A stretch of DNA of 45,930 bases from Bacteroidales bacterium (GTDB lineage Bacteria > Bacteroidota > Bacteroidia > Bacteroidales > WCHB1-69): contig JAEEQE010000022.1 of assembly GCA_016285145.1 (NCBI GenBank), positions 1 to 45,930 on the forward strand, given 5' to 3'. The number at the start of each line of letters is the position of its first letter. The stretch's first letter is position 1. The notes beneath the pieces are model-generated. The model saw only the letters and a program-made list of their open reading frames with translations, did not search any database and was not told where the DNA came from. Positions 1-45,930 of this stretch are shown here, one piece after another. The translations under genes were made by a program, and so were the position numbers.

Positions 1-677
1 TGCGCCGTAACCAGGACTTCAACATCACCATCTTCAACAACGAGATCTACGGCTTGACCAAAGGTCAGTACAGCCCGACTACGAAGTTCGGACAGGTCAC
101 CAAGACCTCTCCTTACGGCACCATCGACTACCCGTTCAACCCGGGCGAATTGGTGATGGGCGCACAGGGCACCTTCTACGCCCGTGCGTTGGACTGCCTG
201 CCGCAGCTCACCACCGACATCATGACCCGCGCCGCCAAGCACGATGGCACTAGTGTGGTGGAAGTGCTGCAGAACTGCATGATCTTCAACGACAAGGCCC
301 ACGCCGCCATCACCGACCGCGCCGTCCGTGACGACCGCACCATCATCCTCGAGGATGGCAAGCCCATGATTTTCGGCAAGGAGAAAAACAAGGGTCTGCG
401 TTTCAACGGCCGTTGCTTGGAAGCCGTGACCATTGGCGAGAACGGCATCACGATGGACGACATCATGATTCACCACGAGGACACCGAGGACACCGGCATC
501 CACATGATGCTGGCCCGCATGAGCGGCGACCTCCCCGTGGCCATCGGCGTGATCCGCAACGTCAAGAAGACCTCCTACACGCAACTCTACGAAGACCAGA
601 TGGAAGAGCAAATGACCAACGGCAAATACAAATGCGTGGACGACCTGCTGAACAGCGGCGACACGTGGGAAATCTAA
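1..677 (+). CDS. korB: 2-oxoglutarate:ferredoxin oxidoreductase, beta subunit (3' part)
   Basis: The gene is cut by the window start; the open frame runs from base 3 to the stop at 675-677, giving about 224 residues. It is the C-terminal two thirds of a thiamine-diphosphate (ThDP) binding beta subunit of a 2-oxoacid:ferredoxin oxidoreductase. The visible NNEIYGLTKGQYSPTT segment is the end of the ThDP/Mg-binding motif, and the following VDYPFNP-like region is typical of KorB proteins. The enzyme would convert a 2-oxoacid (2-oxoglutarate is the best guess) and CoA to the acyl-CoA with reduction of ferredoxin in the cytoplasm. The alpha subunit is presumably just upstream, outside the window. 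A TTG inside the motif could be mistaken for a start codon at 54, but coding clearly continues upstream. A strong terminator follows within 25 bases. Substrate specificity cannot be proved from this fragment. Confidence 0.9.
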   Translation, partial: RRNQDFNITIFNNEIYGLTKGQYSPTTKFGQVTKTSPYGTIDYPFNPGELVMGAQGTFYARALDCLPQLTTDIMTRAAKHDGTSVVEVLQNCMIFNDKAHAAITDRAVRDDRTIILEDGKPMIFGKEKNKGLRFNGRCLEAVTIGENGITMDDIMIHHEDTEDTGIHMMLARMSGDLPVAIGVIRNVKKTSYTQLYEDQMEEQMTNGKYKCVDDLLNSGDTWEI

Positions 678-696
678 TTTCTCCAAAACTCTCATA

Positions 697-736
697 AAAA
701 CGAGGCGCTTCATTAGAAGCGCCTCGTTTTTTTTTT
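697..736 (+). terminator. Rho-independent terminator of the korB-like gene
   Basis: An 11-bp perfect stem (arm 700-710, loop CATTAG, arm 717-727) is followed by a run of ten T residues. It lies 20 bases after the stop codon of the oxidoreductase gene. Confidence 0.93.
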
Positions 737-785
737 ACACTGGGAACAGTCACCTGATCAGCATACCAAATCCCAGCTCACACAA

Positions 786-823
786 AAAAGCCTCGAAAGC
801 ATCATCATACTTTCGAGGCTTTT
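786..823 (-). terminator. Terminator of the gyrA-TPR-TPR operon
   Basis: A 14-bp perfect stem (786-799 with 810-823) around a 10-base loop lies 20 bases beyond the stop of the minus-strand TPR gene. Read on the minus strand the stem ends in a T-rich tail (complement of 782-789). It can also work on the plus strand, so it insulates the two convergent units. Confidence 0.88.
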
Positions 824-842
824 CTTAACAGAATGGATATTC

Positions 843-2024
843 CTAATTTTGGTGACGATAGGAGTCCACTTTGGCTTTCAGTTCCTCCGGCACAGGCATG
901 AGGAGTTTCACCTTCAGCTGTTGCAACATAATGTTGTTCTGTTGCACATTGCCGTTGATATCGTATGCTTTCTGGCTCCACTCATGAGCCTTTTGGATGA
1001 TCTCCTTCTCAGCGGCACGCAACGGGTTCACCTCTGCATACTGCTTGGCTTTCATAGCTGCGTCAATCTTATCCTCATACTCCACCACTTCCATGAAATA
1101 ACGATAAGCCATTTGGAAGTTCAACTGGAAATCGTTCGGATTTTTCTCAAGAAGACCGGTCAGGATTTCCTCAGCTTTGGTGAAATATTTGGCGTTGCTC
1201 ATATAGTTGGCGCAATTGGCGGCCACCGTCAGGTCACCCGGTTTCTTTGCCAGCATGGTGTCGCACAAGGCCAGAACCTTCTCACCTTGACCCGTCATGT
1301 CGAAATAATCAATCTGGGCTTTCATGATATCCTCATCTTCAGGGAACGCAGCCAGACCCTTTTCCAGAATTTTACCGCAGTTCACCGTGTCTTTTTCGCT
1401 CTTAAACACATCATACAATGTTGTATAGGAGGCTGATGACAACGTAGGGAATGTCGAAATGGACTTGAGAAGCATTTCTTTGCCTTCTGTCTGCTTTTCC
1501 TGGCTGAAATAGGCAACAGCCAATTGGAAGTAAGATGCGGAAGCATTCTTTTTGTTTTTTCCCAATTCATAATTCTTGGCAGCCAACGTATAATATTTGA
1601 TGGCGTTTTCATAATCCTTCTTTTCTGCATATTTAATGCCCAAATCATAAAAAGGATCAGCACACAGCCGTTGGCCGTCAATGGCACTTAACATACCGGT
1701 CTTGGGCTGCACCTTCGGGTCCAGTTCCAGAGCCTTGATGAAAGCATCATTGGCCGTGAGCAGCGCGTCCGGATAACGGGGCGTGTAGTTCGGGTCCGCA
1801 TTCAGCTTCTTCTGGTCTGAATTGTAAAGGTTCACATATACATTGCCCTTCATCAGCCATACTTGGGCATTGTCGGGATATGCAGCCATGCACTCCTCAA
1901 TGAATTTCTTCGCTTTAGGGGCTTGGTTGTTACGCAGGCACTGCCATACGTCATCAAGGCAGGACTGAGAAAACAGCGTCGTGCTAATCATTAAGCCGAC
2001 CAAAAGAAATGTTAATTTTTTCAT
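843..2024 (-). CDS. Exported tetratricopeptide-repeat protein (second of a tandem pair)
   Basis: A 393-residue protein with an N-terminal signal peptide (hydrophobic stretch at about 5-19, cleavage likely after SQS). The mature part is a chain of TPR-like helical hairpins, for example the segments around residues 40-60, 140-190 and 280-310 with the alternating A, Y, L and P spacing of TPRs (KNPNDFQLNFQMAYRYF). TPR proteins are protein-protein scaffolds; this one should act in the periplasm. It is the last gene of a minus-strand run after gyrA and a second TPR protein, 39 bases apart, with no promoter box between them and a terminator just after it. It looks like a diverged tandem duplicate of its upstream neighbour (393 and 396 residues, same architecture). 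The exact partner is unknown. Confidence 0.85.
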   Translation of the reverse strand: MKKLTFLLVGLMISTTLFSQSCLDDVWQCLRNNQAPKAKKFIEECMAAYPDNAQVWLMKGNVYVNLYNSDQKKLNADPNYTPRYPDALLTANDAFIKALELDPKVQPKTGMLSAIDGQRLCADPFYDLGIKYAEKKDYENAIKYYTLAAKNYELGKNKKNASASYFQLAVAYFSQEKQTEGKEMLLKSISTFPTLSSASYTTLYDVFKSEKDTVNCGKILEKGLAAFPEDEDIMKAQIDYFDMTGQGEKVLALCDTMLAKKPGDLTVAANCANYMSNAKYFTKAEEILTGLLEKNPNDFQLNFQMAYRYFMEVVEYEDKIDAAMKAKQYAEVNPLRAAEKEIIQKAHEWSQKAYDINGNVQQNNIMLQQLKVKLLMPVPEELKAKVDSYRHQN

Positions 2025-2063
2025 TGCTTTGAATTTTTTGTATTGTTGTATGATTTTATTGGA

Positions 2064-3254
2064 TTATTTTTCTAACGATTGGATTAATCTGTCAATCTCA
2101 TCATATTTGGGCGACTGCTGGCGAGCGTAAATGGCACGCAACGTCACGAGAAGACTCTTGTCATTGGGTTCCAAAACGCGGGCCTGTTCAAAATAGCGCG
2201 CCGACTGGTCCATATACGAATCCGACTGATTCTTAAAGTCTTTGGCTTTTACATTGTTCGGGTCCGAAACAGCCACCTTGTTGTACTGGTCAAACAGACG
2301 TTCGGAGAGGCTGTAAGTGCAAACGCCGAGATTGTACAGGATCACAAAATTGTTCGGCGACAATTTGTTGGCTTTTACAAGAAGTGTCTCTGCCTCCTCA
2401 TACTCTTTTTCCCGGATGTAGAAGTTGGCGAGATTCACCAGCTCGTCGGCATTCTGGATGGAAGAGGATGAGATGTTGTGCATCAGGGAGGAAGCCTTCA
2501 CGCTATCGCCTTTCCAATAATAATAGTCGATTTCAGCCAAACGTATGCTCATATTGCCCGGCATATTTTTTTGGGCCTTCGCCAATACATCTTCTGCCTT
2601 ACGGGAATCGTTTCCTTTCTCGTAAGCCTCTATCAGGCGCACATACACATACGGGTTGGAGGAGCCGTCATCCATCGCCTTGTTGTAATACAATATTATA
2701 TTATCATTATCCTTTTCACCTAAAGACTCCAACGCGTAGGCATAATAATAATACAAATCCCCATTCATGGGATACTGGGGCTTATCCATTTCATAGGAAG
2801 CGATGCCCTTGGCCAATGTGTTCTTGGCGGCCTGATAATCTTTCGCAATCAGTTGGTCCACGCCGCGCACCAGCAGCAGCGGATAAAGCTGCCGCATGGC
2901 CTCTTTGGCTGGAAACATATCCATAGCCTCCGCGTTCGGATTGATTTCCAACGATTTGGCAAAAGCGTCATAAGCCTCTACCGGTGCATCAGGATACAGA
3001 ATCCGATACTGTTCATCCTTTTGTTTGGCACTATATTCATCATTAGCCAAAAAATAGTAGATATTTCCCTTATAAAGCCACGTTTGCGCCTTTGTGGAGA
3101 ATTTTTCATCCTGCACACATGCGTCAATCGCTTCCTTTGCCTTTACAAAATCCTTGTCATAATAAAAATTGTAAGCTTTGTTCAGCGACGGTTTCTGGGC
3201 GTGCAGGCCCAGAACGGTGGCGAAAATCATGCAGCATAAAAACAGGCGTTTCAT
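2064..3254 (-). CDS. Exported tetratricopeptide-repeat protein (first of a tandem pair)
   Basis: A 396-residue protein with a signal peptide (MKRLFLCCMIFATVLGLHAQ) and several TPR-like units across the mature region, such as the stretch EYEEAETLLVKANKLSPNNF near residue 285. No membrane segment follows the signal, so a soluble periplasmic or membrane-peripheral scaffold is likely. The start lies 11 bases after the gyrA stop codon, which implies co-transcription and possibly translational coupling with gyrase A. I recall TPR genes downstream of gyrA in other Bacteroidota, but no functional link to gyrase is evident because one product is cytoplasmic and the other is exported. The protein resembles the following gene at 843-2024. 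Confidence 0.85.
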   Translation of the reverse strand: MKRLFLCCMIFATVLGLHAQKPSLNKAYNFYYDKDFVKAKEAIDACVQDEKFSTKAQTWLYKGNIYYFLANDEYSAKQKDEQYRILYPDAPVEAYDAFAKSLEINPNAEAMDMFPAKEAMRQLYPLLLVRGVDQLIAKDYQAAKNTLAKGIASYEMDKPQYPMNGDLYYYYAYALESLGEKDNDNIILYYNKAMDDGSSNPYVYVRLIEAYEKGNDSRKAEDVLAKAQKNMPGNMSIRLAEIDYYYWKGDSVKASSLMHNISSSSIQNADELVNLANFYIREKEYEEAETLLVKANKLSPNNFVILYNLGVCTYSLSERLFDQYNKVAVSDPNNVKAKDFKNQSDSYMDQSARYFEQARVLEPNDKSLLVTLRAIYARQQSPKYDEIDRLIQSLEK

Positions 3255-3265
3255 CGGAGCGAAAA

Positions 3266-5827
3266 TTAACGGTCGTTAGATTCTACGTTTTCGGATTCGT
3301 TTAAAGACTGCTCCTCGGAAGGTTCGTTCAGGTCTGCGGGCTCGACATTCTCGTCTTCAAATTCGTCGTCATCCTGGCGCGGAACCACACAAACAGCCGC
3401 GATAAGATCGTTCTTTCGAAGGTCAATCAACTTGACGCCCTGCGTATTACGGCCCAGCACACGCAATGAATCCACATGCAAGCGGATGGCGATGCCGGAG
3501 CGGTTGATGATCATCAGGTCGTCATCGTCCGTCACATCTTTCATAGCGATCAGTTTACCGGTTTTTTCAGTGATTTTGATTGTGCTGACGCCTTTTCCGC
3601 CACGATGGGTGATGCGGTAATCCTCCAGCAGCGAACGTTTTCCGAAGCCGTGCTGCGAGACGATAAGCACCGTGCTCCGCGGGTTGTCGATAGCAAGTAC
3701 GCCCACGATGCGGTCGTTCTCATCTGCAAGGGTCACACCCTTCACGCCGGCGGCGGTACGGCCCATGGCACGCATCTCCTCCTTCTCTTTGAATCGGATA
3801 GCCCGTCCAGAATGGAGTGCCAGCATCATCTCGCTGTTGCCATCGGTGAAACGGGCCGCAATCAAGCGGTCACCCTCACGCACATTGATGGCAATGATAC
3901 CTTTCTTACGCGGATGGGAATAGGCATCAATGGAGGTCTTTTTAATAATACCTTTTTCTGTACAAAGGAATACAAAGTGATTATTGATGTAGTCCGGATC
4001 GGTGATGGATTTCAGATTAATGATAGAGGCAATTTTGTCATCCTCTTCAATCTGGAGGATATTCTGAACGGCACGGCCCTTCGATGTCTTCACGCCTTCC
4101 GGGATCTCAAACACACGCAACCAGAAGCACTTGCCTTTTTCCGTGAAGAAGAGCAGATAGTTGTGATTGGTGGCCATGTAAAGGTGCTCGATGAAATCCT
4201 CGTCGCGGGAGCTGCCACCCTTAGAGCCTTTGCCGCCACGATTCTGCACACGGTACTCGGCCAACGGGGTGCGCTTGATATAGCCCAAATGGGAAATCGT
4301 GATAACGACCTCCTCATCCGCGATGGTGTCTTCTATACGGAATTCGGAAGCATCCATCTCGATAGGTGAACGGCGTTCATCGCCATAGCGGTTTTTAATG
4401 TCCTGCAGTTCGCTTTTGATGATTTCCATACGGAGGTGTTCATCGGAGAGCACATTCTGAAGGTATTCGATTAATTTCAGCAGGTCGGCATATTCGTTCT
4501 GCAGTTTCTCGCGTTCCAGTCCGGTGAGCTGGCGGAGGCGCATCTCCACGATGGCGCGTGCCTGGGCTTCGGAGAAGTTCCAACGTTCCATGAGGCCGTT
4601 CTGGGCTTCCTGAACGGTTTGTGAGGCGCGAATCAGTGCGATGATGTCATCCAGGATGTCCAGAGCCTTGAGCAGGCCTTCCAAAATATGCGCGCGGGCC
4701 TGTGCTTTCTTCAGATCGAACTGGGCGCGGCGGATCACCACCTGATGGCGGTGTTTCACATATTCCACAATCATATCCTTGAGGTTCAGTGTCATCGGGC
4801 GGCCATTCACCAGGGCCACATTGTTCACACTGAACGACGACTGCAGGGCCGTCATCTGATACAGTTTGTTAAGGACCACCTCAGGCACAACATCCTTACG
4901 CAAATCATAGACGATGCGGGTGCCATTGCGCTTGTTGGTCAGGTTCTCAATGTTGGTGATGCCCACGATTTTATCCTCTTTCACCAGTTCCACCGTATGC
5001 TTGATCATATCGGAAGGATTGACCAGATAAGGCAACGATGTGACTACAATCTGGTTTTTGTTCTTATCCGTTTCAATGGTGGCGTGGCCACGCATCACGA
5101 TGCGTCCGCGACCCGTCTGGAAAGCCTCCTGCACCCCTCTGTACCCGTAAATCTCGCAACCAGAAGGGAAATCCGGTGCTTTGATATACTGTGAAAGTTC
5201 CTCAATAGAAATCTCATTATTGTCGATATAAGCGCAGATACCGTCACACACCTCACCCAGATTGTGGGGAGCCATGTTGGTGGCCATACCCACGGCAATG
5301 CCGGAGGCGCCGTTCACAAGCAAGTTGGGGATTTTGGAGGGCAAAACGGTCGGTTCGGGGATGGAGTCGTCGAAGTTGAGGGTCATGTCCACAGTATCCT
5401 TCTCGATGTCGGCCACCATATCCTCGGCGGATTTGCGGAGGCGGGCCTCTGTGTAACGCATGGCGGCGGGGCTGTCACCGTCCACGGAGCCGAAGTTACC
5501 CTGTCCATCCACGAAAGGATAGCGCAGAGACCATGGCTGGGCCATACGGACCATGGCGTCATAGACGGCCGTATCGCCGTGCGGGTGGTACTTACCCAGC
5601 ACTTCGCCCACGATTCTCGCGGATTTCTTATATGGTTGGGAAGATATGATGTTGTTGTCCCACATGGCATAAATGATACGCCGCTGGACCGGTTTCAGAC
5701 CATCGCGGACATCCGGTAGTGCACGCGACACAATCACCGACATGGAATAGTCAATATAGGCAGTCTTCATCTGATTTTCGATGTTGACCTGGACAATTTT
5801 CTCTCCTAAAGCTTCTTCTTCTATCAT
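3266..5827 (-). CDS. gyrA: DNA gyrase subunit A
   Basis: An 853-residue GyrA, normal length for the family. With GyrB it makes the tetramer that introduces negative supercoils. The N-terminal breakage-reunion domain is intact: the catalytic tyrosine is Y125 in [10 protein letters not shown], next to R124. The quinolone-resistance region reads [10 protein letters not shown] at 81-90, so the position equivalent to E. coli Ser83 is Thr86 and the Asp87 equivalent is D90. The C-terminal beta-pinwheel contains a GyrA-box-like QNRGGKG at about 528-534, close to the canonical QRRGGKG, which supports gyrase rather than topoisomerase IV. The last 35 residues are an acidic tail. The gene heads the operon with the two TPR genes and diverges from clpC across a 218-base gap. 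A TATTTTCG sequence at 5895-5902 (minus strand) is a one-mismatch match to the Bacteroidota -7 box. Confidence 0.97.
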
Positions 5828-5901
5828 CTTATCGTTTTTTTGTTTAGTCTAAAAAACTATGTTTCAATTAGTTGCAATAAATCAAAATAAAGCACGAAAA
5901 T

Positions 5902-5916
5902 ACGAAATTTTTTCGT
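5902..5916. promoter_or_regulatory. Short perfect palindrome in the gyrA-clpC divergent region
   Basis: A 6-bp inverted repeat (ACGAAA, 3-base spacer, TTTCGT) lies between the two divergent genes and 17 bases upstream of the sigma-54-like element of clpC. It could be an operator or a weak hairpin. The sequence is AT-rich, so chance is possible. Confidence 0.3.
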
Positions 5917-5932
5917 TTCCACGTCATTATTT

Positions 5933-5948
5933 TGGCACTTTTTTTGCA
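5933..5948 (+). promoter_or_regulatory. Sigma-54-type -24/-12 promoter candidate upstream of clpC
   Basis: TGGCAC at 5933-5938, five bases, then TTGCA at 5944-5948. The GG and GC dinucleotides are separated by exactly 10 bases, as required for RpoN promoters (consensus TGGCAC-N5-TTGCW). Transcription would start near 5958, leaving a leader of about 88 bases before clpC. No activator gene or rpoN is in the window. Confidence 0.6.
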
Positions 5949-6020
5949 CATGCAGCAGTCTAAAGCAGAAGCGGGCAAGTCATTGCTCAACGATGTTCCT
6001 GTCCGTTAGAAATTAAATTG

Positions 6021-6028
6021 TATTTTTG
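6021..6028 (+). promoter_or_regulatory. Bacteroidota-type -7 box upstream of clpC
   Basis: TATTTTTG matches the TAnnTTTG -7 consensus of the Bacteroidota housekeeping sigma factor. It lies 17 bases before the clpC ATG, which would give a very short leader. No clear -33 TTG is seen at the usual distance. Confidence 0.5.
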
Positions 6029-6045
6029 CCGCAAATTTTTCACAG

Positions 6046-8592
6046 ATGGAAATCAAGTATTCAGACGAGATGCGCTATGCCTTGGAAGAGGCACGGAACA
6101 TAGCCGTATATTACCATTCCCCCAACATCGGCACCGAGCATGTCATGGTGGCGATTCTGCGATTCCCCGGGGAGAGCATGACCAAAACCTTGTTCAACAT
6201 TTACCGCGTGGACATGGACGTGCTTCGCACCAAGATCGAGGAATTGATTGAGAATAACGAACACAAGACCGAGACCACGCCCGAGACCATCCGGATGAAC
6301 ATCCAGACGGACAACACCTTGCGATTATCCTATCTTATCTCCAAAGAGTACAGGAGCGAGACGGTGGAGGCGTATCATTTCATTTTGGCCATTCTTCGTG
6401 ACGGGCGCAACGATTCCGCCAACGTGGTGAAGATGTTCCTGACACGCGCCGGACTTTCCTACACATCCTTTGCCTCGGAGGTGAAGAAGGAGTTGAACAT
6501 GGAGTCGGGCCGTACGGAGGCGATTCTGGATCAAGGCGACGATATGGAGGAAGAGGACGATCGTCGGACGACCACTCGTGCCAGCAAGCCGGGCGGGAAA
6601 GGCTCCGCCACCCCCATGTTGGACAGTTTCGGCAAGGACCTGACCAAATTCGCCGCCGAGGGCAAGCTGGACCCCGTGGTGGGACGGCAGAAGGAGCTGG
6701 AGCGTATCGCCCAGATTCTCAGCCGGCGGAAAAAGAACAACCCCGTGCTCATCGGCGAACCCGGCGTGGGCAAGTCTGCCGTGGCGGAAGGTCTTGCCAT
6801 GAACATCGTGAAAGGGAAGGTGTCGCGCACGCTCATGAACAAGCGCGTCATCAGCCTGGACATGGCCTCCATTGTGGCCGGCACCAAGTACCGCGGCCAA
6901 TTTGAGGAGCGTGTCAAGACCATCCTGACGGAGATCGAAAAGAACCCCGACATCATCCTGTTCATTGACGAACTGCACACGATGGTCGGGGCGGGGAACG
7001 CGCCTGGCAGCATGGATGCTTCCAACCTGTTCAAACCCGCGCTCGCCCGTGGCGAGATGCAGTGCATCGGCGCCACCACACTGGACGAGTATCGCGAATT
7101 TATCGAGAAGGACGGTGCCTTGGAACGCCGTTTCCAGAAGATCATCCTCGAACCCACCACACCGGAAGAGACCATCGAAATCCTCCACAACATCAAAGAC
7201 AAATACGAAGATCATCATATCGTGCGCTACAGCGACGAAGCCGTGAAAGCCTGCGTCACCCTTTCGAACCGCTACATCACGGACCGCTGTCTGCCCGACA
7301 AGGCCATCGACGCCTTGGACGAAGCCGGAGCGCGGATGCACATCCAGAACATACACGTTCCACCGGAAATCCTGCAGGCAGAAAAGGAAATTGCCGAATT
7401 CGAGCAGTTGAAATCACAGGCCATCAAAGAGCAGCAGTATAACGCCGCCGCTGGCTATCGCGACCAGATCAAGCAGATAGAGACCAACCTTTCCAACCTG
7501 AAAAAAGAGTGGGAAAAACAGTCTGACTTGGAACGCCCCACCGTCACGGAGGACACCGTGGCGGAGGTCATCGCCATGATGACGGGCGTGCCCACCCAGC
7601 GCATCGCCAAAAACGAGGGAGAACGCCTCATGAAGATGGCAGACGAGCTCCAAGGCAAGGTCATCGGCCAGGACGACGCCATCATCAAAATCTCGAAATC
7701 CATCCGACGCAACCGCGCAGGCCTGAAAGACCCTAACCGGCCCATCGGCTCGTTCATTTTCCTGGGCCCAACGGGTGTTGGCAAGACCTATTTGGCCAAG
7801 ATTTTAGCGGAATACCTCTTTGACTCGCAGGACGCCATCATCCGCATCGACATGAGCGAGTATATGGAGAAGCATACCGTGTCGCGGCTCATCGGAGCGC
7901 CTCCGGGCTACGTGGGCTACGAAGAGGGCGGCCAACTGACCGAAAAGGTGCGCCGGAAGCCCTACTCCATCGTGCTGTTGGACGAAATCGAGAAGGCGCA
8001 CCCCGATGTGTACAATGTTCTACTGCAAGTGTTAGACGAGGGCATGCTCACCGACGGAATGGGGCGTAAGGTGGATTTCAAGAACACCATCCTCATCATG
8101 ACCTCCAACATCGGCACGCGCGAGCTGAAGGATTTCGGCACGGGTGTGGGATTCAGCACGGAGGCCACCAAGGCCGCCCAGAACAAAGTGGAACAGGGCA
8201 TCTTGGAGAAGGCCCTGAAGACAACCTTTTCCCCGGAATTCCTCAACCGCGTGGACGACGTCATCTATTTCAACAGTCTCAACAAAGAGGACATCCTGAA
8301 AATCATCGATATCGAATTGCAGAAGGTTTTAAGTCGTGTGGTGGCTTTGGGCCTTGACATCCATGTGACTGACAAAGCCAAGCAGTACATTGCCGAGACA
8401 GGATGGGATCCCAACTACGGAGCCAGACCATTGCGCCGCGCCATCCAGAAGCATGTGGAAGACCTTTTGGCGGAAGAGATCCTGAACCAATCCCTACCAC
8501 AGGGCACGGTGGCGGACTTGGATTACGACGACCTGCTGGACCAGATGGTACTCCTCAACAAAAAAGCCATTGCCGAAGAAGTAACCGCATAA
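6046..8592 (+). CDS. clpC: ClpC-type AAA+ chaperone, ATP-binding subunit of Clp protease
   Basis: An 848-residue Hsp100 protein. An N-terminal Clp N domain (about 1-150, with EHVMVAILR) is followed by an acidic and basic linker (about 160-190). AAA+ domain 1 has Walker A GEPGVGKS at 237-244 and Walker B ILFIDEL ending near 310. A short middle domain of UvrB/C-like coiled coil is at about 430-490. AAA+ domain 2 has Walker A GPTGVGKT at 574-581 and VLLDEIEKAHPDV. The short middle domain argues for ClpC rather than ClpB. A VGFST segment near residue 700 sits where ClpP-binding chaperones carry the IGF/VGF loop, so this unfoldase probably docks on ClpP, which is not in the window. A KdsC-like gene starts 11 bases after the stop. 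Two promoter candidates precede the gene, one of them sigma-54-like. Confidence 0.95.
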   Translation: MEIKYSDEMRYALEEARNIAVYYHSPNIGTEHVMVAILRFPGESMTKTLFNIYRVDMDVLRTKIEELIENNEHKTETTPETIRMNIQTDNTLRLSYLISKEYRSETVEAYHFILAILRDGRNDSANVVKMFLTRAGLSYTSFASEVKKELNMESGRTEAILDQGDDMEEEDDRRTTTRASKPGGKGSATPMLDSFGKDLTKFAAEGKLDPVVGRQKELERIAQILSRRKKNNPVLIGEPGVGKSAVAEGLAMNIVKGKVSRTLMNKRVISLDMASIVAGTKYRGQFEERVKTILTEIEKNPDIILFIDELHTMVGAGNAPGSMDASNLFKPALARGEMQCIGATTLDEYREFIEKDGALERRFQKIILEPTTPEETIEILHNIKDKYEDHHIVRYSDEAVKACVTLSNRYITDRCLPDKAIDALDEAGARMHIQNIHVPPEILQAEKEIAEFEQLKSQAIKEQQYNAAAGYRDQIKQIETNLSNLKKEWEKQSDLERPTVTEDTVAEVIAMMTGVPTQRIAKNEGERLMKMADELQGKVIGQDDAIIKISKSIRRNRAGLKDPNRPIGSFIFLGPTGVGKTYLAKILAEYLFDSQDAIIRIDMSEYMEKHTVSRLIGAPPGYVGYEEGGQLTEKVRRKPYSIVLLDEIEKAHPDVYNVLLQVLDEGMLTDGMGRKVDFKNTILIMTSNIGTRELKDFGTGVGFSTEATKAAQNKVEQGILEKALKTTFSPEFLNRVDDVIYFNSLNKEDILKIIDIELQKVLSRVVALGLDIHVTDKAKQYIAETGWDPNYGARPLRRAIQKHVEDLLAEEILNQSLPQGTVADLDYDDLLDQMVLLNKKAIAEEVTA

Positions 8593-8603
8593 ACAACAAC
8601 ATC

Positions 8604-9122
8604 ATGGACCTCAACGCCAAATTCCAACCCATCACCACATTCATCTTCGATTTTGACGGGGTGCTCTCCGACGGCAAGATATACGTGCAACATGACGGCG
8701 AACAAGTGCGGGCAACCAGTGTGAAAGACGGCTACGCACTCCAGTACGCCCTGCGCAAAGGATACCGGATTGCCGTCATCTCCGGCGGCTACGCTGAATC
8801 CATGAAACTGCGTTACAAGGACTTCCCCGGCATGGAGATGTTTCTGAAAACCCATGACAAGGTGAAGATGTTTCACGAATACCTCAACCTCCACAAGCTA
8901 ACCCCGGAAGAGGTGCTGGTTATGGGGGACGACATTCCTGACTACAAAATGATGCAGCTGGCGGGCATGAAATGCTGTCCGTCGGACGCCGCCACGGAAA
9001 TCAAAGGGATTGCCGACTACGTCTCCCCGTATCCTGGTGGTGGCGGGGCCGCGCGCGATGTGATTGAGCGTGTGCTTCGCCTGCACGGGAAATGGTTTGA
9101 AGAAGACGCATGCCTTTGGTAA
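8604..9122 (+). CDS. KdsC-like HAD phosphatase (3-deoxy-manno-octulosonate-8-phosphate phosphatase family)
   Basis: A 172-residue HAD-superfamily (C0, KdsC/YrbI-like) phosphatase. The catalytic loop is FDFDGVLSDG, with the nucleophile and acid/base aspartates of the DxD pattern; motif II is VISGG and motif IV is GDDIPD. In the family, KdsC removes phosphate from KDO-8-phosphate for lipid A/LPS core synthesis and related enzymes act on other nonulosonate phosphates; which sugar is used here is not visible. The frame stays open upstream to 8403 inside clpC, but family length, the position of the first motif and the ATG at 8604 just after the clpC stop fix the start. The gene is probably co-transcribed with clpC. 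A gap with AT-rich repeats follows. Confidence 0.88.
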   Translation: MDLNAKFQPITTFIFDFDGVLSDGKIYVQHDGEQVRATSVKDGYALQYALRKGYRIAVISGGYAESMKLRYKDFPGMEMFLKTHDKVKMFHEYLNLHKLTPEEVLVMGDDIPDYKMMQLAGMKCCPSDAATEIKGIADYVSPYPGGGGAARDVIERVLRLHGKWFEEDACLW

Positions 9123-9327
9123 CAATTAACAATTAACAATTAATAATTAATAATTAATACGAAAATTACTGCATTCGATATTACTGCACGTTAGTGCACG
9201 CTTTTAAGAGTACATGACATGGCGACCAAAATCACAACCCAAAATCCCCACCATTAACGACAACTATTCATTATTCATTATTAACTATTAACTATAATTA
9301 TTAATTGTTCATTATCCAACACTTCCT
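9123..9327. repeat. AT-rich intergenic element with heptamer repeats and terminal inverted arms
   Basis: The gap starts with tandem copies of an AACAATT/AATAATT-like heptamer (9121-9159) and ends with related sequence in inverse orientation (9270-9315). A 15-bp perfect inverted repeat joins 9135-9149 with 9295-9309, with about 145 bases between the arms. Inside is a small TGCAC/GTGCA hairpin (near 9186-9199). No open frame or promoter box is evident. Confidence 0.6.
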
Positions 9328-10146
9328 ATGGGTTGTTCATTTAGCATTCTTCTGGCAATTTTAGGTTTCGCGTACGGCGGCTTTGGCGGGGCCTTGGGTG
9401 GCTTTCTGTTCGGAGCTTTCATTGATGCCATCATCAACCGGACTGGCAGCAAGAGGGGCAGAGCCCAGCATTACTACAAGCCTCAGGATTTCACGGACGA
9501 CAAGCTTATTCTGGCCGCCTACGTGGCCAAGGCTGACAACAACCGCCTGCTGCGTTCCGAGATGGAGTATGTGCGACAGTTCCTCCTTAAAGACCTTGGC
9601 AGTTCCGCTGTCCAATCCGCCATGCTACGTTTCCGCGACATTTTGAATTCAGACATTGACATCACCAACGTGTGTGCCGACCTCCGGCAGCACGCCACCA
9701 TATACGAGAAACTGATCATCCTGCAGTTCCTCTTCGGTTTCGCCCAAGCAGACGGCTCTATGCGTCAGGAGGAGCTTGATGCCATCCGGCACATTTCCGA
9801 CCTTTGCGGCATTCCACGCAGCACCTTCGAATCAATCAAGTCGATGTTTGTGGGCAGTTCCTATTACGGTGGGGGTTACTACGAGCAACAGCAGTATGGC
9901 GGTGGCGGATCATCCTCCACCTCCTACTCCACGCGTACAGCCACCGACAACGACTACCGCATTCTGGAAGTGTCGCCCGATGCCAGTGACGAAGAGGTCA
10001 AGAAAGCCTACCGTGCCGCCGCCAAGAAGCACCATCCCGACAAGGTGAGCCACTTAGGCGAGGATGTGCGCAAAGCCGCCGAAGTGAAATTCGCCCAGGT
10101 GAACGAGGCCTACGAACGCATCAAGAAAGCGCGCGGAATGAATTAA
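9328..10146 (+). CDS. TerB/DnaJ-domain membrane protein, DjlA-like co-chaperone
   Basis: A 272-residue protein. A hydrophobic glycine-rich N-terminus (about 5-36) looks like a membrane anchor. Residues about 55-175 form a TerB-like helical domain (KLILAAYVAKAD and LFGFAQADGSM, two acidic helix-start motifs). Residues 176-205 are a Gly/Tyr/Ser-rich linker. Residues 208-270 are a J domain with the invariant HPD at 236-238. This order (anchor, TerB, J domain) is that of DjlA. J domains stimulate the ATPase of DnaK, and a dnaK gene begins at 45427 in this window. The next gene on the opposite strand ends 26 bases away with no clear terminator between them. Confidence 0.85.
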   Translation: MGCSFSILLAILGFAYGGFGGALGGFLFGAFIDAIINRTGSKRGRAQHYYKPQDFTDDKLILAAYVAKADNNRLLRSEMEYVRQFLLKDLGSSAVQSAMLRFRDILNSDIDITNVCADLRQHATIYEKLIILQFLFGFAQADGSMRQEELDAIRHISDLCGIPRSTFESIKSMFVGSSYYGGGYYEQQQYGGGGSSSTSYSTRTATDNDYRILEVSPDASDEEVKKAYRAAAKKHHPDKVSHLGEDVRKAAEVKFAQVNEAYERIKKARGMN

Positions 10147-10172
10147 TGCCATAGAAAAGACAAGACCTGTCG

Positions 10173-11822
10173 CTATTTCACGCCTAACACATCCAGTCCC
10201 TGGCGGAAGCGGATGTCGCGAGGAATACCAGCCTTGTTGATGCGGTTGAGGTCCTTCTGAAGGTCCGGACCGATAGTGCCGTGGTCTTTGCTGTACTGCG
10301 AGGCAAAGGCAAAGTCGCCCGTGGCTTGCGTCTTGAGGATCAAAGCGATCCAGCCCTCCATTGCCTTGCGGGCTTTCTCGTAATTAATGTGATAGGTGCC
10401 ATTGCCGTTGCGTGTGAAAGCACCGTTTTCAAACATATAGTTGTAGCACATCATGTTGGCGATGCCATGTGCCTCCGATGCGCCGAAACGCACGCTGCGC
10501 AGCAAACCTACAATATAAGTAGTAATGGCCTCCTCCACGGTAATGTCGGAAATCTCGCCTTTTTCGATGAGGTTGCAAACGAGATTCAAACCGATAATGT
10601 CGGCCTTAGCCTCTTCCCAGCTGGAATTCTCGGTCTGCATAGCCTCGTCCACGCTGCCCTTTCCGTTGATGGTCTGTTTCACACCAAGGCCATGGGCCAC
10701 CTCATGAAACGTCACATTCCAGAAGAAAGCGTCGAAGCTGAGGTTGGACTGTTCCGACGGCTCGATGATCATCTCACCGATGGGTTTCATGATCTTGTCA
10801 AATTTAGCCTGCATGGCGTTGCGCAGTTGGAAGCGGCGGGAACCTTTCTTGGCCTGCACCCTGTCGTCGTTAGGCAGGTTGATGGCGATGGTTTTGCCGC
10901 CGGCATTGCAGTCGCCGCCGTAGAATACCACATCGTAAAGATTCATGTCGCTGGAGGTACCGGGCACATAGTTCTTGTGTGCGGGGTCGCAGGGCAGTTC
11001 CTTCTGCAATTGGGGGAGCATCTGCACGAACTTGGCCAGCTTGGTACTGGCGTCCACATCCTTCACCAGCACAAAAGCCTCCCAGGAGGTCTTCACGGAG
11101 TTGAAGGCATCGTCATAGTTCTCAATGGGCCCGAACACAAAGTCAAGATTGGAGTTGCGCAGGTCCATCCACGCCATGTCGCTGGGGTAATAGTCGTTGG
11201 TCTGCAGCGATTTCTTGCGTTCGACGAGATACTTCTTCATGGAGGGGTTATCGGTTATCTCGATGGCTTGGTCGAGCAGTTCGCACACGCGGTCGAGTTT
11301 TTCCTTATAGGCCTCATAGTAGCCCACGGTTTTGAGATTACCGTTCTCATCACGGGTGAGGATAGTGTAATGAGAAGATTTGAGCGGGTCGGCGAAGGCG
11401 TCATACTCAGCCCGGGTGATATCCTGCGGGTAGTAGTTGGCGGTGGCGGGGCGCGGACCGTAGCCGCTCACGAAGGGCTTTTCAGCATCCAGACGGTCCC
11501 ACGGGCCGTAGTTAATGAGGGCGAACTCCTTCACCCACGGGTCGGTAATGGTATCCAGAAGGGTCTCGTCGCCGAACGTCTGTTCCCAGAAAAGGTCATC
11601 CATAATCTGTCCGATTTCGAAGAAAATGGGCAGCAACTTGCGTTCGCTCTCGGAAAGTTTCGAGAGGTCGGCGGTGAGGTCGAAGTAGGCATACTCCTCC
11701 ACTTTTTGTTGCATTTCGCTTTTGGATTCCTCTTGGGAACCAGTGGATTTCTTCTCCTTGCAGGAGGTCGTAACCAAGGCTAAACAGCCGAATGCGATTA
11801 CCATAGCGGTGATTTTTCTCAT
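10173..11822 (-). CDS. M49-family (dipeptidyl peptidase III-like) metallopeptidase lipoprotein
   Basis: A 549-residue zinc peptidase with a lipoprotein signal (lipobox TTSC, Cys21), so probably anchored to the inner or outer membrane and acting on peptides in the periplasm or outside. The zinc site is HEVAH at 373-377, followed by EEAKAD at 403-408, which corresponds to the second zinc motif EECRAE/D of family M49; E404 is the expected third ligand. Classical dipeptidyl peptidase III has HEXXGH; here the motif is the shorter HEXXH, a variant described for some bacterial M49 members. The protein is also shorter than the usual 650-750 residues. Substrate and dipeptidase activity are inferred. 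A -7 box at 11861-11868 indicates its own promoter downstream of the giant gene. Confidence 0.8.
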   Translation of the reverse strand: MRKITAMVIAFGCLALVTTSCKEKKSTGSQEESKSEMQQKVEEYAYFDLTADLSKLSESERKLLPIFFEIGQIMDDLFWEQTFGDETLLDTITDPWVKEFALINYGPWDRLDAEKPFVSGYGPRPATANYYPQDITRAEYDAFADPLKSSHYTILTRDENGNLKTVGYYEAYKEKLDRVCELLDQAIEITDNPSMKKYLVERKKSLQTNDYYPSDMAWMDLRNSNLDFVFGPIENYDDAFNSVKTSWEAFVLVKDVDASTKLAKFVQMLPQLQKELPCDPAHKNYVPGTSSDMNLYDVVFYGGDCNAGGKTIAINLPNDDRVQAKKGSRRFQLRNAMQAKFDKIMKPIGEMIIEPSEQSNLSFDAFFWNVTFHEVAHGLGVKQTINGKGSVDEAMQTENSSWEEAKADIIGLNLVCNLIEKGEISDITVEEAITTYIVGLLRSVRFGASEAHGIANMMCYNYMFENGAFTRNGNGTYHINYEKARKAMEGWIALILKTQATGDFAFASQYSKDHGTIGPDLQKDLNRINKAGIPRDIRFRQGLDVLGVK

Positions 11823-11860
11823 AATTTATTGGGTTTAGAATATTTCAAAAAAATCGAGTA

Positions 11861-11868
11861 CAAAAGTA
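11861..11868 (-). promoter_or_regulatory. -7 box of the M49 peptidase gene
   Basis: The minus strand reads TACTTTTG, a full match to TAnnTTTG. It is 39 bases upstream of the peptidase ATG and just after the stop codon of the giant surface-protein gene. No -33 element was found at normal spacing. Confidence 0.55.
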
Positions 11869-11879
11869 TAAAAAATATG

Positions 11880-14800
11880 TTATTGTTTTACTACCTTCAC
11901 GAAACCGACAAAATGGCCATGACTGTACAGTCTGACGAAATACAATCCAGAGCCCAAACCTGACAGGTCAATTTGACGTTGACGGCTGCCCGTATTCCAG
12001 CGGCTCATGCGGACCAGTTCACCCATCGCATTGTAAAGCATCGCCTCTGTCAGTTCCTGCATCGGATTATCGGATTCAATGGTGACGACACCACCCGTAG
12101 GATTCGGATACGCCCGGATGGAATAGTCGTCGCCATACGAGTCTATTCCGACGGCCACCGTCAGGTGCAGCGTCACCACGGAGTCACAGCCGTGCATATT
12201 CTGCAACGTTTGCACATAGTCTCCCGACTGGCAATAGGATTCGCCGTGCCAGATGTAACAGCTGTCGGACACCGACACGGTTTCTTCCGTAACATCAAAA
12301 TCCCAAGCTTGAACGGTGACGGAAGCCGTATTGTGACACCCAGCAGCATCAAAGCCCATAACCTGATAGTCACCAGCCGAATAGACTGACAACGTCGCAT
12401 CTGTGTTTCCATTATTCCAAATGTAGGACACACCACCCTGAGCCACTAATGTGGTGCTGTCTCCCGGACAGATATCCGTACTGCCTGCAATGGTGATGTT
12501 CGGCAGCGGTGACACCAGAACCACCACGTCGGCAGTGCCCACACAACCCGCCGCAGATGTGCCTGTCACGCTGTACATGCCGAAAGCATTCACCTGCAAG
12601 GAAGCCGACTGGTCGCCCGTGTTCCAGATGTAATTGGCGGCACCTGTGGCCGTAAGCGTCGTGCTGCTTCCCGCACAGATTGTGGTGTTGCCTATTATGA
12701 CTATCTGCGGAGTCGTGTTCACCGTAACAACGACATTGGCTGCGGCGGAACAGCCTTCCGCACTGGTAGCAGTCACGGAATATGTCCCACTCTGACCAAC
12801 GGTAATGCTGTTTGTCGTGGCTGCATTGTTCCAGACATAACTGCTGCCACCTGTGGCCGTCAGCTGTGTGGTGAGACCTTCGCAGATGACCGTATTACCT
12901 GTGATGGTCACCGTCGGAATCGGATAGATGGTCAACTTCAGTGTGTCCACGCTGGCGCAGCCGTCGGCGTTGTTGTATGCGTGCGTGTAGGTGCCCGAGT
13001 TGGTGTAGGTGTGCCCGTGCCACGTGAAACTCTCGCAGGCGGTTTCCGTTTCCACATTGTGGGTTCCGTGGAGGATGGTCAAGTGCAGCGTCACCACGCT
13101 GTCACAGCCGTTGATGTTGGTGAAGTTCTGCGTATAGATACCACTTTGCGTGTAGGTAGTGTTATTCCATGTATAACTATCGCAGGCCGTCGCGCTAATA
13201 TTGACAACAGAGGCAGACAACACATTCACCGTATGGACGGCTGAAGTTGCATCGCAGCCGGAGATGCTGCTGGAAACTGCCACATAATAATCGTATGAGC
13301 CCACTGGCAAAAGGCTGGAAATGGTGTATGAAGATGATGTGGCACCGCTAATGGCAACCGCCTCGCTGCCATTCATCCTTCTGTACCATTGGTAGCTTAA
13401 CACATCCCCGCCCATCACACCTTGCACGGTAGCAGACATTGTGACAGTATCCCCCTCGCAAACATTGTCTGCCCCCGTGACAACAACCGTGTAAGTGGGG
13501 ACAATCGTAACCAATGTGCTGATGCTTACAGATGAACTGAAAGCCACACAACCGGCACCCGGTTGGGAGACTGTCATAAAATAGTAATCAATGGACCCAT
13601 CATTGGGGACCACAACACTCAAAACCGGACCTATTTCATTCATTAGTTCAACACCATTCTTGGACCAATGATAAATATTTGTACCGTATCCGCCAGTCAC
13701 GTCGGCCTTTATGACAGTGGATCCTCCCTCGCAAACCGTGTCTGGATAACCAGCCTCGCGAGTAATGGTCACCGTAGGTTCAGGCCAAACCATGATGGCA
13801 GGGGCAGCGACGGTTGCACTACAACCGGCATTCGTGGTAACTGACACCGCATAATGGTATGCGGTCACACGGGCCTCATTCATAACAACGTATGATGAAG
13901 ACACCACATCTGGAACCAGAGCACCATCCCTATACCACTGATAGATGCATGGTACTGTAGCCGGAGCGACATTGGCTGTCAGCGTGACCATGCCACCTTC
14001 ACAAACCAACGTGTCATCCACAGAAACCGTCACGACGGGCAGCGGATTAATGGTCAGGTGGAGCGTATCCACGCTGGCGCAGCCGTCGGCGTTGTTGTAT
14101 GCATGCGTGTAGGTGCCCGAGTTGGTGTAGGTGTGCCCGTGCCAGGTGAAGCTCTCGCAAGCGGTTTCCGTTTCCACATTGTGGGTTCCGTGGAGGATGG
14201 TCAACTGCAGCGTCACCACGCTGTCGCAGCCGTTGATGTTTGTAAAGTTCTGCGTATAGATACCACTTTGCGTGTAGGTAGTGTTATTCCATGTATAACT
14301 GTCGCAAGCCGTTTCTGTGATGCTGACAACAGATCTGGCCAAGACATTCACCGGATGGATGGCTGAGGTCGCATTGCAGCCAGGGATACTACTGGTGACA
14401 GCCACATAATAGTCGTAAGAGCCAACTGACAAGAGGTCAGAAATCGCGTAGGTGGAGGAGGTCGCACCGGCAATAACACTTGAAGAGCCCGAGGTGACCC
14501 TGTACCATTGATAGCCCAATGCGTCGTTAGGCAAGACGTTGTTCACCGTTACATTCAGCGTAACGGCACCGCCTTCACACACGTTGCCGCTACCGGAAAC
14601 GGTGGCCGAGTAGGCGGGAGCGACCATGACGGTCTCAACGTTGGAAAGCTGGGGTTGACAGTTGTAACCGGAGGCAACAACAGACACCTGATAAGCGTAT
14701 GTGCCGGGCGTGTTCATCGTAAAAGCATTTTGATCTTGGGCAAAATGAACGTTTGTATGAGAAGATAAAACGACACCATTGGAAGTCCAGTTGAATGTCA

Positions 14801-17800
14801 GGCCATCATAGATGGTAGCGTTCGTCACGCCATTGACCGTGTTGCTGTAGTTGGTGATTATACCGTTCAAAGTAGTGGTTCCGCCGGAACAAACGGTGGT
14901 GCCATCAGTGACATACAAGGACACAACAGGTTGCTCCGCCACTATGACGGTGACCGGACTCGACAGGGCGGACGTGCATCCGAAGGCGTCGCCTTGCGTG
15001 ACCCTCGCCTGGACCGTATGGTAACCTGCCGTATTCAACGTAAGGTTATACGTGTTCGTCACACCGGTCACTGGAGTTCCGCCGTCAAGAATCCACTCAT
15101 AGCTGAAGTTGTTAGGCAGTTGGTTGCTTGCATTGACTGCGGCTGACAGCATGGCCATACCTCCCGCACACATCGTCATATGATCGACTGAAAGCGTGAG
15201 CGTCGGGGCGGCGGCAACCGTCAGCGTCAACGTAATCACACTGTCGCAACCGTGGACAGTTCGCAGCGTATGGGTATAGGCACCCGCCGAAGTGAGCGTC
15301 TGCCCGAAGAAGTTGTAACTATCGCCTTGGCAAATGGATGCGGTTACAGGAATCTGGTATGTCGGATAGATGGTCAGGTGGAGCGTATCCACGCTGGCGC
15401 AGCCGTCGGCGTTGTTGTATGCATGCGTGTAGGTGCCCGAGTTGGTGTAGGTGTGCCCGTGCCACATGAAGCTCTCGCAGGCGGTCTCCGTGGTCACGTT
15501 GTGCGTGCCGTGGAGGATGGTCAAGTGCAGCGTGTCCGCGCTGGCGCAGCCATCATTGTTCGTGTAATGGTGCACGTAGGTGCCGCTCTGCGTGTAGGTC
15601 ACGCCCGTGCCGGCTGCCCACGTGTAGCTGTCGCACTCCGTCACCGTGGTCACGTTGTGCGTGCCGTGGAGGATGGTCAAATGTATTTTAAAAATAGTAT
15701 CCCTGCCGTTATCCCTGATCAAAACAGAATAGTTCCCTGCTTCTGTGTATGTTGATCCACGGAATTCATACTGTCCACCTGCACAGATAGTTTCATCAAT
15801 ATTCACTTCAGGAACAAACAGATATTCTCCAAAATGAATTTCCATATTTTGAAACAATAGCGTGTCAATGCATTGAAGCTGTTGTGCCGTAACGACTGTA
15901 GTGTCGGAATAGGTCGGGAACAACGTGGTCATACAGTAGTCGATTTCCTGCATGGAGCCCGCCGCAAAATCAAAGGGGCCCATGTTTGCCACACCTCTTC
16001 TGTCACCGCCAAGTAAGTTAGCCGTCTCTTCTCTCCATCCATCCGATCCGCCATAATCCTGATAATTGAATCCAGCGTATGCTACCGGATCGAGAACACC
16101 CCAATTGCACGGATCACTGGTGCCTGGGAACATGAAACGACATTCAGGTCCGGTGAGGCCATCCTGCGGATAACCATTTCCCCCATATACAAGACGGGTT
16201 CCATCTCTCCAACGATTACGCATCAAATTGTAATATTCTAAAGCCCTATTAGGATCTCCCACAACGGAACGGTCATTGTTATAAGAAATAAATCCCGTCA
16301 TTCCCATACGTTCATCATCCGTTATGCCATTTCCGAAATTCGTCCCCGTTATGGCGTATTGATTACTGCCACCGAGCACAAACAATCCGCAATCTGTCGT
16401 ATCGGTGAATGATGGATTATCCAATCCGTCTGCCGGAATGCGAGGGCCTCCCAATATGGTCAACGTCTGTATCGGCGGATTCGGGCCATAATGGGCCGGC
16501 GAACCACTTCCATCAACAGTAGAGGCATTGTATGCGTATGCCGTGTTATTTTGCACATCACACCCCACACGGTCATCGTCCGCATAGCCCAAATCCCAGT
16601 CGGTCCACAGACTGGCGTATGCATCGTGAAGATCGGTTTGAGAGCGGTTGAACAATTTGTATTTGACAAATAGCGTGTTGTTTAACACCGAATCCTGCGG
16701 AGCGTAGTAGCCGTACACTATGGCATGGACCTCCACGCCGATGGGCATTCCACCCAATGGAGTGCGTTTGGTCGGTTTGTCGTTGAAAACGAAGAACAGG
16801 GCCATATCTCCCGGGAACGAGGGATAGTCGCCGTGTGACGGATCGTAATGGTTGTCGCCGTCCACATCCACAAAAGGTGCCATATTGTAAGCCTGGCCTT
16901 TTGCGGTATCGCCGTGCGCGGGCCATGATGCGATGTGGAACGGGATGGTATAGTCTGGCTCATCATAGCGGAGCAAGAAATCCAACACCTCTTCCCGCGT
17001 GATTTTGAAACAGCGGTTCCAGCGGGCGACAGTCGCACTATCTGTGGATGCATCGGTGATTGAAAGAGGTCCCGACCAGAAATCCTCACAGGCTCCCATA
17101 CCTGTATGATTAACGACATCTGCATAGATACTGTGATTTCCAGCAGAGAGATGCAAGGAATCGGTATCATCCATGCCACCCAACCAAAGGCTATGAGCAT
17201 AGATAGTGGAGGTCTGTGAGTCCTTGGGCACCCTATAGAAAGCATTGCTATTATGAAATTGCAACGCCCCAACCGAGAAATAGGCGGCAATGTTGTTCAC
17301 ATCTATCAGATTGTCAAGATGCACATACATTTGTTGTTCACTGTAGCCGGTACCATATTCGTTGATGGCGTAGGCCCGTACATAATAGACGGTATCTTTG
17401 GAAAGCCCCGTAAGGACACTTGTAAACTTGCCGTCATACGCGTATAAATTATTATACATGGTATAATCGTCACTGACACTGTGGCTGTCGGCCAATGTCG
17501 GGTTGGGTGTGGTACTCCAACAGATACCACAAGCTGTAATTTGAGAACCGCCCTCGTTGGAGACGCTAACCTCAGCGGTGGCAGATGTCGAATCCTTACC
17601 GAAAATATTGTCCAAAGCAAGAGCAGGGATAGAGCCATTCGTCCTGAAGATCTTTCGTTCACCATAGGTTGTCCCCACACTTCTGGTTGCGTACGCCCGC
17701 ACATAATAAACCTTACCCGGCAGCAAGCCCGTCAGCTCGCTGATAAACGCACCCGTACCGGCTCCATCAACCGTGTGTGCATCGGCAATCGTCGGATCAG

Positions 17801-20800
17801 GATTTGTGCTCCAACACACACCGCGGGCGATAACAGGCGAATTACCATCGTAGGTCACATCACCACCGCAGGTTGCTGTGTATTGTGTAATGTTGGCTAC
17901 CGTATCAGTATTCACTTTGGCAGGACTCACACCATCACCGAGAACGCAGCGAACAGAAAGGCCATAATAAGAATCGCTGTACCCCATGTAAACACCAGAA
18001 CGGTCAAAACTGATTTTTTGGCTATATGTGTAATTCGTGTACCCGTTATAATTGGAAGCCCAAAAAACAGCAGACTTTCCGAAATCAATATTATTCTCAA
18101 ACCTTGAATACTGCCCGTCATTCTCCCAATAAAACGTCCTTCCGGCAATGCCAATGGGAACAGCCGAAAAACCGGTTGAATTGTTGGGAACAACACTTTG
18201 GTCGCTTGGAGTACATTCGCTACTGTTGCTGCTTACACCGTAGGTATAACTATAGGCATCCCATCCTGTATTATCTGCCAATGCCTTTGCAATACTATTG
18301 GAATCATCATTGCATCTATAACATTCCTGACTGCCTACATAGTCCATCAATTGTCTCCATTCCGAGTCACTTGGAACATGCCAACCAGTAGGACAAACAC
18401 CTTGAACTCCACTTGGATTAGTCGCACTGGAAGGCATCCCATACATTAACGCAAACCAATTGTAACGATACCCATAGACAGGAAGGCTATTCATATTCTC
18501 CGCATAGTCCTGTGCCAAACCCGGCAGACAACGATACGGACCACCCATATTACCTCCAAGAGTATCTATCTCCACCCCATCGGCATAATGTGTGGTACGT
18601 AAGTTCTCTTTCATCCAGCACTGGTTGCCAATCTGCACCGTGTTATAGACATTCCCGTCGTAATCGGTGACGGTCTCGTGCCCCGGACAGGGTTGTGCAT
18701 CGTCAACAGGGAGTGTCATAAACATCACCTCATCACCATACACTGTGCGAAGATTGCTAACCGCATACGCCCGCAGATAGTATGTGGTGTTGGGCGTAAG
18801 ATTCGTGAGTGTGCTCATAAACGAACCAACGCTGTCGCTTGTGTGCGCATCCGCAACCGTCGGGTTCGGGCTCGTGTTCCAGCAGACGCCATGACTTACA
18901 AGGGAAACATTCCCTCCCATCGTGACATTGTATTCTGCTATGGCAGAAGAATCCACCACATGAGAAACCTCCGGTCTTGAAACTTGTAGATTCTCGGCAC
19001 TCATATCATTTAACGAACGAGGAACAATATAGTATCGGAAATCATAATTATTCGAACCAATCATGGATCTGGCGACATTGACACCTGTGACATTTTGCAC
19101 CACTCCGGTAGGGATGGGCATATTGATATAATCCACCTCATAAAGATACGGGAACAAAGCGGGAGACGACACATTGTTTTGCAACAAATCATAACGGTTC
19201 ATTCGAGTGAAATCACCCGTAGAAGTAATGGTCACATCATCCAGTTCAATCAACTCCGCCTGATGCGATTTCATAAACGCAGTGTCATCCAGTTGAGGAA
19301 GACTCACGACAAGCGGTGCGACCGACACGGAATGTGCCTCCAACTGTCCGTACGGGAGAACGGGGATAAACTCAAGGAATCCATGATAGTTGGTCAGCGT
19401 ACCGACAATGTCTTTGATCTGGTCGCCCACCTCCAAATCACCCAGAATATTGTTGGCGTCAAAAACCAATATAGCTCCTGTTGAATCCTGGATGAATTTC
19501 TGATTGTTAAATGAAGATTTTGCAGTCACCACAGCACTGCCCACCATCCTGTATTCAACATCACCCTGTTCTGTAATCATGTGATCAGAGAAATCCATCT
19601 TGCTTCTCAGCTGGGCTATATTCTCACAAGACTCTCTTTCCGTCGTAAAGACCACCTCATCACCATAACTTGTTCCAACACTGTTGGTGGCATACGCTCT
19701 CATATAGTACGTAGTATTGGGTGTAAGCCCCGTGACATTGCTCCATACTGCACCTATATCCGTGCCGTTATTTGTATGTGCATCGGCAATTGTCGGATCA
19801 GGATTTGTGCTCCAACACACACCGCGTGCCAACAGACTTGGGCATCCGGCATCCACCACATTACCAAGGCACATAACGCCATTTGACGAGATGTTTGTAA
19901 CGCCATCCGTGGTCACAACAGGAAGCACACAGGGTGTAGTAAAAGTTACAGGCAACGACCAAAACGAATATGAACTATCACTACAGACCGTACGCACATA
20001 TACATAGTAATTCTTACCAGACATCAACCCACTCAACGAGAATGTGGTGTTCTGCGTAACCAAAGGAGCAAGTTGGCTGGGAGACACAGATTGGTCACTC
20101 GTAAACACATACTCCCATTTGTTGTCAGAATTATGGACTGGCGTGAACGTTATGTCTGCTGTATTGTCATTAATAATATCCGCCATCAGATTGTCAGGTC
20201 TTCCACAGTCACTAACTGTAATACGAATGGAATCCACAGCTGCAGGCGGCATAGTTCCACCAAATGCGTCGTTGGTCCAACGGAAATAAAGCCGTTGCAC
20301 AGAATTGGCCAACGAGGAAGGCAACACTGCACTGTAGGTGGTCCAATCGGAATTTAAATTGAATTTGGGTTCTAACACGATAGTACCGGATGGATCATCC
20401 TGTGGAATGTTATATAACGTACTTGCAGGCATGGCCTCAACCTGCATCGGAGTTCCGACATAAACTTTTAAGAAATCGTACAAACTTTCGCCGTAGCATC
20501 TCCAATTGAAGCTAAGTTCAAATTCAGTTCCCGCACCGAACTGAATGTCACGATAAGCCCATACCGTCGTTTTTTCTCCTGAAACCGTATAGGCATTCGT
20601 CAATCCGGTGTCATTGGAGATATACAGCACTGAATCTGTCAAATCCACAGGCTGTCCAATATACCATTTGTTGGGGCTAGAACAGTTTATCAAGCTCCAC
20701 TCGGCATTCTCCGTCCCGTCGTCGAAATCATGGAAGTACGGCAACTGGGCGGGATTGGCTCTGGATGTCATGAATGTCACTGAAGACCAGTAATTATAAC

Positions 20801-23800
20801 CCAATCCATTGGCGCATACCGTGCGCACGTATGCCGTGTACTGCGAGTTGGGATTCAGGTTTGACTCACTGTAAATGTTGGAAGTCACAGTTTGCGCCTG
20901 CGTGTAGTCCGGTGTCTGGTTGGCCGGAACCAGCAGCACTTCCCAATTGGATTCTGAAGCCCCGTCCGTCCAGGTCAAATTCACCGTGGAAGAGGTTACC
21001 GAAGAGACATGGAGATTCGTTATGTCCGGACAACTGGGTGCCAACATTATCTTAACATTGTCCAAATAGGTGTAATTGTATATAAAGGAGCCTGTCGGCT
21101 TTGGTGCACGAATGGCTATACGGTTACCCGTACCTGTGTAGTTAAAGAAGTCCACATGATGCGTACTGATGGTCGTACTGGTAAACGTCACTGTGTCAAC
21201 CGGAACAAACTGGTTGTTGGCCTCCATCATACCGACCTCCACATAATCAACGTATGAAGCACTGGTCTGGTATTTCCGCGCATCAAAGTAGAGACGCAAG
21301 GTGTTTATCGGATGCGTTGTCACATCGATCTCCGGCAGAATGGCGATCTGGTCGGCGTATGGGGATGAAGTATAGGAATAGAAGTAGAGGCAGTGATTCG
21401 TTGCATACGTGGTGTTGTTATAGATGGTAGGGCATCCTGCTGCCGAAGACCCATTATTGATATAATCCCAGCAGTTGGGCAGGATATGGTTGGAAGAGTT
21501 GCCGTACGGATAGCTCTCGAAGTCCTCCATGAACGGAAGTACCGTGAGGGCGGCGCAGCCCGTGCGGAAGGTTCCGGCTTCCCAGCTGCTGTTCTCTCCG
21601 TTGCTGCAGTGTGCCTGCACAAAGACCTCATATAAAGTGTTGGGGCTCAAATTCGTCAAGGAAAAGAATGGGTTGGTATAAATGGTTTGCGGGGACAGCT
21701 GGCTGGGATCCGTGATGGAGCCGGCAGGACCGTACACCACATCCCATTCCGTCTCATCGCCGCCGGCGGTCCAAACCACATCCGCCGCATACGGCGTGAT
21801 GGTGGCAGGCAACGCATGGACATTCTCCACATGCAGACAGCTGGGGATATAATCAATGTTCACATCATCCAAATAGATGTAGTTCGAGATCCATTGCGGA
21901 CAGCGGAAGGCCACATACCGGCCCGTTCCATTGTAATTCTTTGTCATCACCTCGCCGTTTTCAAAAGCAGTGGTGGAAGTCGGGGCGAACGAGCCTAATG
22001 CCGTGAAGGTGTTGTAGTCGTCCGGGTCGGTCATGACACCCACCTCGATGAAATAAGGAGAATTGGTGGTCTTCATCGCCTTGAAGCGAATCAACAGGCT
22101 GTCCATCGCTACGGCATCGTCGAAGCGCGGGCTGGCGATGTAGGAGTAGGCGGCACTTGTAGCATAGAAATAGACCGAGTTGGGACTCGACTCATATTGG
22201 GTTGAACTCAGGTACGGATAGGCGGTGCTGTAGTTCGTGGCACGCGTCCAGCAGGGTACCATGGCTCCCGTGGCGGCAGTTGCTCCGTCAAAGTTCTGAA
22301 TGTAAGGCACCGTAATAGGACTACAGTCCGTTTCAGCCATTAATGTAACCCAATCGCTGTTCTCATTGCCGCAATCCGAACGCAAGCGGATATTGTAAAC
22401 CGTATTGGATGTCAAGCCGCTGAGGAGTTGGGGAGAGGAAGCACCCGGCACCGAGGTCCAGCTGGTGGCGTTGGCGGCCTTGTATTCGAATTCCCATGCA
22501 CTTTCCGTGAAGCCTGGAGCCCATGTCACCTCGATGCTCTCATGATCATGAGCGGAAACGTAGGCATTGGGGGCAACACAGGTTTGTAGTGCCGATTGCA
22601 AACAGGTGTGGAACTTGGTGTTCACACGATTTGCATAAAGCGTGCCTGACGGTGGAGAATTTGGATCCGGATTGCTGCTGTCACTAAAGTAACCAATAGA
22701 CATATCGGATCCCGGATTATGCAAATTGAAGGTATAGGAAGGACCATCATACTGATTCGAGTTGTCATCCACTATCACCACCAGATTATCCTGACCATTA
22801 TAGCTGAACAGCTGGTCAAAGGTAAAGGTGTTCCATCCTGACGTACAGTTCAAGTTGCCGCTATACACCAATTGCGCAGAAGTGATGGGAACCCAGGATG
22901 TGGAGGAAGCGAATGAATTGAGCGTCGTATGTGCCAGATAGATATCCACATTCGTCTTTTTGGTCGATGCGTCAGAATGATTATATTGGAACTCAATACC
23001 CGATATCAATGTCGGCGTGGTGGACACCTCATTAGGAGTATAGATCTGTTGCGAATAAGTATAGTTGTAATAATTATTACACGGAAGATAACAAGCCGTG
23101 GTATTAGTGCTGGAAGTAACCTCTGCTGTAGTGTTCGACTGCAGGCATTCCTGAATGCTTCTGGTAGTGAACGTGAGGGTCTGTGTCGCCGTTGTCTCCC
23201 CGTTGCAGTCGCCATAAATCCGAACCTGATATTGGGTGTTCGTGTCAAGACCTGACAACAAGTAGGAGGTTCCGGTAATAGGATTGGACGGTATCCAGTT
23301 GTTCTGCCCTTGCTCCGTGTATTCCACATAATAATCCGGGGTGCCGTATTCGGATTCGTTCCACGTCAACAGGGCTGATGTGCTGGAAACGTTGGATACG
23401 GTAAAATGAGTGGGTTCCGAACATGTCGGGGCCATATCCACACTCACCTCATCCAAATACATATAGGTCGAGGATGAAGAAAGCGGTGTTTTGAAAACAA
23501 TATATATCGGGGTAGAATAGGCCTGGGTGAGCGGAATGCTGAAACTGTGCCATGTGCTCAGGGTGGTGAAATCGCCGGGATAGTAGGACTTCAGTAAGCT
23601 GAATGTGGTCTCATCGTCCGGATCCGTCATCACACCCACATCCATGCGGGCATACGAAAGACCACTATACGGCATCAGTTTGAAACTGAGTTCCAAATCG
23701 CCGGCATTGTAGTTGGAGAGGTCCAGTGCCTGCGAAGCGGCATACATATAATAACCGGAGGGCATATAGAAATAGAGGGACGCCGCACCGGCGGAGTGGT

Positions 23801-26800
23801 AAGAGGAGCTCACATACGGACAAGTATTGGAGGTATATGTGGATTTTTTGGTCCAACAAATCGGGTAAGCGTTGTTGCCCGTACCCACACCTTCAAAACC
23901 TTCGGTGTAAGGGATCACACTGGTTGCCAAGCACTTGGTGTAGAACAACACGGCATCCGACCAGTCGCTTTCGTCTCCAGAGCCGCAGTCGGCCTTCACA
24001 TACACATCGTATGCTGTGGCATCCGTGAGACCCTGTACTGTATAAGGATGTGAGGTGACGTACTCAATCGTGCCGGAACTCGGCTGCTGTCCGTGAGGCA
24101 CCACCACCACCTGCCAGTCGGTCTCGCCGTTGCGGGCCGTCCAGTTGATGGTGGCACTGTTGCTCGTAGAAGAGACTGTCACATCAAGCGGACGGCGACA
24201 GGTAGGAATGACATTGAGACATATGTCATCCAAATATGCAGAACAATTGCCTGTGAAATTCGTTTTGAAGGCGATGAATGAACCGTTTCCCGTATAGCTG
24301 GATAGATTCACTTCAAAACTCTCATAAACGTTAGCGGCTGACACAGACAACGTATTCACCGGGGTGAAGGTGTTCATGTCTGCCGGGTCGGTCATCACAC
24401 CCACAATCATTTTTACCTTTGCCACATTGTTGGTCCGCATCTTGAAAGACAACTGCAGCGTATTGACCGGAATAGACGGATCTACCGGAGGAAGTGCGAT
24501 GGCCGAATAGTTGGCTGAGGCGCTGTAGAAATAAAGGGAATGCAATCCCGAAGCGGGTGTCGTAGTCACATACGGATAACTGCTGTTATAAGTGCTGTTA
24601 CGCGTCCAACAATAAACAGGATTGGAACTGCCTGTAGAAAAGGCTTCGAAACCTTCCGTATAGGGAAGGGTGGAAATGGACGCACATTCTGTGCGTACCA
24701 AGAGTCCTACAGACCAGACACTGTACTCCGTACCGCAGTTTGTCCGAACATATATGTAATATGATGAACCGGGATTCAAATTGGTGAATTGGTAAGCTGT
24801 GTCTTGAATAGTCACGGCGAGGGTTTCATCCAAGGTGTCACCGAAAGGCACAATCACGGCTTCCCAAGCATTGTCAGTGGCAACAGCCGGCGAAAAGTGG
24901 AAATCCACCGTGGTGGTCGTGACAGTGTCCGCAGCCAAATCATAGGGGAATCCGCACGCATGGCCTTCAATGAAGATATTATCCACAACAGGAGGAGGAG
25001 GCGTGCCCACCGAATGGTCATTATGCCACAAAAGATAAAGGCGCTGCACACCGGAGAACGAGGAGTTGATCCGGAATGAATAGCGTGTCATGCTGTCCAC
25101 CCCGTTCATTTTCGAGCCTAACTGCACCACACCGGCAAGAGTGTCATTTCCTGAAGGAACAGACGGTGTACCCACAAACACATTCATATAGTCACAACAG
25201 TTTTCACCAACACCTTTGAAATCAAAGGAAAGCACATATTCACCATAAATGTCGTCAAAATCAATGTCTCGATACGCCCAAACATTCGATCTAGATTTAA
25301 TATCATACGAATGTGTAACTCCGCTGTCACTGGAGATATAGAGCGCCGATTCTCCCGTGATGCCCGCTGCAGCACCGCCAATAAACCATTTGTTTGTCCC
25401 ATCAGAATTGTCGATAGTCCACTGTCTGTTTTCTGTCTCACTCTCCCAATCCTGCGTATAGGGCAGCGTGGCGGGAATCTGACTTGTACGGAAACTCACC
25501 TCCTCGCCGTAGGTCCTCACCTGCCCATTGTCCACGTAAGCCCGCAAATAATAGGCAGTATTCGGTTGGAGGCCTGTGATGTGGCTCACAAAGGCACCCG
25601 TGTCTGCACCATCAGTTGTGTATGCGTCATCGGTGGTTGGGTTGGGCGATGTGCTCCAACACACGCCACGAGCGGAAATCGGCAGGCCACGGTTCCACAC
25701 ATTTCCTCCCGTCACCGCCGTGGTGGCGGTGATTTCCGTAACGGGTGCCGTAGTCACACGTGGATGACGATTGTCCGGATCCTCGCAATAGGCCATACTA
25801 ACCGCAATATTGTCCACATACCATCCCGCGCAATTTTCTGTGCCGGAGGTCGGAGGTGACACTTTGTTCAACCGGAACTGCAGGCGCAGCCATCGCGGAG
25901 TTCCATTCTCATCTGAAAAGACAAGAGGATACAAGTCAATCCGTTCATGATGCCAGTTCGAATTGTCAGGCTGATACATCACCTGTTCAGGATGCCAATC
26001 CATGTATGTATTATCCGAAAATTTTCCATTGAGGATGGTTGTCACCGTATCATCCGAAGCATCACCGTAATAGATATCGCTACCATTATCAAAAATGATC
26101 CGCCTCCACACCCCCCATTCAATCACATCCTCTGAAGTCAGTCTATCAGCCACCTGGTAATAAATCCCCACCTCATCCCGAGGATCGACTTTGCATATAT
26201 GGTCGAAATCCAGATAGAGATGGCGTACAAGCGTTTCCGGGAAATCATTGAAAGGAATCGTATTCGTAGTGGCAAAACAATTCCCTGCATTGGAATACAT
26301 GGGGGAATGATACGAGAATTGGCCGGAAGCGGACAGAGGGATATTGTTCCAACCGTCATTATACGAAGTGTCGCCTACCAATCTCCAATTCTCCTGTTCG
26401 AACAAGATGTTTGAGATCATTTGGATGCTATCTCCGTCAAAATCCTCAAAGAAAAGCGTGTCTCTGTTGCACAAAGTGGTGAAACTCATCTCATCGCCGT
26501 AATTCGTGCCCGCGCTGTTCATCGCATACGCCCGCACGTAATACACCATGCCGGGGGTGAGGCCCGTCAGGCTGCTTGTGAACGGCCCCGTACCCGTGCC
26601 GTCCGTTGTGTGACTGCCGCTCACTGTCGGATTGGGGCTCGTGCTCCAGCATACGCCCCTGGCCGTCACGGACGCGCCGCCGTCGGAAATGACGTTGCCG
26701 CCGCAGGTGGCGGATGTATTTGACACGTCAGCGATTGTCGCCGTTGTAACAGCAGGTGCCGTAACACAGGTGTTTATCACCAAGTGCAACGTATCAGCAC

Positions 26801-28556
26801 ACGGACAGGTTCCATTGGAGTATTCATATACGTATGTCCCAGATGATGTATAGGTGTTTCCATGCCAAGTGTAGCGGTCACAGGCAGTGTCAGTTTCCAC
26901 ATCATGTATAGCCGGAAGGATGGTAAGATTCAGGGTAACCACACTGTCGCACCCGTCCGAAGCCGTGAAGGTTTGTGTGTAAACATCCGATGTTGTAATA
27001 TAGCCCATTGAACCCCACGCATAGCCGCCGCACACCTGGATTGTTTCCTCATGCCTATATCCTTTTTCCAAAATCCGGAAATCCTCCACATGATCCACAG
27101 AATATCCCTCGTAACCATAGTCATCGTAAAAGTCCTGCGCATTTTTATCGGACTTCTGGCAAAGATATTGCCAACCCGGTGATGCCTGACAATAGATGGA
27201 TCTCGCCCCGCATGGGATGAAAATGTACAGGTCATTACCGTAATCGATCGATTTCTGACATTCAACATCTTCCCAATAAGACAAATGATCTTCTTCCCAA
27301 CAAAAATCCGGCATTTCCGGGAAAGGGCAGATTGTATCCACGCCTTCATATACGGGAACACTACACATCCCTGGCTCCAGCCGAGGAGGATTCAACGAAT
27401 TGATATATATAACCCCATCATAATCAATAGCCCATCTGCCAAGCACTATGCTATCACTCTCAATGATCAGTGTGTCGTACGGCAAACTTTCCTCTCCAAT
27501 ATACCGAACGCTGGCCGGCACGGTGATGGTGCCGATCATCGCCGAGTTTTGAAATGCATACTCATCAATATATTCTATGCCGTCAGGTAACACTATGGGT
27601 GAAGAATAGCTGTAATTGCCATAAAATGCATCCGGTCCCACCCTCTTCAAGGAAGCGGGCAGCACGATGGGCACACTAATGTTGTTACAATCCTGGAACG
27701 CGCTCTCCCCTATCGAATCCAATCCCATGCTAAACACCAATGTGTCAATACCTGTTCGGTAAAATGCACTCTGCGCTATATACTTCACCGAACTGGGAAT
27801 AATAACCTTGCCCCGAAGACCATTATCTCGGAAGAAAAGATTCTCCGGGATTATCCGGACCGAATCGCCTATGTCAAGTCTGCAATAAGCATCACTGGAA
27901 AAACCGATATTTCGCGGATAGTCAAAGTTGCCCAAGTATTCGGTATGACAATTTCTGGCATTATAGGATATCCTCTGCAAATTATTGGCCAATACAAACG
28001 CATCCTCTGCCATATAAATCAATTCCGTCCCGATATTCAATTGTTTCACGGATGGACAATCATAAAAAACTGCACCACCAACATACAACAAGCTATTGGG
28101 CAAAAGGATATCTTCCAAAGAGTCGCAATGTTGGAACGCATATAGGGAAATAGTATCCAATCCTTCCGAGAAGAAGACTTTTCGCAGATGGTGGCAATTC
28201 TGAAATGCGAAATAATTAATTTTGTGTACCGACGACGGCAGATGCACTTCTGTCACATTTGAGTTACGGAAACTTGCCACACCAATTTCCGTGACCAGAT
28301 ACTTTTCATTATTGAACTCAACCGTGTCGGGAATCAAGGCCACACCTGTATAATCAATGGTCAATGTTCTGGTGTACAAAGACATATCATCCCATGTATC
28401 CAGCCATGAGTTATTCACATTATTGTTCACCTTGACACGATTGGGATTTTGCGAGATGATCTTATAGCCGATTCCGTTCACCACAAAATCATCGTATGGT
28501 CCGGCCCAAGCGAAAAACACATGGAAACACAACAAGAAAAGTACAAGTTGTTTCAT
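11880..28556 (-). CDS. Giant modular T9SS-secreted surface protein (BspA, Fn3, jelly-roll, FISUMP, Ig/PKD modules)
   Basis: The frame opens at 28610, but the ATG at 28556 begins a proper signal peptide (MKQLVLFLLCFHVFFAWAG), giving about 5,558 residues. In order: BspA-like leucine-rich repeats (about 70-390); two Cys-pair modules (about 503-600); Fn3-like modules with the signature RGVCWSTSPNPT (six in all, ending near 3750) alternating with MAM/cleaved-adhesin-like jelly-roll units that open with LPYTEGFE-type motifs (about 1000-2800); a DUF5689-like OB-fold unit (about 2976-3186); a FISUMP domain (about 3296-3540, with CWMKENL and CPTGWHVPSDSEW); a 500-residue module with DVDGDNHYDPSHGDYP (about 3750-4255); four Cys-pair modules; Ig/PKD-like modules mixed with five more Cys-pair modules; and a T9SS type A sorting domain from about 5478 (YPNPTGG at 5483). 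It should be exported by Sec, then T9SS, and held at the cell surface. Adhesion or matrix binding is inferred; no enzyme domain was recognised. Confidence 0.9.
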   Translation of the reverse strand: MKQLVLFLLCFHVFFAWAGPYDDFVVNGIGYKIISQNPNRVKVNNNVNNSWLDTWDDMSLYTRTLTIDYTGVALIPDTVEFNNEKYLVTEIGVASFRNSNVTEVHLPSSVHKINYFAFQNCHHLRKVFFSEGLDTISLYAFQHCDSLEDILLPNSLLYVGGAVFYDCPSVKQLNIGTELIYMAEDAFVLANNLQRISYNARNCHTEYLGNFDYPRNIGFSSDAYCRLDIGDSVRIIPENLFFRDNGLRGKVIIPSSVKYIAQSAFYRTGIDTLVFSMGLDSIGESAFQDCNNISVPIVLPASLKRVGPDAFYGNYSYSSPIVLPDGIEYIDEYAFQNSAMIGTITVPASVRYIGEESLPYDTLIIESDSIVLGRWAIDYDGVIYINSLNPPRLEPGMCSVPVYEGVDTICPFPEMPDFCWEEDHLSYWEDVECQKSIDYGNDLYIFIPCGARSIYCQASPGWQYLCQKSDKNAQDFYDDYGYEGYSVDHVEDFRILEKGYRHEETIQVCGGYAWGSMGYITTSDVYTQTFTASDGCDSVVTLNLTILPAIHDVETDTACDRYTWHGNTYTSSGTYVYEYSNGTCPCADTLHLVINTCVTAPAVTTATIADVSNTSATCGGNVISDGGASVTARGVCWSTSPNPTVSGSHTTDGTGTGPFTSSLTGLTPGMVYYVRAYAMNSAGTNYGDEMSFTTLCNRDTLFFEDFDGDSIQMISNILFEQENWRLVGDTSYNDGWNNIPLSASGQFSYHSPMYSNAGNCFATTNTIPFNDFPETLVRHLYLDFDHICKVDPRDEVGIYYQVADRLTSEDVIEWGVWRRIIFDNGSDIYYGDASDDTVTTILNGKFSDNTYMDWHPEQVMYQPDNSNWHHERIDLYPLVFSDENGTPRWLRLQFRLNKVSPPTSGTENCAGWYVDNIAVSMAYCEDPDNRHPRVTTAPVTEITATTAVTGGNVWNRGLPISARGVCWSTSPNPTTDDAYTTDGADTGAFVSHITGLQPNTAYYLRAYVDNGQVRTYGEEVSFRTSQIPATLPYTQDWESETENRQWTIDNSDGTNKWFIGGAAAGITGESALYISSDSGVTHSYDIKSRSNVWAYRDIDFDDIYGEYVLSFDFKGVGENCCDYMNVFVGTPSVPSGNDTLAGVVQLGSKMNGVDSMTRYSFRINSSFSGVQRLYLLWHNDHSVGTPPPPVVDNIFIEGHACGFPYDLAADTVTTTTVDFHFSPAVATDNAWEAVIVPFGDTLDETLAVTIQDTAYQFTNLNPGSSYYIYVRTNCGTEYSVWSVGLLVRTECASISTLPYTEGFEAFSTGSSNPVYCWTRNSTYNSSYPYVTTTPASGLHSLYFYSASANYSAIALPPVDPSIPVNTLQLSFKMRTNNVAKVKMIVGVMTDPADMNTFTPVNTLSVSAANVYESFEVNLSSYTGNGSFIAFKTNFTGNCSAYLDDICLNVIPTCRRPLDVTVSSTSNSATINWTARNGETDWQVVVVPHGQQPSSGTIEYVTSHPYTVQGLTDATAYDVYVKADCGSGDESDWSDAVLFYTKCLATSVIPYTEGFEGVGTGNNAYPICWTKKSTYTSNTCPYVSSSYHSAGAASLYFYMPSGYYMYAASQALDLSNYNAGDLELSFKLMPYSGLSYARMDVGVMTDPDDETTFSLLKSYYPGDFTTLSTWHSFSIPLTQAYSTPIYIVFKTPLSSSSTYMYLDEVSVDMAPTCSEPTHFTVSNVSSTSALLTWNESEYGTPDYYVEYTEQGQNNWIPSNPITGTSYLLSGLDTNTQYQVRIYGDCNGETTATQTLTFTTRSIQECLQSNTTAEVTSSTNTTACYLPCNNYYNYTYSQQIYTPNEVSTTPTLISGIEFQYNHSDASTKKTNVDIYLAHTTLNSFASSTSWVPITSAQLVYSGNLNCTSGWNTFTFDQLFSYNGQDNLVVIVDDNSNQYDGPSYTFNLHNPGSDMSIGYFSDSSNPDPNSPPSGTLYANRVNTKFHTCLQSALQTCVAPNAYVSAHDHESIEVTWAPGFTESAWEFEYKAANATSWTSVPGASSPQLLSGLTSNTVYNIRLRSDCGNENSDWVTLMAETDCSPITVPYIQNFDGATAATGAMVPCWTRATNYSTAYPYLSSTQYESSPNSVYFYATSAAYSYIASPRFDDAVAMDSLLIRFKAMKTTNSPYFIEVGVMTDPDDYNTFTALGSFAPTSTTAFENGEVMTKNYNGTGRYVAFRCPQWISNYIYLDDVNIDYIPSCLHVENVHALPATITPYAADVVWTAGGDETEWDVVYGPAGSITDPSQLSPQTIYTNPFFSLTNLSPNTLYEVFVQAHCSNGENSSWEAGTFRTGCAALTVLPFMEDFESYPYGNSSNHILPNCWDYINNGSSAAGCPTIYNNTTYATNHCLYFYSYTSSPYADQIAILPEIDVTTHPINTLRLYFDARKYQTSASYVDYVEVGMMEANNQFVPVDTVTFTSTTISTHHVDFFNYTGTGNRIAIRAPKPTGSFIYNYTYLDNVKIMLAPSCPDITNLHVSSVTSSTVNLTWTDGASESNWEVLLVPANQTPDYTQAQTVTSNIYSESNLNPNSQYTAYVRTVCANGLGYNYWSSVTFMTSRANPAQLPYFHDFDDGTENAEWSLINCSSPNKWYIGQPVDLTDSVLYISNDTGLTNAYTVSGEKTTVWAYRDIQFGAGTEFELSFNWRCYGESLYDFLKVYVGTPMQVEAMPASTLYNIPQDDPSGTIVLEPKFNLNSDWTTYSAVLPSSLANSVQRLYFRWTNDAFGGTMPPAAVDSIRITVSDCGRPDNLMADIINDNTADITFTPVHNSDNKWEYVFTSDQSVSPSQLAPLVTQNTTFSLSGLMSGKNYYVYVRTVCSDSSYSFWSLPVTFTTPCVLPVVTTDGVTNISSNGVMCLGNVVDAGCPSLLARGVCWSTNPDPTIADAHTNNGTDIGAVWSNVTGLTPNTTYYMRAYATNSVGTSYGDEVVFTTERESCENIAQLRSKMDFSDHMITEQGDVEYRMVGSAVVTAKSSFNNQKFIQDSTGAILVFDANNILGDLEVGDQIKDIVGTLTNYHGFLEFIPVLPYGQLEAHSVSVAPLVVSLPQLDDTAFMKSHQAELIELDDVTITSTGDFTRMNRYDLLQNNVSSPALFPYLYEVDYINMPIPTGVVQNVTGVNVARSMIGSNNYDFRYYIVPRSLNDMSAENLQVSRPEVSHVVDSSAIAEYNVTMGGNVSLVSHGVCWNTSPNPTVADAHTSDSVGSFMSTLTNLTPNTTYYLRAYAVSNLRTVYGDEVMFMTLPVDDAQPCPGHETVTDYDGNVYNTVQIGNQCWMKENLRTTHYADGVEIDTLGGNMGGPYRCLPGLAQDYAENMNSLPVYGYRYNWFALMYGMPSSATNPSGVQGVCPTGWHVPSDSEWRQLMDYVGSQECYRCNDDSNSIAKALADNTGWDAYSYTYGVSSNSSECTPSDQSVVPNNSTGFSAVPIGIAGRTFYWENDGQYSRFENNIDFGKSAVFWASNYNGYTNYTYSQKISFDRSGVYMGYSDSYYGLSVRCVLGDGVSPAKVNTDTVANITQYTATCGGDVTYDGNSPVIARGVCWSTNPDPTIADAHTVDGAGTGAFISELTGLLPGKVYYVRAYATRSVGTTYGERKIFRTNGSIPALALDNIFGKDSTSATAEVSVSNEGGSQITACGICWSTTPNPTLADSHSVSDDYTMYNNLYAYDGKFTSVLTGLSKDTVYYVRAYAINEYGTGYSEQQMYVHLDNLIDVNNIAAYFSVGALQFHNSNAFYRVPKDSQTSTIYAHSLWLGGMDDTDSLHLSAGNHSIYADVVNHTGMGACEDFWSGPLSITDASTDSATVARWNRCFKITREEVLDFLLRYDEPDYTIPFHIASWPAHGDTAKGQAYNMAPFVDVDGDNHYDPSHGDYPSFPGDMALFFVFNDKPTKRTPLGGMPIGVEVHAIVYGYYAPQDSVLNNTLFVKYKLFNRSQTDLHDAYASLWTDWDLGYADDDRVGCDVQNNTAYAYNASTVDGSGSPAHYGPNPPIQTLTILGGPRIPADGLDNPSFTDTTDCGLFVLGGSNQYAITGTNFGNGITDDERMGMTGFISYNNDRSVVGDPNRALEYYNLMRNRWRDGTRLVYGGNGYPQDGLTGPECRFMFPGTSDPCNWGVLDPVAYAGFNYQDYGGSDGWREETANLLGGDRRGVANMGPFDFAAGSMQEIDYCMTTLFPTYSDTTVVTAQQLQCIDTLLFQNMEIHFGEYLFVPEVNIDETICAGGQYEFRGSTYTEAGNYSVLIRDNGRDTIFKIHLTILHGTHNVTTVTECDSYTWAAGTGVTYTQSGTYVHHYTNNDGCASADTLHLTILHGTHNVTTETACESFMWHGHTYTNSGTYTHAYNNADGCASVDTLHLTIYPTYQIPVTASICQGDSYNFFGQTLTSAGAYTHTLRTVHGCDSVITLTLTVAAAPTLTLSVDHMTMCAGGMAMLSAAVNASNQLPNNFSYEWILDGGTPVTGVTNTYNLTLNTAGYHTVQARVTQGDAFGCTSALSSPVTVIVAEQPVVSLYVTDGTTVCSGGTTTLNGIITNYSNTVNGVTNATIYDGLTFNWTSNGVVLSSHTNVHFAQDQNAFTMNTPGTYAYQVSVVASGYNCQPQLSNVETVMVAPAYSATVSGSGNVCEGGAVTLNVTVNNVLPNDALGYQWYRVTSGSSSVIAGATSSTYAISDLLSVGSYDYYVAVTSSIPGCNATSAIHPVNVLARSVVSITETACDSYTWNNTTYTQSGIYTQNFTNINGCDSVVTLQLTILHGTHNVETETACESFTWHGHTYTNSGTYTHAYNNADGCASVDTLHLTINPLPVVTVSVDDTLVCEGGMVTLTANVAPATVPCIYQWYRDGALVPDVVSSSYVVMNEARVTAYHYAVSVTTNAGCSATVAAPAIMVWPEPTVTITREAGYPDTVCEGGSTVIKADVTGGYGTNIYHWSKNGVELMNEIGPVLSVVVPNDGSIDYYFMTVSQPGAGCVAFSSSVSISTLVTIVPTYTVVVTGADNVCEGDTVTMSATVQGVMGGDVLSYQWYRRMNGSEAVAISGATSSSYTISSLLPVGSYDYYVAVSSSISGCDATSAVHTVNVLSASVVNISATACDSYTWNNTTYTQSGIYTQNFTNINGCDSVVTLHLTILHGTHNVETETACESFTWHGHTYTNSGTYTHAYNNADGCASVDTLKLTIYPIPTVTITGNTVICEGLTTQLTATGGSSYVWNNAATTNSITVGQSGTYSVTATSAEGCSAAANVVVTVNTTPQIVIIGNTTICAGSSTTLTATGAANYIWNTGDQSASLQVNAFGMYSVTGTSAAGCVGTADVVVLVSPLPNITIAGSTDICPGDSTTLVAQGGVSYIWNNGNTDATLSVYSAGDYQVMGFDAAGCHNTASVTVQAWDFDVTEETVSVSDSCYIWHGESYCQSGDYVQTLQNMHGCDSVVTLHLTVAVGIDSYGDDYSIRAYPNPTGGVVTIESDNPMQELTEAMLYNAMGELVRMSRWNTGSRQRQIDLSGLGSGLYFVRLYSHGHFVGFVKVVKQ
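12928..13187 (-). repeat. Long direct repeat, copy 1 (two Cys-pair modules)
   Basis: About 260 bases encoding residues about 5124-5210 of the giant protein. By eye it differs from copy 2 (14050-14309) at about 16 positions. It encodes two Cys-pair modules of the type CESFTWHGHTYTNSGTY. Confidence 0.85.
14050..14309 (-). repeat. Long direct repeat, copy 2 (two Cys-pair modules)
   Basis: About 94% identical by eye to 12928-13187, with an offset of 1,122 bases (374 codons) and in frame. The two copies are separated by Ig/PKD-like modules. Confidence 0.85.
15361..15680 (-). repeat. Long direct repeat, copy 3 (partial, extended by a diverged module)
   Basis: The first 110 bases or so (15368-15482) are nearly identical to copy 2, offset 1,320 bases (440 codons). 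After that the copy diverges and a second, more distant module follows (15520-15680). All offsets keep the reading frame. Confidence 0.8.
17779..17828 (-). repeat. 50-bp near-identical direct repeat in Fn3-like modules, copy A
   Basis: It matches 19780-19829 at 48 of 50 bases by eye and encodes the RGVCWSTNPDPTIADAH segment of two different Fn3-like modules about 2 kb apart. Confidence 0.8.
19780..19829 (-). repeat. 50-bp near-identical direct repeat in Fn3-like modules, copy B
   Basis: Partner of 17779-17828 with two mismatches by eye. The flanking parts of the two modules are less similar, which suggests gene conversion or a recent local exchange. Confidence 0.8.
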
Positions 28557-28650
28557 AACCAAAATTATATAATTCAACGTTTTATTTATTATTCTTAAAA
28601 TCACGACCATCCATCATGGAATGCCCGCCATGGGACATGTAGTCAGCCAG

Positions 28651-28679
28651 CAAAGATACATATTTTTTCAACAGGACAA
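28651..28679 (-). promoter_or_regulatory. Promoter of the giant surface-protein gene
   Basis: The minus strand reads TTG at 28679-28677, an 18-base spacer, then TATCTTTG at 28658-28651. Both match the Bacteroidota -33/-7 pattern. The expected start near 28645 gives a leader of about 89 bases before the ATG at 28556. Confidence 0.65.
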
Positions 28680-28750
28680 TGTTCACAAACCCTCAAAAAG
28701 ACAAAGTTTTCGCAATAATTTTTTTGATGATGGGAACGAAAAAAAATTCG

Positions 28751-28758
28751 TATATTTG
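28751..28758 (+). promoter_or_regulatory. -7 box of the VOR operon
   Basis: TATATTTG matches TAnnTTTG. It lies 69 bases before the first gene of the operon. A TTTG at 28723-28726 is 24 bases upstream, somewhat far for a -33 element. Confidence 0.55.
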
Positions 28759-28827
28759 CCACCCCGTAAAAAGGAGAAAAACAACAACTAATAACCCATT
28801 TAATAACTTTTTTAAATTAGTAGAATT

Positions 28828-29049
28828 ATGGCATTTAAAGGAGCTTTAATCATTGACACGGAGAAGTGCAAGGGCTGCGGTGTCTGCATCACGGGATGCC
28901 CCAACCAGTGCATCGGTCTTTCCAAACACGTAAATGCGAAAGGGTACAACTACCTCGAGATGGTGAACGAGGACGGTTGCATCGGCTGCGCCAGCTGCGC
29001 GGTGATCTGCCCGGACGGCGTCATCGAAGTGTATCGTGCGAAGGAATAA
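28828..29049 (+). CDS. vorD: 2x[4Fe-4S] ferredoxin subunit of a VOR-type 2-oxoacid oxidoreductase
   Basis: A 73-residue ferredoxin with two complete cluster-binding motifs: C14, C17, C20, C24-P and C51, C54, C57, C61-P. It is the delta (electron-transfer) subunit that passes electrons from the ThDP site to free ferredoxin. It is the first gene of a four-gene operon in the order ferredoxin, alpha, beta, gamma, which is common for branched-chain 2-oxoacid:ferredoxin oxidoreductases in Bacteroidota. An A-rich sequence precedes the ATG, without a Shine-Dalgarno motif. The start is supported by the first cluster motif beginning at residue 14. The gene symbol follows the VOR naming; a KOR-type role cannot be excluded. 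Confidence 0.9.
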   Translation: MAFKGALIIDTEKCKGCGVCITGCPNQCIGLSKHVNAKGYNYLEMVNEDGCIGCASCAVICPDGVIEVYRAKE

Positions 29050-29107
29050 GCCCAACCGCTTTCATTCAGAATCAAAACAACAATTAAACAACTAAACATC
29101 GTAAAAA

Positions 29108-30187
29108 ATGGCAAAAGAATTAAAATTAATGAAGGGTAATCAAGCCATTGCAGAGGCTGCTATCCGCTGTGGTTGCGACGGTTATTTCGGATATCCCATC
29201 ACGCCGCAGAGCGAGGTCCTTGAGCATCTGATGGCGGAAAGACCATATCTGACAACCGGCATGGTTGTTCTTCAAGCCGAAAGTGAATTAGCATCCATCA
29301 ACATGGTATATGCAGGCGCTTCCACTGGCAAGCGTGTCATGACCTCCTCTTCCTCTCCTGGTTTCTCCCTGATGCAGGAAGGTCTCTCCTACATCGCCGG
29401 CGCCGAACTCCCCGCCCTGTGCGTGAACGTGGTTCGTGGCGGCCCAGGCCTCGGCACCATCCAACCCTCCCAGTCCGACTATTTCCAGACCACCAAGGGT
29501 GGCGGCCACGGCGACTACCGCCTCATCACACTGGCCCCCGCCTCCGTACAAGAGATGTACGACTTCGTGGAACTGGGCTTCGACTTGGCTTTCAAATACC
29601 GTAACCCCGTCGCCATCCTTTCCGACGGCGTCATCGGCCAGGTGATGGAGAAGGTCATGGTGGACGACTACAAGCCTCGCTGGACCGACGAATACATTGA
29701 GAAGACCTGCCCGTGGGCTGCCACCGGACACCGTTCCACCGGCAAGCACCGCATCGTGACTTCTCTTGAACTCGAGGCCCTGAAGCAGGAAGCCATCAAC
29801 GACCGCATCCAGGCCAAATACCGCAAGTGCGAAGAGGAAGACGCCCGTTACGAGGCCATCCAATGCGACGACGCCGAATACCTGTTCGTGGCATACGGCT
29901 CCGCTGCCCGTATCTGCATGAAATCCATCGAGCTGGCACGTGCCGAAGGCATCAAGGTCGGTCTGGTACGCCCGATCACCCTGTGGCCGTTCCCGACGAA
30001 AGCCGTGGCCGAAATCGGCGGACGCATGAAGAAAATCCTCAGCGTGGAAATGAACGCCGGCCAGATGATCGAAGACGTGAAGCTGGCGGTGGGCTGCAAC
30101 GTGCCTGTGGAACACTTCGGACGCTACGGCGGCGTGATCCCGACCCCGGTCGAAATCGTAGAAGCCTTGAAAAATATAATTAAATAA
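29108..30187 (+). CDS. vorB: VOR-type 2-oxoacid:ferredoxin oxidoreductase, alpha subunit
   Basis: A 359-residue alpha subunit (pyrimidine-binding domain plus transketolase C-terminal-like domain). Visible family marks are GNQAIAEAAIRCG, then YPITPQSEVLEHL near residue 30, the EAS/ESE-like catalytic loop QAESELASINMVYGA-type region, and the TSSSSPGFSLM strand. With the ThDP-binding beta subunit at 30205 it would decarboxylate 2-oxoacids such as 2-oxoisovalerate, form acyl-CoA and reduce ferredoxin. It starts 58 bases after the ferredoxin gene, and the beta gene starts 17 bases after its stop. NCBI-style annotation would call it VorB; the actual oxoacid range is not readable from sequence alone. 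Confidence 0.9.
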   Translation: MAKELKLMKGNQAIAEAAIRCGCDGYFGYPITPQSEVLEHLMAERPYLTTGMVVLQAESELASINMVYAGASTGKRVMTSSSSPGFSLMQEGLSYIAGAELPALCVNVVRGGPGLGTIQPSQSDYFQTTKGGGHGDYRLITLAPASVQEMYDFVELGFDLAFKYRNPVAILSDGVIGQVMEKVMVDDYKPRWTDEYIEKTCPWAATGHRSTGKHRIVTSLELEALKQEAINDRIQAKYRKCEEEDARYEAIQCDDAEYLFVAYGSAARICMKSIELARAEGIKVGLVRPITLWPFPTKAVAEIGGRMKKILSVEMNAGQMIEDVKLAVGCNVPVEHFGRYGGVIPTPVEIVEALKNIIK

Positions 30188-30204
30188 TTTAAGCACTTGA
30201 AATT

Positions 30205-31047
30205 ATGACAAGAGAAGATATAATCAAACCCGAAAACTTGGTGTACAAACGCACTCCGGTTCTCACGGATGCAACCATGCACTACTGCCCAGGCTGCGGT
30301 CACGGTGTCGTTCACAGAATCATCGCCGAAGTGATCGAAGAGATGGGCATCCAGGACAACGTCATCGGCATTTCCCCGGTGGGCTGCTCCGTCTTGGCTT
30401 ACAACTATTTTGACGTGGACTTCGTGGAAGCCGCCCACGGACGCGCCCCTGCGTGTGCCTCCGCCATCAAGCGTCTGCGCCCGGAGACCTTCGTGTTCTC
30501 CTATCAGGGCGACGGCGACCTGGCCTCCATCGGCTGCGCCGAAGTGATGCACGCCTGCAACCGCGGCGAGAACATCACCATGATTTTCATCAACAACGGT
30601 ATCTACGGCATGACCGGCGGCCAGATGGCCCCCACCACCCTCGAAGGTATGGAAACCGTGACCTGCCCCTACGGCCGTGACCCCGAAATCATGGGACACA
30701 CCATGCGCCTCACCGAGATGCTGGCCCAGCTGCCCGGCACCTACTTCGTGACCCGCCAGGCTGTCTATACCCCGGCATTGGCCCGCAAGTGCAAAAAAGC
30801 CATCCGCATGGCCTTCGAAAACCAGAAGCTCAAAAAGGGCGTCTCCTTCGTGGAGGTGACCTCCAACTGCAACTCCGGTTGGAAAATGACCCCGGTGCAA
30901 GCCAACAAGTGGATGGAAGAGAACACCCTGAAGTTCTTCCCGTTGGGCGACATGAAAGTGGACGGCAAGTTCGATCCCAAGTTCATTGAGCGCGTCGGCA
31001 CCTTCGACCAACCGAACGAGACGATCTATTCATTGAGAAAAAAATAA
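30205..31047 (+). CDS. vorA: VOR-type 2-oxoacid:ferredoxin oxidoreductase, ThDP-binding beta subunit
   Basis: A 280-residue beta subunit. The ThDP/Mg motif is intact: GDGDLAS at 102-108 and NNGIYGMTGGQ at 130-140. An N-terminal CPGCGHG motif at 28-34 is typical of the family. It pairs with the alpha subunit encoded just upstream and holds the cofactor where the 2-oxoacid is decarboxylated. The gene is the third of the operon; the gamma subunit follows after 20 bases. Compared with the beta subunit at 1-677 it has GMTGGQ rather than GLTKGQ and a different C-terminus, so the two belong to different enzyme complexes. Confidence 0.9.
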   Translation: MTREDIIKPENLVYKRTPVLTDATMHYCPGCGHGVVHRIIAEVIEEMGIQDNVIGISPVGCSVLAYNYFDVDFVEAAHGRAPACASAIKRLRPETFVFSYQGDGDLASIGCAEVMHACNRGENITMIFINNGIYGMTGGQMAPTTLEGMETVTCPYGRDPEIMGHTMRLTEMLAQLPGTYFVTRQAVYTPALARKCKKAIRMAFENQKLKKGVSFVEVTSNCNSGWKMTPVQANKWMEENTLKFFPLGDMKVDGKFDPKFIERVGTFDQPNETIYSLRKK

Positions 31048-31067
31048 TTAATTAAAATCACAAAGAA

Positions 31068-31619
31068 ATGACAGAAGAAATAATCATAGCAGGCTTCGGC
31101 GGTCAAGGTGTGCTCTCAATGGGTAAGATCCTGGCATACGCCGGCATTATGCAAGACAAAGAGGTCAGCTGGCTTCCTTCCTACGGTCCGGAAATGCGTG
31201 GTGGCACATCCAACGTCACCGTCATCCTCAGCGATGAGCGCATCTGCTCCCCGTACCTCAACCAGTTCGACACCGCCATCATCCTCAACCAGCAGTCCAT
31301 GGACAAGTTCGAATCGGCTGTGAAGCCTGGTGGTCTCTTGATTTATGACCCCAACGGTATCACCAACCACCCCACCCGCAAAGATATCAACATCTACCAG
31401 GTGGCCGCCGCTGACAAGGCCAACGAGCTGGGTATCGCCAAGCTGTTCAACATGATCGTGCTGGGCGGATTCCTCGCCGTGAAACCGCTTGTCACCCCGG
31501 AAATGCTGCACAAAGGTCTGGAGAAGTCCCTGCCGGAACGTCACCACCACCTCATCCCCAAGAACGAGGAGGCTGTGGAAATCGGCAAAGGTATCCTGAA
31601 ACCGTATCACACACTGTAA
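31068..31619 (+). CDS. vorC: VOR-type 2-oxoacid:ferredoxin oxidoreductase, gamma subunit
   Basis: A 183-residue gamma subunit. The N-terminus IIIAGFGGQGVLSMGKILAY is the hallmark of this CoA-binding-region subunit, and GPEMRGGTSNVTV follows near residue 44. It completes the four-subunit enzyme made by the operon. The stop codon is followed by two hairpins; the second has a T run and should end transcription. A long antisense frame overlaps this gene but has no independent support. Confidence 0.92.
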   Translation: MTEEIIIAGFGGQGVLSMGKILAYAGIMQDKEVSWLPSYGPEMRGGTSNVTVILSDERICSPYLNQFDTAIILNQQSMDKFESAVKPGGLLIYDPNGITNHPTRKDINIYQVAAADKANELGIAKLFNMIVLGGFLAVKPLVTPEMLHKGLEKSLPERHHHLIPKNEEAVEIGKGILKPYHTL

Positions 31620-31629
31620 TATCATTACG

Positions 31630-31694
31630 GGTCCGCCATAATATGACGGACCAACATAAAAATGAAGGCGGTCCGCAAGGGCTGCCTTTTTTTT
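31630..31694 (+). terminator. Terminator region of the VOR operon
   Basis: A first hairpin (GGTCCG at 31630-31635 with CGGACC at 31647-31652) is followed by a 7-bp stem with one G-T pair (31665-31671 with 31682-31688) and a run of eight T residues (31687-31694). On the minus strand the second stem is followed by a shorter T stretch, so it may be bidirectional. Confidence 0.8.
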
Positions 31695-31757
31695 AAAGAT
31701 GATTTTGGAGGGTTCGACAAGCAGTGATTTATCCCCTTGAATCTTGTAAATACCCTG

Positions 31758-31822
31758 TCTGCGTATTTCTGCGAGTTCAGCGGGCATATAATTGTCCCGC
31801 AGACTACGCAGATTAACGCAGA
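31758..31822. repeat. Large imperfect palindrome built of TCTGCGTTAA-like decamers
   Basis: Two 27-base arms (31758-31784 and 31796-31822) pair at 20 of 27 positions around an 11-base loop. The right arm is itself periodic: CGCAGACTA, CGCAGATTAA, CGCAGATTAT at 9-10 base spacing. I recall TCTGCGTTAATCTGCGT-type sequence as a dispersed intergenic repeat in Bacteroidota, but could not check it. Confidence 0.65.
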
Positions 31823-31886
31823 TTATCATACCGTTTTTTTTTTGCAAGACTTAAAGAGAAAATTCTGAAAATTTATTGTTACCCCG

Positions 31887-31917
31887 CAAAGATACAATAC
31901 CTTGAAGTCGAAATCAA
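31887..31917 (-). promoter_or_regulatory. Candidate minus-strand promoter facing the hairpin and the VOR terminator
   Basis: The minus strand reads TTG at 31917-31915, a 20-base spacer, then TATCTTTG at 31894-31887. This is one of the best -33/-7 matches in the window, but no protein gene lies downstream on that strand; a transcript would cover the palindrome. Confidence 0.5.
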
Positions 31918-32252
31918 GACCATTTTAAAATTATTTTATTGAAAATCAACATAATAACAATCTGCATATTTGTAGAAGAAAAGTGCAAATCACCCTCAAA
32001 AAGATGCAAAAGTGTAAAAAACGGAAAAACCGGCACTTCCGCCAAGACATGGCACGGCGGGCAAAAATTTCGGAGTTTTTCGGGGATTATGACGCAAAAC
32101 AAAGAGACACCGCACTTGTCGGAGGTTCCGCCAGCGGAGCTGGCGGAATGGTGCGCAGCGCAGCCAATCAAGGGTTACGGGCGCGGCCCCACGGACTCAA
32201 AACCTAACTCTCTGACACTGACATAGTATTGGCCACGAGTCTGTTAGAAAAA

Positions 32253-33884
32253 TCATTCGCAATATTTTTTCTTGCATTCTTTTATGATGTCGTCCATCAT
32301 TTCCTTTTCTGAAGAATATCTTCTTGCATTGGCCTCTATCTGACGGGATTTCCCCTCATAAACATATTTCCAATAGACGACATTTCCGTTATGCAAATGG
32401 ATGCTTCCCGACTCCTTCGACTGAGCGGGATGACCGAAGAACAAGCCTCCTTTCTCGGGCTCATAGCCCGCAGGCACGGTGGTCTTGTCGCCATCAATGA
32501 TGCAGTTGTCGCACATCTCTTTATACTCTCGTTGTTTCTGTCCATAATAATCTGCTTCACAAGCTTTCCTATATGCTCCGCTACGGAAATAATCTTCTTT
32601 AGCTTTAAGCTTCGGATATACTTTGGCATAAAAAACCTTAAACGGAGCATTATCTGATTTCGACTTCTCCTCTGATATTTTTAGCGCATCAAAATAATCA
32701 CTGATATTTCTTTCAACTCTTTCCACATCAAAAACCTCTGATTTAAACAACCATCCCTTTTCTTTTGCATAACCGACAGGTTGTCCAAACTGCCCGTCAT
32801 TGTAAACATCGGCAACTTTCAACAATTCGTTTATTTCCGCAATTTTGGGAATCAAATCCAAAGAATCCACCCCGAAATTTTTATAGGCATTTACAAAAAA
32901 ACGAAATCCATCGCCATGTACAAAAGTACGAGATCCATCGCCATAAATTCTAATCACAAGACTATTGGGACTTTGGGTGGAATCTCTTTTCCTCTCATAA
33001 TGTGTTGTTAATCCGTTATAATTACTCTCATGATTGTAATAGGGTTTATACTCATTATAAAATCTTAAGTAAATATTACCACGCCATCTTCTGACTAAAT
33101 AGCTCTTGAATTTTGTTGTATTGATAGTGAGCAATTTGTCGTAAGCGTCCATAATTTCTTCCGCATCCTTTCTATAATTGGCACGGACAAATCCCATTAT
33201 GGCTTGACGCAACAAAGAATCAGTTACATTATTATAGAGCTCCTTACAAAGCTCTATTTTAGTATAAAAAGTAGTAGAACTTCCAAGTTTCTTGGTCCCA
33301 TTAAATGTATTTAACGCAAGTCCTTCTGTTGCCATACCGGATATAAAATCCCCTTCAAAAAAGCAATAATTGTTGTCTTTCTCAAAAAAACCGACACCCT
33401 TCCCGTCCAAAAGGCCATTGACCATATTCCCAGACCAGCTGACATTATCGACTCGTTCGAATGCCATGGCTCCACTTGCCCAAGCTTGAAAATAAAAAAA
33501 CGTTCCTCCATGTTTTAGCCGGTTATAGTTGACATCGCTGTATTTGTCACCCTTCAACATGTCGAAAACCATTTTCGCATAGCCTGATTTGTTTGTGAAC
33601 TTCACTTTATCCGCAACAGTATGAAACTCTCCGAATTTTAAAATATTCTTTTCCGTATAAGTTAAGGGATATAATCCTTTTTCTTGCAAATAGCAACATA
33701 TATCGTTCACGGTCAAGCTCTTATTCTCATTATTAAAAAGCCAATACACACTATCCACATTTGTTCCCCGGACAAAAGCCTCGTCTATCAGCTTTTCAAT
33801 ATTTTTATTTGCTTTATTTGCCCTGCCCTGACCATAGCAGCATATTGAAGCAAATGTTACGATTAACAATACAATTCTTTTCAT
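32253..33884 (-). CDS. Exported protein of unknown function with a MORN-like segment
   Basis: A 543-residue protein that I do not recognise. It has a signal peptide (MKRIVLLIVTFASICCYGQG) and is rich in Lys, Asn, Tyr and Phe. A segment at about 145-185 (WSGNMVNGLLDGKGVGFF and FEGDFISG) resembles MORN repeats of the form G-x-x-x-x-G-x-G. The C-terminal third contains several Cys residues and a run of basic residues before the stop. It is the last gene of the minus-strand run and lies 54 bases after the 214-residue gene. Its DNA is clearly more AT-rich than the genes from iorA to mreD, suggesting a different history. Location is probably periplasm or surface. Confidence 0.75.
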   Translation of the reverse strand: MKRIVLLIVTFASICCYGQGRANKANKNIEKLIDEAFVRGTNVDSVYWLFNNENKSLTVNDICCYLQEKGLYPLTYTEKNILKFGEFHTVADKVKFTNKSGYAKMVFDMLKGDKYSDVNYNRLKHGGTFFYFQAWASGAMAFERVDNVSWSGNMVNGLLDGKGVGFFEKDNNYCFFEGDFISGMATEGLALNTFNGTKKLGSSTTFYTKIELCKELYNNVTDSLLRQAIMGFVRANYRKDAEEIMDAYDKLLTINTTKFKSYLVRRWRGNIYLRFYNEYKPYYNHESNYNGLTTHYERKRDSTQSPNSLVIRIYGDGSRTFVHGDGFRFFVNAYKNFGVDSLDLIPKIAEINELLKVADVYNDGQFGQPVGYAKEKGWLFKSEVFDVERVERNISDYFDALKISEEKSKSDNAPFKVFYAKVYPKLKAKEDYFRSGAYRKACEADYYGQKQREYKEMCDNCIIDGDKTTVPAGYEPEKGGLFFGHPAQSKESGSIHLHNGNVVYWKYVYEGKSRQIEANARRYSSEKEMMDDIIKECKKKYCE

Positions 33885-33938
33885 TTCGTTCGATTTTTAA
33901 TGCAGAAAATATATTGCAATACTACTAATGCGAGTTTA

Positions 33939-34583
33939 TTATTTATCTGACGGAGACCATTCGTGTTCTTGTTCCAGATTTTTCTGTCTCTTATTTAAAT
34001 TGATTAAAACACCCATTTCCGGATAATGCCGGAACCCCCTTACCTGCTTACCTATTCCCCAATGCGCCGCATATCCTCCATAGATCGCCACACGATATGT
34101 GAGATAGATTTTAAGTTGTGCCATGAGGCTGAAATCAAACTGAAGGTTGTTTGATATTTCCTTCCCCATAAAATAGTTTGCGCCGAAACCCAAGTATAGG
34201 GGAATCTGAACCCGTTTTCGGGGTAGTATGATAAGGCCGGGATTCCAGGAAAAACCGATTTGCTTTATGTTGAAGGTGCCCAGAGATAGTTTGCTGGTGT
34301 CGATTTTTTCAACATCAGCAGTGGAATAGGAGAATCTAAACAGATGGTCGAAAACACCGCCCCGTATCTCAAAGCCTAACTTCAGGACAGGCTTGACAAA
34401 GGTATGGTATCCCTCCCAACGATACAGCCAATGATGATAATATCCGGAACTGTCCGTGAAATCATCCGTCTTCAATCGTTCAAACCCCCACGGGGCATAT
34501 CCGACGGACACCCCAAACGTTGTTTGAGCGTTACAACAGTAAACCAGTAACGATAAGGCAGTAATAAATAGAATTTTTTTCAT
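33939..34583 (-). CDS. Exported protein, probable small outer-membrane beta-barrel
   Basis: A 214-residue protein with a clear signal peptide (MKKILFITALSLLVYCCNAQ). The mature part has alternating hydrophobic residues and many aromatic residues in predicted strands (LYLGFGANYF, IYGGYAAHWGIG), which suggests an OmpW/OmpA-like barrel of about eight strands, but there is no terminal Phe. Its C-terminus is a short charged tail. It lies between the PspC-like gene (17 bases) and the 543-residue gene (54 bases) and shares their AT-rich composition. No specific family was recognised. Confidence 0.7.
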   Translation of the reverse strand: MKKILFITALSLLVYCCNAQTTFGVSVGYAPWGFERLKTDDFTDSSGYYHHWLYRWEGYHTFVKPVLKLGFEIRGGVFDHLFRFSYSTADVEKIDTSKLSLGTFNIKQIGFSWNPGLIILPRKRVQIPLYLGFGANYFMGKEISNNLQFDFSLMAQLKIYLTYRVAIYGGYAAHWGIGKQVRGFRHYPEMGVLINLNKRQKNLEQEHEWSPSDK

Positions 34584-34600
34584 TTACGATTTCTTTTTAT

Positions 34601-34786
34601 TTATTCCTCCGGCGCCACTAACCAGACAATCAGATAAACCCAAAAGCCAATGCTACCGCATAGCAACGCAATTAGGAATATGATGCGCACCACTGTGGGG
34701 TCGCATTCCAGATAGTTGGCAATACCGCCACACACACCGGCAATTTTCTTGTCCGTCCTGGACCGTGTTAATTTTTTGTACGACAT
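34601..34786 (-). CDS. PspC-domain small membrane protein
   Basis: A 61-residue PspC-domain protein. Residues about 3-30 (KKLTRSRTDKKIAGVCGGIANYL) are the PspC signature, and residues about 34-58 form one transmembrane helix ending VWLVAPEE. PspC proteins take part in membrane-stress responses or occur as stand-alone membrane peptides in Bacteroidota. No PspA, PspB or anti-sigma partner is adjacent. It is 35 bases downstream of the tamL-like gene and probably in the same transcript. Confidence 0.88.
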   Translation of the reverse strand: MSYKKLTRSRTDKKIAGVCGGIANYLECDPTVVRIIFLIALLCGSIGFWVYLIVWLVAPEE

Positions 34787-34821
34787 AGCAATTACGATTA
34801 TTTAGATACTTTTATTCAATA

Positions 34822-37215
34822 TTAAAAGGCATAGCCAATGGCAATCTTCAATCCGTTGTTCCATTTGAAACGATGGGCACCCGAAAACCAATTTTTGTTT
34901 ATCCAGCGTCCCTTTGATGTGCGCTGCGGGTCATAAATGGGCAGTGCGTAGTCCACGCGCACCACCAGGAAATCGAAATCCAAGCGCAGGCCCACGCCCA
35001 CATCCGCCGCTAATTCCGTGTAGAAACGTTTGAAAGAGAACTCCGCGCCGGGCATATCATCGTTGGCCCGCGCCAACCAGATATTGCCCACATCGGTGAA
35101 AAGCCCATACTTGAAAGATCCGTAAATGGTACCACGATACTCCAGATTCCACTCCAGCTTGATGTCGCCCGTATAGATGCTATCACGACCACGTTCGTAC
35201 GAACCCGGCCCCAAACCGCGGTACCCCCACCCTCTCATGCTGTTGCTCGTGCCCATGAAAAAGCCCTTCTCGTACGGCAGATAGGACTCCTTGTCTAACG
35301 GGATGATGGCACCGGCATTGAACCTCGTGGCAAAAGAGTTGTTCTTGTTGAATGTGTGAGTGTAGTTCCAAGTAAACTCAAACTTCTCAAACACAGAATA
35401 GTCATAGCCAACCTCATCCAATTTGTTCTTGGCAATAACCCATCGCTTGTCCGGGCTGAAAAGCGCATTCAACCCTTTCAAGAACAGCCCTGACGACTCC
35501 GCATTGATGGAAATACGCATCACATCCTTCTTCCACGCGATGTTAAACGGCACCAGATAGTCCATACCATATTTCAACGAAAGCAAAAAGAACTTCCCGA
35601 ATCTGTTCTGATAGGATTTCGGATATTCCCAAAAATTGATGAAACCGGACAAAAGGCGGTTGTCAATATTGATGGTACTAATGTCAATAGGGCTGATGAT
35701 ATGGTTGGTATAATAGTTCGGACTCCAATTGTAGGTGACGTTTGTATTGAAAACCATACGTCTATACAAGCCCGAATAGTTGACACCGAAATTCAGGGTG
35801 GTGCTGTAACGGACGGCGTCGCGCTGCTGGGCACGGTGGAAAAGGAAGAGCTTGGGGAATGTCATTGACGCCAAGGCACCGAATTCCGGGTAGGTAAACT
35901 GCGAGCCCTTGCGGAAAAGATTGGTGAGCGAATAATAGAAATAGCCGCCTGACAGGTTTAACGTGAGATGTTCACCGCCTTTGAAGAGATTACGATTGGT
36001 ATAAGATAAGGAGATGGCGGACTTGTCATTGCGCAGATCCAGCTGGCCCCCGATACTGTGCACCTTCTGTCGCGTCAGACGGAATTGGGCATCCAGCACA
36101 CCCGTACGGTGCGTGGAATCCATCAGGACCGTCTTCTCCACAAAGGTCTGGTTCATAAAGGAGAAATTGTCTAACTGGTTCAATGACTGGCTGCTGCGTC
36201 GGCGGGCCTGCTGCGTATAAGGATTGCCTTTATGCATGTGGATGGCATCTGCAATCACCTTGTATTTAAAATCCTGTATCGGTGCCGTCAGCCAATCGTA
36301 ATGCGGCGTGATGAAATAGAAGCTCGTCGAATCTCGACGATTATGGTACAACACCGTGTCATACGCCTGCGAGGCATCCGCCGTGGCATCGTAGTCGGTT
36401 TGGACATACACGTCGTTGAAATAATACTTGTACAAATAACGGTCGGCATTCTCCACATTCGGGATCTTCATCACGATGTCCAACGACACCGACCTCGGGT
36501 CCGCGCTCGCCGTATCCAACGCCTCATCATACGACACCTCGCAGTGGATTACGGATTTCTCCACGTAATAATATCCCTCGTCTTTAATATCATTGATAAT
36601 ACGGGTCAACTCATTGGAGATCAACGCCTCGTTATATTGCATTCCCGAATAGAGCAGGGTCTCATCCAGATTCAGCACCACAATCTTGCGATACTCCGGA
36701 ATGTCAATATCATACCGTATGTTGCTGATGGTATAAGGTTCATTGGCTGTCACCAGATAACGGACAGAGGCTTTTTTCGGATTTGATTCCTTGAACCGGA
36801 CATTATAATCGAAAGTGGCATCGAAATAGCCGTATTTGTTCATCACCACGCCCAATTGGGATATTGAGCTCTGAATCTCCGTCGAATCAAGCAGCACGGG
36901 CGGCTCGCCGACGCGGTTGCGAAGCCATTGCCGGAATTTGGAATCCTTCCACTCACCGGTCTTGGGGTCCAGACGGGGTTGTCCGCCGGTATAGCACATC
37001 GTTTTCAGGTTAAACACCCCCATGAACCTTTTGTTTGTCAGGGGACGCACGTATGTTTTCAAATTGTCAATCTGAGGGTCTTTGGAATCCACGACCGTCA
37101 CTGTATTCTTCGTCAACATATATTGGCCCTCCGTCAAGGTCTTAGTGGACCGGCATCCGGGCAGAAGGGCTATCAAAAACGCACACGTCAGCCAATACAA
37201 TGACGTTGTCCTCAT
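34822..37215 (-). CDS. TamL-like BamA/TamA-family outer-membrane lipoprotein
   Basis: A 797-residue protein with a lipoprotein signal (lipobox LPGC, Cys21). Residues about 30-370 look like POTRA-type domains, and residues about 400-797 form an Omp85 16-stranded barrel that ends in an aromatic terminal strand (IAIGYAF). A region near residue 680 (SMRGWGYRGLGPG) fits the conserved Omp85 barrel motif R-G-[FWY]. The lipidated N-terminus and overall plan match TamL, the Bacteroidota relative of TamA, thought to work with TamB in outer-membrane assembly or lipid transport. No tamB is adjacent. It starts 2 bases after the mreD stop and so is tightly coupled to mreCD. Confidence 0.85.
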   Translation of the reverse strand: MRTTSLYWLTCAFLIALLPGCRSTKTLTEGQYMLTKNTVTVVDSKDPQIDNLKTYVRPLTNKRFMGVFNLKTMCYTGGQPRLDPKTGEWKDSKFRQWLRNRVGEPPVLLDSTEIQSSISQLGVVMNKYGYFDATFDYNVRFKESNPKKASVRYLVTANEPYTISNIRYDIDIPEYRKIVVLNLDETLLYSGMQYNEALISNELTRIINDIKDEGYYYVEKSVIHCEVSYDEALDTASADPRSVSLDIVMKIPNVENADRYLYKYYFNDVYVQTDYDATADASQAYDTVLYHNRRDSTSFYFITPHYDWLTAPIQDFKYKVIADAIHMHKGNPYTQQARRRSSQSLNQLDNFSFMNQTFVEKTVLMDSTHRTGVLDAQFRLTRQKVHSIGGQLDLRNDKSAISLSYTNRNLFKGGEHLTLNLSGGYFYYSLTNLFRKGSQFTYPEFGALASMTFPKLFLFHRAQQRDAVRYSTTLNFGVNYSGLYRRMVFNTNVTYNWSPNYYTNHIISPIDISTINIDNRLLSGFINFWEYPKSYQNRFGKFFLLSLKYGMDYLVPFNIAWKKDVMRISINAESSGLFLKGLNALFSPDKRWVIAKNKLDEVGYDYSVFEKFEFTWNYTHTFNKNNSFATRFNAGAIIPLDKESYLPYEKGFFMGTSNSMRGWGYRGLGPGSYERGRDSIYTGDIKLEWNLEYRGTIYGSFKYGLFTDVGNIWLARANDDMPGAEFSFKRFYTELAADVGVGLRLDFDFLVVRVDYALPIYDPQRTSKGRWINKNWFSGAHRFKWNNGLKIAIGYAF

Positions 37216-37217
37216 GG

Positions 37218-37733
37218 CTAACGGGTTTTACGGGCGGGATAAAAAATGTAGAGCACGCACAACAGCACGAACGCGGTGAACACGCTGTCGGCGAGGATGG
37301 CCATGAGCGAGTATCCGAAATGGCGGAACGAGTGCGCCTCCAGCATCACCACGAAAAACTGATGCAGGAACGAAAGCACAATCACGTATGTGAACATCCA
37401 CTTCGCATCCTTCACGCCTGGGATGGGCCGGTCCACGCCCTCCGTGGTGTTGCGCCCATTCAGGAGCTTCACCAGATAAGGACGCACGAACATGACAATC
37501 AAAGAGGCGGCCATGTTCACGCCATACGTGTAGGCGAACATGTCCACCACGAAGCCAGCGGCGAAACCGATAAGATACTGCACCGATTTGGGCAGTTCCA
37601 ACGGCAACAGAAGCATTGCCAACAAATAAAGCGCCGGCGTGGCAAAACCGAACAGATGGATGTTGCTGCAAATGAACACCTGCAACACAAGCACTATGAC
37701 AAACCGCAATATGTTCGACAGCACGTTATTCAT
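37218..37733 (-). CDS. mreD: Rod shape-determining protein MreD
   Basis: A 171-residue integral membrane protein with about five or six hydrophobic segments (for example VIVLVLQVFIC, YLLAMLLLPLEL, YLIGFAAGFVVDMFAYTYGV), typical of MreD. The DMFAYTYGV stretch fits the conserved D-x-[FL] region of the family. Its start overlaps the mreC coding end by 8 bases, which suggests translational coupling. It belongs to the elongasome that guides peptidoglycan synthesis along the cell. mreB, pbp2 and rodA, normally the neighbours, are absent here. Confidence 0.88.
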   Translation of the reverse strand: MNNVLSNILRFVIVLVLQVFICSNIHLFGFATPALYLLAMLLLPLELPKSVQYLIGFAAGFVVDMFAYTYGVNMAASLIVMFVRPYLVKLLNGRNTTEGVDRPIPGVKDAKWMFTYVIVLSFLHQFFVVMLEAHSFRHFGYSLMAILADSVFTAFVLLCVLYIFYPARKTR

Positions 37734-38574
37734 CTTTGAAGTTAGCTTTTAAAGTGTCTAATTCGGATTTATACAGATTCTCAATCAGATAAACCGTATT
37801 CAAACGTTTGAAATCCGTAGCTAATTTCACCTTTATGGTCAGGAAGCTGGCATTCTTGCCCACGGAAACCTCCTTGACGGTGCCCACCAGCAAGCCTTTG
37901 GGGAAGATGTTGGAGTAGCCGCTGGTCAGCACCGAATCGCCGATGTTGATTTCCAGATGCTGCGGAATGTTCTCCAGATAGGCCACGGAGGGGTCGCCGC
38001 ATTCCCATACCACAGTGCCCACCTGGTTGATAGGCGAGACGATGGCGCTGATACGGGAGTCGGGGTGCAGGATGGAGATGATGGAGGCGAAGTTGTTGGA
38101 CACATCGCTCACCACACCCACCACGCCCTTCGGCCCGGTGACGGCCATGTCACGGCAGATGCCGTCACGCTGGCCTTTGTCAATGATGATGTAGTTGAAC
38201 GCCTGATCGGTGGTGTTGTAGATGACATGGGCATACGTGTAATCATACAGCCGCACGCTCTTGGGATGAAGGGAGTCTGTTTCCGACATCATGGAAAGAA
38301 CCGTATCCTCCTTCGTCATGAACATGTTCGACTGCTCGCGCATCAGGGCCATGTTCTGGTGCACCAGATCCTCATTCTCCTGTCCGAGGCTGAAACGATG
38401 AATCATTTCCGCCCAGTTCTTCTGGATGGGACCTACCGTGCTTTGAAAGACCTTGGCAAACTTGTACTCGCTGTACGCCAACGACTTCCCGAGCATCACC
38501 AGGCTCACCACCAGAAGAACCGCGAACAGGAAATAGTGGAAATTCTTTCTGAAAAATTCAATCAGGTTGTTCAT
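37726..38574 (-). CDS. mreC: Rod shape-determining protein MreC
   Basis: A 282-residue bitopic membrane protein: a short cytoplasmic N-terminus, one transmembrane helix (about 12-30), a helical coil region (about 50-90) and the beta-rich periplasmic domains of MreC (GPKGVVGVVSDVS near 145, then HPDSRISAIV, and SGYSNIFPKGLLVGTV near 225-240, the classic family motif G-x-x-x-x-x-P-x-G). MreC links MreB and the peptidoglycan synthases. It lies 21 bases after iorB, an unusual upstream neighbour. Confidence 0.93.
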   Translation of the reverse strand: MNNLIEFFRKNFHYFLFAVLLVVSLVMLGKSLAYSEYKFAKVFQSTVGPIQKNWAEMIHRFSLGQENEDLVHQNMALMREQSNMFMTKEDTVLSMMSETDSLHPKSVRLYDYTYAHVIYNTTDQAFNYIIIDKGQRDGICRDMAVTGPKGVVGVVSDVSNNFASIISILHPDSRISAIVSPINQVGTVVWECGDPSVAYLENIPQHLEINIGDSVLTSGYSNIFPKGLLVGTVKEVSVGKNASFLTIKVKLATDFKRLNTVYLIENLYKSELDTLKANFKDE

Positions 38575-38595
38575 CCACGTCCAATAGGGTCACAA

Positions 38596-39174
38596 TTATT
38601 TCTCGGCAAACTCCTTGCCGGCACGCAGACAGGCGATGTTAACGTTGACCACGTCCTCACCCTTGCGGGCGAAGTTCTCGCGGACCGCCGCCTCGATCTC
38701 CTCGAACGGGATGCCCAGATACGGGGAGGCGGCACCCAAGATGACCATGTTGGCGGAACGGGCGGAACCGAGATCCTTCGCGATCTTGTCCGCATTGATG
38801 ACCACCTTGTTTTTCAACTTGCCCAACTCGGCGTTCAATTTGTCGAAATCCGGATAGTTGGGGATGTTCACGAACGGCTGGTCGTTGGTGATCAACCAAC
38901 CCGTCTCGGGATTCAGCCACGGCAGATAGCGAAGCGACTCCATCGGCTCCACCGAGATGATCATGTCGGCCTTGCCCATCGGGATAAGGTCGGAAGCGAT
39001 CTCCTGGTCCGAGAGACGGAAGTGCGACTGCACGTCGCCGCCGCGCTGGCTCATGCCGTGAACCTCGGCCTGTTTCATGTACATTCCTCTTTTGACGGCT
39101 GCGTAGCCGACGATGGTGGCGATGGAGAGGATACCCTGACCGCCTACACCTGCTAATATGATGTCAATTTTCAT
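38596..39174 (-). CDS. iorB: Indolepyruvate:ferredoxin oxidoreductase, beta subunit
   Basis: A 192-residue gamma-domain-like subunit. The N-terminus KIDIILAGVGGQGILSIATI is the hallmark of IorB, and HGMSQRGGDVQSHFR near residue 40-55 is the expected second motif. The open frame continues upstream to 39333, but that part is translated intergenic repeat DNA; the ATG at 39174 puts the protein motif at residue 2. IorB pairs with IorA to oxidise aryl pyruvates made from Trp, Phe and Tyr. It lies 101 bases after iorA, a gap filled by a repeat-like element, and 21 bases before mreC. Confidence 0.92.
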   Translation of the reverse strand: MKIDIILAGVGGQGILSIATIVGYAAVKRGMYMKQAEVHGMSQRGGDVQSHFRLSDQEIASDLIPMGKADMIISVEPMESLRYLPWLNPETGWLITNDQPFVNIPNYPDFDKLNAELGKLKNKVVINADKIAKDLGSARSANMVILGAASPYLGIPFEEIEAAVRENFARKGEDVVNVNIACLRAGKEFAEK

Positions 39175-39275
39175 TTGTGCGTTTTTGATTGTTGTTGATA
39201 ATTCATGCTTTTGGCTTTTGGCCGTTAGCTGTTGGCAGTTACAGGTCACCTTAATGGCTAATGGCCAACGGCTAA
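39175..39275. repeat. Repeat-like element between iorA and iorB
   Basis: The gap is made of words such as GGCCGTTAGC, GCTGTTGGC and GGCTAATGGCC. Arms 39226-39237 and 39263-39274 form an imperfect hairpin matching at 10 of 12 positions. The sequence looks like a dispersed intergenic repeat; it interrupts what would otherwise be a tight operon. Confidence 0.5.
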
Positions 39276-40886
39276 TTACTGTTTCTTGGCGGCCTGCTGT
39301 TTTTTCATGCGGCGGCTGAGGGTCTGGATACATTCGCGGGTCGGGATGATGACAGACACGCCTTCGTATTCGAGTTCCTTCTCGATGATAGCCACATTCT
39401 CTTCATGATGTGCCTTCAGCGGGTTGATGCGGTGGATGTGATCCTCCTTCACGCCAAGGCCCTTGCAGATCTCGCCGAGCACGCCGAGGGCGTGGGAGTC
39501 CTGACCACCGGTCATGCCCGTGGTGCTGTTGTCGAGAATCATCACCGTCACCGGCGTGTTCTCATAGATGCAGTCGAGCAGGGATGTCATACCGCTGTGG
39601 GTGAACGTGGAGTCGCCGATGACCGCCAGCACGGGACGCAGGCCAGCGTCGGCGGCACCCTTGGCCATGGTGATGGAGGCGCCCATATCCACGGTGGTGT
39701 AGATGGCGTTGTACGGCGGGAGCGCACCTAACGTGTAGCAGCCGATGTCGGCAAACACTTTGCCCTTGCCGTATTTCTCCATGGCGGCGTTGATGGCGTT
39801 ATAGGAATCGATGTGCGGACAGCCCACGCACAACGCGGGCGGACGGGGCACCACGAGGTCCGGGATGGGCGTGCCATACGTGTCGGGCAGACCGAGGGCC
39901 TTGGCCACGAGGTTCGGGTTGAGTTCGCCGTCACGCGGCAGCGCGCCGGAAAGACGTCCGATGATGTTGCCCGTGCGGTTAAGGATGCCGCGCACCTGTT
40001 CCTCAATGAAGGGATAGCCCTCTTCGGCCACCAGCACGGTTTCGCACTCGTCCACCATCTTGGCGATGAGCTTGGACGGCAGCGGATATTGGGAGATCTT
40101 CAGCACCGGATACGGGCACTTGCCACCTTCAAAATTCTCCATCAGGTAGTTATACGCGATACCGGAAGCGATGACACCCATCTTCTTGTCGGCACCGTCG
40201 ATGTACTTGTTGAACGGGGAGTTGAAGGATTCCTCCTCAAAAGCATCCTGTTTGCCGAGCAACGTGCGGTAGTGCACACGGGCATTGGCGGGCAGCAGGA
40301 TGAACTGTTTGGGGTTCTCCTCGATGTGCAGCGGGTTCTGCGGACGTTCGGCCTTGCGCTCCACGCCGGCGCGGGAGTGAGACAAGCGTGTGGTCAGACG
40401 GATCAAGACCGGCGTGTGGTATCTCTCCGAAAAGTCGAAAGCGGCGTACGTGATGTCGTAGGCTTCCTGCTGGTTGGAGGGCTCGAAAGAAGGGATCAAC
40501 GCGAACTTGGCATAGTAACGCGAATCCTGTTCATCCTGGGAAGAGTGCATGGAGGGATCGTCGGCCACCACCACCACCATGCCGCCGTTGGCACCCGTGA
40601 TGGAAGAGTTCATGAACGGGTCGGCGGCCACGTTCAAGCCCACATGCTTCATGCAGACCATGGAACGCTTGCCGGCGTATGACATGCCGATGGCGGACTC
40701 CATGGCGGTCTTCTCGTTACCGGCCCAGATGCTGTGGACCTCGCCGGCACGACCCTGCTTCGAGTTCTGGATAAATTCGGTGATTTCCGTGGAGGGAGTT
40801 CCCGGATAGGCGTACACTCCCGACAAGCCTGCGTCCAATGCAGCCTGGGCAACAGCCTCGTCTCCTAAAAATAATGTTTTTGCCAT
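39276..40886 (-). CDS. iorA: Indolepyruvate:ferredoxin oxidoreductase, alpha subunit (no C-terminal ferredoxin domain)
   Basis: A 536-residue IorA. The N-terminal pyrimidine-type domain has AYPGTPSTEITEFI near 25-38 and the loop AGNEKTAMESAIG. The C-terminal half has the ThDP domain: CVGCPHIDS near 355, GDSTFTHSG near 423 and NSTTGMTGGQ near 455. It would turn indolepyruvate and other aryl pyruvates into aryl-acetyl-CoA while reducing ferredoxin. Many archaeal IorA proteins are over 600 residues and end with two [4Fe-4S] clusters; here the protein stops after PTRECIQ and a Lys/Gln-rich tail with no Cys motifs. A -7 box candidate lies 106 bases upstream. Confidence 0.92.
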   Translation of the reverse strand: MAKTLFLGDEAVAQAALDAGLSGVYAYPGTPSTEITEFIQNSKQGRAGEVHSIWAGNEKTAMESAIGMSYAGKRSMVCMKHVGLNVAADPFMNSSITGANGGMVVVVADDPSMHSSQDEQDSRYYAKFALIPSFEPSNQQEAYDITYAAFDFSERYHTPVLIRLTTRLSHSRAGVERKAERPQNPLHIEENPKQFILLPANARVHYRTLLGKQDAFEEESFNSPFNKYIDGADKKMGVIASGIAYNYLMENFEGGKCPYPVLKISQYPLPSKLIAKMVDECETVLVAEEGYPFIEEQVRGILNRTGNIIGRLSGALPRDGELNPNLVAKALGLPDTYGTPIPDLVVPRPPALCVGCPHIDSYNAINAAMEKYGKGKVFADIGCYTLGALPPYNAIYTTVDMGASITMAKGAADAGLRPVLAVIGDSTFTHSGMTSLLDCIYENTPVTVMILDNSTTGMTGGQDSHALGVLGEICKGLGVKEDHIHRINPLKAHHEENVAIIEKELEYEGVSVIIPTRECIQTLSRRMKKQQAAKKQ

Positions 40887-40991
40887 AAAAAGGTTTTATT
40901 TAATATATTGATTAATAATAATTTATAAGATTTCACATACAAAAACAAACCATGATGGGACACGTATCCATCATATTCATTTTCAAACCTG

Positions 40992-40999
40992 CAAAAATA
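40992..40999 (-). promoter_or_regulatory. -7 box candidate of the iorAB operon
   Basis: The minus strand reads TATTTTTG, a full match to TAnnTTTG. The expected leader is about 100 bases and includes the hairpin at 40952-40974. No -33 element was found at normal spacing. Confidence 0.45.
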
Positions 41000-41141
41000 A
41001 CAAAAAAAAACAAAACCACATCCGACAATTGAATGATAAAATGTTAGAATCCGCCCAAGCCAAATCCAACACAAAGGATATGTCATGACCTCAATCTACA
41101 CTTACGAATATAAGAAATAATGAAATAATCCTTCCAACGAC

Positions 41142-41180
41142 AGAAGAGGCGGTTCGGGGAACGGACTGCCTCTTCTTTTT
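41142..41180 (+). terminator. Plus-strand terminator with no visible gene in front of it
   Basis: A 12-bp stem with one G-T pair (41142-41153 with 41165-41176) is followed by five T residues. Read on the minus strand, where the neighbouring DUF819 gene ends, there is no T run. Confidence 0.7.
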
Positions 41181-41215
41181 CATATATGAAAACTGATGTG
41201 AATCAACCATGGCAT

Positions 41216-42367
41216 TCACCTCAGCAACATGAACATGATAATTCCCAGATAATTGCCCGCCGCATAACCCATCAGCCCGATGGCGATACCGGGCAGGATG
41301 ACATCCTTGTTCTTCAGTACGGCGGCCACCATCGGCACAAAAGGCGGCGAATTGATGAACGCAATGGAGGCGGCCAACGTCAGGTCGCCGTCCACCTTCA
41401 AGAGTTTGGCGAGCAACAACTGCAATGCCAGCGATCCGAACACCGCAAATCCGATATAATAGAGAACAAACAAATAGCGCGACAATTCCAAGTCATGCAC
41501 ATTCACCATCATGGCCACCGCCAGACAGAAAACATAGACGAAATACAAACCCATATCGAAGGTACCCTCCAATTTCTTTATAGGTTTCCAGAAAGAAACA
41601 GCTATGGATAAAGTAGTTATAACTATAACGATGACAGCCACGTTGTTTTCTATCGGCAGCCACAGCGAGATGGCATACGCCACCGCAGCAATCAGAATGG
41701 CAATGCCGACACCTGCCGCACGGTTAAGCAGTGTTTTCGACCAAGGCTTTTTTTCAGATTCCTTGATTCCAACATTGTCATTTTCTATATAAACATCATC
41801 TTTCTTTTTGCCAAAGACCTTTCTTATTATAATATTTCCAAAGAACACTATAACAACAAGATACAGGCCTGTAACAATCAAATCATAGCCAGAGACAAGC
41901 AGGAAAAGATGCTGCGGCAACTCCACGGCCTTGGACACGGGTGCCAGATTGGGGATGCCGCCGATGTAGATGCCTGTCATCACGGCGCTGATTCTCGCGA
42001 AATCCATCCCCTCCACCCCAGATGCCATCGCCTGTCCCCGGAACATGAAGAAGCCAGCCACCGTGACAGCCAGCACACTGAACAGCCCGATGAAAAAGGC
42101 CTTCAGCGCCATCTTCGCCGACAACGATTTGTAATCACAACCCAGTAGCATGAGGGGGATGGTTAGCAGTACCACCCCATTGGAGACTTGGGAACAGATG
42201 TTCGTCGCACCCTCCCCCAGCCATCCGCAATTGCCCACAAGCAATCCGATGACATATAAAATCACCATAGGGCTGATTTTTTCAATAATGGGCCAGCGTT
42301 TGGCCAGCAACATCAGCACAAGAGGGATGCCGAAAAGGGACAGTAAAGTGAGCATAACAGCAAGCAT
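41216..42367 (-). CDS. DUF819-family integral membrane protein
   Basis: A 383-residue membrane protein with about ten hydrophobic segments, matching the DUF819 (YjcL-like) family; GMDFARISAVMTGIYIGG and NSPPFVPMVAAVLKNKD are typical stretches. A transporter-like role is plausible but unproven. The frame is open back to 42415, but a perfect -7 box at 42392-42399 lies inside that extension, so the start is more likely the ATG at 42367 (or 42355). The gene diverges from the type B surface protein. Confidence 0.82.
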   Translation of the reverse strand: MLAVMLTLLSLFGIPLVLMLLAKRWPIIEKISPMVILYVIGLLVGNCGWLGEGATNICSQVSNGVVLLTIPLMLLGCDYKSLSAKMALKAFFIGLFSVLAVTVAGFFMFRGQAMASGVEGMDFARISAVMTGIYIGGIPNLAPVSKAVELPQHLFLLVSGYDLIVTGLYLVVIVFFGNIIIRKVFGKKKDDVYIENDNVGIKESEKKPWSKTLLNRAAGVGIAILIAAVAYAISLWLPIENNVAVIVIVITTLSIAVSFWKPIKKLEGTFDMGLYFVYVFCLAVAMMVNVHDLELSRYLFVLYYIGFAVFGSLALQLLLAKLLKVDGDLTLAASIAFINSPPFVPMVAAVLKNKDVILPGIAIGLMGYAAGNYLGIIMFMLLR

Positions 42368-42391
42368 CGCTTGGGTCTTCAAAAACGGCAG

Positions 42392-42399
42392 CAAAAGTA
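42392..42399 (-). promoter_or_regulatory. -7 box of the DUF819 gene
   Basis: The minus strand reads TACTTTTG. Its predicted start near 42386 leaves about 19 bases to the ATG at 42367, which argues against the upstream start at 42415. It forms a perfect inverted repeat with the box at 42435-42442. Confidence 0.6.
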
Positions 42400-42434
42400 C
42401 AAAAAACCGCACCACTTATATTCCAAAATTTTAA

Positions 42435-42442
42435 TACTTTTG
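42435..42442 (+). promoter_or_regulatory. -7 box of the T9SS type B surface-protein gene
   Basis: TACTTTTG, a full match to TAnnTTTG, 53 bases before the ATG at 42496. With one extra base it is the exact reverse complement of 42391-42399. Confidence 0.6.
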
Positions 42443-42495
42443 CCGTCCTGTTTTATATGAGAAAATCTCACCCAATATTTAGCTATTAACCGTTA

Positions 42496-44046
42496 ATGAA
42501 ATATAGAAAACCAATATTCACTCTGCTTTTCCTGATGGGTTTTCTGACGATTGGCGCGCAAACCCGATGCGACTCCGTGCTAATATCCCAAGACACCAAC
42601 ATCACCGTGGGCAACGCCGTCACACTGCGGGCGCACAACCTGTTCGACTACCAGTGGCTGCCGGCATCCGCCTTCAACAATCCCGCTGACAGCTTCCAGA
42701 CGGTTTCGCCCACTGCCACCACCACCTACTACATAACAGGGCATTACATATCCGACAACGTAGTCACCAACGGCAATTTCGAGAGTGGCAATACCGGGTT
42801 CAACAGCCAATACCAATACTCCACCACGGTGACACAAGCCGGGCAATGGGGCTGGGGCATCATTTGGAATGCAGGCACATATACCATCAACAGCACCTCT
42901 GCAAATGTGCATTCCGCTTTCGTGAACATTCCCTGTGTGGACCATACCACGGGTTCAGGGAACTGTATGTTTGTGAATGGAAACGAGACAGCAGGCGCGG
43001 AGGTCTGGAGAGAAAACATCACGGTGACGCCCAACACGGATTACATCTTCATTGCCTGGGTGGCAACGCTCTCTTCCAACTCCTCCTCGTCGGGCAATGC
43101 CCTGGCCCGGTTGCAATTCAGCATCAACAACCAAACCATCGGCAACATCTTCAACTCTCCGTCACAAACTGCCGTATGGGAACGTTTCTACCAAGTCTGG
43201 AACAGTGGTTCCAACACCTCGGCAATAATCCGAATCATCAATCAAAACACCGAGGGCGGCGGCGGTAACGACTTTGCCCTTGACGACATTAGTTTCTCGC
43301 CACTGTATCCCTGCACCGACTCCGTGACGGTGACCGTGGGGGTGCCCTTGGATGCCTTGGACGACCAGGTGGCAGCCTGCCGAGGAACCTCGCTGACCAT
43401 GCGTCCATTGGACAATGACATCATTGACAATTGGTGCGGTACAGTGCAGCCGGAGATCGTCACCCCGCCCACGCACGCCTCCGCGCAGGTGAACGGCCCA
43501 AACATAGACTTCACATTCGACCCCACATTCACCGGCACTGAAACGATGAGCTATCGTATCTGCTGCAGTGGCCGATGCGACACCGCCCAGATCACCCTCA
43601 CCACCTCCGGGAAGGAGAACGAAATCTTCGAACGGGCATGCGACCACTTCGTATGGAATGGGCAAACCTACTCCAGTTCAGGGGCTTACAACCGACACTT
43701 CGTCTCCGCCGACGGATGCGACAGCACCGTCACCTTGTACCTCACCATCGACGACTGTACCGTACCCGTGTATTTCCCCTCCGCCATCTCCCCCAGCATC
43801 GCCGACGGGCACAACGACCGTCTCTCGCTGCCCGATATTGCGAAACCGCAAATGGAGGAATTCAAAATCCGCATATTCGACCGATGGGGCAACATTGTAT
43901 TCTACTCTGAAGACAAAGACTTTGTGTGGGACGGCACACGCAACGGGAAACTCCTGCCTAACAGTGTGTATGTTTATGAACTGCGCTACAAAACAGCCTT
44001 CGAGGAGGATTATAAAAAACTGAAAGGTACCATTACCGTATTATAA
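42496..44046 (+). CDS. T9SS type B (gliding motility-associated C-terminal) surface protein
   Basis: A 516-residue secreted protein. After a signal peptide (MKYRKPIFTLLFLMGFLTIG) come a short Ig/PKD-like region (about 25-85), a jelly-roll carbohydrate-binding-like domain (about 88-270, from VVTNGNFESG to FALDDISF), a cadherin/Ig-like domain (about 283-375), and one Cys-pair module (about 377-422, ACDHFVWNGQTYSSSGAY and DGCDST). The last 90 residues or so (VPVYFPSAISPSIADGHND, then IFDRWGNIVF) are a CHU_C/type B sorting domain used by T9SS. It is probably secreted or surface-attached. The same Cys-pair module occurs eleven times in the giant protein at 11880-28556, so the two may work in the same surface layer. 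Confidence 0.9.
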   Translation: MKYRKPIFTLLFLMGFLTIGAQTRCDSVLISQDTNITVGNAVTLRAHNLFDYQWLPASAFNNPADSFQTVSPTATTTYYITGHYISDNVVTNGNFESGNTGFNSQYQYSTTVTQAGQWGWGIIWNAGTYTINSTSANVHSAFVNIPCVDHTTGSGNCMFVNGNETAGAEVWRENITVTPNTDYIFIAWVATLSSNSSSSGNALARLQFSINNQTIGNIFNSPSQTAVWERFYQVWNSGSNTSAIIRIINQNTEGGGGNDFALDDISFSPLYPCTDSVTVTVGVPLDALDDQVAACRGTSLTMRPLDNDIIDNWCGTVQPEIVTPPTHASAQVNGPNIDFTFDPTFTGTETMSYRICCSGRCDTAQITLTTSGKENEIFERACDHFVWNGQTYSSSGAYNRHFVSADGCDSTVTLYLTIDDCTVPVYFPSAISPSIADGHNDRLSLPDIAKPQMEEFKIRIFDRWGNIVFYSEDKDFVWDGTRNGKLLPNSVYVYELRYKTAFEEDYKKLKGTITVL

Positions 44047-44066
44047 TATCCCTCTCAAAGAAACAA

Positions 44067-44468
44067 TCATCGGTCCGGCAGTCCTGCGTGGCGGTTGGCA
44101 CGGCGCTCCGTGTAAAAATCGTAATAATTGCTTCCTTTTTTCTTGAAAATCAAATGCAAGATGGAAGGTATGCCAATAATGAGCAGGTAGAGCGGCCCGA
44201 ACAATTTGGAATCCACAGTATGGCCGTCCATTTCATGGCGTATGGTGTGTGCGTCGTGCGCATATTCGGGATGAAAGAAGGCGAAACTGCCCAGCGAGAT
44301 GCCGCTGGCATTCTTCGGGAAACGTTTTCCGACAAGGCCAATACAGTAGTGACGGTAATCCACAAAGGTCAGCCGGCCCAGGAACGGCATGACGAGCAGT
44401 GCCACTATATTCTGCGGTAGCTGCCAGAGGAACAATAACACGAATATAAGACTGTTGCGGAACATCAT
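44067..44468 (-). CDS. Small membrane protein with a HEXXGH-like motif
   Basis: A 133-residue protein with hydrophobic segments at about 5-30 and 88-108. Residues IRHEMDGHTVDS carry an HEMDGH motif, followed by GPLYLLIIGIPS and a terminal YTERRANRHAG. I recall Bacteroidota proteins of this plan with a plain HEYGH motif, so a membrane-linked zinc-protease-like fold is possible, but activity is unproven. The start is the ATG at 44468, whose A is shared with the TGA stop of the upstream gene, indicating coupling; a TTG one codon upstream is less likely. It converges with the type B surface-protein gene, 20 bases apart and without a terminator. Confidence 0.72.
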   Translation of the reverse strand: MMFRNSLIFVLLFLWQLPQNIVALLVMPFLGRLTFVDYRHYCIGLVGKRFPKNASGISLGSFAFFHPEYAHDAHTIRHEMDGHTVDSKLFGPLYLLIIGIPSILHLIFKKKGSNYYDFYTERRANRHAGLPDR

Positions 44469-45241
44469 CAATTCATCTTGCCTAATCGTATGCCCACTTT
44501 GACATAGCCGAAATGCAGATTGTTCTTTCGGCTAGCATGAAAAAGGGTATATCCCGCACTTACCGTAGCCCTTTGATACTCAAGGCCAAACCCCGCTTGT
44601 AATCGAAAAACAGTCATGGGGAAAAGATCATAATACTGGCCCTGATAATACACCAATCCCCCAAAACGAGTTATGAAATCCGCTCCCAACGCCACCTCCA
44701 TATAAGGATGGAATGCATTTTGTGTAGGGAAGAAGCCCCGAACATCCAACACAAGCGGGAAATTAGCCACATCAAAACCGGCTGATCCGGCAGCGGGCGC
44801 TAAGAACAGAGCATCTATGCCAGACCCGATTCCAATAAAAAACTTATCCCAACAACGGAATCCAAGCGAAACATTCAGCATCGGGCCTGCCTCATCATTC
44901 GTGAACAGACAGCCTCCCTCTATATAGCTCTGAAATATAACCTTGTTCACCAAATCATTTCCAGGTCTGTATTTGGGTTTGAGCTTATAGGATTCCGTCA
45001 CGGCATCATTATACACTTCCTTTGTCCCATTGGCATATTTTATATAAAAAACATCTTTCTTGGCAATCTGATACGAGGGACCCTCCAAATTGTCCCATTT
45101 CTTATAAGTAATTTCATCAATGCCAACAATAAGGACCTTGGCTTGTATTTCCTCCGCATTGAGCATGACAATGACATCCTGGGCAAAAGAGGCAGAAACG
45201 CAGGCAAAAAGAATGGCAAGTGACAATATTATGCGATTCAT
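44468..45241 (-). CDS. Exported protein with an N-terminal beta domain and a barrel-like C-terminus
   Basis: A 257-residue exported protein with a signal peptide (ending ASFAQ). Residues about 21-80 match a pattern I associate with many Bacteroidota envelope proteins (EEIQAKVLIVGIDEITYKKW, then IKYANGTKEVY). The rest (about 100-257) has alternating hydrophobic strands ending in YVKVGIRLGKMN, suggestive of a small outer-membrane barrel. Function unknown. The stop overlaps the start of the next gene by one base. A -7 box at 45259-45266 fits a short leader. Confidence 0.78.
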   Translation of the reverse strand: MNRIILSLAILFACVSASFAQDVIVMLNAEEIQAKVLIVGIDEITYKKWDNLEGPSYQIAKKDVFYIKYANGTKEVYNDAVTESYKLKPKYRPGNDLVNKVIFQSYIEGGCLFTNDEAGPMLNVSLGFRCWDKFFIGIGSGIDALFLAPAAGSAGFDVANFPLVLDVRGFFPTQNAFHPYMEVALGADFITRFGGLVYYQGQYYDLFPMTVFRLQAGFGLEYQRATVSAGYTLFHASRKNNLHFGYVKVGIRLGKMN

Positions 45242-45258
45242 AGGGATTGTTTTTTCGG

Positions 45259-45266
45259 CAAAAATA
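45259..45266 (-). promoter_or_regulatory. -7 box of the 44468-45241 gene
   Basis: The minus strand reads TATTTTTG, a full match to TAnnTTTG, 17 bases before the ATG at 45241. Confidence 0.5.
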
Positions 45267-45328
45267 CACTTTTTTCAAACACTCTCCCCTCTGCCAAAAT
45301 GTCAGCGTTTTCCGCCCGTTTCGATTTT

Positions 45329-45344
45329 TGGCACAATTGTTGTT
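45329..45344 (+). promoter_or_regulatory. Sigma-54-like promoter candidate upstream of dnaK
   Basis: TGGCAC at 45329-45334, five bases, then TTGTT at 45340-45344. The spacing equals that of the clpC element; the only deviation is T for C in the -12 GC. No TAnnTTTG box was found between here and dnaK. The predicted leader is about 72 bases. Confidence 0.4.
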
Positions 45345-45426
45345 ATGTCATCCCTGCCTCTTCGGATCGCCATAGATTCGGAGGCGAGTAACAAACTGAA
45401 ATAATAACAATTAAATAAAATTTATC

Positions 45427-45930
45427 ATGGGAAAAATCATCGGAATTGACTTAGGAACTACAAACTCCTGCGTTGCCGTCATGGAAGGCAACGAGGCAAC
45501 TGTCATCCCCAACAGCGAAGGCAGACGGACCACCCCGTCCATCGTGGCTTTCGTGGGTGACAACGAACGTAAAATCGGGGACCCGGCCAAACGTCAGGCC
45601 ATCACCAACCCCACCAAGACCATCTTCTCCATCAAGCGTTTCATGGGCGAGACCTACGACCGTGTCACGAAGGAGATCGAGCGCGTGCCCTACACGGTGG
45701 AGCGTGCCGCCAACAACATGCCGAAGGTGAAGATCGACGACCGCGGCTACACGGCCCAGGAAATCTCCGCCATGATTCTTCAGAAGATGAAGAAAACGGC
45801 AGAAGACTATCTCGGTCAGGAAGTTACGGAAGCCGCCATCACGGTTCCGGCCTACTTCAGCGACTCGCAGCGTCAAGCCACCAAGGAGGCTGGTGAGATT
45901 GCCGGTCTGACGGTAAAGCGTATCATCAAC
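45427..45930 (+). CDS. dnaK: Chaperone DnaK (Hsp70), 5' part
   Basis: The first 168 residues of DnaK, cut by the window end. The start [18 protein letters not shown] holds the phosphate-1 loop of the Hsp70 ATPase domain, and [20 protein letters not shown] near 138-157 is the family signature. DnaK folds and refolds client proteins with J-domain partners and GrpE. An A-rich sequence precedes the ATG. A sigma-54-like element lies about 85 bases upstream. No CIRCE-like palindrome was seen in the gap. Confidence 0.97.

Follow-up and report, generated by a model that had tools for sequence, protein, structure and literature searches.

Protein quality control is already known to be under sigma-54 (RpoN) in Bacteroidota, from a map of transcription starts and from a regulon prediction, as presented in the available parts of both papers (PMC9723704; PMC12316311). 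In F. psychrophilum, mapped starts place sigma-54-type promoters before groESL, lon, dnaK, grpE-dnaJ, htpG and clpB, in a genome with three PF00158 proteins; the sigma-54 promoters that the paper prints as a selection do not include clpC (PMC9723704, accessible part). Across predicted Bacteroidota sigma-54 regulons, GroES/GroEL, DnaK, GrpE, HSP90 (COG0326) and COG0542 are enriched in Bacteroidota classes, and GrpE and GroES are called sigma-54-dependent in B. thetaiotaomicron; as far as its accessible text goes, this study consists of COG-level statistics and names neither clpC, fused sigma-54/sigma-A elements nor an upstream palindrome (PMC12316311). A separate chaperone regulator, RprY, binds the groES, dnaK and clpB promoter regions of P. 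gingivalis, and binding to htpG was not found, according to the portion available (PMC3646045). Among open-licence PMC papers, we found none that names a sigma-54 promoter of clpC in Bacteroidota. COG0542, one of the enriched groups, is presumably that of the Clp ATPases. In the text that could be retrieved, ClpC and a sigma-54 regulator appear merely as list items in PMC5524665, and PMC12596196 and PMC3162934 hold nothing on clpC under sigma-54.

Here we describe the upstream region of clpC in a 45,930-nucleotide stretch of DNA from a Bacteroidales bacterium (the window). We consider it probable that the sequence TGGCACTTTTTTTGCA is a genuine sigma-54 promoter for clpC, working in tandem with a housekeeping promoter and joining clpC to the protein-quality-control regulon of Bacteroidota; we place it in that regulon because the same kind of element precedes groESL and htpG in this genome. 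The genome has in common with the SM4 (sigma-54) promoters of F. psychrophilum, as given in the available part of PMC9723704, both the -24/-12 elements and an operon of a sigma-54 regulator with lptE; relative to that species, the additions in this Bacteroidales genus, known from sequence alone, would be clpC and also secG-tig, secA and prfA. The induction of chaperones and proteases in Bacteroidota is only partly known, and these data suggest that clpC, possibly along with secG-tig and secA, joins the sigma-54 programme, for which the candidates are an activator whose gene lies shortly ahead of tig-clpP-clpX and a palindrome that may serve as a binding site. The less familiar parts of this picture are the fusion of the element with a sigma-A -7 box at clpC and secA in many congeners, and the palindrome, found before groES and more rarely before htpG.

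The -24/-12 element in the clpC upstream gap

Table 1. Features of the clpC locus, in window positions.
Feature	Position	Strand	Remark
gyrA/parC-like topoisomerase subunit, divergent from clpC	3266..5827	-	name from translation
Intergenic gap, 218 bases	5828..6045	.	separates the divergent gyrA/parC-like gene and clpC
Sigma-54 -24/-12 promoter element TGGCACTTTTTTTGCA	5933..5948	+	predicted start ~5958-5959
TATTTTTG, Bacteroidota sigma-A -7 box (consensus TANNTTTG)	6021..6028	+	predicted start ~6033
clpC, 848 aa, AAA+ unfoldase with UVR motif and ClpB_D2-small domain	6046..8592	+	

The element fits the pattern TGGCAC-N5-TTGCA, with GG at 5934-5935 and GC at 5946-5947, a spacing of 10 bases. 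It was originally predicted, from the letters of the window, to be a perfect -24/-12 sequence that is unlikely to match by chance; the letters, the coordinates, the GG/GC spacing and the length of the gap all proved exact, and the rarity of the pattern bears out the second claim. The exact pattern occurs once in the window (0.02 expected, both strands), and dinucleotide-preserving shuffles of the gap produced it on the plus strand in 1 of 40,000 cases, a relaxed pattern appearing on either strand in 64 of 40,000. Once mismatches are allowed, counts lie near background, with 22 matches in the window for 18 expected (at most two mismatches) and 71 in the genome as compared to 46 with the reversed pattern (at most one mismatch), and the weight of this evidence thus rests on the near-perfect form only.

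Four exact copies are present in the 2.73 Mb genome: three lie upstream of clpC, groES and htpG, and the fourth lies at the apparent coding end of a gene, ahead of a LemA-like gene (named from its translation). Contexts were examined for 70 of the 71 matches with at most one mismatch, that at window position 35307 being left out. A codon-usage filter, weak in that it was calibrated at a score of 0.15 (exceeded by 68% of known-ORF points) and cut at 0.05, marked 16 of the 70 as possibly noncoding, the four exact copies among them. Another of the 16, TGGCACGACTTTTGCC, ends 90 bases ahead of a prfA-like start (named from its translation), and the remaining possibly noncoding near-matches look mostly like chance.

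Close to the clpC start codon lies a second element, TATTTTTG, which resembles the -7 box of Bacteroidota sigma-A promoters; we placed this box at -12 to -5, following the accessible part of PMC9723704, to predict its start. It may differ from such promoters, no clear TTTG having been seen by eye upstream of it at the usual -33 distance. A further string, GTTCCTGTCC at window positions 5995-6004, lies between both promoters, near the expected -33 position, and is invariant in the four closest genomes.

We infer that RpoN-RNA polymerase would bind the -24/-12 element as a closed complex and would start transcription at the upstream of the two predicted sites only when an inducing signal brings either of the genome's two enhancer-binding ATPases into action. 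Such an activator-dependent start would supply additional ClpC on demand, and the TATTTTTG box, ~75 bases downstream, would provide basal sigma-A transcription. Control of clpC by CtsR, HrcA or HspR was considered as well and rejected, the gap holding no CIRCE, CtsR or HspR operator within 5, 4 and 4 mismatches, respectively, of the consensus strings.

Beyond clpC, a probably HAD-phosphatase-like frame at window positions 8604-9122 begins 11 bases past the clpC stop, and co-transcription of the two is possible. Further along, positions 11880-28610 of the minus strand are occupied by one ORF of 5576 aa.

Conservation before clpC, groES and htpG

Conservation of the motif before clpC in related genomes was named as a check in the original prediction, and in all three of the closest relatives (G028, G018 and G035, whose ClpC proteins are 98, 98 and 93% identical) the element is kept in place. 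In an alignment of the four genomes, the element coincides with an unbroken run of 21 invariant columns, as compared to 17 of 44 just downstream (Fisher p = 5e-7, for a 44-column comparison stretch picked after the alignment was seen). Another invariant block covers the TATTTTTG region, and conservation is also good on the side of the gap that faces the divergent gene. Since the -24/-12 element and the TATTTTTG box both fall within invariant blocks, this conservation fits the two promoters proposed at the outset for clpC.

For wider comparison, we scored upstream regions with a sigma-54 matrix written after the published consensus, taking p values from shuffles of each sequence. A search of 60 genomes gave 30 clpC loci for the genus, 29 of which, the window included, form the set used here (L146, whose N-terminus is missing, was omitted); as genomes of one genus, these are non-independent samples. 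Sites at p < 0.05 are present in 16 of the 29 on the forward strand and in 3 on the reverse. Seven of the loci have a separate upstream -24/-12 element, 16 have one fused with the -7 box and 6 have neither, and beyond the four closest genomes 19 of 25 congener loci carry the element in altered form or place. The fused form at clpC reads GG-N10-GTA-NN-TTTG and is degenerate in its -24 part in two of the 16 loci (L126 and L127). The sequence upstream of it varies widely among genomes, which argues against the element being carried along with one particular neighbour.

Among clpC loci of named organisms, 79 of 80 could be scored (L089 was too short), and record titles divided them into 61 Bacteroidota, with the untitled L064 counted among these, and 18 others. 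In the named Bacteroidota, forward sites were found in 27/61 at p < 0.05 and 13/61 at p < 0.01, versus 1/61 and 0/61 on the reverse strand, and no significant site in 34/61. The other groups gave 1/18 forward at p < 0.05, none at p < 0.01, and 1/18 reverse at p < 0.05. Control genes from the same loci (n = 139) had 15 forward and 10 reverse sites at p < 0.05, and 3 forward and 6 reverse at p < 0.01, one of these three being htpG; clpC differs from the controls with Fisher p = 3e-7 at the p < 0.05 cut and 2e-5 at the p < 0.01 cut. With such control counts, we rejected the notion that the site is a general property of upstream regions in Bacteroidota.

The chaperone genes carry the element more regularly. 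Before groES it is present at p < 0.01 in all 24 scored loci of the genus (25 retrieved; reverse 3/24 at p < 0.05), and before htpG at p <= 0.010 in all 27 scored (28 retrieved, from 26 genomes; reverse 3/27 at p < 0.05). In named Bacteroidota, groES has a site at p < 0.05 in 16/23 loci forward and 4/23 reverse, 23 of the 30 loci from 50 genomes searched having been scored and the others lacking a recognised start. At the level of the order, the same cut gives 14 of 16 rows forward and 2 of 16 reverse for groES (28 loci entered, no start being found in 12; one scored row does not correspond to a GroES start), and 7/19 forward and 2/19 reverse for clpC, some of these sites being unconvincing by eye (24 genomes, 20 fetched, 19 scored). 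For secG-tig in the genus, the counts at p < 0.05 are 13/29 forward and 7/29 reverse, so that the control is not clean, and none of the sites belongs to the clade of the window.

RpoN, candidate activators and an upstream palindrome

Our genome searches covered rpoN, activators, clpC, groES, htpG, tig and secA. The rpoN gene that the original prediction calls for is present as a single gene (C37), and Pfam recognises its activator-interacting, core-binding and DNA-binding domains. The presence of rpoN was tried as a discriminator and is of no use, 56 of the 60 genomes searched having the gene. In the sister genome G018 the clpC site is kept, yet rpoN was not found in the assembly (87% completeness); in G038, rpoN was not found either and the clpC site is absent, yet its groES site is strong, which suggests that rpoN is probably missing from that assembly.

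Two proteins of the genome combine, by Pfam, a full-length Sigma54_activat domain with HTH_8. One (C13, 441 aa) has a response-regulator domain; in the other (C40, 448 aa), Pfam finds no sensor domain. The C40 gene is followed, all in the same direction, by lptE, a 204-aa ORF with no Pfam match, secG, tig, clpP and clpX (L177:1352-7704).

A palindrome, TGACA-N3-TGTCA, is a candidate for the activator's site. We first spotted it by eye when inspecting genus sequences upstream of groES and htpG, and those two sets are thus not independent evidence for it, whereas the named groES set is. With at least 9 of its 10 bases matched and no more than 300 bases from the start, it precedes groES in 19 of 24 congeners where 0.3 are expected (L237-L261; the genome's own groES is L253) and in 15 of 23 named Bacteroidota where 0.2 are expected (L262-L291); in 2 of these 15 the best -24 box does not follow it. 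At htpG, 6 of 27 loci have it, one of them downstream of the box. Of the spacers from 2 to 5 that were compared, 3 stands out, and 2, 4 and 5 are near background. Order-level groES reaches 9/10 within 200 bases in 5 of 16 rows, a count made without a shuffle control.

That clpC goes without this palindrome is the main unexplained point. No copy was found before clpC in the 29 loci of the genus, nor before secG in 29 loci, and named clpC loci of all phyla have it in 5 of 79 (0.5 expected). In the clpC gap itself the best match is 6/10. The clpC promoter may use a weaker site, the other activator or activation that needs no such site.

Alternative readings and the fused form

One alternative is that the T-rich gap has yielded, by chance, a functionless string that looks like a sigma-54 site, with clpC transcribed from TATTTTTG alone. 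We consider this decidedly unlikely: a single shuffle in 40,000 reproduced the pattern, the block is invariant in four genomes, and two of the three other exact copies sit before groES and htpG, even though the window holds about as many near-matches as background predicts, the genome shows just a modest excess of them, and six of the 29 congener clpC loci have no site at all. The conserved block could also be the operator of another regulator that resembles a -24/-12 element, be it a repressor or RprY, whose reported targets in P. gingivalis, listed above, include groES; moreover, several groES elements of named Bacteroidota are near-palindromic, for example TGGCACAGTTTGTGCC. RprY did not bind htpG in the part of that study available (PMC3646045), yet htpG has the element in every congener locus scored. 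Together with a GG-N10-G spacing that stays constant as the inner bases vary, and with a gap in which the CIRCE, CtsR and HspR consensus strings found no match at the stated limits, this makes an operator very unlikely in our view.

The least likely of these alternatives is a true sigma-54 binding site that is not an active clpC promoter and instead forms a roadblock or regulates the divergent gyrA/parC-like gene. The site points to clpC, the strand bias in named Bacteroidota (27 forward and 1 reverse of 61) speaks for that direction, and it persists in congeners whose clpC upstream sequence is quite different; what such a role has in its favour is that the divergent gene shares the gap and that the groES palindrome is missing before clpC. 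On the comparative evidence, a sigma-54 promoter for clpC is the reading we prefer.

Of the two architectures of the element at clpC, separate upstream as in the window or fused (TTGGCAYAATTTTTGTANNTTTGC), the fused one may represent a dual-sigma promoter class in which one start is shared by the basal and the activator-dependent polymerase, and TGACA-N3-TGTCA may be where the activator of the wider regulon binds; we offer this tentatively, as a possibility more doubtful than the promoter itself. With the sigma-A box set at -12 to -5, as in the accessible text of PMC9723704, the fused form would have both polymerases begin at the same base.

The fused form extends to other genes. At secA, it was found in 23 of the 27 congener loci whose start could be located (L292-L319), as an element of 24 bases, TTGGCA-N3-ATTTTTGTANNTTTGC or a near form, and it is lacking in four related genomes (G001, G005, G011 and G024); in the window's own genome, our search did not find secA. 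An exact search for TTGGCAYNNTTTTTGYA in 40 genomes of the genus returned 41 matches versus 2 for the reversed pattern, and the genes downstream of the 30 matches with a locus include clpC, secA, secG-tig, htpG and prfA (names from translations). When most clpC and secA rows are excluded, 87 distinct TANNTTTGC boxes are counted close to ORFs in the genus, and 3 of them have GG at -24; two of these are clpC loci missed by the filter and the third is prfA. The prfA-like gene (L392, L164) has a near-consensus sigma-54 site in the window's own genome and the fused form in the congener G022.
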